A DNA stretch of 64,000 nucleotides. It comes from Hydractinia symbiolongicarpus. Taxonomy: Eukaryota > Cnidaria > Hydrozoa > Anthoathecata > Hydractiniidae. The translations under genes were made by a program, and so were the position numbers. Below the pieces are notes generated by a model. The model worked only from the letters and a program-made list of their open reading frames with translations. It searched no databases and had not been told where the DNA came from. This document shows, piece after piece, positions 1-64,000 of the stretch (position 1 is its first letter; each line of letters opens with the position of its first letter). The stretch is taken from assembly GCF_029227915.1 (NCBI RefSeq), contig NC_079877.1, positions 9,114,001-9,178,000 on the forward strand. The letters run 5' to 3'.

Positions 1-508
1 ATAGTGTATTTTGGGCAAGAAAAGTTGCTCACATTTTTTTATTTTAACTTTAACCCATTTAAAATTATACAATTTTCACAGTGTAAACTTAAAGCCCAAA
101 GAGTGGTTACACGATTTTAAGTGAGAGGATTTTAAAGAGGAGTCATTTTCACCAGCAGTATGCTTGTGAAAATGTGTAAAACGTGTACATGGAGATCCTG
201 AAGACTCTTATATTATTTTCTGCATTTTTTATATCCTAAACAAATGTAGAAATGAATAACCAGAGTTATTTGATAAAAAAATAAAATTTGATAATCATTT
301 ATATTCTTACAGTGAAGTCAAAAATTTAAAGAGGAGATTTTTTATTGTTTTAATAATATTTTGCAATAGTTTTTTGCCCTTGTTGTATTAATACATATAA
401 CTTGAACTAGATATTTAATGAGAGGGAATGTATTATCTGCTTATTATTGATGATTTAAAGGTTAATATGCAGTGGTAATAAACAGAATTGGAGATTTCTT
501 TTATTAAG
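1..508. other. AT-rich upstream or intronic sequence before the SHIP SH2 exon
   Basis: No coding exon is recognisable here. It may be promoter, 5' UTR or an upstream intron of the SHIP gene. The bases just before the ATG at 509 (pyrimidine-rich, then ttattaag) could also act as a splice acceptor, so a short upstream coding exon outside or inside this stretch cannot be excluded. Confidence 0.4.
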
Positions 509-1404
509 ATGGAAAAAATGACTTGGTATCACCCCTTTATGAGCCGTTTGGAATGTGAAAAGATTTTACAGCATAAAAAAGATGGTTCATTTTTGATACG
601 TAATAGTGAATCCACAGTATCCGATCAAGTATTGTCAATTTGGTATGTTTGATCTTTGTGCAATTTTGTATTAAAACCTTTGTTGTTGTTTAGTTTTATA
701 ATTTATTTCAGGACGATTAAAAAAGACCTCTAGTTTTTCATCAGTAAATTTGGATGTTTGTGAATTGTCACTTTTTCACCCTAGAGAAATTATCTCCTGT
801 AGTTGAGATTTAATTCTTATTTACAGTCTTTTAGATGAATTAAAATTATTTCTTCGATTCTTTATAGTTGGGACAGTTGTGCTCATCACTATAAAATCAA
901 AAGAAGTGATAAAGGAATGTTTTTAGCTGTAAGTTTGATGTTAAGCGTTAATTAAATGATTTGGAGAATAACAAAGTATTTAAAGACAAATTTAAATATA
1001 ACGCGACATGAAACAATTTGTCCGAAATAATGTCACATGAAAAGATTTTGTTATCTGTTCTTGCATATCTTATTCATCACTAACTTAAGTCAACTTGCAT
1101 TAAAACCAAAAATAAAACCGAATAAATTAAGAAATAATTTTTTGAGGAAACAAAAAGAGCACAAGAATTCAATCGGTACAATCTCTGATTCTGATATAAA
1201 AATCTTTGTAAAGGAAAAAACTGTTTCTCAAAAGGTCAGTTCAATTCTTTTTTCAGGCAGCAAAAGGTGTTGAACAGTTTTATTTTAATACACTTGATAA
1301 ACTTGTTAGCTACTATCAATATCCCGATCGTGGATTGCCGTATGTGTTAACAGAGCCAATATCACGTGATAGTTTTTCTGGTAATGATGATGATGTAGAT
1401 TCTG
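509..1404 (+). other. SH2 domain exons of the SHIP gene
   Basis: Three exons (509-642, 868-928, 1257-1404) encode the phosphotyrosine-binding SH2 domain. The translation begins MEKMTWYHPFMSR, carries the phosphotyrosine-binding arginine in GSFLIRNSES (the family FLVR motif), then HHYKI on the central strand, and ends with the helix EQFYFNTLDKLVSYYQ and the YVLTEP tail typical of SHIP SH2 domains. This domain recruits the enzyme to phosphorylated ITIM-type or adaptor tyrosines. It sits at the very N-terminus as in vertebrate SHIPs. Confidence 0.93.
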
Positions 1405-4400
1405 GTATGTAATTTTTAAAATTTAAGATAAAGCTATAGGAAAGCTACTTGGGTTGGTTGATGATGTATTTTTCCCTGGTTACTATCCACTGGTATGAGA
1501 ATTGCACAATAGCATTCATAAGTGGACAACCTTTGATCAAAATGATGATAAAAATATAAGTATAAAAAATCTACAGTTCAACTTTATACAAAAAAACAAG
1601 AAGAAAAAATAAACTTAACACTATATGCGTATGTTACTTGTATGAAGTAAGAGTTTTGTAAACTCTTACTTGAATAAAGTTAAACTTTGCCTTGAGATTT
1701 AAATGCAAATATAAATTTAAGATGTTGTATACCATTGTTTCAAACTTTCGTGAACATGATAATAACTATAAGCACTTCATGTGTTTTTCTATTGTAAGAA
1801 GGGAAAATTTGTGTATTTTCCATACAAGTTATTAAATTTTACTAAATAGACCCTCAAAATTTCAGTAAAATTATTTAGATTTCGTTACTTTGCAGGGTGT
1901 AATCCACAATCTCTTAAATGTATGTTAAATGTCTCTTAAACTGCTATTTCTTAATTGAAATTGATACCAAATTTCCCAATTTATTAGCGGACCTAATAAT
2001 ATTCACTGCAAAATATGGGACTTATAGCCCATTTTATGCAAGCTGTTAAGGAATAAGATTTCAATACTACCTTAAACTACCTTGATGAAACTTCTATTTA
2101 GGAGTTAGTAGCCCTTATTTAAGCCCTTGCTTTGAAAAAGTTAAAATAAAACTCGTCATAATTGTGGTGAAAAATAATTATTTGAGGGACATAATTGTGG
2201 TGAAAAATAATTATTTGAGGGAAAAAAATTTGCAAATGTGAGTGAACTGTTTTACAGTGTCAGCTATGTATAAACATTATTTACTTTATGTTAGGCTAAA
2301 TGGTCCGTTACATGTAGCAAACTTTGCAATAGCAAATAACATACAAGTACTTCTGCAAGTACTTGTACAAGCAGTTGTGCAAGTTTTTATACTTGCACAA
2401 GTTTTGTCGATTAGTGTGTGTGTGAGTTAAGTGTGAGTGTGAGTTAAGTGTGAGTTTTTGCGCGCTTATTTTATTTGAAGTTTACACTTTTCTTTGGTGT
2501 ACATTTTTTATAGCAAGCTATTTCTTCGAAATTTTTCTACCAAACAATTGTTCTTGCGTTTCGCTTTCATTAGGACTCAGGTATAGGTTTGCTACTGCTA
2601 ATCACTCTAACGCTTTTACTATAACTTTATTTACAACAGATACAACTTGATCTTTTTGACACTAGATGACTTTTTTATTTATGGTTGAGCGCCGGTGTAG
2701 GAGTTTCATCATCACCATTCGGATCTTTGAGATAAGAAGCTATCCATATCCCCATAAAAAGGCCATTGGAGAGTACAAACCTCATCCGAACCTGTTCCAC
2801 TTTTCTTTGAAGCTCGGACTTTATGTTTTATTTGACCGTAATCCAATCTCAAACAGACCATTTTCTTTTGTATGACTTTGACTGGCATTACCAATTCGTT
2901 TGAAATCAACTCCAACGCTATATTCCTTCTTCTCGCATTATGATACTCTCCGTGGTTTAAACTGAGAAGGCACTTGTGCCACTCTGCTATTAGTTGTCCC
3001 ACCATAATGGGTGTCCAACTTTCTTTTTTTATTTATTGCGTCCATCTTCAACGAAATATTTTTCATACACGCCACAAAACTATTCACGCTACACTTTTTT
3101 ATTTTCATCAATTCGATATCCTATTGGCTCAATTATAATAAAAACAACAATGAAATCAAAAGCCAAAAATCATTGATCGATTGACATTTCTAACTTGATT
3201 GTATCCTATTGTTTCTTTGCTATAGCAAATGTCAAATGTCTATAGCAGCTGTTACACATCATATTGTATTGTACAAGTACTTGCACAAGCACTTGTATGT
3301 TATTTGCTATTGCAAATTTTAATACGTGTAACAAGCCCTTAAGCTTTAAACTGTATTATAAAAATAGATCAGAAAAGTGCAAACTGTCCCTAACAATATC
3401 ATATATTTATTTCATTAGAAGGTTTACGCTAACGCAGGTAAATAAATTAAAATAAAATGAAAAGGTTCCTGATCAGTCTTAAATTACAAATTTGCAGACT
3501 TTTTTTACAGATTTTAAGACAAATATTTTATTTTAAAAGGAAGTTGTTCATATCACATAATGTAAATATTTTTGGTCATAATAATGATTTTTAGACTCAT
3601 AAATGAAGGTGTGCTATAAAAAGCAAAATAAAGAAAAAAAGATGTGTACATTTCCTTTTACAGACAAAAATGGACATTTTGTACTGCGAGTATAGTAAAA
3701 AGAGAATTTAGACTTATTAAAACTTAAAAATTAAAAATAAAAGTTTTTGATAACCAATCAACTTTGGAAAAATTATGTACAAAGAAAGGCATTTTATAAG
3801 TTTTTAAGCTTTGCAGTTTTCTAAAAATTAGCTTCTCCCATTTTTCCTCAATAAATTCTTTATACCTTCTTTTGCTTTACTATGAATAACTTTTGGAGGT
3901 TGATCTATTTAGATTTCAGTGAGAGTGATGATGAAGCTGATTCTATAACTTTGTTTTTCCAACAACAGCTGGACATTATAAAAGGATTGAAGTAAAGAAG
4001 TTTTCTATTTTACGTTTTTGTTTTTATGGGATTGCTTTGCAATTTTTGATGTGTTAATTAAAAATTCAGTTTACCTGCTTGTTTCTAGTTATTGTTATTT
4101 GGTTTATTTAGTTTTTTTATTTGTTTAAATCGTGTATTTTTTATTAAGATTAGACACAGTTTTAAAGGAGAGTTTGCAGGAGTATGTTACAAAAGGAATA
4201 AATAAAGACTTTCAACGTGTTCAGTCAGGCTCAAACAAACCTCCCATGCTGCAAAAATTGCTTGTGGAAGCTGCAGGAGATTTACAACTGTAAGTGAATT
4301 CTTCATGATTTTTTTTTATTAGTGAAGGTTTTTTTTAAAAAAATAAAAAAATAACAGCATTTTTTAAGAGGCTCTTTTGATGAAGAAGCCTGATTTTGGG

Positions 4401-7400
4401 CATATATGTTTTGATCCTGAAAATCATAATTTTAACTAACTTTAATTCCATTCGCACTAAAGCAAGGCTGCCAAAAGTAGTGAAAATGCAATAAGCTTCA
4501 TTTGCTGGATATTGCTTTTATTTGGCTGAGATTAATGTTAGAATGTTATAAGATGTTGTATTGGTTATAAAAATATATATTTTTTACAATTCTACCAAAA
4601 TCAAGGCTATAGCATTAGACCTATTTTTGATATGTGTGATGTCATTCTAATTCCTATCGTCAAATTATTATTTAACCTGGGATTGGTTAGTGTCAAGACA
4701 ATGCTTCAATGTTTCATCACTTAGAAAGTAGTTAAAGATATATTGCCTGCAGGCACTGCTATATAGAAGTCTTTTGCTAATTAGTTCTCTTCAAAAGTTC
4801 TTGACACGACTGGGACATATCCATGAGCTGTTCGATGTTGGAAGCAATGTCCAGGCGGTGAGTTGTGTACGAATAAAGTTATACTCTCGTGAATGTAGTT
4901 GAAGTCTTTTCTAATGTGGTCTATATATTTTTGCTTCCCACTTTTTTTAAGTATATTGGAAGAGTTTTTTTTATGTTATCATACGTTTTTACTTTGTTTT
5001 AGTTGGAGCAATATGAACACATTAATCAAGTAGGTGATAATTACATATATAATAACTTAGTACATGTAATAAAGTTGCAAATTTAAGTATAAACCATACT
5101 AAATGCAAATTTATGTTTGGACTGCGTCTTTATTGATTTTGACATTTTTTTAAACTCTTTTCATGTTCACTAAGATAATCATTTATACTCATTAATGAAA
5201 AGGTCTCTTTTTCTGACTTAGAACCAAATTATTATTTAATTTTAATATATTAAATGAAATATTGACAGTAAATCATATAATTTAAGTGACCACTGGTAAG
5301 TTAAAGCAATGTTTAGGGACTATAGTGTGTAATCTACAAGTAAATTTTTCCCCTGTATCGTTTAAACATAGAGGGTTTTTACTTAACATATTTTTTTAAA
5401 ATTAAAATTTTTTTTTCTGTGTTGATATGAAAGAAGCATTTACTTAAAATAAAAAAATATATAAAAAATTAATTAATAAAATAGTTGGAATTTAACTATT
5501 AGGTTTTTATAATATATTTATTTTATTTTAGGATAATAATAGTAAAGATTTGGAATCAGTTTTCAAAATGTTGAGTGAATGCAAATCTGGTATGTTACGG
5601 TTAGAGCAAAAGGTAAGTTCTTGTGGTAATTTTTTGTGTTAAAACTATCGGTTGTAGTAATAAAGATATGTAAATCTGTAAATGGAATAGTGGTTCTCTA
5701 GACAAGTGTAGAATATCATAGTATAAGAACATTTATTGGTAATAAAATGGATTGTATACAAAAAAAAAATCTTCATGCAAGGCACTGAATTGCCATTGTG
5801 ACTATTAGCCTTGTTTTCCTTAAAAAATTATTTTCTTAAATAGTTATTCTGTGAGGTCTTTTTTATCAAATATTCTGAAAACAAAAATATTCTTAACCCC
5901 TTAAGCATTACCTTTTAAAAAACATTCCATACTTTTTCGGGTTATTTTGGCGAAAAAGCATATTTTTGACAATGGCGACTTAAGGTGGCAGTAACCCTTT
6001 TTAGCTGTCTAAATAACTGAATTATTTACTTAGTGTTTTATTTATACCATTTTTTTTACTATTTCCTAAAAATATAGGCCTTAAAGGTACTGTCCGATTA
6101 AAAAACAATATCTTTTCTTTTGTTTTATTAAGTATCAAAAATAACGAAGATTGCACTCTTAAACAACAAAGATTTATCCAATACTTAGCACCATCGTTTG
6201 TTTGTTTTGATCTTGCTGCACTAGCCTACCATCTTCACGAACTTTCGAACGCGGCAAAAGGACTGGGTCAATTCATTATTCAGCACATTTTTGCTTGTGA
6301 CGTAGTTACCTGGCTTTTTATTAGGCGAACCCCCCCGACTTGCGCATCGAACGACTACATGTTTATTTATAATTTTTTTCCTTTGTTTAAAAAAGTTCTT
6401 CATGAAGATAGCAATGAATGAAAAATAATTCGCAGGTTCTAGGATTTCAATTCGAGCCGGAAAGAACAGCGAATGATGAGCTAGTTCCGACTTTTCAAGA
6501 CGTAGACGAACATAACATTGGAAACCTTGTTGCTCCTACTCCTAAATGTGAGAGGATGCCCTCTGAAGTGTAGAATGTTTTTGCTGTCACGAGACAGGCT
6601 CTCAGTCTTTTTCAGGAATATTTGAGTAGGTGTGCGATGATTCGCACGTGTAAATCAAGTAATGCGTGCGATGTAAAACGCACGTGCAAAGAATGTTACG
6701 CCTGCGATACGAGCTCCGAGGTTATTTTTGTTGCGCATTCATTTTGCGGTAGAAAAGTGGGGGACGTTTTCAATCGTGAACCCCAAACACGATGATCGAG
6801 CGTCTACTGGTATAGCGACTCTCTCAATCTTAACTTCCTTTTCTACATGTCCGAAATAGTATGCATGACTATACTGTCATTTTTATATTTATTGTTTATT
6901 TTTCACAAGCAAATAGGCAAAAATATGCTTTGTTTTCAAATTAAAAAAAACCTTTATCCACATGGCTTAAATAAAACTTCAAAATTCATTCAAAAAGTTC
7001 AGCTACACTTTAACAAAATTTTTACAGAAAAAAATTTATACCGCCCGTGGGTTTCGGTTTTACAGGCATAAAGAAAAAATCCATTAAATTCGGACCTGCT
7101 ATGGTTTCCAATTATTTTGTCAAATGAAGAAATTATCTACAATTAAATCCATGATAAAATGTCTATTCCGCCTGTAAGTGCAGTTTTGCAGACCTGCTTC
7201 ATCCGTGCTCCGTCGGCGTTCACCTCCGCATTAGTTAAGAACCGCATGGGTGGATTTCTTGTGTAAGACCTGGTTACCAACGACGAAGGGGCCAGGCAAA
7301 AGAGATTTATGTCTACGTAGTTTTTTTAACTAAGTCAGGAGTCGGTGAATTAGCTAGGATGGTCAGGTTGGCTATGAATAGGCTTGCTCGTGGATTAAAA

Positions 7401-10400
7401 GGACCAGGACTATTCAATAATTTCTGAGATCTAAAAGTGTCCGACCAATACGGAAATCTATCGGACGTTTTGTCTGACGACTGTCCAAAAATTATTTCGA
7501 GGGCTGCCATCGCACGCTACAAAATGGATTCTCTGACTTTTGGTTTTTCCTTATACGGAAGATTTTTTTTTGGATCCTTGAGAAGCGAAAAAAAAATTTT
7601 ATCCTGTTTTTTTCGACTGTTGTTAGTGCAATTCACAACAGCGCACCACGACATTATTCTGCCTCTCAACCTTACTGAATGTGCGATCTGAGTCTAATCT
7701 CTCTGTGGCGGGACATCTAGTGAAGAGGAAACTAATTTTTAATTATTGATTGGTTGTCTTTAGAGTAGCTGAAACAACTATGCAACCCTAAGGCTAAAGT
7801 CATATTGAACTTCAAGTTTTATTAGCGAAAGCTTCTTACTTAGGTTCGTACAGAATTAGCACAGTGTGTGTTTACCTTAAGGTCTAGACACATCTCTCGC
7901 CTTCGATTTTTTAATTCCATATGAATAATTCATAAAAAGCGGTCTTTCCCAATTCAGGGGGTAAAATTACCAAAATTTTTAAACATATAATAAAATATCA
8001 GCCCTGGCCCACGTTTTATCTATTTTGGTCAGTTCGGCGCGCTCCAGGTAAATACGTCACACGCGACATATTATTTCAGCCTCGCTTTAATGCCTATCAT
8101 CCGCCATCCATATAAACACTCGAAGCGAAAGACCGCATGCTTTTTTTGTAAACAAGAATGAGATATTGTTCAGTTGGTGTTAGGAAAGAAAACAAATAAT
8201 TATTTAATTATTTTATAAAAATTAGTTCCAAATAAGAATTTTTTGTCAAAATTTTAGTTGATTTTTAATCGGACAGTATCTTTAATACATAATAAAATGA
8301 TTTTAACTTAACACTATAATTGCAGAGTCAGCAGAAATTTCTATTTAAAAATGTATCATAAACCACAAAAAATCGGCTTCTATGAGCTCCAACTTTTTAA
8401 ATCTCGTTATTTTTCATCAGCTTCTGTTTTTAAATGAACCTTTGGTTAACCCTGTAAAAATGGTGTGCGGATTTTTTTTAGTTCATTCTTATTTTTTTAA
8501 CAATAGCCTTTTGTTTGTTTCAAAAGATTCTTTGTTAGCATCCCCTGCTGCATTGAACGCTGTTAAAAGAAAAATATTCTGAATGAAAAGATTTCTGCAC
8601 ATCTTATCACGGCTGCATGGTTCACCAAGCATGTCTGAAATAAAACGAAAATGCTATCGAAAATAAAGCTCATGCAGCGTAGCATAATGAAGATCATAAA
8701 TTTCTGTATAATGGGCCATCTTTGTTGTTGTTAACGTTTCTCTTTAATAATGACGCCATTTCTTTCTGTACAATTTTGCAAGCGCGTAGACTTAAACTAT
8801 ATTCGGCTGAACTAATTTATTATTCATGACTTTTATTTTAAAGAGGAATTATGGAGGCTGAATATTTTTCGTGAAAGATAGAGTGTTTTAGCCATAAAAT
8901 CGTGACAAGTGTGTTATAACAGAAAAAATATAGATATATAGTCTAAAAATAATCTTTCGTAACTAATTATGTAAAAAAAAATTCCTACTTTTAAAAGGGT
9001 TACTGCCACCTTAAATCTCTGAAACTCAGGAAATAGTGATAATATGATAACAAATATACTATTGCAAGGTATCATGAATACACCTTAATCAATTTTACAT
9101 ATTTTGAGTACAAAATAGTAGCCCCCTCAATTAAAAGTCATCCTCCAAAGCCACATTTTTCACTGTTTTGGCTAAATTTTAGAGAATTCTTTGCAAATTC
9201 GGATGTATTATGTCAAAATTTATGTAAAAGAGTAGATAGTATCTGCAACTGTAAAAGATAAGTATTATAAATTTTAAGGCACAACCTTTATTATACAATT
9301 GTACGTATTATAACATATCATTGTACGTAAACATAAAATAATGTCCCAAATAAAAGAAAAACAGTGTCAGTGCTAAGAAAGTCAGTATTTTTTTAATTGA
9401 TGGTATCTTTCGAAACATGGTGCTGCACAGAGACCAACATCACAACGCAAGCATTCATGGCGGCTTTCTTTCCATACACCACGCTTCGTACACACTATAC
9501 ATCTCCAAGTGGCATTGGTCTTTTTCTCTGGCGGGGAGATACAACGCAAAATACCATTCAACTAATCGAAACGGGTTGTCAGATAAACTTGGTCTGCCAC
9601 AGCGGGTAAACACTTCAGTGTCATATCCATATTTTTCAATCATTTAGCTTGGTGCGAAAGTGAAAGATCAGCATCAAGTTTGTTATGCAACATGTGACTA
9701 TTGATGTGTTCAGCAGATGTAACCACGTCTTCTTAGACAATTTCTTCAATCTTTTTCTATCTACTGGATAGGAGCTCATCATCTGATCTGATCGATTGAC
9801 TCCGCCCATTGCATTGTTGTAGCTTATCTTTACCTCGTCATATCACAATAACTTCATCATCGGGTATACACGAAGTAAGCATTCTCGTTTATCTTTCCAC
9901 TGAAGACACATGCACCATAAGTAGGTGAATATGAAACACTCCTTTTTCCGGCTTTGAGTTTCGTATTCATTATATGCTTTGGTAAACCTTTTTAATCTTT
10001 TGTACGGTGCCAATTACATCATTTCCCCGCTGTCAAAGGGTATCTAAAACCTCCAACGAAGAGTACCAATTATCTACATACAAACATCTCCCCTCATCTA
10101 GAATATCTTTTGTTAGAGTGATTACAATATTTGTTGCTTGGTAACTAAAATGATTATTTTCAAGCAAGGTATCCTCTCCGGTGTATAGAATTGAGTTCCA
10201 AAGCTAACAGGAACAGGCTTCCACCAGCCCAAAACTTTTGATTCCAAACCCTGCTTGCTTTGTTCTTATGAATTGTTTCCAACTCAACCTGCCCTTCCAA
10301 AGAAGCAAAGCTTCATCAACAGAAGTGTCACGTTCAAGTGTTAGAAGAGCTTGCCATCTGTTGACAAGATATATATGAATAGGCTCAGTTTTTGCAGACT

Positions 10401-13400
10401 GGTTATATTCCTCGCCAAGCATTTCGATGTCTACAAAATGTATATACTTTTCAATCAAGACCAACTTGTTTTGAGGTAAAATTCTCTTGTAACCAGGAGT
10501 TTCAAATAGTTTATCTTTTGAATAGTAAGTCGGTGGCTGTGGAAAAATATTGCATTGCGTACCTCTTGCTACTTGCAGTACGATTTTGTGTGACAGACAG
10601 ACGTAAACGGGTATTATAATATAGATAAGTGCGAAGTTGGCTTTTAGATCATACCACAATATAAAATTGACACAATATTAAGTCAAATCTTGTTAGGATT
10701 ACATAAATTCCCGCTACCACCTCTCAGATGCTTCGCGATGCGGGAATGTTGTTTGAAAATTTTTCCTACAATCATTTGCTTGAAATATAAATTTGTTTAA
10801 TTGGTAATGTAGTTGATAAGCATTAGTTCAAAAATATTATTCAGTTCAATACACCGAACAACATGCGAAACACCTGGTGTACCAATAAATTGTAGTAGCT
10901 GCATGCCGCCTGCCAAGGGTTAAATTTGTCACTTAGCATTAGCATATTTATTAGCAGTCCCTCTTTTTTGCCCCCTGCCTTTTTCTTATAAGCAGTCGGC
11001 ATGTAATTCAGCATCTGGGAGGCTTTCATTGAGAGCAGAGTCTGTATCAGACGTTGGAATCTAACCATCTACTTCCCCCTTAAGTGCTACTTCCTTGTCA
11101 GTTTCTAAGAAAAATTTCATTCTCATTACTTTTATCAGAAGATAAATCCTCACTTAGTGAAGATAATCCAAAGTCAGAATCGAAAAGATACTGCTCTAAT
11201 TTCTCCCTAGAGCATGCAGCTTCTTTGGATGTTAACCTTTTCTTGCTTGACAACTTCTTGGATCTTTCCCGATCTTGAAATAACTAGGTTATAGTTATTT
11301 CAAGATCAAGATGTTTACGTCGGCAAAACAATTTCTGCGCATGCGTATTTGAAAGACTAGTTTATGTAGAATAATTTTACGGCAGTCAAAAGGTCTCAAA
11401 TTTTGTGAAGTAACTAGGTTTGCGTAATATTACGTCAGAAACAAAATATGCAAGTCCGGGACTGACATAATATTATTATATCAGAAACACTAAATGGGTT
11501 AAAAAGAAATTTCTGAGCTTTTAAGCTTTTTTTGAGCTTTTTTCAGATTTCTCCTATTCAAAATAGAGTTAATAATTTCTCGGAGCAAACCCTGAATTAC
11601 CATCAACCAATGAGCACAAAGCCAGCATGGTCATATCTTACCATTTTAAATAGTATAAAAATTAATTATATTTGCAATAATGACTTTAAAATAATTCCAA
11701 AAAAAGTACTTTTCAATTTCAAAAAAAAAATACTTTCCAACTATGACATTTTACACCACAAGTCTACAATGTTGCAGCACAAAAATGCTTGTTTACCAAC
11801 TCCTGTTTTCTGTGCATGTCAAAAGAAGGTGTGTCCAGGTATAAAGTGTGACTGAATCAGCTATGCATATAGCAGCAAAAATAGACATGAAAAAATTGAA
11901 GTTTTAGAACTACTGCATTATAGCATAAAACATATATACATTTAGTTTTGTTTCCTCAGAAAATTATTTTAACTAAAAAGCTTTTATATGGATGTATAAA
12001 TGATATTAAAACTTGTATTCATGTCTCATCAATGGTGTCATTCATTAATAATTCATGTTTTTCATAAACATTATATAGCTTTCTATATATATTCAGGCCA
12101 CAAAATTTTGTCATTTGACAGAAATGGAGCTTCATTTACCCAAATTTTACCTTAGGGTAAAAGTGCACAATTTTTTGTTGCCCCCATTTTGTTGTTAGGG
12201 CAATGATTGATTAATGATCTACTAATAGGGTAATAATTATTGAAAATAATAAAAACAACTCTTTATGACTGCAAATAAATACGTGTTCTAACAACTTTCT
12301 GACTTTTATTACGCAAATGTTGTCTCACTTCCTAGCCACCAAGTTCCTGTTGATCTTCTGACCTACTGCTGATATCTCCCATTATACACACTTGTGAAAG
12401 TTTGGCAAACTCATCTACTGTTTCTCTATTTTTTTTCTCCAATAAAGCTTAAAGAGCTGGGGACAAGTTAAAATTTTTAAGAGACCTAAATTTATGAATT
12501 GGAGAGGTTGGTATGGCCCATGTCACACTATTGATCTTGATTGCTATTAAAGCAAATATGACATGACAAGTTGATCATAAAAATAAATTCATGAAATAAT
12601 ATACTCTTGGCTAACGAAAAAACATTCACACCATTTTAAGGTCAGTACTAGGTTATGTAACAGAACGATTGTTACCTCTAAATTTTGTGGCCTGTATATT
12701 GAATCAAAAAATCAACAAATTACAAGCACTATTTAAAGAATCCAATTTTCTTTAAGATTTTCTATTTGGTAGTTATAGTTATTTTTAATGGCTCTAGATT
12801 GACTAAAGTTTAAAACTAAATATCTGTTATAGTTATTCTATTATAATTATTTAAATGTTTTAACAAGTTATATATACTTAGGCAAAAAAATACTCCATGT
12901 GTATTGCTTTTCTTAGTTGTCTTCTCTTGAATTAGGCATGTAAGGTATTAAAAGAGTACAGTGGACTAAGTACCAGTCAAAATGAACAGAAACCTTCCAA
13001 CACAGAAATGGAGTATTCTGTATTGAGCTATGATACAAAAGGAAGTCCTACAGTTATTGCTGAAAAACCCAAAGATGTAAAGCATAAATTATTTGAGGTA
13101 ACATAATTTTTTATTTGTTATATTGGGCAGAATTGTTGAAATTATAAGGTGATAAAAATTTTATACCCATCTTTACACCTAGTAATGACTCAGTGAAAAT
13201 TAAATTCCAATGTTTTTTTGCATCAAAAGTTTATAATAATTTTGGTCTTTATAACCTAGGTTACATCAGGACCATTAAAGAGTAAAAGTTATATCGCATT
13301 GGACATAACCAATGGTAATTTACTTTAGTTATATACTTACACATTTATTATAAGTGACCCTAGCCTAAGGATGTCTCAGAATAATCTTAAAACGTTTTCA

Positions 13401-16400
13401 TCCCCGGGTAAACTTTTTAATTACACATTGGCAGAAGCCTCCCTAGTAGGAACTCTTACCAATGCTTAAACAGCACTATAATGTGCTTCAGAGAATTTAT
13501 TTGTGTTTATTTATGTTCAAAGCGATCTTTTATGTAGGAAAAATTATATTTCTTAAAAATAATCAAGACAAACTGGAATCTGGTACTGCATTTACATCTG
13601 AACAAGGTATAATTTTTTATTATTTATTTATCATAACCTGTTGCCCTGCCTGTTGCCCTGCTAATAGCAGAGGTATTATGAACATTGAAAATGAAACAGG
13701 ATAGATCTTTAACACCACATAAATTTAGATTAGTTTTTCATGCCACAATTTCTATATTATGATCTTTAAACAAGACCTTACTAGGAGTACAATTGTCCTT
13801 GCTAAAAATTAACATACTGAGAATACAACTTTAGTTAGCTTTGGACAAAAAAGTCATGTATTCCTTTTTGGTCAGCTTTTTTATATAGAATATATTGGTA
13901 AAGGGGGAGGGGAAGGTCTAAAAAATAAAAGTAAACAAAGAAACTCTTCATGATTCATTCATATACAACAATATCCATATGCTGCATCAGTGTGCAAAAC
14001 AGACTGTGTATGTTCCAGCCACTGCAAGTCTACTTCCAATTTTCTGTGGCCAGTTGGAGAAAATACAGTGATAAAAATACAATAGTGTCAAGTCCTCTTA
14101 AGATAAGAACTTGCAAGTTAGAAATAAAAGTTAACTGGTATATGCCTAACTAGCACCAAATTATCTTGATCATGTTCATATATTAAAACGGGATAATCAT
14201 CGTGAATAAGAGCTTTTTCTTTCGTATCATGTCAGCAGAATAAACTTTCACCAATCTAAGGTTTTCAAACATTCTTATGCTACAGAGTCAAAATATCTTG
14301 AGAATCCTCCAGCCAGGTGACAGATGCCAAATCATATGCATGAAGTATTATGCTTGCACTGGTCTACTGAATCATCTGCAGAGTGAACCTGACAATGCAG
14401 ACTATAGCATTGACCCGTTTGATGTCCCAGATGACAAGTGGTGCATGGAAGACGTTCTTCTTCTGTTAGATTAAGATGATCAAACAGATGAAGTTAATAT
14501 TATTTATTGAATTGGGAAATAGATATTATGTTTAAAATTCTAAGATATTATGTTTAAAATTCTAATATTTATTTAGCTCCTCCCTTTTTTATTTTCCTCA
14601 AAAAATTATCTCAGTAACAGAAAGAACTTTAATATTTGGCATAAATACTTATGAAGTCATCCAGCAAATTTATGATCCATAATTTTTACTTTTAGTTTTT
14701 CAACTTGTGAAATCTAAAACATCAAAATCAAAGCTTGGAATCTTGCTGGAAAATATGAATGTTAAAAATTATTATTTTGAGAATTTTCGTGTAAGAATTT
14801 TTATGATTTATACAAATCTTTTTTTTTAGATTTATTTAAAATGATCCTCTATTTTAATGTATTCATTTTTGTTTATCTACGATGCTTTTAGTCTCGTGAA
14901 TTGTTTTGTCAAGTCGTTCAACAAATCAAAATAGCTCATTCTAAAGATATTCACTCCTCAGAACTTTCTGTATTCGTTGGTTCCTGGAATATGGGTAATT
15001 TGTCTTTTGATTTGTTGCTAATGCCATTCACAATTAATCATCACTCTTTAAAAAAGAGCCAGTCATGTTGGAAAAAAGCCCAACACATATTGTAAATTTC
15101 AAGAGTGGTCATCATTACTTCGTTATAATGATAAGTTGTAGTAACACAAAAAGAAATATGATTGAAAAATCTTTATTTTTTGTGGTTTTATAAAAGTTTA
15201 TTGTAAGACATATGTAGCATCAGAATTTTGTGCAACACTGTTTTATTTTTGCTACATTACAGTCAGGGTAAATAGTGTCACAATGAAATTTTACCTTGTA
15301 CTACACGTATCATGATACCATTGCAGAAAATTAAAGTATTGCATCTTGAAGCGTTTGGTCTATTTTTTTATGTTTGTAATCCTCTATTAGTTAATTTTGG
15401 GGTATTTTTTGTAGGGGATGCTGTTGAGGGAGATATCTCTGAATGGTTTAAATGTCTTGGTCTTGGAAAGACTAGACCACAAGAGTTTTGTCATATTGCA
15501 TCAGATATTTATGCAATAGGCACACAGGTATTTATTTTATACTAGTCAGTGGCCCGTGGAAAAATCCACGGGTTCGCCTGTCCTTTTTCTACAGTATTGC
15601 GTGTGTCTTGGTACTTGTGGTACCATTTTGAATGAAAGACTGTTTTTTTTCAGGAAAGTGCTTATCATGAAAAAGAATGGGTTAAGAAAATACAAACGTG
15701 CTTAAAAAGTGTGTTTCGCAAAGAATTTAAACTGGTAAAAGTTTTTTGTACTCATTTCTCTTTCAGCTAATGATAGGGTATTTATTAATTAGTTTTATTA
15801 ATTAATGGCACATATATGCATGTATGTATATGTATAATGTGTATTATTTTTACCATTTATACACAATTTTAATTTGAAGGAACAAATAATGCAAAGTTCT
15901 CACTAGGACCAGTTAAAATTAGGTTTTTTTAACAAAAATTACATGACAAAATATTTTGTCTATAGCATTTCTTCATAAAAAGAGAAAGACAAGTCATCTA
16001 GTCATTTAGTCATCAGTATTTTTTCGGTACACTAGGTTTTTAAAGTTTATTGGGTTAATGTCTATATTGATTTGTAAATTCTAGTCATAATTTGCTATAA
16101 CACATGATTGGTTGGTTCACATGATAAAAATTTTTTAACACCTCTAGTCTTATGCTTTAGTAGATAGTTAAAGTCCATAGTGTGGTTGGCATATTTTACT
16201 TTTGATTATTATTATAATTTAGTTAACCTGCTACTCTATGTGGGACATCCGTATCATCATTTTTGTCAAATCCGAGCTACTGAACTTGGTTAACTCAGTA
16301 AAACAATCAAGTGTAAAAACTGGTATAGCTACCGTTTTAGGTAAGTGTCATTGTCACAATCTCTTTATAGTACTTGTAATAAAGATGCTATGGATTTTGT

Positions 16401-19400
16401 AAGAGCAAAATTAAAAAAAAAGTAATAATTGAAATAATTATGTAAAGAAGGTAAAAAAAGACTCCCTTGATAAGTAAGTTATTTGTATTATAAAAAAATA
16501 AAAATAAATCTCTCGTTGTATGTTTATGTTCAGACTTATCTGAATCACATTCTATCTATAAAAAGGTTTTGTTTGTTGGACAATAACACCCCTAAGGTGA
16601 ACTCATTTTAAAGAGAAAAATTGTGATATTCATTAATTAAAAATAATTTACCAAAATCATCTTTTGTAGTTACTATGCTTAGAATGCTTGTTTATTATTA
16701 GTAAATGTAGTGTTTATCTGCTTCTCATGAATTGTTCAATGTTATAAGATGACAATGAGTTTATATTAAAGATTTACCAAATAGAAGCAACAAACTGTGA
16801 AAATTTTAACAATTGTTGCAAAGATATAATACAGAAGTTTATTACAATTTTTATTTTATGTAATACTGTCAGTATTTTTATAACTTCTAAATTTGTGCAG
16901 TATGCAATGTATTTTATGTAATACTATCAGTGCAGTATGCAATGTGGAACATTAGTTCAAGTGTTGTGATCATTTTACCAGAACTTATAAATAAAATATT
17001 TAAGTTTAGAAGACTGAGAGAAGAAAAGTGTTTGGAGCGTATTCCAATTCGGTATGGATTAGTAGTGGATAAAATTTGTACCGTACAGTGAAGTCCTAAT
17101 AGATGGTTTACAAAGAAGTCTGCTCTGGTGTTTTTAATTGTCAGGCAAATAAGTTCAATTAATGGACTTTTAAACTTGAAGTGGTGATAACTGTTTAAAA
17201 GCCATATATAACACAGATATATTTATGTGAATATAGTATCACTTAAGGTAACGATCTGCAACAAATTAAAAGTGGTTAGGAGTGAGCATAGTCAGATGAT
17301 TTTATTTTTTGATGTCAGTAGATTTTATCTCAAACCTGTGTGGCATATGGAAGGTGAGAATGAAAAAGAGCAAAATAGACAGAGCCAAGAGTCTGTGATA
17401 TGTGGTAGAGAAGTTTTAAATGGATACAATTTGTTTTACTAAAAGTGCTTTAAGGTTAAGGAAGTAATATCATGTTACGTTTTCGTCCAGGATTACTCTT
17501 AAGTATTTTAGGGTTGATGTAAATAAAAGGTGACCTAGGCAGCCACCTAGTTTCAACCTAATGTTGTAGTTGTTTTTTTCCTGGTTTTTTTAAAAGGAAT
17601 AACTTCAGTGTTTTTACATGCAAAGGAATTTTATTTAGCAATTTTATTTTCTTTGCTAGATTCCATAAATAGTTAATAAAATCTCAACACGAAAGATTTT
17701 ATTTGGCTTGTGTTATTTGTGTTTTTTTATGTAAAGAATTGATCTAAACACAGTTTGTTTTTGACAAATGTCTGCATCGCAAATTTTAATTCACTTGCCT
17801 TATAATATCTTAAAATTGCTTAGGTAACAAAGGAGCAGTTGGTGTATCATTTAATGTTGGGACTACTTCGTTCTGTTTTGTAAACTGTCACTTGACTTCA
17901 GGAAATGAAAAACTACAAAGGTATGACCTTGTGCACTAGAGTATTCTTCGGTAAAAAAACTGTTCATTTAGCGTAATTAATTCATGAGGTATTTTTTTGT
18001 ATTGAATTGATTTTCATTTTTTAGGAGAAATCAGAATTTTCATAGCATATTACGAGGTTTAAATCTGGGACAGAGAGACAGTTTTGACCTAATGTTGTCC
18101 TTCCACCACTTGTTTTGGTTTGGCGATTTAAATTACAGACTTGATCTGGATGTTACAGTTAGTTTTTAATTTATTTTACTATTTAAATAGATTTAGCATG
18201 AGCTGAAATATGCATAACTTACCCTGAAATTGTAGTTAGAAGCTCAGGAATTGATTATAATTAACTTTAGGGCAATGAACATGCTTTTTATTTTTTAAAA
18301 GGATATTATAAAGTGGATTATGGAACGAGAATGGCAGAAATTGCTTGCAGCTGATCAGTTAATTGCTGAAATACGAAAAGGAAATGCCTTTATTTCTTTT
18401 GGTAGGTACAAAAGATATGTAGACAAGCGTTTCATATTACAGTCAAAACTGATTCAATGTCCACTTTTGCTTCAAGTAAGCTGCAAATATCACATTAATC
18501 AAATTTAACACTGCATTAGAATCATTGACAGTTGATTGTGCAAGCAGCTACTTTTGAGTCTAGAATGGAAGGGGCTGGAATGCAGTGAAAATCCACAGGT
18601 TCGCCTGTCCTTTTTATACCGCATTGTGTGCCTCTCGCTATTGCGCAGCTAAGCTACAATTTTGCGTGACAGACAGACTGACAGACAGACAGACAGGCGT
18701 ATACGGTATATTATAATATAGATAAATCAAAATGGTGAAAAAATCAAGAATGTAGTTTAAGGAATAAGTGCAAAAACAAGTGGTGACACCTATTCATGAA
18801 ATAAACAAAAGGCTTATGCTCCTTAAAGATATAAAAAATTTAACTTGATATTTCCGGGGTGTGATTTAGCTTTCTTTTAAATTATTTGTGTGTGTTGTAA
18901 AGGAGGAAAGCAGCAAGAATAAGAATGTTATAGGTAAAAATTTTGGACAAAATTAGAGAGGGGCATCTATTTGATATTGAAGAGTACGTATTTTTGTAGA
19001 AGAGGAAGACATATCATTTCCACCTACTTATCGATACACACGAGGAACCAGGTCAACATATTGCTGGACAAAAGAAAAAAGAACTGGGGTGAGTTCCGAA
19101 ATGCCTCTTACTCTTATTTGTAAAGTTGTTTTTTTGATTGACTTTTTTTACAGTTTATCATTCATGCAAGCCAATAATGTTTTCTTAAGTGATGTTATAC
19201 ATTATCTTTATTTAAAACAAAAAACCACATTACCATTGGTTATTGTTTGTTAAAATATTATACTGAGAATTATTATAAATATTTATCTGTGTAATGATGA
19301 ATGTTAGGTAGCTAAAGTCTTAATTCGTTTATCTAAAACTTACATGTGGCTATAAAATTTTTATTTAGACAAGAATTAATGTTCCGTCTTGGTGTGACAG

Positions 19401-22400
19401 GGTGTTGTGGAAGTCGTATCCTGAACTCACCTCCTGCAACACTACTTATGGTGAGAATAACAATTATTGTTCATTAATGTACCTTGCATCTTTTTTAAAA
19501 AATTCTAGCTCTTGTTCATTCCATTTTTCTAAACTTTTGTCTAGCTGAATATAAATGTGAATATCATGTAAAGAGAAGAAAACTTGAAAAAATTTTGTGC
19601 TTTTTAACCTTAAAATAACTGCATTTTTGGCAGCTAATCACCTCTGGTTTATTAAATTAATTTTGTATGCTTACAAGCTTTGAAATAACAAGGTTGGTAG
19701 ACAAAGTCAAAATTATTAGGAGAGGTTTGTTGACCCAATATTTGCCTTATACTTACATCGTAATGCCCTTTTATAGGTTGTACTGAAAGTATTTGTTCAA
19801 GTGATCATTCTCCAGTGTTTGCTACATTTGACGTAGGTGTTTTATCTCAGACGCTTGCTGCTTCAAGTCACGAAGGTAAGTTTGGAAAGTTTGTCATGTC
19901 ACTTGCCTCAAATATGTGTATTAGAAAATGGAGTATTAGAATTTGGAGAAGCGGTATTGATTGAAAGAAAGGTGAAATAGGCAGTAAGGTTTTGAAGATA
20001 ATTAAAGTGAGCTAGTTTGACAGCATTTATTTACAAATGTATTAAAGTCAATTGTATTGTTTGTTTACTTTGTTGTGATTTATTGTTGTTTATTTACAAC
20101 AAACAAAGATGCCATTTTAATTTTTTTTTTCATGTTTGAAATAAACACCACTGGTAGCCCTTAATCCTGATACCTGTCTTTACACTAAAGAAACTTTATA
20201 AGAGCCATACAATATATTTATTACCATCATTCATTACCATCATTTATTACCATTATTTATTACCATCATTTATTACCATCATTTGTTACCAATATAATCT
20301 TCATGTTCTCTGATTATTATAGGTTTTACTTTTTTTATTTACCCTATGCCTACAAAACTTTATTATAGATCACACAGATAGTGGCATGATCAAAGCGCTT
20401 AAGATTGTTTTCTTCTCTGCAGAGGCTAAGGTACATACAATAGCAATAATGTTTTAAGGGTTACTAAATAATGCATCTTCAGTAGTGATTGGTAACACCT
20501 TATTCATTAAAATTATGTTAACGTAATAAAAAAAATCCTAGTTTCTTTTACATGTTTTCTTCACTCTCTCTTTTACACAGTTGCCAATGCTGTCAATTTA
20601 GAACTCAATGTCACCCGTATTATACACAAGAGAATTATATAAAAAAAACACACAATGCGAAAGTATGATATCAGTTCTGTAAAATTGATGTGACCCCAGC
20701 CTTTGTCTATTTGCTTCTTGGGGATTTTCCCTGAGGAATGGATTGCTCACAAAGTCACTTTTTATGTTTAGATACTAACAAGTAGCGGCACAAAATTTAT
20801 GTTAGAATTTCATTCCAACTGCCTAGAAAGTATGTTTGTATATTATGCAATTTAAAATTTATGTTCATCTCTATGTTAGTAATTGTATTTTAGAAGTTCT
20901 TGAACTGTGGTAAAAAAATTTTAAACCTTTAGAGCGTGTTATAACTAAAAAGAATTCCTACACAAATTGCAGAAGGCAGACAGATAGTCTTTTTAGAGGT
21001 TCTATTCCTTCTGATCACAAAACATATTCCTATCCCTGGTGGACAAAAACAGATTTGGTTGATGTAAGGTTTTGTATTTGTTTTAAAAGACTACCTTCAG
21101 CTTATTTAACTTTTAACAAAGTGTTTAATTTTTTTTTGTATCGCTTAGCTTCATCCTGTGTTGTCTGACTTATGTTATCTTGAAGATCAACACTTGCTTG
21201 TTGCTGTTAAAGGGGAGGATGGCCAGGAGTATTATGGTATAAATATTTGTCTTATTAAAAGTGTGGTTATTTTCCCCATTAATATTACCAAAACTGGTTA
21301 TAAATTGCAAAAGGGAAATTCCCAAATAATGCTGACATCATCAAAAATCAACACCTGCGCAATCGCACGCTATTGAGAATCGGGAAATTCCCAAATAATG
21401 CTGACATCATTAAAAATCAACGCTTGCGCAATCGCACGCTATTGAGAATCGGGAAATTCCCAAATAATGCTGGCATCATCAAAAATCGACCCATGCGCAT
21501 TTGAGTAGGGGAAATTCCTTATTCAAAGCTATGACAGCGCTAGAAATTCTTGGTTGAAGCTTGCATGTAATAAAGAGAAATGAGTTGGTTTAAAAATCGA
21601 TTTGGTACACAAGAAATGTGCACTAGGGCGGCTCAGGAGAATTCCTTGCTACTCAAGGATGTTCCGGACCATCTCAAGACCAAGGAAATGTGCACCAGGG
21701 CTGTTGAGCGTCACTCGCGGCTGCTCGAGGTTGTCCCAGACCATTTAAAGACCCAGGAAATGTGCACTAGGGCGGTTCAAGAGTACCCTTGGTTACTCAA
21801 GTTTATTCCGGATCATCTCCTGACCCAGGAAATATGGACCAGAGAGGTTGAGGAGGAACTCCGGATACTCGAGATTGTTCCATATCGTTTCAAGACCCAG
21901 GAATGTGCGCTAGAGCTGTCGGACTGAGACCTTTGCTACTAGAATATGTCCCAGAGCATTTCAGATCTCAGGAAATGTTCCCCTGTGGGTCCACGTAGGA
22001 GTTGGTTTAGTATAAGGGTAGGGAGATCACTGGTTATCTTACAACCCTCGGGTTGTAAGATAAATGGAACACTGCGATGAATGTGAACGCATACTCGATG
22101 GGTACGACAGATCTCCTGCTGACGAAGATTCTTCATAAGAGCTAAGCTACTCTGCTGGTCCTGCTACCAGGAGTACATCACATAAAATGGTGGTAGTTGG
22201 GATTGCGCAACGATATAGAAAAACCCTTGTTGGGGTTTTGTCTCTACAATAAAGAAGATGTTGATTAAATTTGGAGACAAGACTATAAAATCCGAAGACT
22301 TTTACACCAACTCAAAACCGCTAAACATTGAAGAAGTGCAAGTCGAAAACAAAGTTGTGTAAAAAAAGTTGTGCTGAGCAACTCTATCCCAGACAATAAG

Positions 22401-25400
22401 GCGAATGATGAACGCTTCGAGATTGGTTATCAGGACCAAGACGGCAGCCTAGCACCGCTACTGCTCAAGACCCCTGAAAAGATTCGCTCCAAGGGTGTCT
22501 CTCAATACAGCGAAGGTTCCGCGCTAACTATGTCATTTGATCTGGCCAGCTATCCCGAGTGGCTAGATCAATACGAGGAGATGTTGAACAAGGTGAATTC
22601 TTTGGAAGGGTATCGCTTAACCAACGGCGGCGTAAAAAAAGGGCGGTACTTCAGCACCAAGTTGAAGAAATGGGATGGGGAGGTCAGAACCAAATTCCAC
22701 AAGAAGAAGATACCACGGGAAGCCGTGAGTGTAAGGCTATCATCAAACTAGCCAGCATCTACATGCAAGGTTCAAACTACTATCTACAGACCTACCTAGA
22801 AGAGTGTAAATTTGAGAGGCACAGCGCTTACTACTTTAGCGACTCCGATGACGATACGATCGACAGCTTCACTGTATTGTAAGTGGCTTGTCAAGGTTCT
22901 ATGGTTGTCTTCAGCCATAGAAACAAACATGAACGTTCCTGCACTGAAAAAGGAAGCAAAAGCACTACACGTTCCTCACTACCCCACAATGAACAAAGCC
23001 CCTCTTCTCGAGGCGATCCGCAAAGCCAAGTACTAGGACGTCTCAATGCAAACGGACGGCCCCTATTGCGAAAAATCGGCAGAAAAAATGGCAGAAAAAT
23101 CTCGAACAATGCCTGAGAGAGCTCGCTGAAAAGCAGCAAAGAGTCATACATGACTGTGGTCTTATCATCGATCAAGACACGGGAGAAGTACTCGAGATCG
23201 AGTAGCAGGTAATCTAGTGTGTTGTTCAACACACTAAGCTCAAGAGATTACGAATACGCAGGCGGGGCTTCTAAGTACCACTGACATACTGTGCATATTG
23301 CAGTTTTTTAAAGAGTTCATCTTTGGCTTCTTACCTGCCTTGTGCCACAAGCTGCTGACGCTCATTCTCGTTGATGGAATTCACAGCCCTTTTTGTTCGT
23401 AGTCGGATCTGCTCCTTGAGCACCATGTAATGTTGTTTTTTCTGGATGATCCACGTAAACTCATCGTTTGAAATTGTACCGTCTTGGATCGCTCTGTAGA
23501 TCTTATCGTAGACAGTGTCTAGCTTTGATTCAGCTAGGAGCTTGACGCACTCAAGCTTGCGCACTTTTGCGCCTATGTGTTTGGAAGCATTCTTCAAACC
23601 TACTTGCTCCATCCCTAAATTGCTATAGGGGCTCTGAATCCGGTTGCAAGCGTGGCAATACCTGCTAAGGAGGTGATGACAGTAACACAATCATGCCGTG
23701 ATCAGCATAGCGAAGCCCTATCCCCCAAAGCTTGAACTTTTTGTAGAGTTTTTCTCTCTCTTTGATCTCTTCTCGGAAGAACGCTTCGATCTCTTAGATC
23801 TTTTTTAACCAGTAGACCTGGCTTTCGTGGAAAGTATCATGCTCTTGCTCAGGCGCACTTGGCGGTAAAGTTGGTAAAGCTTCATAACATCAGTCATTTA
23901 TTCTATGAGCAGGTCCATCATAATTCCCACGAACGAAACGTTCTTATTGTGGTGATACTCGTCTGTCAGCATGAACTCGAGACGATCTGTCAAGCCCTTC
24001 AGGGGAAGGTACACAGGGTTATCGAAACTCCATGTAAGCATGTCTCCCCAGGCACAGCTCTTTGGTGGGAAGCACGACAAGAATTTTCGATTCCTTCCAA
24101 TCCAGTAGGCAATCATCTTCGTCCAGCTAAGGGCAAACGAGTCTCAGCCGCTGGTAGGCGTCAGTCTTGTAAAAGGAATCGTAGTCCCCCTTTGTGTAGA
24201 ACTTTTTCTGGGGATCGAAGGGTAGGCCCAAGAGCTTGTGTAGTGGTTCAAGCATGACGAGTGTGTACCCTTCGTTGACACAGAGTCTACAGAGTCCATT
24301 CTTCAGCACGAACAGCTGGATCTTACCCTGCGCTTGACTGTTGACGATAGTCACTAAAACCTTGTTCTTATAGAGACCATTCATGATCTCGATCCTCTGT
24401 AGCACATCCGTGGATCCTTCCATACGGATGGTGAAGTCAGCGTCGCTGTAGATGTTCAACCATGTAGGTCGAATGCTGATCGCCTTCAGAGCGATCCTAG
24501 TGTCCTGCCCTAGGTAGTACTTGAATATTGTGAGGTTCTCTATATCTGTGACGTAGAGTTGTCTCATGTTTCTTTAAAGAAACATGAGCATTTACTTGTA
24601 CAACCCGAAGGCAAAGTACGCGCCCAACCACGAAAGATATGTGGAGAGGCTTAAGGGGGATGACCTTTCAGTGTAGAGCATCGTCATTGACGCAAAGGGG
24701 TCCTCGTTCAAGGTGAAATTTTCAGACATCTTTGAATTCCACTCAGGTACAGCAGTGAAGGAGTGGCAGAGCCACCCTTTCAGTCTCCCCTTTCAGTCTT
24801 TGGTCTACCCAGCTCAATTTTGCCGTCTTTTGTGCAACATCCGCTTGTGGTATTTCTATGCAGCATTTACAATCCTCTTTGCCTCTAGTTCGTGCTGTCT
24901 ACAGCTTCCACGTCTACTTCCAGATACGCAATATTCTAGCAGAGCTTGCGTCCCTCTACCGGGCTCCGACAGGTTCCGACGTCTCAACAACCCCTTCAAC
25001 AAGCAAAAGTTCCACCAACTAGCTCGTGAGTTTGGAATAAGCGACAGCAAGCAGGAGTGGAGGAACGAGACCCTCTTTAGTAGCTGGCAACTTCATTGCT
25101 CGGACTATTCTGGCTCGGGCCCTAGCTATCTTGACGAGGTATCTTGGAGCCGGTGGATCCTGGAAAAATCCCAAGGTCCCACTCGTATAGCTCTCAAACA
25201 GCTCTCCCAAAGCGTACGTTTCTACGCATACCTCATCATCGAGAGTCAAGCGAACGCGAGATCTGGCATCATTGGAAACCAAGGCAGCACTATCGATGCA
25301 CAGCGTCTCTACCTGACGACCTTTGAAGAGCTGATCATCAGACCTACCGACACAAGTAAGGAGATCTGCGAGTTCTTAGACGTGCTCAAGTATGCGTGGT

Positions 25401-28400
25401 CCGAGGTTGATTTCAGCGTTGCTCATGGCGTCTATATGATCCCGAGTGACATGAGCCTTCACATTGGAAGTGTCGTGAAATTCACGAACAAGATACTCAT
25501 CAGCAAGGACTATTTTTCCATTGGTCTTAACCCGAGGATTTACACTAGCACACGCAGTAGCAAGTCGACTAAACATGAAGCACCAAGGCAAGAAAAGGGG
25601 GTAGCCGGCGACTACCCCCTTGGAAAGGGTGGGATGCGTTTGCCACACCCCCTTCGTAAAGATCAAAAGCATGATGATCACCTTGCCCGTCAGGACAGAG
25701 TCGCAGGTGATGCAGCTCAGCATGATGACACCAAGACCACATTGATTACGGGGGAGTAGGGCTAATCCTTGCCTACATCTGGCTGAAGAAATAGGTGTAG
25801 TGTGTTTTGTCAACATACTAGAGTCTTCGCCACCACTATCTTCTACGATGGTTGCTTCCTCCCCTCCCAACGTACGTCACAACAACAGTAACGACAGCAG
25901 CGATGGCCATGTAGACGTGCTGGGCAGCATGTGACGACTTTCGCCGCAACTCTAAAGAAGAATGAGACGACCGTACCAATGATCCCTGGTAAAGCAGCAC
26001 CTGCCTTAGCCGCAAGATACTTTAAAAATCTCCCGAGTCTTTCCAGCTGCTTCTCTACAAAACCCTTCCCCCTCCACTTACTCCGGCTGTGCCCGCTCCT
26101 CCATCACCTCCAGTAACTGCAAGGACGATGGTGGATATGAGCAAGCCAACAGCCAAGACGATGCTTGTGATAGTGATCCCCTGCTCCTTGAATATGATCT
26201 TGAGTTTTTCGGCCAAAGTTTTATCATCTCCAGCGATCTTCATCAGAGTCTCCTTGATGTGTAGCAGTTGACTCTGGGTGTTGGAGGATAGTAGGCTGTG
26301 TGCTTTTAGTGCTTCTTCCTTCAGATCATGGAGTCCCTCTAGCTCTTCCTTCGCTTTCGTTATGTCTTTATCCCAGATAGCTATCTGTTCCTCAGATGCT
26401 CCGGGGCCGGCTTTCTTCGCCTCAAGCCCGTTGATCTTATCCTTCGCTTTGTCTATCTCACTATCGTAGAAGATCATTTTACCTTTCAAGTGCTTGAGGT
26501 TACCCCTTAGCGTTTGTAGTTCGCTATTGAACCCTCTTCTCTCACGCTCTGTAATCTCATCCCCGCCAAAGGAAGTATCTTCAATAAGACTCCTTGTTTC
26601 ATCGAGACCATTCCTGAGTACTGGCAGCATCTCGATATCATCGCTCCTTGATCCGTGCTGCTTCCATTTGACAAGAACGTTCTGGATCCTCTGGATCCTT
26701 GCCTTGAATTTATTACCCGGTGTTTGATATTTATGAAAACCTAAGACCCTCAGACGCGTATGTCCTAAGTCCGTCTCTATAGTCGTAAGCACTATTTCCT
26801 TATAGGTTCTACCCCCCACGCTACCTCCCTAAAAAGCTTTTTACCCTCATCGGCCCTAAAATAATGATACTTTTTTATCGGTTGACGTTCGCTAAGTTTA
26901 TTATAAAGATCGTCGATGGTTTTTGTCTAAATTCTATTCCCCCAGCCCCACATCCAATCGCCTGCGTGCACCTCCCTGCTGCTGAACCGGCTGCTCTTCG
27001 GGCGTAGTGCTGGGCTCTGGAAAATCCCCAGGTCTACTAAAAGTTTCATCATCATCCCAATCTGGAATGTCTACCCCTGACGTAAAGTCCCCTTCATATA
27101 TTGGATTAATCAGCATTTATTCCACCCGGAAGTCCCTACTAATAAAACTATGAGTTTTGGAACTAAGCTAGATCCGCACAAGTGATAAAATGATGCTAGC
27201 AATGAAAGGAAAGAAGCAGTGTGTCAAGGCCTCCCATGTCCCCAGTACGATCAACCAGAAGAAAGACCTGTACGTTGACGTACCAAACATGGGACAGAAT
27301 GATGTCATTTTTCCTGGCTCTCTCAAACTCCTCTTTGACCTGGAGCTTACTGGCGCAAACACCAAACACAATCGTCAGCAACATCGGCAATGCCCTGGTG
27401 CAGAATCTTCGGATCTCGTTGCACAGCAACGAGGTTCAGAATATCAGCGACTACAATGTACTCGCCGTCTACCAGGACCTGTGACTGCCCAAGTATGCTT
27501 GCAAGAACAACCTAATTCTGGAGGGTATTAACCAGAATGGCACCATTCGCGTCCTACATGTAAAAGGGAGCACATGTAGGCAATAATGAAGAAAAGGCAA
27601 TCGTGGCAACCTATGGCAACACCTTTTGCATCCCCCTCGGCAAGATGTTTGAGTTGACGGCAGATCTACCCCTATACCAGGCAGGACTCCACAACAGGCT
27701 GCAGTTCGTACTGCACTTTGCACAGCACAGCGACGTGATTAATGACTCTGGCACGGCAGCCTCAGGGTCTACCGCAGCTAAACCAGCTGACGCCGCTTTT
27801 AAGATCACCAACATTGCCCTGGAATTTGACAAGGTGGACCACGAGGGTCTCGCAAGTGCTATAATGTCACGATACTCGAGGCTGGTCCTGCCCTATGAGA
27901 GGATACTCAGCTCCAAGGTGGTGACCATGAAAAAGGCTGACACCAGTTACAACCTCCAGATTGATACTCCTGCTAAGTCTTTAAAGGGCGTCTTACTGTT
28001 CTTCGTAGACCCTGGAAAAATCAAGGCCTACAGTGGAGTCAAAGAGGTCTTCTACAATCCAAAGATCGAGAAAATCTCAATCATGGTGGAAGGTGAGCCA
28101 AATGAACTGTATAGCCACGCCATGCTACCCAAGGACCATCTCGAACAAGCCGCGAACCTCTTTGGTAGCCCTGACTCGGAGGTGACCATCGGGCAGTTGT
28201 TCACGGAAAGATATGCGCTGTTTGCCCCCTGGTGCCCCACTATTTCAGACCGGGATAGGGTGGTGTCACCCCCGATATTTCCTTTGCAGTAGCTGCCTCA
28301 GGTCACTCCAAAATCTTACAAGTTCGAGGGTGCTCAAGCCTCACGTGCAAGCAAGCGTGCTTGGACTTTTTCAGCTCAGCTTTGATAATGGATAATATTG

Positions 28401-31400
28401 ATAATCTTCTTATATCTTTGTGTTAGCAGCCACAAGCTATGTCTTCTGTGTCTACCCGAAACAGCTAGTTCTAGCAACGCCCCACAAGTTTTATCGAGAG
28501 ATTCGTCGGCGATCATATCATCAACTATGAAGAGGGTCTCCTCACCCGCCAGCAATGACGTCCGTTTTTGGATCCACTCGAACAGCTGCTCATTGGGCTC
28601 TATAAGGAAGACATAAGGATCTTGCCATAGTGAGGATCTAGTGAGGTAGGTGGCATTCTATCGGATCGTGGTGCAGAGCGCGACTACGTTGTTGAAGTGC
28701 CCTTTGTATTCTTTCTCCAGAAGGTCGAAGACTCGCTGGGTCTTGCCGCAGATTGTAGGCCCAGTAAAAATTGCTGTATGTGGCTTCTTGACAATGTCTA
28801 GCATTTACTCTAAGACTTTTTGTGTGTGTCCTGGGGCACAGGGGTGCCCCAGGGCACACACATTAAGTCACAAGACTTGAAGAAATCACTTCTTTTTTAC
28901 ATCAAGATGGAGGGATAGACCCTGTTCCTCATGGATTTTCATGGTCTCTTTTATCCCCTTGAGTATAGCCTTGGGAGTGTTTAAATCTCTCTCGAAGTAT
29001 CTCAATAACTCCCCAAACGTCATGGTTTTTTTCTTTGGTGGAGCTATTCCAAGCTTCCCCTTTTGGCGGTTCCATTCGGCAAGTCTCTTACCTGTCGCAA
29101 CCCTTCCCGGGTGCTTTTTGTGTACTTCAACAATTTTTTCCACGGCCTCGGGTTGCTGTTGATTGATGATAATACTACACGCGCTGCTCATCTTTTTATT
29201 GCTGTTCATCATCTCGCTTTTCATCTATCTTGGAGACATGCTTCGCAGAAAGCTGAGTGTGGTTAATGGTATGAGCAGCGAGTAACAGTGGTGCTAGAAA
29301 TTTCCCGAAGGCTGAGTACACGACGATTCCCAGGTCGGCCATGGAGTCTTAAATGATGGGTTCCTACTCGATGTCTTGCCTCAGACCCTCGGCACTGCCG
29401 ATTGAAACTACATTGCCTACATCCTTGGCGCAAATGCTGATAGCGTGTGAGGAGAGGGCCTTTGCTGTCTTCTCCTCCTTTTCATGAATCTCACGTTGAA
29501 CGAACTCTGTATAAGTTTTCTCGAGCACCTCAGGTGGGTACATTTCTTAGGCACGATTTTTGACGATTTCAGCATTATTTGGGATTTTCCCCATTCTCAA
29601 TCGCGTTCGATTGCGCATGCGTTGAATTTTGATGATGTCAGCATTATTTGGGAATTTCCCTTTTGCAATTTATAACCAGCTTTTTTAAAAAACCGGTTAT
29701 AAGGACCCCCTACTACTACTTTACCGACCTTTATCAAAGTTTTTGTTGTAATGAAATTGTTCTTCACTTTCACTTTCAGGAGAATGTGTCATATCAATGA
29801 AAATGTTTCTGTCCGGCAATCCAAAGGTCTTTGAGGTCATGATAACACATTTGGGAGTGGAAACGGGTGTTTTAAAGTATGTTACTGCAGTTTAGATTCA
29901 ACCCTGTTGATTCTTAGCCCTGTTAAAATTTTTATGTGCTGTTTCACTTGTGTTACATCTGTTGTAGTTGTATCAACCTGAGTATGTTTTGTGATCATCT
30001 AGGGTGGAAGCTCAGTTAATTATTCCAAGTACCATAGAATACACAGCATCTCAAAAATCTAAAGTTTATGGTTTGTTGATTTATTTTTCACTCTTCTTAT
30101 GGTTGTTAAAAAATATATTAAAATACTTGTTTCTTGACTGCACTGTTAATGTCAGTGTGTCTTGGCATATTAATTAAAAGTTTCAGAATTGTTTGTTTAC
30201 ATTATTTGTTTTAGATCTCATTAAGGTGGAAGAGGAAGGTAACATTTCATTTTATTTTATTTACTTTTTCCTACCTGATTTTCTGGTTTAAATAAAGAAA
30301 CGTCACCATAGTATGAGTAAATGTTATTATGAGTACAATATACACAATGGTGTCAGTAGGCATTGGTAACAAACAAAATATAATGTTCCTAAGAACAAAC
30401 TATCTGAAACAGTGTTTTTGAAAATTCTCCTCAGAGTTCTTCAAATCCCCTCTAAATTTAGAATTTTTAAAAACTTTTTCCTCAAAACTAAATGTTAAAA
30501 TACATAGAAATGATACCATGGGTACAGCAGAAACAAAAATTTATTCTTTACTCATAACATTAGCTTCAAAATCTCCTTGTGGAAAATATGAAGATGTCCT
30601 CAATTGTCCTTAAATTTAAAAAAATATTCTCATCAAAAGCCCTCCAATCTCATAAAATTGACTATGTAAAATGTGTGGCAACCCAAAGTAGAGGCAGATA
30701 TAAAGTTTTTTAAATCTTCTGGTTTGATTAAAACAAAATTTAACATTAGTTGATTAAAGTAAATAGTTTGTGGTTTATAGAAGCTATCTGTGAAACATGT
30801 TAAATGAACTGATTTGTTTAGATTCTCGACCAAATACTAAAAAATGTGGAGAGAAGAAAGGTGAGGGTAGAACGATAGTGCCATAATGTTTAATTTACTA
30901 TTTTATGTTTATACAACTGTGTTAAATTATAAATGAAGCATTTCGATTGACATTTCAGATTTTAGATGCAGGTGCACATTATAAAACAACTGCATTTGTG
31001 TAATAAACATACTGTAATCTTTTTTGCTATAAAGTGACTGAAAATTCACTAAAAACCAGTTTATAAATCCTTACAATAGGCAACAACTGTATTTAAGTTT
31101 ATTAGCTTCCTTAAGCAACATTAAGGAAACGTGTATTTGGAGAATTTGAAGAAGGTTGACAAAAATTGATTTCCTAATGTCACCAATCTTTTTTTCATTG
31201 TCGCATAGAAATGTATTTGGTCAATTTACCTGTAAAAAAAGAAGATATAGATCAAATAGATCCAGTTGACAAGAAGGTAGAACCTCCTACAGACAATGAA
31301 GAAAGACCAATAAGTATGGGGTTTGATAATCCTTGTGTAAAATATACCAAGCTTGATGACAGTACTGATGAATGTAGGTGTTCTTCTTCAACAGTTTTGT

Positions 31401-34400
31401 GTATTTAACATTTTACTGTGCTACTTCTGTCACCTATGATACAGCTTAGTTTATTGTGTTCTGTCATGTAACACTAGTCTTTTGAAATAGTAAGTTAATA
31501 AATTATGTCATTTAGTCATGGCATTGAATTGATATTTAGCTTAAAGTGTTAGTAGCTTAAAATGTAAGTCTTATACTGGTTAGGGTATCAGAGAGTCCAA
31601 ACATTGTTCGGGTAGGTTGGGCTGATCTTCTAGAGCAAATAAAAGAACTGGGGCAGATATTGACAGGATTTTATAGTTACTGATTCAGAAACTAGAAATG
31701 CAAGGAGTTGTTTAGAGACAGATTATTATTTGTTTTTACATTTTAAAAATCATCAGATAGTAAAAAAGGTAAAAGAGGTTACGCTTTGGTAATAAGTCTG
31801 ATTTTATTTTACCCTTTTGTATATATTTTACCCTCTTGTATGTATTATAAATTTCATAAATGATCGATTTAACTTTTTAGTGCCAGCCTTACCACCAAAA
31901 AAGAAAACTTTGTCTTTACCTAACTCGCTACCAGGTATTACTAATAAGCTATTTCTGTAGTATCTGAAAGTCGAATCTAAAAATTTGACCTGAAATATGC
32001 ATAATATACCTTTTTGTACATAATACTATAAATTTCCTTGAACTAAGTATGTGCATGTAACCAAAGTAAATAATGAAAAGTAAAGATATAATATATATTT
32101 TTCTTAGTTATAGTGCATAATATTTCTTTATCTTATTGTAGACAACAGCACAATGCCACCTCTATTAATGAAGTAAGAATGCTTTTTTCTGTTCTTTGAA
32201 AAATAATTTGTTGTCATTTGTGTTTCAATCAGTCTTTTTCAGGAGAGGCATGCGATCGCACGCGCATGCCTTGGCACACGCCCGAATCGTTTCAGGCGTG
32301 TGACTAATCGCACGCCTGAAAAATAAATATTGAGTTTTCAAAATCAACCTATGAAATCCATTTTGTAGCGTGTGATGGCAGACCTCAAAATAATTTTTGG
32401 AGACTCGCCAGACAAAGCGTTCGATAGATTTCCGTCTTGGTTGGACACTGTTAGATCTCAGACATTATTGAATAGTCCTGGTCCTTTTAATCCACGAGCA
32501 AGCCTATTCATAGCCACCCTGACCATCCTAGCTAATCCTAGCTAATTCACCGACTCCTGACTTAGTTAAAAGAACTACGAAGACATAAATCTCTTTAGCC
32601 TGTCCCCTTAATCATTGGTAACCAGGTTTTACTAAGAAATTCAGCCATGCGGTTCTTAACTAATGCGGAAGTGAACGCTGACGGAGCACGGATGAAGCAA
32701 GTCTGCAAATATGCACTTACAGACGGAATAGACATTTTATCATGGATTTAATTGTAGATAAATTCTTTATTTGACAAATCAATTGGAAACCATAGCAGGT
32801 CCAAATTTAATGGATTTTTTCTTTATGCCTGTAAAAACAAAACCCGCGTGCAGTATAATTTTTTTTCTGTAAAAATTTTGTTAAAGTGTAGCTGAACTTT
32901 CTAAATGAATTTTGAAGTTTTATTTAAGCTACGTGGATAAAGATTTTTTTTAATTCGAAAACACAGCATATTTTTGCCTATTTACTTGTGATGACCTAAA
33001 AAATAAACAAGAAATATAAAAAAGACAGTATGTTATGCCGACTATTTTAGACATGCAGAAAAGGAATTTAAGATTGAGAGAGTCGCTATACGTGTAGACG
33101 CTCGATCATCGTGTTCGGGGTTCATGATTTAAAACGTTCCCCACTTTTCTACCACATAATGAATGCCCGTATTGTATGCGTAACATTCTTTGCACGTACG
33201 TTTTATATTGCACGCGTTACTTGATTTGCATGTGCGAATCATCGCACACCTAAATATTCCTGAAAAAGACTGTTTAATGTGCTTTGCGTTTTGTTATCTG
33301 ATTAGATCTGGTGAAAGAAATGCTTCAGAAGAGGTGAGTTTTTTTCTTGCTCTAGTTGCGATTTTTTGTGATGTTTTTAACTTACAACATACCATAAAAA
33401 ATGAAATTTATTGCAGTTTTTTTTGTAAAAAGTCCTTCCTGCTTAATTATTTCTAAATAACCTTAATGGTAATATGCAGAAAAATTATAGTGTTCTTGCC
33501 ATGTTGCATTATTTGCTTACTATCGTTTTTTAAACTTGATATTTTTTCAGTTAAAACCACTGTTGTCAAATACCTTACCAAGAAGTTGTCCAGTAGAAGA
33601 TCTACAACCACCATCCAACACAGGGCAAATATTAACATCTGAAGCAGAGTTGTTACTTCCATCAAGTTCAGAAATGTTTGTACCAGTACCAAAGCCAAGA
33701 ACAAAAAAAATGGTAAGTTCTTCTGGTATTAGTTATGTTATAGTTTTACAAAAGGATTAAACACGTTGCAGCAAACTAAAACTATTTTTTTGAAAAAATG
33801 TTTTTATCTATTTATATCAAAAATAAAAAGGTTTTAAAAATCAAAGGATTAAAGACAGTAGTGTGTCGTAGCGTTAAAAGGTTGTTCTTACTCCATTTAA
33901 ATGTAGTCGGTTTTGCATGATACAAACCTGCTGTATAGGAACAGGAAATTTAAAGGTCAGTCATTGGTACCTCTGAAAACTAGATTTAGATGTTGTTTTG
34001 GAACTCATTGTGCAAAGATCTAAAAAGTAAGGATGATGTGTTGCAACAACAAAAAGATGTGTACTTTGTTTGTTGGTTATCTCAAAATATTTGTTTCCTC
34101 AGAAAATTAATTTATGTGTAGGTGTAGTTACTTGCTGGTGGATAAGTTTTAGTTGCTCTAAATTCGTTTAAGTATGTAACTTTTAAAATGCTTTAAACTT
34201 GTTGTTGTTTATTCAACCACTGTTTCATGTCATGAACCAATTTAAATATATTGATAACTGTTGGTTCTGCATGATATGGTGTCAGCCTGCAGTTATAAAA
34301 GCTGCAATCTTTTTAAATCTTGTCCGACGAAATTGGCAACTTTGAATAATACATTTAGGTGTTGTTCCAGAAATCATTGTGTTCTTACTCACTCAGATAA

Positions 34401-36306
34401 AATATGTAAATTCTAAAAATCCCAAAGAGTAAGAATAGGTGCTATAACAAATAAAGTTGTCCTCTCATGCAAAATGTTCTTTATTTAGTTATTTTTTTCT
34501 CACAATAATATGTTTATTTGAAGCTGTGGTTACTTGCTTATCGATAATTTATAATTACTCTAAACTAGTTCAAGTATGCAACCTGTAAGACTCTTTTTAG
34601 CATGTGTATGTTTAGTCATACAGTGTTTTATGTCAAACCAAAACAATCGTTTTGTTATGTATACTTTGTTTTAGGTGAAGCAGTTTGTATCTGATTTTTC
34701 AAAATGGCTGAACAACATTGGATTTGAGATGTACGCTGAGCATTTAATAAATAATGGATTTGATGATCTCGATTATTTTTGCTCAATAACGGAAGAGGAT
34801 TTAAAGGACGTTGGAATATTGGATGAAAAACACAGGGAAAAGGTGAACTCTTAAAGTTTTTGTGTATCAACCATGCATTAAATTTATTGAAAAAATGTAG
34901 TTACTAGGTAGTTTCACAAACTTCCAAAAGGATCAATTTGGTTATACACTACAGCTGGTAGGTTGTAAAAGCAACACCTGGCTTTTTGATAGCCAATTTT
35001 TTTTCTTCCAGGCCAATATGTTTGTGTTTGTTAACATTATAAGGTTAGGGTTTTTTTACTAAAAATTCAAGTCAACCCTATGAATGTAAAAATAAAGAAT
35101 AACTGACCAGGTCTGTTCCCCTTATTTTTGTTTCGCCTCTGGACTGCATTTTGTGTGACAAAATTTTAATTAACCAAAGGAGAGAGTAATATGTATTCAA
35201 TTTTATGTTTTTGAAATTTGTTACTCCTCAAACAAATTCTTATCCTTATGGTAATTAAAACTAAAAAAAGGTTTGGCAAAAGTCATTTTTATTACTGTTT
35301 TTGTAAAAAAAATCTACTTTTCTGAATCTTAAAAAAAACATTGCAACAATTCTGTTTTAGTAATCGTTTCTTACAACAGTATGGTTTTTAAGAAATAAGG
35401 AAACCATTAAAGTGCTCAAAGGACATTAAACAGATACTCATTAAGTTTTAATGGGACATTCAGAATTATCCAGTTGCGCTTATGTTATTCGTCAACATGC
35501 AGTTTAATTTTATATTAACAAATCAGGATTGAATAATTCTGATGCTCTGTTTAAGTGCACAAAGTATATATGTTTTATCATACATTTGTGATATCTAAGT
35601 TTAAAGTAACATAATAATTTACCTTTATTTCTTTTTGTTTTTATGTTTTTTAATATTGCGACTAGAACGTTTGGAATTGAAATTGTTTCTCTGTTTTCTT
35701 CGGCTTTATTTTGTTGTTTTTGTTGAAAAATTAGTCATTGCTAAATGCTGCTGTTGATTTTTATGATTGAACAATCAGTTATGAGCTTTTTTACGCCGAA
35801 ACACATCAGGCCTATCAATAAGAAAATAACATCAGAGCAATATATCGATCTCCCAAGGTTACAATAATTTAAACTGGATGACCAATCTGAATAAGATTAT
35901 AAATGCATATTTTATCACAAAGTTTTATTTATTTTATTTTATCTTTTTTATATATATTTTGGTTCTTTTTTACTGTAAATAATAAGACAGAGAACATGAT
36001 AGATGAATTGATATTGCTCAGCTAGGAAAGCTTTTTTGGGATTGGGGAAGCAATTAATGGCTTAGCTAGTTTCTCATTTGTCGAAATTGCTTTTCCCTTT
36101 TTAATAGGCCTGCATATTAAGAAAGGACTTCATTTAATTAATCTTATTTCCACTGTGTCTGAATCGTAGAATTGTTAAATCATAAAACTTATATATTTCT
36201 GGTTAAAAATGTTACATTAACATTGATTTTGTTATTTTAGATTGTTCTAGAAGCAAAAAAGTTAAAAGGTCGTCACAAGGATCACAAAGATATAGTAGCT
36301 GTGTAG
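509..36306 (+). CDS. INPPL1: SHIP-type SH2 domain inositol 5-phosphatase (SHIP1/SHIP2 family)
   Basis: Phosphatidylinositol-3,4,5-trisphosphate 5-phosphatase of the SHIP family, which ends PI3K signalling at the inner plasma membrane. Exons read from the sequence: 509-642, 868-928, 1257-1404, 3913-3991, 4149-4289, 4767-4857, 5003-5029, 5532-5612, 12936-13097, 13260-13314, 13538-13606, 14696-14790, 14892-14994, 15415-15527, 15654-15734, 16223-16340, 17824-17920, 18025-18157, 18302-18401, 19000-19088, 19369-19450, 19777-19875, 20369-20430, 20772-20829, 20933-21063, 21149-21236, 29781-29877, 30003-30070, 30215-30238, 30822-30860, 31209-31373, 31881-31934, 32142-32172, 33306-33333, 33551-33712, 34675-34842, 36241-36306. 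Phases agree across every junction, giving about 1,132 residues, close to vertebrate SHIPs (about 1,190-1,260). Order: SH2, linker, 5-phosphatase, C2-like region, proline-rich tail, SAM. A C-terminal SAM is the SHIP2 (INPPL1) arrangement, but the gene is probably co-orthologous to both vertebrate SHIPs. The start Met is inferred. The exon near 29877 may be off by one base. Confidence 0.93.
2160..2222. repeat. Two-copy 31-bp tandem duplication
   Basis: A unit beginning ataattgtggtgaaaaataa is repeated back to back with one difference near the end (gggac versus gggaa). It lies in the intron between the SH2 exons and exon 3913, about 80 bp upstream of the Harbinger-like element. No function is implied. 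Confidence 0.8.
2302..3338. mobile_element. PIF/Harbinger-like DNA transposon remnant with long inverted repeats
   Basis: The ends are inverted repeats of about 70 bp. The left end reads gttacatgtagcaaactttg and then caatagcaaataacatacaa; the same words occur in reverse complement at 3265-3338. Each end also carries an inner palindrome-rich run of caagtacttgtaca words. Inside, on the minus strand, is a MADF-domain relic. The DDE transposase is missing, so the copy is non-autonomous. No clean target-site duplication was seen. The superfamily call rests only on the MADF protein. Confidence 0.65.
2712..3005 (-). pseudogene. MADF-domain DNA-binding protein relic of the transposon
   Basis: A 97-residue minus-strand frame reads as a MADF (Myb/SANT-like) domain: an N-terminal helix around EWHKCLLSLNHGEYHNARRR, a middle section ISNELVMPVKVIQKKM, and the diagnostic C-terminal stretch KKSGTGSDEVCTLQWPFY. 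MADF proteins accompany the transposase in PIF/Harbinger elements and help bind the transposon ends. It lacks the rest of a normal open frame, so it is probably a dead remnant. Confidence 0.65.
6603..7619 (-). mobile_element. CAGTC-ended element, copy 1 (fourth nesting level)
   Basis: It starts cagtctttttcagga at 6603 and is similar over most of its length to the reverse complement of 32230-33272. Shared marks include the run of gcacgtg/tgcgat words near one end and a coding relic near the other. The far end diverges; a decayed tcctgtttttttcgactg at about 7602-7619 is my best guess for the right border. The superfamily is unknown. Confidence 0.65.
7313..7510 (-). pseudogene. Element-encoded protein relic, copy 1 (unknown family)
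   Basis: A 65-residue minus-strand frame includes LLNSPGPFNPRASLFIANLT and DRFPYWSDT. Copy 2 at 32374-32545 encodes nearly the same peptide although the DNA has diverged, so this was a real coding exon of the element. I do not recognise the family. Confidence 0.55.
9380..11290 (-). pseudogene. piggyBac transposase pseudogene
   Basis: Minus-strand fragments in several frames keep piggyBac landmarks. The open piece 10204-10659 has a DDE-core segment SVDEALLLWKGRLSWKQF followed by FGIKSFGLVEACS, matching the region around the second catalytic Asp. Around 9690-9830 the frame reads SIDQMMSSYPVDRKRLKK, the family's region after the last catalytic Asp. At 9380-9510 is the C-terminal cysteine-rich zinc domain (RCIVCTKRGVWKES, HECLRCDVGLC, PCFERYH). 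Many stops and frameshifts, plus a short repeat inserted at about 10545-10635, show it is dead. Confidence 0.85.
10545..10635. repeat. Short dispersed repeat with a gacagacag run, inserted in the transposase
   Basis: The stretch tttgtgtgacagacagacg followed by tattataatatagataag matches the 3' part of the repeat at 18575-18723. It interrupts the piggyBac frame, so it arrived after that element. Likely a SINE or small non-autonomous element; class not determined. Confidence 0.55.
12094..12694. mobile_element. 601-bp MITE with CAGGCCACAAAATTT ends
   Basis: The left end caggccacaaaatttt and right end aaattttgtggcctg are inverted repeats. The 6-bp sequence tatatt flanks both sides (12088-12093 and 12695-12700), a credible target-site duplication. 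It has no coding capacity. It lies between the piggyBac and the next SHIP exon. Confidence 0.75.
14277..14474 (+). other. Unassigned 65-codon open frame in a SHIP intron
   Basis: The frame contains SIDPFDVPDDKWCMEDVLLLL and stops at 14474. It is not spliced into SHIP: the flanking SHIP exons join directly in phase at 13606/14696. It might be a fragment of a mobile-element protein. I do not recognise a domain, and it may not be coding. Confidence 0.2.
15541..15652. repeat. Short dispersed repeat with a cccgtgga/tccacggg hairpin
   Basis: Starts ctagtcagtggcccgtgg and goes on to atccacgggttcgcctgtcc, shared with the copy at 18575-18723. The words cccgtgga and tccacggg form an 8-bp stem. It lies just upstream of the SHIP exon at 15654. 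Confidence 0.6.
16883..16945. repeat. Local duplication around gcagtatgcaatgt
   Basis: The words tttatgtaatactgtcag and gcagtatgcaatgt occur twice within about 90 bp in the intron before SHIP exon 17824. It looks like a simple local duplication with no coding role. Confidence 0.5.
18575..18723. repeat. Second full copy of the short dispersed repeat
   Basis: The stretch contains atccacaggttcgcctgtcc, then gacagacagactgacagaca, and ends tattataatatagat. The three copies in the window (also 10545 and 15541) share modules in the same order, as expected of a SINE-sized family with its own internal gacag microsatellite. Confidence 0.6.
20217..20293. repeat. attaccatcattt minisatellite
   Basis: About six imperfect copies of a 13-bp unit attaccatcattt lie in the intron before SHIP exon 20369. 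Confidence 0.8.
21294..21520 (+). repeat. Left terminal inverted repeat with 69-bp direct sub-repeats
   Basis: The motif gggaaattcccaaataatg starts at about 21313, 21382 and 21451, a 69-bp period, with a fourth partial gggaaattcc near 21510. Each unit also contains gctgacatcat and tgcgcaatcgcacgctattg. gggaaattccc is itself palindromic. Confidence 0.85.
21580..21990 (+). pseudogene. DUF4116-like repeat protein of the element
   Basis: From ATG 21580 the frame gives at least four 24-residue repeats of the form TQEMCTRAV-x(5)-LL-x-VPDHLK. A frameshift near 21900 breaks the fifth repeat, whose remnant continues in another frame to about 21990. DUF4116 repeats are common in proteins of large DNA viruses, protists and bacteria; their function is not established. 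The gene is the first inside the left inverted repeat and is followed by a perfect 14-bp hairpin at 22034. Confidence 0.7.
22034..22063. terminator. Perfect 14-bp hairpin after the DUF4116-like gene
   Basis: ttatcttacaaccc (22034-22047), a 2-base loop tc, then gggttgtaagataa (22050-22063). The position after a gene and before the next suggests a 3'-end or terminator signal of the element. Function is inferred from position only. Confidence 0.6.
22258..22882 (+). pseudogene. Unknown element protein with an acidic C-terminus
   Basis: A start at 22258 gives MLIKFGDKTIKSEDFY; the frame breaks at a short aaagttgtg duplication near 22350, continues in the frame 22371-22751 (SNSIPDNKANDERFEIGYQD; GRYFSTKLKKWDGEVRTKFH), and shifts again near 22725 into a frame ending at 22882 with SDSDDDTIDSF. 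The length would be about 205 residues. I recognise no domain with certainty. The acidic tail and basic middle would suit a nucleic-acid-binding protein, but that is a guess. Confidence 0.55.
22929..23036 (+). CDS. Short SAP-like peptide (35 residues)
   Basis: ATG 22929 to TAG 23034-23036, intact. The peptide MNVPALKKEAKALHVP followed by MNKAPLLEAIRKAKY has the helix-turn-helix spacing of SAP / Rho-N-like DNA-binding motifs (L-K-x(2)-A-x(2)-L-x(7)-K-x-x-L-x-x-A-I). It is one of the few intact frames of the element. It starts 46 bp after the acidic gene. Confidence 0.55.
   Translation: MNVPALKKEAKALHVPHYPTMNKAPLLEAIRKAKY
23046..23205 (+). pseudogene. Small element protein, frameshifted
   Basis: ATG 23046 starts MQTDGPYCEKSAEK; a frameshift near 23090 is needed to reach the frame LRELAEKQQRVIHDCGLIID and GEVLEIE ending at TAG 23203-23205. 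About 52 residues, likely helical. Family unknown. It is the last + strand gene before the hairpin at 23215. Confidence 0.4.
23215..23236. terminator. Perfect 10-bp hairpin between convergent genes
   Basis: tagtgtgttg-tt-caacacacta. The + strand genes end at 23205 and the minus strand gene ends at 23331, so the hairpin marks their convergence. A bidirectional 3'-end signal is the natural reading. Confidence 0.6.
23331..23897 (-). pseudogene. Unknown element protein with helical C-terminus
   Basis: The minus-strand gene likely starts at ATG 23897 (MTDVMKLYQLYRQ) and ends at 23331. The last third is well preserved (LAESKLDTVYDKIYRAIQDG; DEFTWI; LKEQIRLRTKRAVNSI). The middle is broken by at least two frameshifts and one stop near 23796; a fragment EIKEREKLYKKFKLWGIGLR in a second frame belongs to it. 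It begins directly after the stop of the upstream minus gene, an operon-like arrangement. Function unknown. Confidence 0.5.
23898..24567 (-). pseudogene. Unknown element protein, possibly a minor virion component
   Basis: From ATG 24567 the frame is open to 24127 (146 residues, MRQLYVTDIENLTIFKYYLG at the start, then a strand-rich middle with LVTIVNSQAQGKIQLFVL). A frameshift at about 24115 leads to the C-terminal frame 23898-24116 (NPVYLPLKGLTDRLEFMLTD). About 223 residues in total. The strand-rich character and the company of the capsid gene suggest a structural role, but I cannot name a family. It is divergent from the gene at 24584, separated by a palindrome. Confidence 0.5.
24563..24588. 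promoter_or_regulatory. 26-bp perfect palindrome holding two divergent start codons
   Basis: The sequence runs ctcatgtttcttt / aaagaaacatgag. The outer cat (24565-24567) and atg (24584-24586) are the start codons of the minus and plus genes, so only 16 bp separate the two ATGs. Any 5' UTRs must overlap the opposite gene, or the site is a symmetric control element. Confidence 0.7.
24584..25759 (+). pseudogene. Unknown element protein (plus strand, broken)
   Basis: ATG 24584 gives MSIYLYNPKAKYAPNHERYV, meets an in-frame TAG at 24674, and continues open in the same frame from 24677 to 25759. Parts of that frame look shifted: the convincing pieces are FSDIFEFHSGTAVKEW near 24720, NNPFNKQKFHQLAREFG near 25000 and VVKFTNKILISKDYFSIGLN near 25480. 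Beyond about 25560 the frame is low-complexity and contains a 10-bp-stem hairpin (25603-25629). The overlapping minus frame 25376-25870 is probably a shadow. Family unknown. Confidence 0.4.
25798..25820. terminator. Hairpin between convergent element genes
   Basis: tagtgtgtt pairs with aacatacta (one G-T pair) around a 5-base loop. It lies between the + gene ending by 25759 and the minus gene whose decayed C-terminus reaches about 25900, and the stem shares the tagtgtgtt word with the hairpin at 23215. Confidence 0.55.
25925..26819 (-). pseudogene. Coiled-coil protein with C-terminal membrane segment
   Basis: From ATG 26819 the frame is open for 254 residues to 26055. Residues about 70-190 are charged and helical (coiled coil; EIDKAKDKINGLEAKK, DITKAKEELEGLHDLKEEAL). 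Residues about 215-237 form a hydrophobic segment TSIVLAVGLLISTIVLAV followed by a Gly-rich stretch. A frameshift near 26055 then leads to KGFVEKQLERLGRFLKYLAA and a hydrophobic GAALPGIIGTVVSFFF to about 25925. The design suits a membrane-associated virion or fusion-scaffold protein, but no family is recognised. It is the best preserved long frame of the element. Confidence 0.6.
26934..27116 (-). CDS. Small acidic proline-rich protein
   Basis: 60 residues from ATG 27116. It starts MLINPIYEGDFTSGVDIPDW, is rich in Asp, Glu and Pro, and has a Gln-Gln-Gly run near the end. It lies between the coiled-coil gene and the divergent capsid gene. Could be a real small gene or the N-terminal part of the downstream product. 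Function unknown. Confidence 0.4.
   Translation of the reverse strand: MLINPIYEGDFTSGVDIPDWDDDETFSRPGDFPEPSTTPEEQPVQQQGGARRRLDVGLGE
27190..28292 (+). pseudogene. Capsid-like protein of the element
   Basis: The first segment (from ATG 27190, MMLAMKGKKQ; DLYVDVPNMGQNDVIFPGSL) shifts frame near 27350 to a segment ending at 27484, and the main part is open from 27603 to 28292 (GNTFCIPLGKMFELTADLPL; NIALEFDKVDHEGLASAIMS; SLKGVLLFFVDP; FYNPKIEKISIMVEGEPNEL). The 120 bp between is disrupted and holds a cctacatgt/acatgtagg inverted repeat. It resembles a repetitive family of hypothetical proteins in cnidarian genomes that I take to be a viral major capsid protein; the strand-rich pattern and partner ATPase support this. 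The C-terminus is frameshifted near 28290. A structure prediction would be decisive. Confidence 0.6.
28392..28804 (-). pseudogene. A32/FtsK-HerA-like DNA packaging ATPase fragment
   Basis: From ATG 28804 the minus frame shows a Walker A motif GPTICGKTQ, a Walker B motif LFIVDD followed by MIADESLDK, and the downstream GRHRRHSLWLLTQRY motif, the order found in A32-like genome packaging ATPases of Polintons, virophages and NCLDVs. One in-frame TAG lies at about 28672, and the gene stops abruptly near 28392, so only about 135 of the usual 220-250 residues remain. It is tail-to-tail with the capsid-like gene. Confidence 0.75.
28823..28860. terminator. 17-bp GC-rich hairpin between two minus-strand genes
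   Basis: tgtgtgtcctggggcac pairs with gtgccccagggcacaca (one G-T pair) around a 4-base loop. It lies just upstream of the ATPase start and just downstream of the next minus gene (28886-29224), and is the strongest stem in the window. Confidence 0.65.
28886..29224 (-). CDS. Small basic element protein (112 residues)
   Basis: An intact minus-strand frame from ATG 29224. The middle is strongly basic (HKKHPGRVATGKRLAEWNRQ, then KKK), and the C-terminal half is helical (FGELLRYFERDLNTPKAI). Its start overlaps the end of the next upstream minus gene (29196-29543), an operon-like overlap. Probably nucleic-acid binding; family not recognised. Confidence 0.55.
   Translation of the reverse strand: MKSEMMNSNKKMSSACSIIINQQQPEAVEKIVEVHKKHPGRVATGKRLAEWNRQKGKLGIAPPKKKTMTFGELLRYFERDLNTPKAILKGIKETMKIHEEQGLSLHLDVKKK
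29196..29543 (-). pseudogene. Small element protein with two in-frame stops
   Basis: From ATG 29543 (MYPPEVLEKTYTEFVQREIH) one frame runs to the stop at 29196-29198. It covers 115 codons with only two internal stops, near 29375 and 29362, and contains SSHAISICAKDVGNVVSIGS and a mildly hydrophobic YSAFGKFLAPLLLAAHTI. It is the last gene before the right inverted repeat. Function unknown. Confidence 0.5.
29550..29679 (-). repeat. Right terminal inverted repeat
   Basis: Reverse complement of the left end: gatgatgtcagcattatttg then ggaatttcccttttgcaatt, ending tataaccag at about 29679. A second, more diverged unit starts near 29555 (gatttcagcattatttggga). One mismatch to the left end was seen over the outer 57 bp. 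The flank has a further aaccggttataa that resembles the tip. Confidence 0.85.
32230..33272 (+). mobile_element. CAGTC-ended element, copy 2
   Basis: The ends are cagtctttttcagga (32230-32244) and its reverse complement tcctgaaaaagactg (33258-33272). The ends also carry repeated gcacgc/tgcgat words that can fold. It is similar in reverse complement to 6603-7619. It sits in the SHIP intron between exons 32172 and 33306. No clean target-site duplication is seen, so the superfamily stays open. Confidence 0.8.
32374..32545 (+). pseudogene. Element-encoded protein relic, copy 2
   Basis: Frame from ATG 32374 includes FGDSPDKAFDRFPSWLDT and LLNSPGPFNPRASLFIATLT. The matching peptide in copy 1 (7313-7510, minus) shows conservation at the protein level. 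Stops follow immediately after. Confidence 0.5.
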
Positions 36307-38660
36307 AGTTTCTTTATATTTTTATATTATGCTAAAGTTTTTTTTAATGTCAATTTTTGTCTAACTCATTTCCAGTACAATCAGTCGTTATAAAGCGACT
36401 TTATATATGTCAAAGCTATTATTTGTACATTGTGTGTCATCTGCAACATGCACAATTTATAAAAAAAACCGGTAGTTTTCACAATGTGGTAGTATTCGCA
36501 ATGTGGTAGTATTAGCCTTGTTTACCTGAAGTGGAAAACAAACTTGTAGGATTTAGTAAAAAGTACTTACCTTGACCACTGAAATTAGAATTAGGATAAT
36601 TCAATGAAAATAGATTTGGTGGTGCAGATAAAATTTGGTGGTAGATCAATTTTAAAATAAAATACAGTTTTAATTTAACTATAAGACAGGTGTTTTCTTC
36701 CCCTGAAACATCTGGTAACTGAAAAAACCCAATTTTTTTGTTATGAAAAGTTGCGCATTTCATATTTTCTCTATTAAAGTTTTAAAATTGTAGATTGAAC
36801 TTTATAAAAACTTAAAACAGTAGACATCCTTTACAGCTAATATATGGATATTATATCTGATAGTCATTATTGGAGACAAGATTTTTGATTTGTAATGTAA
36901 CAAACATGATTGAAATCCAATCATCCACCCCACTCTTTTGCTGTTTTTGATGAATTTTTTTTAATTGAAATTCATTCAATTAAGCAAATAGTCTATTTTT
37001 AATTTAGGATGGATTTGACTTAACAATTGGCGAGTTAATTAAAATTATGGTTGGTTTTAATTTCGCCAGCTTTTCTCTGCACCAAATTTTCTCCAAATAG
37101 GGTACTGCTTAGAAGTTTTAGCTCTTTTATTTTTTTCAGCAAGAAAAGAATTTTATATATATATATTTTTTTGAAAATAAATAATGCTATGAAATTAAAA
37201 TTTGCTCAAAAGTCTACTTTCACCTAAATGTATGTATATTCACTGTGGATGCTTCAATAAGTTCCACAGGACTATTTAACAGAATAGTTTTTGCCCCTCG
37301 TAAACAATTGTGAGGAAAGGTCTATTGAAAAAAAGTTTGCTTTAAAAAAGAACACTGATTTGTTTCTGTCAAAGAAATTTTCTTGGTAATAATGCATTAA
37401 GAATATGCTGATAATAAAATTTGGAAATAAAATTGCAAACAGAGAAATCTTAAGACAGATTTTTACTGTTTAGCTTAGTACTGTGAAAAAAAAGGCTGTA
37501 ACCGAAGTATCCTAATGGCAACTTATTTAAGCTACCCAATCATTCCTGTTAACACCAGATTTGTTTTAGAGCATAGAATTTTCGCCTGCAGAATTTCTGT
37601 AAAAAGGTGTTAATTTTGTATAGATTATTATTTCTTTCAGCTTTTGTAGTAAATTCATTTTTGAACTTGATATTTTATAATTATTATTTTTTTTAATGCA
37701 TTAATATAAAAAATTATTCTAAACTATTTTACCTGATATTACTTTTTTATGTTATGTTTTGTAGTAATTATTTGTTTTTGTATATATACATTATATATTT
37801 TGTATCATATCGTTTATGTAGTCAATAAGTAACACTTCACAGTCTAGATATTCTAGAGTTTTGGTATATTGCACATTTATAAATATTTAAACATTTTGTT
37901 GTTCTGTTGTTGTTTAAGTTTATTTTTAACAGTCACTTAAGTAAGGGAAGTTTTAAATCTGCTACACAAATTGTAAACAGTTGGTAGTTTCCTGATTTTT
38001 TAGAATTACAATTTATTTCAGTGTTTGTTTAAACTTTGGAATTTTTTCTTTTGCAATTTTTCCGCAAATAATTGTTATGATAATTACTGTAATAGATCAG
38101 CTATTACAAACTTAGGGGTCGTTTTAAGAATACGGCTATTCGAAAACATCTTGTATTTGTGACATAGTATTAATAGAAATGATGTTAATAGGACTGTCAA
38201 TTATTTGATCAATAATATAGTTAATTTTTGGAAATCTATGCAACTACACAGCAGAAATCTGGTAGAAGCCTTGTCACTTAATAAAGTTTTCAAATATGAA
38301 AGAAAGTTAAATTCACTATGCTGAACACGAGTCAAATGTTTGCAAAGTTTTATTGGTTAAAATCTACAGGTTATGTCTGTTAAGTGTCCTACACAAGTTT
38401 TCAATTTTTTACAATTTGTTTGAGTTTGTACTGTATAGGAACATTCTTGGCTTGTAAATAATTTTAGTTTATTCTAAGGGATTTGATTCTCTATATGCAA
38501 GCATTTCTTTTTGTTTTGTCAATATGTTCTTTTTTTAAACTATATATACTTTAAAACTTCTACTGTTCTTTGCTATTTATGATCTTTCCTGAGATTATAA
38601 AACAATAAAAATTGTTATTTATACGTAGATTTTATCTAATAAAAAAAAAACAATATTTGT
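36307..38660 (+). other. SHIP 3' UTR and intergenic region
   Basis: About 2.3 kb of AT-rich sequence after the SHIP stop with no recognisable exon. An AATAAA at 38604-38609 could be the polyadenylation signal of SHIP; other weaker candidates occur before it. The next gene starts at ATG 38661, so the spacing is very tight if that signal is used. Confidence 0.5.
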
Positions 38661-39076
38661 ATGGCAGGAAACGAGCAAGAAAAGGGTCATCCATGTCATC
38701 TTTGTAAAGAGGTATTTGAGTTTATTTCATGTGCAAACTATAAAAGTCCTGAATAATCATTTTAAATAATGACACAGTTGGCAAAAAAAATATTAACGAT
38801 AGTTTACATTGCAGACTTTCTGCAGTCAGTGGCGTGTTTTAAAAAGTAGTTAGGTAATCGTTAGGTATATCCTTTTTTAGTTTTACGCCACTGAACCTAA
38901 CCTCCATACATGTCGGCATAGGCATGAAACCTCCACAACACCACCAGGCTTTTGGGAAATTGATTTTCCAGGCAGCCCTGAGATAAGGAAGCAGAAACTT
39001 ATGTTCAATGTAAACGACAAGTTACCTGATGCTGCAAAACCAAGGTGGATAAAGGGAAAGGAAGAAGAGAAGCAGC
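38661..39076 (+). other. CtIP/Sae2 C-terminal-like CxxC...RHR module
   Basis: Exons 38661-38711 and 38881-39076 encode HPCHLCKE then [20 protein letters not shown] and [17 protein letters not shown]. The order CxxC, Tyr-rich, C, RHR, TP-x-x-FWE-x-x-FP is the signature of the C-terminal domain of CtIP/Sae2/Ctp1 proteins, which stimulate Mre11 nuclease in DNA end resection. In CtIP this domain is the C-terminus; here it begins the protein. No upstream exon is needed, since no acceptor lies just before ATG 38661. Confidence 0.6.
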
Positions 39077-42000
39077 GTAAGCACTCTCCTTATTTGCAGT
39101 TACATTTTGTTTGTTTGTTGGAGTTGAAATTTCGACTATTTGTACAAGCTTTCAAATAATTTTTATAGGCCTATTAAATTTAGCCAAAGAGTGTAGAAAC
39201 CGTACTGATGAGTTATCTACCTCGAAAACAGATTCATCTGATCATACGAATACTGACGAAATTATGATCTCTTCTCCAGCAAAAAAAACATTTTATTCTT
39301 CAGAGCTCTTCGAAAACACTAAAGAAACATCAGTGTTAGTTAGTGACTCTTCTGTATCATCAGGACCAAACTCATCGTGTGCAAATTCTGAAGACAAAAC
39401 CAATGTAAGTGAGACAACAGCTGCTGTTAGCGAAACAACATCAGGTGCTAGTTGTAATTTCTCTGAAGATCGGTTGTTGGAAACTGGAGCAGATGCAGGG
39501 AGTGTTGTGAGTGAAGGTATTGATGAATTTGGATCTACAGGTACTGTTACTTATGATTGCATACTGCAAGGTAACACCATCACTATCATCAAGGATGCAT
39601 CCTCCTCAACAGCTGATGATACTGGTCCTGATGTCATTATACAGGAGATATCACCATTGCATGATGCTTTTCCAGGACCTCTTTTTAATGCACAAAAAAT
39701 CGATCCAATTATTAAAAACTCGCCCACTGACAGTGTGCAACGAAAGTCCTTTAAGACTGAAAAAAATAATAAACTAGCAAATCGTGATTGTTCATTAAGG
39801 AATGTGAAGAAGGGGAGCCGCCTCAAATCAAAAACAAAAAGATCTCGCACCTCCTTTACACGCGACGAAGTTGTTGTTTTATCAGACGATGACAATGACA
39901 ATATCTGTGATGAAATTGTTGACATTTCATCTTCTTCCAGTGATGACGACTCCAACAAATGGAATAAAAAATGTCAATATGGTATTGCAGAAAATAAGCA
40001 TGCTGAAAAATCCTTTGTGAATACTGTGGTTCCAAGTGACATAACTAAAAGAACTATTGGAAATACTGCTGTTCATCCATCTATACTGAATGCAACAAAA
40101 GTTGAGATTATAAAAAAGTTGCAAACTAACGTAAGTGCGACACAAAAAGGTTCTGTTAATGCTGTTTCTAATATAAGTGCGGCTCAAAGCACTCCATTGA
40201 ATAATGTTGATACTGTACCTAAAGATTTCCATTCTGTAACAAATCCATGTGTTCCTACATGCAAAGATTCAACACTTTCTAATTTACTGACCACATCTAG
40301 TATTGCAACTTTTCCCATGGATTCTTCGTTAAGTAGTACAGCTTCTGAATCAAGTTGTGTTTCATCAATTATTAATACCCCTTCAGTTAGCGGTATTTCC
40401 TTGCAAAACAAAAGTGTATCCACAACAAACGTTTTGTCGTATAATATTACACTATTGAAGGATAGTAGGGTGGTTACCACAGTACCTAGTATTTCTGGTC
40501 CAGGTGACATTATGTCCTTATCAAGCAATACTTTAATTACAGCAAATGCAAATACAAACAATGAGAATTCAAAAAGTGTTGAGGAGAGGAGTAATGTTAT
40601 ATCAAGTGTTTTATCAGTGTCATCAGTCGCAAAAGATGATGAAGCTAAATTAATTGATAATCATGCTAAGGAACTGCAAAGTAATATAAAAACTAATGTT
40701 GATTTACCATCAGTACTTTCTGACAACAATGATTTGAAATGTGAAGTCCAAGAGAATGTAAAAACTAGTGGGCTGACACAAAAGAACGAGAAGCAGAAGA
40801 ACAAGAAACCACCCACAAAATCAAAGGATCATAAGTTGCGAAGTAATTTTCACTTTGGCACTGCATCATTTCTTAGTGAGTTGCTCTCTGAAGTAACACA
40901 GAATAAGAAGAACGTACCAACTGTGAAAGAGCATGCCAAAAGAGAAGAGACCTGGAAAACAAATAACATTAAAAATAAAACTATATCCTGTACTAATCAG
41001 TTTACCTTTAAAGGAAATACTGAAAATGGTAAACACGAGATTATAAACGAAATAAGTAAAGAGAATCGTGAAGAAAATATTTCTATGGCAACAGTTCAAA
41101 CAAACAATCTGCAACCTCATGCACAACGAAAGCTACTAGAAGAAGGTGAAAACAAGAATGATCATTATGTAAATGAAGGAAAAAAACATGACACGGTTGA
41201 AGCTCAGCATTTTGTAATGAGTGATCTTATGATAGATGAAAACAATGATGATATTACTAGTATACCCAAAAACGAACAGATAACTAGTGATACCGATGTA
41301 ACGTATCAAAGGTAGGCGTACTTTTTTTCCTTTTTTTTCCTATGTTTTCTGTAATATAGGCACTATTAATATGATTCAATGTCATTTTGTTCGGAGTGCG
41401 CCAACTTTTGTTTTGTTTTTTGTTGGTATTATGTGTACCAAGACAGTTTTAAATTACAACCTAAGACTTCCAAACCACTTATTACTTTAATCAATAGGTT
41501 TAAAACAATGATATTAATGTACATAATTTATTCATTCTCTGACTAGCTGAATACCCGTGGGAGAATTCACTGAATCTCTCCTTAAACCGATATAAGGGAT
41601 ACCAAACAAAAACATACAAGACAGTAATTTAAATTTTCAAAACTCACATTTCAAACCCGACCCTGGGCTCTTTGTCTCTTTTATAACGGGATGGCAAAGA
41701 GAGAAAAAAGCCCTAGGATCACGGTTGCCACAATCTGCATTATTCTGTGTTTATAACCGCTGAAACAGAACATCCAAAAAAATTATAAAACAACAATGGA
41801 AAATGTCCAAAAAAATTAAAGGTTTTTAACAGCCCTTACGTAAAAAACGAGTACGCTAAAACTATATACTTGCTTTGCCATTCTAGAAGTACACCAGGGA
41901 AAAAAAGATACCCAACATTAAAAAAAAATCCAACATTTTTCATTAAGTCATACAAAATCAGCTATTCAGTCTATTGCATATGGCAAACCTTCCAAAGTTG

Positions 42001-45000
42001 TACTCAAAATATAAGAAATTGATAGTTGAAAACACATAAAATAAAAATAAAAAAGGTGAATCATTTGGTATATTGTATATCTACCGAAATATTTCAATCT
42101 TAAAAGAACAGTTTGCTTTAACAGACTCAAACTTTTAATCAAGAAAATCACGCATAAAATCAGAGAAGATAACAATGCAGCGTTTTCGAATTTAAGAATC
42201 AAATATACTTTAAACGATTGTAACGTAACAGATGTAAACATTGATTTAAGTTTAGGTTTTAAGTTTATTTATAACAACATCAGCACTGAATCACACAGTC
42301 TGTAGTGTTAAAAAACAGTTACAACGACAAAATTACTTTGCACAGTTTATATAAATTCTTCTCTGGGATATACACGCTGTTTTTCTAAGAATAATGTGCT
42401 TTATTTTCAGCCTCGATGTTCTAAACTTCTTTGTCAAATACTATCCTCATTATTCTCAATGTGTTCTTAACATGACTATGGCCTGTAAATATATAATGCC
42501 TTAATAAAAATAGAGCATGCTATAAGTTACTATAGCTAGCTAATGGCAATTTCTACTACATGTAACGACCCATTGCTTGGACAGAAAAGTTTAGTTCGTT
42601 TGATATACAATAAAGAAAGTAAACTTCTAATCAATTTTTGACAACAACATTAACTTCGTTCGACACCAACAGTTTGTTTTTTACATTTTAGATTCGAATT
42701 ACATTCATATTCGAATGCAATACAACCTCGGTCCCAGAACACAAAAATTGAAAATATAGAAAAACATAGAAGCTTTAAGCTAACCTCATGATGAGTAGAC
42801 ATTGGCATGTTTTGTTTAAAATAACTTATCTTCAGGATTAATTTGAAAAACAGACAACCTTCTTCGCTTTGGTTTTCTTTTTTCGGTTGATAAACAACTT
42901 GTTTCCGTGAGATACGGCGTACACATAGTAAACCGGGGGTAGAATTAAATTATTCTATAAATACCCCATGGGGTTTTTAAAACAAAAAAACAAAAACGTT
43001 TAAAAAAAGGTTTTAATAAAATAAAAAAACAGAGTTCTATTTTTTAAAGCAATAAGAAAAAGGAATTAAATGTTTAAATAGTAACCCCTTGATTTGCGTT
43101 TTTTAAATTTTGGCGTAACGCCACGCTTTGGGGACACAATGCATGAGAAATAAGAAAGTGACTCGTATATTATTGTCCTGGGCCTCAACGTGCGCATACA
43201 CACACACACGCAAACTTATAAACAATGATATTAATGTACATAATTTATTCATTCTCTGATGTAATGACATACTGTCAATATGTCATTCGTACTGCCATAT
43301 ATTTGTTTAGTTGTTTAAAGTATTGTTTTATATTTTAGTTATGCTCAATGCAGCTTTACAGAAACAGAACCAAAACAACTTGCTTTAGCTGTAAATGAGT
43401 TTAACACGTCGCATGAGAATTATCTTCGTGGATGTACATGGTAAGTAAATATGATGCAGTGAATGATGGCATAACCTTTGTTGGTAGAGTTTTAGTATTG
43501 GCATTTGGTATATTTTGAGTGCAGTATATGAACTTTTTTTATTTACCATAGCAACTGTTAAATAAGAAAGAAAAGCTTCGAATAGTATTTCTTTATTTCT
43601 AAAACCTGGTTACTGTGTTGCCTTTATTTTTGTATTTTCTATAGAGAATTTAACTCTTATTGTATTTCATTGCTGCATCAAGAGGGTGATTTGTGGAGGT
43701 TTATTTTAAAAAAGAAGAAAAAAACCTGTAGGACTATTGTTATAAAGTCACCCTCAAACCTACATTATTTTTCTTAATTATATGGTACTATATAAAATAT
43801 GTGAAACTTACTAATGTACTTGCTAAAAACCTGTTTATTTAAAAAAACTAAAAATTCCAACGTTTGAAAACACTACCATTTCTTTTGAAATCTAATAATT
43901 GTAACATTACCTCCAGTAATAATGCTTTTTTACATTTTACATTTTGATAAGGAAGCATTACCATTCTTCTAATTCTCTGAGGTGAACATCGATGTGTTTT
44001 TCTTTTATCCAAGATAGATGTAACTTGAACTTAGAAATGTTTTGTGCTCGTTTTCTCTCTAAATTTAGATGTTGTTCGTTATTGGGGCATGTAATGACAA
44101 ATTAAAACATAAATTGCCCACATGAAAGACAAGTTTTCTGATGCGCAAATGTGAACAATGTTTTCCCAACGTGAAATAAATTGAATTAAGAGGGCTGAGT
44201 ATGGATACCTTTGCTCGCCTTCTCACATGGGGATTTTAAATTAATGAAATAAGGGTTTTGCAAATGTAGCAAAAACGTGATACCATTTTTATAATGCTAG
44301 ACATTCTGCTTTTTTTGGTGATATTGTGATATCTTTAACTTGGTTTCAGGTCTCCTGATGGGTGTTCTATTTTGACGAACAGTAGTGATAATATATTGCG
44401 TTTGTTTACCATACCTGATGACATTGACAAAAACACGGACAACGAATTGGTATGTAAAGTGCTTGACTTTAATTTATTTTTTTATGCATTTCGTACATCC
44501 TGTAAATATTTCCTTACTTTCCATGGATATTTATTACTGGTTTTTCAAAGTTAAGCTATACTTGGACAGTTCTAACTTTATTCAAGCTTATACTTTACGT
44601 TCAATTGAACTTATAAATTCTACATCACCATACAATACGAAGATTGCCAAGTGATTATGTTTGATACAAATTATACAAAAGTCCCAAACATGATTTTAAA
44701 ATACTTAAAAGCGATTGTAAACTTCACCACATCGACATTTTTTTATTTGTTTGTTGATTATTTTTGGTTTGTTTTAAAAGTTTAGGGGAAAATCTGAGTT
44801 TTGATGTAACGTAATTCTTTAGACTGCTTCCCTGAGAATGAGTGAAGGTGAAACTGTATATGATATGACATGGTATCCGTTTATGAACTCAGCTGATCCA
44901 GATACTTGCTGGTATGTATGAGCAGGTATATTGTAGGCGCAAGAGTATACACAATTGACAAAAACGCAAATAGTGAAAACGTTGAAACTGTGTTTAGTTA

Positions 45001-48000
45001 AAATTTGTTTAATTTGGTCAAATGCACTGACTGTTTTTGGCCTGTTCGTTTTTTAATTTCTTTCTTTTTCTGGAGGCAGACCGAGAACAATTTGGCAGCA
45101 GGTAGTAGTGACAGACTTCCTGCAGAGGAATTTGCAGAGGATGTTAGATCTAACACATTCTATATCAGATGAACAGAGAGTTATTAAAACACCCTGTCCA
45201 ACCGATGCTAGCATAAAAACGGTTGTAAAGCGGAGAATAATAATGATGTTTGTTTTTGTTTTGTTTTTATTTTGCTTTTAGTGCTTTTGTTCAGTTGTTT
45301 CCTTCTTGATCAGATGCATTTTGCTACAAGATTACTAGTAGTAATTACCTTATTGGGGGGAAAACAGGGTTTATATTGGTTCAATTCATAGAATATTCAC
45401 TTTCCCTGACTAAATTTGGGTTTCAAGCGAAGAAAAAAATCTTCCCCTCTTCTGTAATCATGAAAATTATAGTTTAATAGAGAAACTAGTTGATTTTCTT
45501 AAGTAGAAACGAAAGAACTCTAATAAAAACGGCCAGTAGTAAAGTTCTCTGAATTCATATAGCTGGCTGTGGGAGCAAATTTGTTACCGTGGAAAAACTT
45601 TAGTCGCTAACCTTTAAAATAAGTCTTTTTTCACAGATTTTTTCCTTGATAAAGTATCTGGCGTGACGTGTATGTTTTGTTAAGTCATGTAATGATATTT
45701 AGTTTTAATGTGTGACTTTTTATTAGTGTACTGATACTGTAACCTTTTCTTCAGTTTTATTTCTACAAGTCGAGACCATCCAATTCATCTTTGGGATGCA
45801 TGTACTGGACGTATCCGTTGCTCTTATCGCGCCTTTGATCAGATGGTGTGTGCAATTGAACTTCTGATATATTTGTTGAAGATGTTTATATTAGTATTTA
45901 CCTTGTCAAATCTTGGACCCCTTAACCATTTATTTGAATCCATTTTTACATATTTGGAAAACGTTGTTAAATCCAAACCTTTGTTACACTTAGAAGGATG
46001 CCTCTCATAATTAATTTGCCTTTTTTCAACTCATTGTCCAAAATGACTGGACAAAAAACGATTTATTTCCAGAGCATACTACTCCTCTGTGATAGTCCAA
46101 GATATTTATATTTTGGACTAGAACTAATGGTCTCTTGTGGAATTAAAGGACCAGACTGACACAACGAAATGCAACAAAATAGTATTTTTGTTTACGTTGA
46201 CAGGATGAGCTTGCAAGTGCAAACAGCATTGCTTTTAACCTTGACGGAAGTAAGATTTACTGTGGCTTTAATAAAGTTGTGAGAGTGTTTGATTCAGCAA
46301 GACCTGGACGAGATTTTACAGAAATACACACAGTTGGTAAGCTTTGACGTTTATTAAAGTTTTTAATTGGTAATTTTTTAATTCGTTAATAAAAACAGCA
46401 CAATTTTTTTATATTGTGCCAAGATTGTTTGAAAATGCCTTTTCTAATTATTGTTTTCACTTTTTAGCTAAAAAACAGCCGCACAGAAAAGGTATAAATA
46501 TTTTACTAAATGAAGAATGAATGAATAAATGAATGAATGAATGAATGAATGAAAAAATGAATGAATGAATGTGTAAGTGAAAAAATAAGCAGGTTCAAAG
46601 AATAAAAGTAATAAAATGTGAAACTATTTTTTTGATACAGTCTACGAGAGTAATACGTTATTTTTGTACTGCAATTGCTGCACTGTGCTATGATTTCATA
46701 TATCTTAAAGAAAGAAAAGTTTTGAAACTAAATTCTTCGCAGAACTATTTCGCAAAAATAAATATCATGAGACCGGCATGTCAATTGTAAAAACGGATCA
46801 CAGTGTAAGCATGAGGTTATGGTTTATGTTTTGGCTGCGGTTGTTAACACATATATGATGACTCTCTGTAAGTAAAGAATGTAACATACTGAATTTATTA
46901 TTATTATTATTATTTTATTGATAGGACGAAACAGATTCGCACTTAACATGAACCAATCAGGAATTATTTCATCCATTGGTTTTTCTAGAGAGTACAACGG
47001 TTTGTTTGCTCTGGGTTCATTTTCAAAATCAAGTATGTACTGGATTATTATTATGGTTTTTTCATTCATATCTGATCAATTTCTGTAAGATAAAGGGGAC
47101 GAAATATTAACAGTAACTCCTTAATGTCTCCTCATTTTTTTTCTTGAAGCTGCAAATGCCTTAAAGGTAATATATAGAGAATAAACAAACAATAAATGAG
47201 CTGTTTTTTCGGAAATATGCACAAATTTCTTTATGCAGCAATGCGTTTTACGACAACGACAACAACCACATGGAATTCTTCCCTTCAGAAAAAACAAAAT
47301 TGTAGGCACAAGTGTGCTAACACAATTTAGCTTTGTTTACAAGAAAAATAAAAGGTAACTTGTCCATCAAACATCATAAGAAAACTAAGTTTGTATGCTT
47401 CATAACTTTCCGTAACATATAATAAGCATAAAACTAGCTGGCTACCTAGCAAAATATTTCGAAAATTTGGAGCTGCAAATTATTTCTTAACTTCGATAAC
47501 TCGATGCAACCTTGTTTTCTGTGTAATTGCATATAAACTCTGCGATTGATTTTACGTTCTCTGCCTCGTGTATGTTTCAACATGCTCCCATCAATTTCCT
47601 ACTTTGTCCTAAAATCACATGACTATGTCTTGTTCTATTGAGGCATTTCTGCTGCTGACAACAGCATGCTGAGACCTTTACCCCTATATATGATTGCATA
47701 TTATCTTTAATTGCATTTCTCAAAGGCTCATTACATAAGGACAACTGTAATTGTATTTAACAAAATTATTTTTTTGCGGTTTTATTCTTGTTGTTCAGTC
47801 CTCATTTTTTGCATTTGTTGTTCTTTTATTTAAACATATCTTTCATTTCTGTTTTTAAGTTTTCCTCATTTTATGTTTCTTCTCCTTCATTTATGTTTTT
47901 GTTATTGTTTCTGACATCTCTTTACTTTGTTTTTCAGTCGGTTTGTATTCTACGAGTGATAACAAGTTGTTGCATATTTTAAACGCTGATGTAGATGGTC

Positions 48001-51000
48001 ACCTTGGTGGGATCACTCAAGTAAAATTTACAGATGATGGTTTATACCTATTTAGTGGTGGAAGAAAGGTAAAGTATGGTTTTTTCTAAAATGTGTAATT
48101 GTTGTACGACAGCGTCAAGAAAACATTGCTTTGTAAATTTCTTTTAGAATTCAAAACTAAGTCCGTTTAAAAGTTTCAAACTGTGTCCCAAAAGAAATTA
48201 AATTAAAAATAATTTTTTGAGGAAACATATCTTTTATTAAATACTCATTGAGAACCTTCGCTATTCCTTCTTCGAAAAACCTTATAAACTCATTTCTATC
48301 CGACCATTTTATAATATTGACTTTTTTAGTGTTGTGGTTGGACGGTTTGTTAACCCTATTCAGTCCGGGGGGGCGGATTCCGCCCCCCCCTGACGGTTTT
48401 TTTTAATAACTCCTGATTGCTTTCCTATATAGCTATGATAATTAGTGAGTTTCAACATTTATCTATTAGACACCTGCATGCTAAATTTTTAGGTCCTATA
48501 CCTTTCAGAGGCTTTGATATTGGCCATTACTCGAAACTACCCCTAAAATCTCTATGAAATCCTTATAATGGGAAAAATATAATAACTCCTGTTAGGATTA
48601 TCCTTAGAACTTGAAACTTGCAACACAACTTTGTTTCATCAAGAAGAATCATTTTGAATAATTTTGACACGTGACTAATCCGATTTCCCGATTTTATCAG
48701 ATTTTACTCGAAAATCAGAAAAAAACGGATTTTCGGGCAATTTTTGGCAATTTTTTATCTGATCCATGTAAAAACCGGAAGATATGTTAAAAAAATTTAT
48801 TTAGTTTTCAAAAACTTCAAACAGAATGTAAAAATTCACTCTAGAACAAAAGTAATTATATTTTAAGTAGATAGTTGCATTTTTAACAATTTTCAAGCTT
48901 CTGATGACGTCACAGAAAATGTGCTGTAGCAAGCAAAAATTTATTGCTGCCATTTTGTTCCTTTTATGACGTAATTTAAGTGTGCCAAGTTAGATTCAAT
49001 TTGAACAATCCTATAAAAAGTTATTGAGGGGGGGGGGGGGCGGAATCAGGCTCCCCCCGGTCATAGTATGTTCGAAAAACCCCGGACCGAATAGGGTTAA
49101 GTGCGATAACAAATGCAACAATTTGACATCTTAGCAGAGATCAGTATAATTGAAACTTCTTGATTCTCCAATTCTTATTCTGATCGTATTTCAACTTTTG
49201 AATTCAATCAAATATAATCCGAAATCATGCAATTTTTCTTGACATTTTCCATCAGCAATGAAAGTAGCTGTGAACCGAGAAAGACCCTTGATATATGATG
49301 CTACTACTAAAATCTAACCACTAACTATGTGGTTAAAATAGAAGTAAACCATGCTAAGTTACTACAGAAGAGGAAAGTAAAAATGTGAATCAATTTCCTG
49401 TTATATTTGCGGCATGAAAAAACACAACCTTAAATCCCTTACAGACCATTTCTACTGCAAAACATTGTACAACTCCAACTTCTCGGTCTTTTGTCTTTCA
49501 ATATGATTTTTTTTATAGGACACTGAACTTATTTGTTGGGATATGAGGAACACGACGATGCCTTTGTTTAAACTCCTTCGTGCAGTCAATACAAATCAAA
49601 GAATACAATTTGATATAGACAGGTGAATTGAGTAGAAGCTTCCCTGATTTATTTTCTTTGATGTACTGAAGATTTTTTTTTTTTTGACAGAATGTGGATA
49701 GAATATTTGCTATTCTCACTAAAAAAATTTGATAACAGAGGATAAAAAGTTTAACAACCATACAGTAATTAAATAACCTGCTACAACGGTTTTTTGATTA
49801 TGTTGTCGTTAATCTTTGTTCGGAAGCGAAGCTCGTATCAGAAATACAAAATTAAAAGGGATTTGATGCCATCAAAACAGGACTTTCTGAAACCTAAACG
49901 ATGCTAATTTTAAAAATAACAAATATCAAATCATATCAAATTTTTCCAAGAGTATAATTTTGAAGAAGCATAAGGAAGGATATCTTTTCCTTTTAAAATT
50001 GATATTTGATAAATTTTTTTATCTCTTTACTTTGCAGATGTGGTTGTCACGTTGTGAGCGGTGATAGCAACAATGTGATAAATGTATGGGATTTGAACGA
50101 CATTTTCGACAATATCACCGATGACGTAATATCTCATCAACCTACTCATCAATATGTTGCTCATGAAGATGCAGTCAATGCTGCGAGGTAAACGTGTTTT
50201 TATTTATGTTGTATATGTAAGCAAAGTATTCGAGTTTAAAATGAAAATACTGAATCATACTTCTTGGGTTCAGCCTTGTGACGTTCAGATCCTATAATAA
50301 TGTCCTTACAGTGTTTTTAAAAACTGTTAGTAATTTAGAAGGGTAGATAAAATAGACATTTTTTTCAAAAGCATAACGCTTATAAGCATTATCAGTCTCA
50401 AATAATCTTTTATATGACTTAATTAACACCATTACAATATCTGAACTTGGCCTTGTGTCCTTACACCCTCGATTTTGTGGCTGTTCTTTTTAATATAAAA
50501 AAGGACCCTTTTTACCCATATAGCTCATAGGAAACGTTTAAATTTTTAATTTGTTTATTCGATAAGGATAATGTAAGCATACTCTAAACCTGATTGTGTT
50601 TTTCGCATAAATGAGGAATGAGGAATTTATGAAATTTTGTCGCTAAGAAGTGATCAATTTATATACTACAGACAAAACCTTTTTCGTTTAACAGTCATTG
50701 CCGAAATTTGAAACAAAATGGCCGTCACCAAATGGACGCCAGCAACGATTGACACACCAATTTTCATACACTAATTTTTATACACCAATTTCATACACCA
50801 CAAATTCTTAAAGATTTAGTTCTTTTATGCAATCGTTTCCATGCTCACAAATAGGAATATATACGCGAGGAATATATAAATGTAAAGGAATAATAATGAT
50901 TATACTAATTGAAAAGATTCCTGAAGTTATAGTATTAATCAACACGGAAGTGTCTTGTAAGATATATAAGCTCCCCTTACTCTCGAGTGCGAAACGCTAT

Positions 51001-51465
51001 TCCGTTGTACCGAAAGTATGGATTTAAACAAATAGCCTAAGATCATCAGTGGCGATCATTGACAAGTTCAAAATGCACATTGTATGCCTATGTAAATTCT
51101 TGTGACGGCGAACTCCGAAGTGAGCTGTATTGTTCCCTCGTGTTTTATCGTCCATTGTTGTAGTTCTACTTGGAATTATCAGAGGAACGAAAGGTGTAGC
51201 TGTTTCTCTTGTTGTCATATTTCATGAAATAATAGTTACAACTACTTTACACCTACGCCAAATATACAGTACTATTCAAAGTTCGCTACTAAACTATAAT
51301 AACAAGCTTTTTTTATATCATAGCTTACACCCAACTAAATCTCTGCTGGCTACAACATCTGGTCAACGTCATTTTATCGTCGACGATTCTGATTCAGATT
51401 CTATGGAAACAGACAATAAAACTATACATAATTTTGATAATTCATTAAGAATTTGGAGCATTTAG
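38661..51465 (+). CDS. WRAP53: WRAP53/TCAB1-like WD40 protein with an N-terminal CtIP/Sae2-like zinc module
   Basis: Exons: 38661-38711, 38881-39076, 39169-41311, 43339-43440, 44350-44449, 44823-44911, 45755-45845, 46204-46336, 46468-46491, 46925-47032, 47938-48068, 49519-49622, 50038-50187, 51324-51465; phases agree and the sum is 1,187 residues. The C-terminal 400 residues are a WRAP53 WD40 propeller: [103 protein letters not shown]53 binds CAB-box RNAs and telomerase RNA in Cajal bodies and is also recruited to double-strand breaks. Human WRAP53 has 548 residues; the extra length is a 714-codon disordered exon plus the zinc module. The donor at 41311 overlaps an alternative stop (TAG 41313-41315), so two separate genes remain possible. 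Confidence 0.88.
39169..41311 (+). other. Large disordered exon with two SUMO-interaction-like motifs
   Basis: One 2,143-bp exon, Ser/Thr/Asn-rich and charged, without repeats. At about 39868-39960 it encodes [12 protein letters not shown] and then [14 protein letters not shown], two hydrophobic-acidic motifs of the SIM type. Near 40830 is a more ordered stretch [15 protein letters not shown]. Disordered, phosphorylatable arms are typical of DNA-repair scaffolds such as CtIP, and WRAP53 also has a short one. Confidence 0.65.
41544..43221. mobile_element. 1.68-kb insertion flanked by about 40-bp direct repeats
   Basis: The sequence aacaatgatattaatgtaca then taatttattcattctctga ends at 41543 and recurs at 43221-43259. 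Between them lies DNA starting ctagctgaatacccgtggga and ending in a cacacacacgcaaac run. The direct repeats look like a long target-site duplication. The start resembles the short repeats at 15541 and 18575. No coding frame. A retrotransposition product is likely; the family is not assigned. Confidence 0.65.
45075..45180 (+). other. Possible retroelement fragment in a WRAP53 intron
   Basis: One frame reads [20 protein letters not shown], which recalls the short Gly-Arg-Pro ... W-x-Q-V-V segment seen downstream of reverse transcriptases in some LINEs. It is too short to assign. It is not part of WRAP53, whose flanking exons join directly. Confidence 0.25.
46511..46572. repeat. gaat tetranucleotide microsatellite
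   Basis: An imperfect (gaat)n run of about 60 bp lies in the WRAP53 intron between exons 46491 and 46925. Confidence 0.85.
48354..49096. mobile_element. 743-bp TTAA MITE with G-rich hairpin ends
   Basis: The ends are ccctattcagtccgggg and its partner ccccggaccgaataggg, flanked by TTAA at 48350-48353 and 49097-49100. Next to the left end ggggggg-cgg pairs perfectly with ccg-ccccccc (48367-48389). The right end has a run of 13 G. No coding capacity. It lies in the WRAP53 intron before exon 49519, and its right repeat is the left breakpoint of the tandem duplication. Confidence 0.85.
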
Positions 51466-51719
51466 TATTTTTTAGTTTAAGAAAAGAGAAAACTTTTTCT
51501 TTTGTGTTTTAACTGTAAATGTTTTATGACATTATCACCTAATTTTGTATCCACCTCGAGGGAGAAAGTGTGTTTGAATCAACCTTACAATTTCGACTGC
51601 CTGTTGTGTGGACTCATTCAGAAAGTAGATACTCTTCAAAACTAGTTTTAATATCAGATGAACACTTTTTACCAGATGTATTATCAACGGTGACAAAAAC
51701 CTGTGACCATTTTTAATCT

Positions 51720-52260
51720 CGGTCCACCGAGTCCTTGCGTTTCAGATTAGATCTTGTGCAAATTCTTGTATAGGTGTGCGATCTTCCTTCACGTTGCATC
51801 CAGTGCTTCTCTATTATATTGGTTCGATGCAGGAATTTACGGGCTATTTTTCGGCTTGTTTTTCGTGTCTCATATGCGTTCCATCCTGATGTCAAAAAAT
51901 ATATTTGAAACCACTTTGTATGTATGTGTGTATGTGTGTATGGATGGATGGAGGGATGGAGGGATGGAGGGATGGAGGGATGGATGGATGGATGGTTTTT
52001 AACACTGTCTTTTGTTGTCGCATGTTCAAGACAACATTCATGTAGGTTCCGGTCTGTTTTACCGATGTAAATATTTGAACAACCAGGACAACAAAAACGG
52101 TATACTAAATTTGACTCGTTTTATCTTTGTTACTCGTGAAATAACTGATTTTTGTTGTAGAATAAGTTAGTTTCAGGATAAGTTTCACATTTCGACGGAC
52201 ATACCTCCGCAATTTCCTTTCTAAAGATCAAACTAAGTGTTGACTTTGACCGCCAAAGTA
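51720..52260 (-). pseudogene. Penelope-like element relic with a GIY-YIG nuclease motif, copy A
   Basis: On the minus strand at about 52008-52115 one frame reads [20 protein letters not shown] followed by [13 protein letters not shown]. The CCPGC block before YIG and the later EHA block fit the GIY-YIG endonuclease of Penelope-like retroelements. Upstream (52120-52220) RYVRRNVKLILKLTYSTTKI fits the linker between reverse transcriptase and nuclease. The C-terminal part continues at 51720-51895. Several frameshifts and a minisatellite interrupt it. Confidence 0.7.
51930..51993. repeat. ggatggatggag minisatellite, copy A
   Basis: A gtatgtgt run leads into a ggat/ggag 4-8-bp repeat of about 60 bp inside the Penelope-like relic. 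Copy B is at 56969-57032. Confidence 0.85.
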
Positions 52261-52506
52261 AGTCTTAATCCTTTAAAAAACCCTTGTCGCTCACAAGTTG
52301 ATTTTGTTGCCCAAAATTGAAGCCATTCAACAAGTTTGTTACCCAGACAAACACGATCCCATGCCCTGTTGGGTTTTTTATTTATACAAGGAGGAAAGCG
52401 TAAGGCTTTGTGATAACAATAATTATCAGTCTATCTTCTGCATAAGAAGAAAAAAAAAAGATTTTTTTTTAAATTTGATGAATCAATATTTTTTTCCTCT
52501 TTCGTT

Positions 52507-52548
52507 ATTATTATTATTATTATTATTATTGTTATTATTATTATTATG
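52507..52548. repeat. (att)n microsatellite at the LINE 3' end, copy A
   Basis: About 13 att units lie just below the end of the minus-strand LINE; on the LINE strand they read as an (aat)n tail. Such short tandem tails are usual at the 3' end of CR1/L2-like LINEs. Copy B is at 57546-57587. Confidence 0.8.
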
Positions 52549-54120
52549 AATGTTTATACAGGATGGATATAATTCAGTTTTTAAAAAACTGCTCTTAATA
52601 TATGTCCTGTGAAAAATAAAATTATAAAATATTATTATTATATAACAGTTAAAAACATGAGTTAAAAATACTAGCTTTACAATAAAGCATAAAATAATTT
52701 ATTACAGGTTAAAATAGCTTTTAGTTTTTCTTACGAAACTTGGTAAAGTATCCGAATTTCGATTGGCAAGTCATTATAAATCTTTGATCCCATAAATTTA
52801 AAACCAGATCTATTTACTTCAAGTCTCACTCTAGGTATTGTCAGTAAGTAATTGTTGTTTCGGGTGTTTCTACTGTGCGATCTTTTCTCGAAGAAATCTT
52901 CAAAATTGCTACACACTGCTTTTTCCAAGCATTTTCTGACGAGCATGACAGCATGTTTCTTTATTTTATTCATAATTGGTACTTGACGTTTCTCTGTCAC
53001 CTTCGCAATTCTTCTATCAAGCGATTGAAGCTTATTTTGCTGGCCGTTGGTAAGATTCAGGTTTGTAGTGCTGCAGTAAAGAAGTGTTGGCAGCAGCATT
53101 CCGACATATATTTTAGTGATGGCATTGTTCGTTAAGTTGGATTTCAATGAGAGTAGTAAACGAAGCTTAGTAGACATTTTCTTGTAAAGACTTATAAAGT
53201 GATGGTTCATTGACAAAGTCTGGTCGAGAACAGTCCCAAGATATCGATATTCGGTGGTTGCGTTAATTAGCTTTCCGTTGATTTCCAAGTTCAAGGTTGA
53301 TCCGTTTTTATTCAAATTTTTGCGAGTGCCGAATATCATCGATTCGGTTTTTCCATCCTTCAGATTTAATACAAGTTCGTTTTCAATGAAGTATCTGTCT
53401 ACGTTTTTCAATTCAGCGTTGAAAGCGATCTCAAGTTGCTGGCTTGTTTTTCGTCCAATGTATAACACGGTATCGTCCGCAAAGTTTAGTACTCTAAAAT
53501 GTTTCAAACAATTTTCGAAATCATTGAAGTAGATTAAAAAGAGACAGGGTCCAAGAATGGACCCCTGTGGTACACCACAAACAATGGGGTTGGGCAACCA
53601 GTTTAGTGACAAACCTTTGACTCCATAACTTCTTACTTTTTGACAGGAGAATGGAGTGGCTTAAAGTATCGAAAGCCTTCGACAGGTCAACGTAAAGCGC
53701 ACCTGTTAAATTTCCTTTGTCCATCTCCTTCCTGATTTCCTCTGTCAGATAGAGTTTGGCTAATTCGGAAGATCGTTTCTTGCTGTATCCGTATTGGTTG
53801 GGTGTTAAAATTTCATTTTCTTCAAGATAGTTCACAAGTTGAACATAAACAGCTCTCTCCATTATTTTAGATTTGACCGGTAGGATGGAGATCGGTCGAT
53901 AGTTTGACATTTCGTCCATTTTCCCACCCTTGTGGAGTGGGATGACTTTCGCCAACTTCCATTCAGTTGGTATGGTGGCTGTTTTTAGCGACAAGTTGAT
54001 GATGAACGATAAGGGACTTCATAACGCTGTGGCTCCGTCTTTCAAAAGTCCTGATGGTATTTGGTCATAACCTGTAGCTTTCTTGCGCTGCAACTTCTTC
54101 AGCTGACTTTCAACAAATAC
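52549..54120 (-). pseudogene. LINE reverse transcriptase, copy A, 5'-truncated by the duplication
   Basis: Two minus-strand frames, 53521-53994 (SNYRPISILPVKSKIMERAV; SKAFDTLSHSILL) and 52731-53612 (CGVPQGSILGPCLF; NFADDTVLY), together make a non-LTR reverse transcriptase. They are joined by a frameshift near 53610. The catalytic box is FADD as in many LINEs. The copy ends at 54120 where the duplication junction cuts it. Confidence 0.9.
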
Positions 54121-54557
54121 CCGGACCGAATAGGGTTAAGTGCGATAACAAATGCAACAATTTGACATCTTAGCAGAGATCAGTATAATTGAAACTTCTT
54201 GATTCTCCAATTCTTATTCTGATCGTATTTCAACTTTTGAATTCAATCAAATATAATCCGAAATCATGCAATTTTTCTTGACATTTTCCATCAGCAATGA
54301 AAGTAGCTGTGAACCGAGAAAGACCCTTGATATATGATGCTACTACTAAAATCTAACCACTAACTATGTGGTTAAAATAGAAGTAAACCATGCTAAGTTA
54401 CTACAGAAGAGGAAAGTAAAAATGTGAATCAATTTCCTGTTATATTTGCGGCATGAAAAAACACAACCTTAAATCCCTTACAGACCATTTCTACTGCAAA
54501 ACATTGTACAACTCCAACTTCTCGGTCTTTTGTCTTTCAATATGATTTTTTTTATAG

Positions 54558-56504
54558 GACACTGAACTTATTTGTTGGGATATGAGGAACACGACGATGC
54601 CTTTGTTTAAACTCCTTCGTGCAGTCAATACAAATCAAAGAATACAATTTGATATAGACAGGTGAATTGAGTAGAAGCTTCCCTGATTTATTTTCTTTGA
54701 TGTACTGAAGATTTTTTTTTTTTTGACAGAATGTGGATAGAATATTTGCTATTCTCACTAAAAAAATTTGATAACAGAGGATAAAAAGTTTAACAACCAT
54801 ACAGTAATTAAATAACCTGCTACAACGGTTTTTTGATTATGTTGTCGTTAATCTTTGTTCGGAAGCGAAGCTCGTATCAGAAATACAAAATTAAAAGGGA
54901 TTTGATGCCATCAAAACAGGACTTTCTGAAACCTAAACGATGCTAATTTTAAAAATAACAAATATCAAATCATATCAAATTTTTCCAAGAGTATAATTTT
55001 GAAGAAGCATAAGGAAGGATATCTTTTCCTTTTAAAATTGATATTTGATAAATTTTTTTATCTCTTTACTTTGCAGATGTGGTTGTCACGTTGTGAGCGG
55101 TGATAGCAACAATGTGATAAATGTATGGGATTTGAACGACATTTTCGACAATATCACCGATGACGTAATATCTCATCAACCTACTCATCAATATGTTGCT
55201 CATGAAGATGCAGTCAATGCTGCGAGGTAAACGTGTTTTTATTTATGTTGTATATGTAAGCAAAGTATTCGAGTTTAAAATGAAAATACTGAATCATACT
55301 TCTTGGGTTCAGCCTTGTGACGTTCAGATCCTATAATAATGTCCTTACAGTGTTTTTAAAAACTGTTAGTAATTTAGAAGGGTAGATAAAATAGACATTT
55401 TTTTCAAAAGCATAACGCTTATAAGCATTATCAGTCTCAAATAATCTTTTATATGACTTAATTAACACCATTACAATATCTGAACTTGGCCTTGTGTCCT
55501 TACACCCTCGATTTTGTGGCTGTTCTTTTTAATATAAAAAAGGACCCTTTTTACCCATATAGCTCATAGGAAACGTTTAAATTTTTAATTTGTTTATTCG
55601 ATAAGGATAATGTAAGCATACTCTAAACCTGATTGTGTTTTTCGCATAAATGAGGAATGAGGAATTTATGAAATTTTGTCGCTAAGAAGTGATCAATTTA
55701 TATACTACAGACAAAACCTTTTTCGTTTAACAGTCATTGCCGAAATTTGAAACAAAATGGCCGTCACCAAATGGACGCCAGCAACGATTGACACACCAAT
55801 TTTCATACACTAATTTTTATACACCAATTTCATACACCACAAATTCTTAAAGATTTAGTTCTTTTATGCAATCGTTTCCATGCTCACAAATAGGAATATA
55901 TACGCGAGGAATATATAAATGTAAAGGAATAATAATGATTATACTAATTGAAAAGATTCCTGAAGTTATAGTATTAATCAACACGGAAGTGTCTTGTAAG
56001 ATATATAAGCTCCCCTTACTCTCGAGTGCGAAACGCTATTCCGTTGTACCGAAAGTATGGATTTAAACAAATAGCCTAAGATCATCAGTGGCGATCATTG
56101 ACAAGTTCAAAATGCACATTGTATGCCTATGTAAATTCTTGTGACGGCGAACTCCGAAGTGAGCTGTATTGTTCCCTCGTGTTTTATCGTCCATTGTTGT
56201 AGTTCTACTTGGAATTATCAGAGGAACGAAAGGTGTAGCTGTTTCTCTTGTTGTCATATTTCATGAAATAATAGTTACAACTACTTTACACCTACGCCAA
56301 ATATACAGTACTATTCAAAGTTCGCTACTAAACTATAATAACAAGCTTTTTTTATATCATAGCTTACACCCAACTAAATCTCTGCTGGCTACAACATCTG
56401 GTCAACGTCATTTTATCGTCGACGATTCTGATTCAGATTCTATGGAAACAGACAATAAAACTATACATAATTTTGATAATTCATTAAGAATTTGGAGCAT
56501 TTAG
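54558..56504 (+). pseudogene. Duplicated last three exons of WRAP53
   Basis: Exact copies of exons 49519-49622, 50038-50187 and 51324-51465 lie at 54558-54661, 55077-55226 and 56363-56504, with intact splice sites and stop. They have no promoter or first exons and so cannot make the protein alone. They could serve as alternative 3' exons only if the true stop at 51465 is skipped by splicing. Confidence 0.9.
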
Positions 56505-56758
56505 TATTTTTTAGTTTAAGAAAAGAGAAAACTTTTTCTTTTGTGTTTTAACTGTAAATGTTTTATGACATTATCACCTAATTTTGTATCCACCTCGAGG
56601 GAGAAAGTGTGTTTGAATCAACCTTACAATTTCGACTGCCTGTTGTGTGGACTCATTCAGAAAGTAGATACTCTTCAAAACTAGTTTTAATATCAGATGA
56701 ACACTTTTTACCAGATGTATTATCAACGGTGACAAAAACCTGTGACCATTTTTAATCT

Positions 56759-57299
56759 CGGTCCACCGAGTCCTTGCGTTTCAGATTAGATCTTGTGCAA
56801 ATTCTTGTATAGGTGTGCGATCTTCCTTCACGTTGCATCCAGTGCTTCTCTATTATATTGGTTCGATGCAGGAATTTACGGGCTATTTTTCGGCTTGTTT
56901 TTCGTGTCTCATATGCGTTCCATCCTGATGTCAAAAAATATATTTGAAACCACTTTGTATGTATGTGTGTATGTGTGTATGGATGGATGGAGGGATGGAG
57001 GGATGGAGGGATGGAGGGATGGATGGATGGATGGTTTTTAACACTGTCTTTTGTTGTCGCATGTTCAAGACAACATTCATGTAGGTTCCGGTCTGTTTTA
57101 CCGATGTAAATATTTGAACAACCAGGACAACAAAAACGGTATACTAAATTTGACTCGTTTTATCTTTGTTACTCGTGAAATAACTGATTTTTGTTGTAGA
57201 ATAAGTTAGTTTCAGGATAAGTTTCACATTTCGACGGACATACCTCCGCAATTTCCTTTCTAAAGATCAAACTAAGTGTTGACTTTGACCGCCAAAGTA
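56759..57299 (-). pseudogene. Penelope-like element relic, copy B
   Basis: The duplicate of the relic at 51720-52260, carried along by the 5,039-bp tandem duplication. Confidence 0.7.
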
Positions 57300-57769
57300 A
57301 GTCTTAATCCTTTAAAAAACCCTTGTCGCTCACAAGTTGATTTTGTTGCCCAAAATTGAAGCCATTCAACAAGTTTGTTACCCAGACAAACACGATCCCA
57401 TACCCTGTTGGGTTTTTTATTTATACAAGGAGGAAAGCGTAAGGCTTTGTGATAACAATAATTATCAGTCTATCTTCTGCATAAGAAGAAAAAAAAAAGA
57501 TTTTTTTTTAAATTTGATGAATCAATATTTTTTTCCTCTTTCGTTATTATTATTATTATTATTATTATTGTTATTATTATTATTATGAATGTTTATACAG
57601 GATGGATATAATTCAGTTTTTAAAAAACTGCTCTTAATATATGTCCTGTGAAAAATAAAATTATAAAATATTATTATTATATAACAGTTAAAAACATGAG
57701 TTAAAAATACTAGCTTTACAATAAAGCATAAAATAATTTATTACAGGTTAAAATAGCTTTTAGTTTTTC

Positions 57770-59033
57770 TTACGAAACTTGGTAAAGTATCCGAATTTCG
57801 ATTGGCAAGTCATTATAAATCTTTGATCCCATAAATTTAAAACCAGATCTATTTACTTCAAGTCTCACTCTAGGTATTGTCAGTAAGTAATTGTTGTTTC
57901 GGGTGTTTCTACTGTGCGATCTTTTCTCGAAGAAATCTTCAAAATTGCTACACACTGCTTTTTCCAAGCATTTTCTGACGAGCATGACAGCATGTTTCTT
58001 TATTTTATTCATAATTGGTACTTGACGTTTCTCTGTCACCTTCGCAATTCTTCTATCAAGCGATTGAAGCTTATTTTGCTGGCCGTTGGTAAGATTCAGG
58101 TTTGTAGTGCTGCAGTAAAGAAGTGTTGGCAGCAGCATTCCGACATATATTTTAGTGATGGCATTGTTCGTTAAGTTGGATTTCAATGAGAGTAGTAAAC
58201 GAAGCTTAGTAGACATTTTCTTGTAAAGACTTATAAAGTGATGGTTCATTGACAAAGTCTGGTCGAGAACAGTCCCAAGATATCGATATTCGGTGGTTGC
58301 GTTAATTAGCTTTCCGTTGATTTCCAAGTTCAAGGTTGATCCGTTTTTATTCAAATTTTTGCGAGTGCCGAATATCATCGATTCGGTTTTTCCATCCTTC
58401 AGATTTAATACAAGTTCGTTTTCAATGAAGTATCTGTCTACGTTTTTCAATTCAGCGTTGAAAGCGATCTCAAGTTGCTGGCTTGTTTTTCGTCCAATGT
58501 ATAACACGGTATCGTCCGCAAAGTTTAGTACTCTAAAATGTTTCAAACAATTTTCGAAATCATTGAAGTAGATTAAAAAGAGACAGGGTCCAAGAATGGA
58601 CCCCTGTGGTACACCACAAACAATGGGGTTGGGCAACCAGTTTAGTGACAAACCTTTGACTCCATAACTTCTTACTTTTTGACAGGAGAATGGAGTGGCT
58701 TAAAGTATCGAAAGCCTTCGACAGGTCAACGTAAAGCGCACCTGTTAAATTTCCTTTGTCCATCTCCTTCCTGATTTCCTCTGTCAGATAGAGTTTGGCT
58801 AATTCGGAAGATCGTTTCTTGCTGTATCCGTATTGGTTGGGTGTTAAAATTTCATTTTCTTCAAGATAGTTCACAAGTTGAACATAAACAGCTCTCTCCA
58901 TTATTTTAGATTTGACCGGTAGGATGGAGATCGGTCGATAGTTTGACATTTCGTCCATTTTCCCACCCTTGTGGAGTGGGATGACTTTCGCCAACTTCCA
59001 TTCAGTTGGTATGGTGGCTGTTTTTAGCGACAA
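57770..59033 (-). pseudogene. LINE reverse transcriptase, copy B
   Basis: Same two frames as in copy A: 58560-59033 and 57770-58651, overlapping in different frames at a shift near 58640. Motifs RPISILP, AFDTLSHSILL, GVPQGSILGP, FADDTVLYIG and the thumb region YRYLGTVLDQTLSMNHH are present. Confidence 0.9.
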
Positions 59034-59444
59034 GTTGATGATGAACGATAAGGGACTTCATAACGCTGTGGCTCCGTCTTTCAAAAGTCCTGATGGTATT
59101 TGGTCATAACCTGTAGCTTTCTTGCGCTGCAACTTCTTCAGCTGACTTTCAACAAATACATTTGAAACGTAAGTGAATGCAAAAACAGTATTCGTATTTT
59201 CATTCACTTGACTTGGCTTACTCCATATAAATTCCTTCATTGGCAGTGCAAGAGATTTAAGTTTATTTGCACATGTGGAAAAATATGAACAAAAACTACC
59301 AGCTTTTGTTAAGTTTTCTGCAGCCGATGTACATGTTCCATTGTTTTCCGACTTCCCTTTTGTTGGAAAAATGCTTTTAATAATTTTCTTTAGGTTTTTA
59401 TAAAGACTCCTATCAGCACTGTTGCCTGATTTTCGTGCCTTCCT

Positions 59445-59945
59445 CTAGACAGTATCTCTGCGAGACATAAGTCTCCTAACCTCCGTACCTAACCACGGGC
59501 ACTTGCCTCCCTTCACTCTCTTTTGTATGAGCGGCGCGTGTTTATCGATTACGGTTAACAAAATATTTTTAAAATAACTCCACGCACTAATTACATCAGT
59601 CAATGTGTACAAATGCTTCCAATTTTGTTTATTTAATTCTTTTAAAAAATCATCATGGTTGTAGTTGGTATAATTACGACAAGTAATTACTTTTGGTGGA
59701 AGTTTTTGACCAGTGTGTCTTCGAACGCAAGCGACGCAATCGTGATCGCCAATACTCAAGGGTTTAACTTTCGTGGAACGAATTAGCGAGTGATTGTTTG
59801 TATAAATCAAATCTATAAGGGTGCTTGATTCTCTTGTTGTTCCCGTAGCCGCTGTTACCAACTGTTTAAATCCCTGGACAGCCATTAGCTCCGTAAATTC
59901 TGAATGATCATTTTTATTTTTATAGTTAACATTAAAGTCGCCCAT
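59445..59945 (-). pseudogene. LINE AP-endonuclease C-terminal half
   Basis: 166 residues with GDFNVNY (catalytic Asp-Asn), then SSTLIDLIYTNN and LSIGDHDCV (catalytic Asp-His), the conserved order of APE-type LINE endonucleases. It belongs to the LINE 57588-60660. Confidence 0.88.
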
Positions 59946-60654
59946 AATGATAACTTCTAGCGATAGGTCGTTAACGGTCTCAAGCGTATATTGAAAATAT
60001 TCTTTCCACTTCTTGTGTAAGTGAAGTGAATTGCCCGGGGGTCGGTAGATACAGCAAATTAGATAATGTTTCGCTTTTTCCGGGCATATTTCGATCCAAA
60101 TGTTTTCTAAAAATTCACATTCAAGGTCTTCTCGTCGTTTTCAGTTTATATTCTCCGATACGTATATAGCAACACCTCCTCCTAGGCCAGTTTTTCGTCT
60201 CTTTTCTACAAACTGGAACCCCGGAATACAAAACAAGTTATCGCTTTATGTGTCTCTGAGAGAGATAAAATTGAGTTTTTCTCTCCCGAAAATCAAGCCT
60301 TAAGATTTGGTAAACAATTTGTCAAACCTCTACAGTTTTGGTGAAATAACTTTACTCCTTTTCTGAAAGTAAAATCTGTTAATCGGCTTGGGCACGCTTC
60401 AATATCTCCTGCTATCAATAAAAGTAGCGGTAAAAACAAACTGCGTTTTACGTAAGCTAAATTCCTGCTCTTTTGATACTGCCATAAACAACCAAAAGAA
60501 ATTGCAGCATCCACTCGTGTTAGATTTGTTGAAACTTCACTATTTGTGAACAGTGGCTTCTTTACAAGTATACCAATAATTAAAACAACAAGAATCTTTG
60601 TCAAGAGCCAACTTGCGTCCGCTCTGGCCGCCATCTGCAATAGAAAGCTATAAA

Positions 60655-60712
60655 TATAAATATAATATAATATATAAATATAAATATAATATAATAAATA
60701 TATAATAGAAAG
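60655..60712. repeat. AT-rich ataaatataat repeat at the LINE 5' border
   Basis: About 58 bp of ataaatataat-type repeats lie immediately beyond the 5' end of the LINE; probably the insertion site or a later expansion. Confidence 0.7.
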
Positions 60713-60940
60713 TTAAAACTGATTCGCCAAATATTCTCACAAAAAGAATTTATTCTACGAAATTTATCATCACATTTGCGAGCATTGAATCGATGTTCAA
60801 TGCGTGCAGGTGCTATGTAAGTAATCAAGGTATGGCGAACAATCAATGGTAAATGTTTAATAATGTTCTCCACAAGCAATAACGAACGCTATTGTTATAT
60901 TACACAGGCCACATATCACTACTCATTCCAAATATTTATA

Positions 60941-61019
60941 AAGGACTTAGGACTTAGGAACTTAGGTTGCTGCTATAATTCATTGCCCGGTCGTGGGCCA
61001 TGGTGTTATTACCGATGAG
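60941..61019 (+). pseudogene. Relic trefoil (P-type) exon, C-terminal half
   Basis: From 60965 the frame reads GCCYNSLPGRGPWCYYR and then TGA (61016-61018), followed by G and a donor gtaaaa. The intact trefoil exons of the next gene end with GPWCYHRK or GPWCYYRQ and one extra G before gtaag/gtaaa, so the relic keeps the same phase-1 exon border, with the usual Lys/Gln codon mutated to a stop. The 5' half of the domain is lost into a ggacttaggacttaggaa repeat. Confidence 0.7.
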
Positions 61020-62960
61020 GTAAAAGTCGCGAACACTTTTGTAAGCAAGTCATTTTGGGCCACGAGCTTAATATGTACTTCCTTTCGTTTAGATACGAGG
61101 ACCTTCGGAAGATTATATGCGAACTTTAGTGTACTCATTGTTGTAAAAATATGTTGTCAAATAAATACCTCTAATATATGAACTTTTCCTTCCCAATAAG
61201 ATCCAGTAGGAGATGAATGATTTGACTGCCAATTTTCTTTTTGTCATGTCGCTGCAGCCAACCACATTTGAATTATTGCATAGGGTGCCTTGAGTGTCCG
61301 TATTTGCTGAAAGGAGTAGTAAGCGTTATTTAGTAAAGCCTGAAATCTTCTGGCGCCGCCATACCCAGAATCGCAATGCAACCGTGCAAGCGTAGCGTGA
61401 GCATTTCTATCCAAGGCGTTATTAACCGACTATTGCCGTTTTTTGCTACTTTGTCAACTTGGCAATTCTGTCTCATTCGGAGCCACAATTTTGATAGTCA
61501 AAAATGTCAGGGCGGATACGGAAAGCATAAATCTAAATACAAAAAGGCTACTTTTGCGGGCGTTATTAATACAACATAAAATAACTTGTCTATCTGTACC
61601 GAGAAAGTTTATGCGAGGTCAAAAGCATAGACCGAACATGCGAGGTCGCTACGCTGACCGAGAGTAATATTTCTCGTAAGATGACAAGGTTGTAAAAAAA
61701 ATAGAGAACTTTCCATTTGAGTTTTATTGTTTCAATTTTTCAAATACATGTTTATCACATAAATTCGACGTTGTTTTGCTTGTTTTTCATTGTGCTGTTA
61801 ATGTTTTTAAAAGCATTTTCTTTTATCTGCGACACCGAACGTGGAACATGTTTTTCTGATTCTGACGGAGTGAATCGTGATTTAGGATTTACTGCAACTT
61901 CATTTTTCAGTGTGGATGTGTTTGGCTATTTTTTCCAATGTTATTTGTATGCATTTATAGTTATTAATATGTATGTTACAAGGTCAAAAATTGCACCGGG
62001 CTGTATGAAGCTCGTCGTTGAGGCTTTTACCCAATCAGTGCTGTGGATTTCCCGTATATACTGATTTAAAATAGCTATCAGTAAATAATACTGTATAAGG
62101 CCCGCTAGTGCCGTTTATAACCAAGCCGTTATCGAGGGTATATAAATGACAGCGCAGGGGCATTAATGAAAAGTCATGGGATAAAAATACTTAACGTCCA
62201 ATTGAAGCAGTGACGTTAAACGCACGTATTTCATTTCGACTACTCATCTCCAGCATTGTTCTTAATAAGAAATGTTAATAGCATGTTAAACAGGGAAACG
62301 TATCCCTAGTTGTCAAAACAGGGTTACGTTGACGTAAATTTTGAAGCATATTAGAAAATTCTTTTTTTTTATCTCTTCATCCCTGACAAAAAAGGCGCAC
62401 GATGCAGCGCGTATTGGTACTTAAATCCGCAAAATCGACCGTGTCTTGTGTGAATGGACACCTTCTAGATGTGATGTAGTACGCAACAAAAATAGTTTCT
62501 ACATGTGAGTTATCTAAAACAACAAGACATTGTCAGAACGTCGTATAATGAACAATCCAATGATCTAGGATTGGCAACGCATCCTTCTGATGGAATTTAG
62601 CTCTTTTGTTTCATATTCATTGAAATTGAAGGGAATATCACCTTCACCGCGAAAGAACGATCTCTTGAAAGTATAACACGCATGTATGATTGGGAATTGT
62701 TGGTTTGGTCACCGAAGACAAGAATAACTCGTGTGTGATTCGTGTGCACCCTAGTCCTACACCACTCCGATAAAAACCTTCCGTTTATTCAACAATCAAC
62801 AATGATCTTCATAGACCGTGTCAACATATTTCAAAGCGAAACCCACAAGAGTTTAAACGGTGAATGCTACATGCACAATATCTTCCCCGGAGGCGAATTT
62901 ACGTTGTAATTTGTAAACGGCCATCTTGATTATAAGCACTCATTAATTACAGTAATTAGA
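61020..62960. other. About 1.9 kb without a recognisable gene
   Basis: Open frames here (for example 61717-62064, + strand, with a hydrophobic start) have no recognisable domain or convincing splice context. A tatataaatg word at about 62141 could be a second promoter or chance. The region is the upstream flank of the trefoil gene and may hold its control elements. Confidence 0.4.
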
Positions 62961-62972
62961 GAGAAAAGAGCG

Positions 62973-62978
62973 TATAAA
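62973..62978 (+). promoter_or_regulatory. TATA box candidate of the trefoil gene
   Basis: The word gcgtataaagaag lies 68 bp upstream of the start codon at 63041, a spacing that would give a 5' UTR of about 35-40 bp. Inferred from position. Confidence 0.5.
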
Positions 62979-63040
62979 GAAGGCTTTAACATGAATTGGA
63001 CTAATACGATTCGCGCACCGACGAAATAAGAGCCGGAATC

Positions 63041-63921
63041 ATGAGGAAATATCAGATTTACGTGATTTGTTTTGTTGTTTTGGCTTTTGCCGCTGCCACA
63101 GGTATTTTAATGCTTCTTCATTGCAATTGCCGTCAATGTTTCGTCGCAATAATAAAAAAAATGCATTTGTTCTTAATTTTTCAGCTACAAGAGTTTGCAG
63201 CAACAGAAATATCTTGTGCTCTGTGGTTAGATCAACTAGTTGTTCAAAGAAAATCGTTTCCAGTCATTGCCCAAGGCTTTGCAACACATGTGGAGGTAAT
63301 ACGGCTTCTTACACTTGAGGGGGTTGTCATTGCATTTTAGTTGTGAATCTACCTAATTTGTTTCGTAATAGCAAAATGTCGAAACATAAAGGCGTCAATG
63401 CGCGTTGATTGTGGCTACCATGGAATTAGTCCGTTGGATTGCTTGAGAAAGGGATGTTGTTATGGCGAATTAAAGGTGGCTGGCCCGTGGTGTTATCATC
63501 GAAAAGGTAAATTTTCGACTATGTTTTCGGCATTAACACTGACAATTTGGGCCACTAATTATTTCTCAAAATACTCTAGCAAACTGTCCCATGATTGAAG
63601 CAAACAAACGTGAAGATTGTGGTTACCCTGGGATAAGCAAATCAGATTGCGTCAAAAAAGGATGCTGTTACAACGCGATCAAGGAAAAGGGACCGTGGTG
63701 TTATTACAGGCAAGGTAAGTTGTTCCGCTCTTACTGATTAGGTATTTTGAAAGCATTGTGTACTCTTCCATCCGTAATTTTAGAAAAATGCCGGAAAATA
63801 GCAGCAACAAGACGTCATGATTGTGGTTATCCAGGCATAACGAAGCGGGCATGCGAGAAGAAAGGCTGTTGTTATAGTGAATTGCTAAACCAAAGTGGAC
63901 CGTGGTGCTACCACCGACTAG
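63041..63921 (+). CDS. Secreted ShKT-like plus trefoil-domain protein, 5' part (runs off the window)
   Basis: Exons 63041-63101, 63185-63295, 63372-63506, 63580-63714, 63784-63921, each ending in phase 1. Exon 1 encodes a signal peptide (YVICFVVLAFAAATG). Exon 2 encodes a six-cysteine module (VCSNRNILCS; SCSKKIVSSHCPRLCNTCG) with the spacing of ShKT (SXC) domains, found in cnidarian secreted proteins, channel-blocking peptides and many animal enzymes. Exons 3-5 each encode one 45-residue trefoil domain: CRNIKASMRVDCGYHGIS...KGCCYGEL...GPWCYHR and two relatives. Trefoil proteins act in mucus and epithelial secretions. The last donor at 63922 leads to exons outside the window. Whether it is a mucus protein or a venom component cannot be told from sequence. 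Confidence 0.88.
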
Positions 63922-64000
63922 GTAAGCATAGAAGTACGCTCTCCACATTCGTCGCAAAATAACATAATGCGCGATCCTTAAAGTTTTTACTGCTGGTTTG

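Follow-up and report, generated by a model that had tools for sequence, protein, structure and literature searches.

Does the 8.4-kb, GC-rich element with inverted ends that lies between two SHIP exons of Hydractinia symbiolongicarpus represent a viral lineage of its own, or what is left of a larger element? The original prediction, made from the 64,000-nucleotide stretch analysed here (the window, in whose coordinates all positions are given), favoured a compact Polinton-like-virus lineage of cnidarians. The analysis described below suggests instead that the element is very probably an internally deleted and decayed relic of a Polinton (Maverick).

Location, borders and coding content of the element

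The exon pieces on either side of the element both match the second C2 domain of SHIP1/2 in Pfam (C2_SHIP1-2_2nd), which bears out the proposed location in a SHIP intron. The 3′ part of one C2-domain exon lies at 21149-21236 on the plus strand (E = 1.7e-9, piece 21149-21283), and the next C2-domain exon at 29780-29892 on the same strand (1.7e-6, piece 29755-29892). As read from the sequence, the intron would be a phase 1 GT..AG intron at 21237-29779, with the donor GT at 21237 and the acceptor AG ending at 29779.

Alignment of the two ends placed the left terminal inverted repeat (TIR) at 21290-21418 (plus strand) and the right one at 29555-29683 (minus strand), with 91.5% identity over 129 nt; a second comparison, of arms 21285-21418 and 29555-29688, gave 90%. 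The arms contain 69-bp tandem units, and the left array continues to about 21499. A 30-base piece of this unit occurs five times in the window at ≤3 mismatches (mean of 0.00 in shuffled sequences), four times within the arms and once at 21451, in the tandem units that directly follow the left arm. The GC content is ∼0.41-0.51 across the element, against 0.28-0.36 in the flanks (4 kb on its left, 2 kb on its right), so that the higher-GC block with inverted ends described earlier is confirmed. Compared with 200 Markov sequences, the element is rich in open frames: 14 of at least 100 aa were observed (5.3 expected), and 3 of at least 240 aa (0.025 expected), the longest being of 360, 257 and 242 aa. 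A short target-site duplication is a feature of Polintons/Mavericks; one was searched for at the SHIP-intron copy and none convincing was found, which counts against reading the element as a Polinton relic.

Genes retained in the SHIP-intron copy

To the right of the left TIR, a DUF4116-repeat gene (21574-21924, plus strand) matches Pfam PF13475 with an E-value of 2.3e-9, as had been proposed; its frame breaks further on, and repeat units run past the stop. It is followed by genes recognised by tblastn against 11 sibling loci, which were located in the same genome by a search with the element's own TIR: g2, a conserved gene with no assigned function (22332-22748, plus; 31-71% to 5 loci), g3, a conserved small gene (22993-23202, plus; 60-76% to 2 loci), and g4 (23334-23690, minus; 36-74% to 4 loci). 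A conserved 360-aa open frame with no assigned function (24677-25756, plus) gave up to 386 bits in tblastn to siblings, whereas minus-strand frames of the same stretch gave at most 117. The gene at 25846-26828 (minus), spread over two frames and also matched by tblastn to siblings, appears by eye to encode a coiled-coil protein with a hydrophobic tail, probably membrane-associated. Towards the right end lie a conserved gene fragment (28889-29224, minus; tblastn to 3 of the 11 loci) and a remnant of the gene that adjoins the polymerase in siblings (29240-29536, minus), which is 75-80% identical at the nucleotide level to 39 other scored copies.

On the minus strand, 28298-28840 holds the A32-like packaging ATPase together with the region 3′ of it. 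The gene carries an internal stop, and its match to Pfam Pox_A32 (E = 2.5e-4, 21.0 bits) falls just below the curated cut-off of 22.8. GPTICGKT and FIVDD, which we take to be the Walker A and Walker B motifs, are readable in the frame, in agreement with the motifs seen originally and not with an unrelated P-loop family. Judged from these matches the gene, though broken, would supply the packaging ATPase expected of a Polinton.

The predicted capsid gene (27172-28222, plus) is also frame-broken and has lost its C-terminus. The capsid piece of the window is 37% identical to a relative, P0137, whose structural model is of low confidence (pLDDT 51). When this model was compared with solved structures, 46 of the 50 matches listed were double jelly-roll capsid or scaffold proteins, and 21 of the 50 matches listed from a viral structure library were named as capsids. 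These fold matches support the assignment of the product as a double jelly-roll major capsid protein whose gene is broken in the SHIP-intron copy, and agree with the jelly roll anticipated for it. No relative was confirmed among IMG/VR viral contigs searched with the capsid piece and with alignment A1, none was detected by tblastn in phage records, and a PDB sequence search with A1 returned nothing below E 0.68.

A penton (minor capsid) candidate, proposed from position and size, spans two frames at 23901-24573 (minus). In sibling L011 its counterpart is a single open frame of 233 aa (2940-3638). The candidate has no significant Pfam or PDB match, and a protein search with it left 0 of 28 candidates at E≤1e-3; a single-sequence fold of the window piece was uninformative (pLDDT 38). 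Comparison of the L011 candidate with P0151, a capsid to which an upstream stretch is fused, showed no real similarity.

A capsid or ATPase locus domesticated by the host and retained for function could be imagined, given that frames of 360, 257 and 242 aa exceed chance. Against this, the capsid is truncated and its pieces lie in differing frames, and the ATPase, besides its stop, has a part missing; domestication is the least credible of the explanations considered.

A Pfam scan of the 92 stop-to-stop pieces of at least 45 aa from the SHIP-intron copy (E≤0.05) gave no match to polymerases, integrases or adenovirus-type proteases. The absence of these genes, on which the claim of a separate lineage was built, holds for this copy.

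Fuller relatives in the same genome carry integrase and polymerase sequences

Gene content and gene order in the siblings match those of the SHIP-intron copy, and the fuller siblings have RVE integrase and family-B polymerase sequences in addition, so that the proposed separation from classical Polintons is not supported. Pieces from siblings C10 and C6 matched Pfam rve above the curated cut-off (1.8e-10 and 1.7e-8). DNA_pol_B_2 was matched at 8.1e-6 in C1 and, as the best of two C12/C10 pieces, at 0.0021; the strongest match to this family, of 25.4 bits, is just below the cut-off of 25.8, which counts against the Polinton-relic reading. The 542-aa polymerase piece of C10 finds no match in Pfam, PHROGs or the PDB, and we call it a polymerase from its motifs DANNFYGCAM, MNLSVFGK and YMDTDS.

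At C12:13.09-13.11 Mb, integrase and polymerase both lie between TIRs in a 16.5-kb element, and at C2:19.49-19.51 Mb 16.9 kb lie between inverted ends, with a second polymerase type. In both, family-B polymerase, RVE integrase, ATPase and capsid are found together within TIRs spaced 15-20 kb apart, the identity of integrase and polymerase being carried over by tblastn from Pfam-matched sibling pieces. When 5 of the 39 other copies found by ATPase/capsid DNA were examined, all 5 gave integrase matches and 4 gave polymerase-type matches. Shorter relatives also exist: one on C1, of 10.2 kb and flanked on both sides by GAGAC, a candidate target-site duplication judged by eye, has polymerase and no integrase match, and one on C8, of 11.4 kb, has integrase and no polymerase match. 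An adenovirus-like protease was not recognised, as Peptidase_C5 was not among the families listed for 68 C12/C10 sibling pieces.

Internal deletions as the probable cause of the missing genes

Nucleotide alignments of the SHIP-intron copy to siblings revealed three gaps between conserved blocks. At junction 1 (28223-28297), ∼3.4 kb present in sibling C10 is absent, comprising the capsid C-terminus, the integrase and neighbours; sibling alignments of the capsid stop at 28222-28223, and a 40-base C6 match at 28242-28281 would narrow the junction to 28223-28241. Junction 2 (28841-28862) lacks ∼0.8 kb relative to sibling C6, and junction 3 (29537-29554) lacks ∼4.3 kb, including the polymerase, relative to C10. 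From the spacing in other copies, a further ∼0.1 kb is absent near 28393-28404, at the ATPase end. The sum of 8.4, 3.4, 0.8 and 4.3 kb is ∼17 kb, compared with 16.5 kb (C12) and 16.9 kb (C2:19.49-19.51 Mb) for the siblings; the copy plus its missing pieces thus has a normal Polinton size, and internal deletions explain the absence of polymerase and integrase.

We then asked whether these junctions recur. For junction 1, 40 of 592 candidates were scored, the copy itself included; none of the 39 others bridged it, and only 2 matched the capsid side at all. For junction 3 (40 of 174 candidates scored, again with self), it was likewise bridged by none of 39, all of which stop by position 29536. 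Since neither search turned up junction 1 or junction 3 in any of its 39 other scored copies, the element looks like a one-off relic and not a lineage.

These data bear directly on the lineage first proposed, in which polymerase, integrase and protease were never present or were lost for good. That the SHIP-intron copy matches none of those profiles, and that the C1 and C8 relatives are also short, would suit such a lineage. However, the short relatives lack different genes from one another, the capsid gene itself is cut at junction 1, the fuller relatives are collinear with the SHIP-intron copy, and the absence of genes goes with deletions whose junctions 1 and 3 no other scored copy has. The presence in the same genome of fuller relatives with polymerase and integrase argues against a new compact virus lineage, a reading that we consider very improbable.

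Cut-down DNA transposons offer another precedent, a non-autonomous deletion derivative copied and inserted in trans by the fuller Polintons. Both TIRs are kept and fuller copies are in the genome, and a 3.1-kb fold-back element on C14, which belongs to this repeat family and has arms of 1270 bp at 98.8%, indicates that short derivatives exist. A derivative of this kind is nevertheless unlikely, as neither junction 1 nor junction 3 recurred in the 39 other copies scored per search. It is conceivable that the deletions arose before a single insertion event, an order compatible with a derivative mobilised in trans.

Two polymerase types and several termini

The two polymerase types are only ∼23-26% alike where aligned. 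The second has no Pfam match and is called a polymerase from its position, the weak adjoining matches to the first type (23-26%) and one YMDTDS motif, and is best regarded as a putative one. The termini differ as well. Three siblings have a AGAGATAG-type terminus, from which that of the SHIP-intron copy differs; this counts against the Polinton-relic reading. Only one other examined copy, at C2:12.45 Mb, has the terminus of the SHIP-intron copy. The expectation that copies would end at the same TIR borders therefore stands for the terminal sequence of C2:12.45 Mb and fails for the other relatives, which end differently. The C2:12.45 Mb copy carries the other polymerase type; the copy is itself interrupted by other DNA, and no far end could be located for it. 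The relic's terminus is thus shared with a copy carrying the second polymerase type. We tentatively propose, as a possibility somewhat short of even, that Hydractinia Polintons swap replication modules, such that one capsid/integrase/ATPase block is combined with two polymerase lineages and several termini, the relic being one product.

A model for the origin of the SHIP-intron element

In the Polinton-relic model that we favour, an ancestor of ∼17 kb, with inverted ends, DUF4116 cargo, capsid, integrase, packaging ATPase and family-B DNA polymerase, would have entered a short SHIP intron, probably through its own RVE integrase, by analogy with established Polinton biology. About half of its length would have been lost through at least three internal deletions, together with a smaller loss close to the ATPase end, with frame breaks gained; the deletions may have occurred before, during or after insertion. 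Assuming that the SHIP intron is spliced, the relic is presumably removed with it. Autonomous replication or movement should not be possible, because the relic retains neither a recognisable polymerase or integrase nor an uninterrupted frame for the capsid or the ATPase.

The claimed new compact virus lineage is thereby removed, and the case shows why a lineage should not be defined from genes missing in a single endogenous copy, since fuller relatives were present elsewhere in the same genome. What is added, for a laboratory model among the cnidarians, is a multi-copy Polinton family with some copies of approximately full length. The reusable point is this family itself, in which a single structural gene block is accompanied by two diverged polymerase types.

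Comparison with known systems

Polinton-like viruses have capsid, ATPase and inverted ends and lack the Polinton-type polymerase and integrase. The SHIP-intron copy resembles them in gene set, but its lack of these genes coincides with deletions specific to this copy.

Polintons are described as elements of 15-20 kb with family-B polymerase, RVE integrase, FtsK-like ATPase and double jelly-roll capsid, from Hydra among other hosts, and 74% of them as carrying an adenovirus-like cysteine protease gene (Krupovic et al. 2014, PMC4028283); a Hydra Polinton, P1-HM, is named in PMC11071308. The fuller siblings are like Polintons in having polymerase, integrase, ATPase and capsid between inverted ends. 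The SHIP-intron copy, of 8.4 kb and without polymerase, integrase or recognisable protease, is unlike them, and the protease was not recognised in siblings C12/C10 either (68 pieces). Maverick is named in repeat tallies of two papers that mention the H. symbiolongicarpus genome (PMC13119343, PMC13327316); in the collection searched, we found no work linking Hydractinia with polinton, nor DUF4116 with capsid or polinton.

The main Maverick-Polinton/adintovirus cluster is reported not to include the capsid genes of cnidarians (Bellas et al. 2023, PMC10120064), and the family described here may help to place them. Adintoviruses and meldviruses are presented as animal-associated, with integrase, PolB and capsid, adintoviruses being defined by hexon and PolB mutually recognisable by BLASTp, and capsid lineages are reported to combine with polymerase lineages in mixed fashion (Buck et al. 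2024, PMC11071296). The Hydractinia family, in which two polymerase types accompany a common structural block, recalls such combinations.

The block, its borders and its host intron

The GC-rich 8.4-kb block with inverted ends, originally predicted at 21294-29679, is real. Its inverted arms (21290-21418 and 29555-29683), which are built with 69-bp tandem units, agree at 91.5% over 129 nt, and GC content steps from ~0.3 outside to 0.41-0.51 inside. The predicted location within a SHIP intron also held (window at C3:9114001-9178000 of the 480.9-Mb genome). Since exon pieces of the SHIP1/2 second C2 domain flank the block on both sides, and putative GT..AG splice sites at 21237-29779, read from the sequence, preserve the frame, the element is predicted to occupy nearly the whole intron. 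A target-site duplication was searched for at the window copy, and was not found; by eye, GAGAC flanks both sides of one sibling, as we call related elements elsewhere in this genome.

The terminus of the window copy, AAAACTGGTTATAA..., is common to one other examined copy (C2:12.45 Mb). Three siblings start with AGAGATAG or nearly so, and the arm starts of two further elements are different again, as far as they can be aligned. At and just outside the right border (29670-29702) lies a near-palindrome, TTATAACCAG..TTTTTTAAAAAA..CCGGTTATAA, in which part of the element's terminus is repeated in inverted orientation; a terminal hairpin or a joining of ends may have left it.

Elsewhere in the window, a nearly identical 5,039-bp tandem duplication (~49081-54119 and 54120-59158) was observed. 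Sampled 50-base stretches are identical, and the paired frames at 52277 and 57316 differ by one amino acid; either a recent duplication event or an error of assembly might account for it. By eye, it contains a reverse-transcriptase-like frame (52734-54018).

Gene content of the window copy and its siblings

The window copy carries 14 ORFs of at least 100 aa (5.3 expected) and 3 of at least 240 aa (0.025 expected), and the genes left in it contain frame breaks. Pfam recovered both the predicted DUF4116 repeats (E 2.3e-9) and the predicted A32-like ATPase (Pox_A32, E 2.5e-4, slightly below the curated cut-off). As had been claimed, no polymerase, integrase or protease family was listed for the 92 stop-to-stop pieces scanned. 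The capsid search returned 2904 homologues at E≤1e-3 (P0121-P0234 and related proteins), and the 120 of them that were listed all come from 'ena' contigs, so that the capsid family is greatly expanded in these genomes.

A genome search with the terminal inverted repeat (TIR) gave 40 places, several as facing pairs, from which seven elements were fetched; five more were then obtained via capsid and ATPase DNA. Five of the six mapped elements of the first set (C1 10 kb, C12, C1 20 kb, C10 and C6) share one gene order wherever genes were found, although the missing genes vary between copies. In the window sense, this order is DUF4116 or other cargo, the conserved genes g2, g3 and g4, a penton candidate (by position and size), a plus-strand gene, a coiled-coil gene, capsid, a small gene, integrase, two genes, ATPase, two or three genes, polymerase and TIR. 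The sixth (C2:12.45 Mb) is broken up by other sequence, with ATPase, integrase and polymerase-type pieces only. Two siblings bounded by a TIR at each end, C12 and C2:19.49 Mb, span 16.5 kb and 16.9 kb, respectively. The integrase is firm (Pfam rve, 1.8e-10 in C10 and 1.7e-8 in C6); in the second set, integrase matches were found in 5/5 elements and polymerase-type matches in 4/5. Neither a protease nor a penton was identified.

DUF4116-repeat genes occupy the left, non-polymerase end in several elements, not all (three of six in the first set, one of five in the second; loci L010, L013, L020, L031 and L032, and window 21574-21924). Among the papers that could be searched, none dealt with DUF4116 together with polinton or capsid.

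Two derivatives were also observed. The seventh fetched element (L016, C14:13592600-13596800) is a 3.1-kb fold-back of the same repeat family, whose two 1270-bp arms are 98.8% alike and include g2, g3 and a portion of g4. An 11.4-kb derivative (L031-L032, C8:28545126-28556499) has 769-bp inverted ends with DUF4116 repeats on both sides, an integrase match and no polymerase match.

Two polymerase types

Two polymerase types, 23-26% identical where alignable, lie behind one capsid-integrase-ATPase block, and divide the loci into L023-L030 with L017 versus L009-L015 with L018-L021. A C1 piece matched DNA_pol_B_2 (8.1e-6) and a PHROGs DNA polymerase (9.4e-6), two C12/C10 pieces reached 0.0021 at best with DNA_pol_B_2, and a C10 piece has three polymerase motifs. 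The second type gave no Pfam match; we call it a putative polymerase from its position, the weak 23-26% matches and one motif. The presence of two types behind the same structural genes suggests that modules may have been exchanged among these Polintons.

Internal deletions

Deletions were read from nucleotide alignments of the window copy with siblings, which break off and resume at three places. At junction 1 (28222 to 28298, although a 40-base match would move the resumption to 28242), ~3.4 kb is absent relative to C10, namely the capsid C-terminus, the integrase and neighbours. Junction 2 (28840 to 28863) lacks ~0.8 kb relative to C6, and junction 3 (29536 to 29554) ~4.3 kb relative to C10, polymerase included. 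Near the ATPase end, the window copy has ~11 bases versus ~115 in a number of other copies. With the missing segments added, it sums to ~17 kb, the length of the fuller siblings.

For junction 1, 40 of 592 candidates were scored, the window copy among them; none of the 39 others bridged it, and only 2 of these matched its capsid side at all. Junction 3 was likewise bridged by none (40 of 174 candidates scored), all 39 others ending by window 29536. The arms of the window copy, which contain tandem units, diverge by 8.5%; other elements show 5.8-6.8% (n = 3), 6.6% and 7.8% (n = 2), and 1.2% (C14).

The original prediction read the block, with a capsid-like and a coiled-coil protein beside the ATPase and the DUF4116 repeats and no polymerase, integrase or protease, as a possible compact cnidarian lineage of Polinton-like viruses. 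That reading fails, since the collinear siblings carry integrase and polymerase and junctions 1 and 3 occur in no other scored copy. We conclude that the window copy in the SHIP intron is a decayed Polinton with internal deletions, a remnant of an already known type of element.
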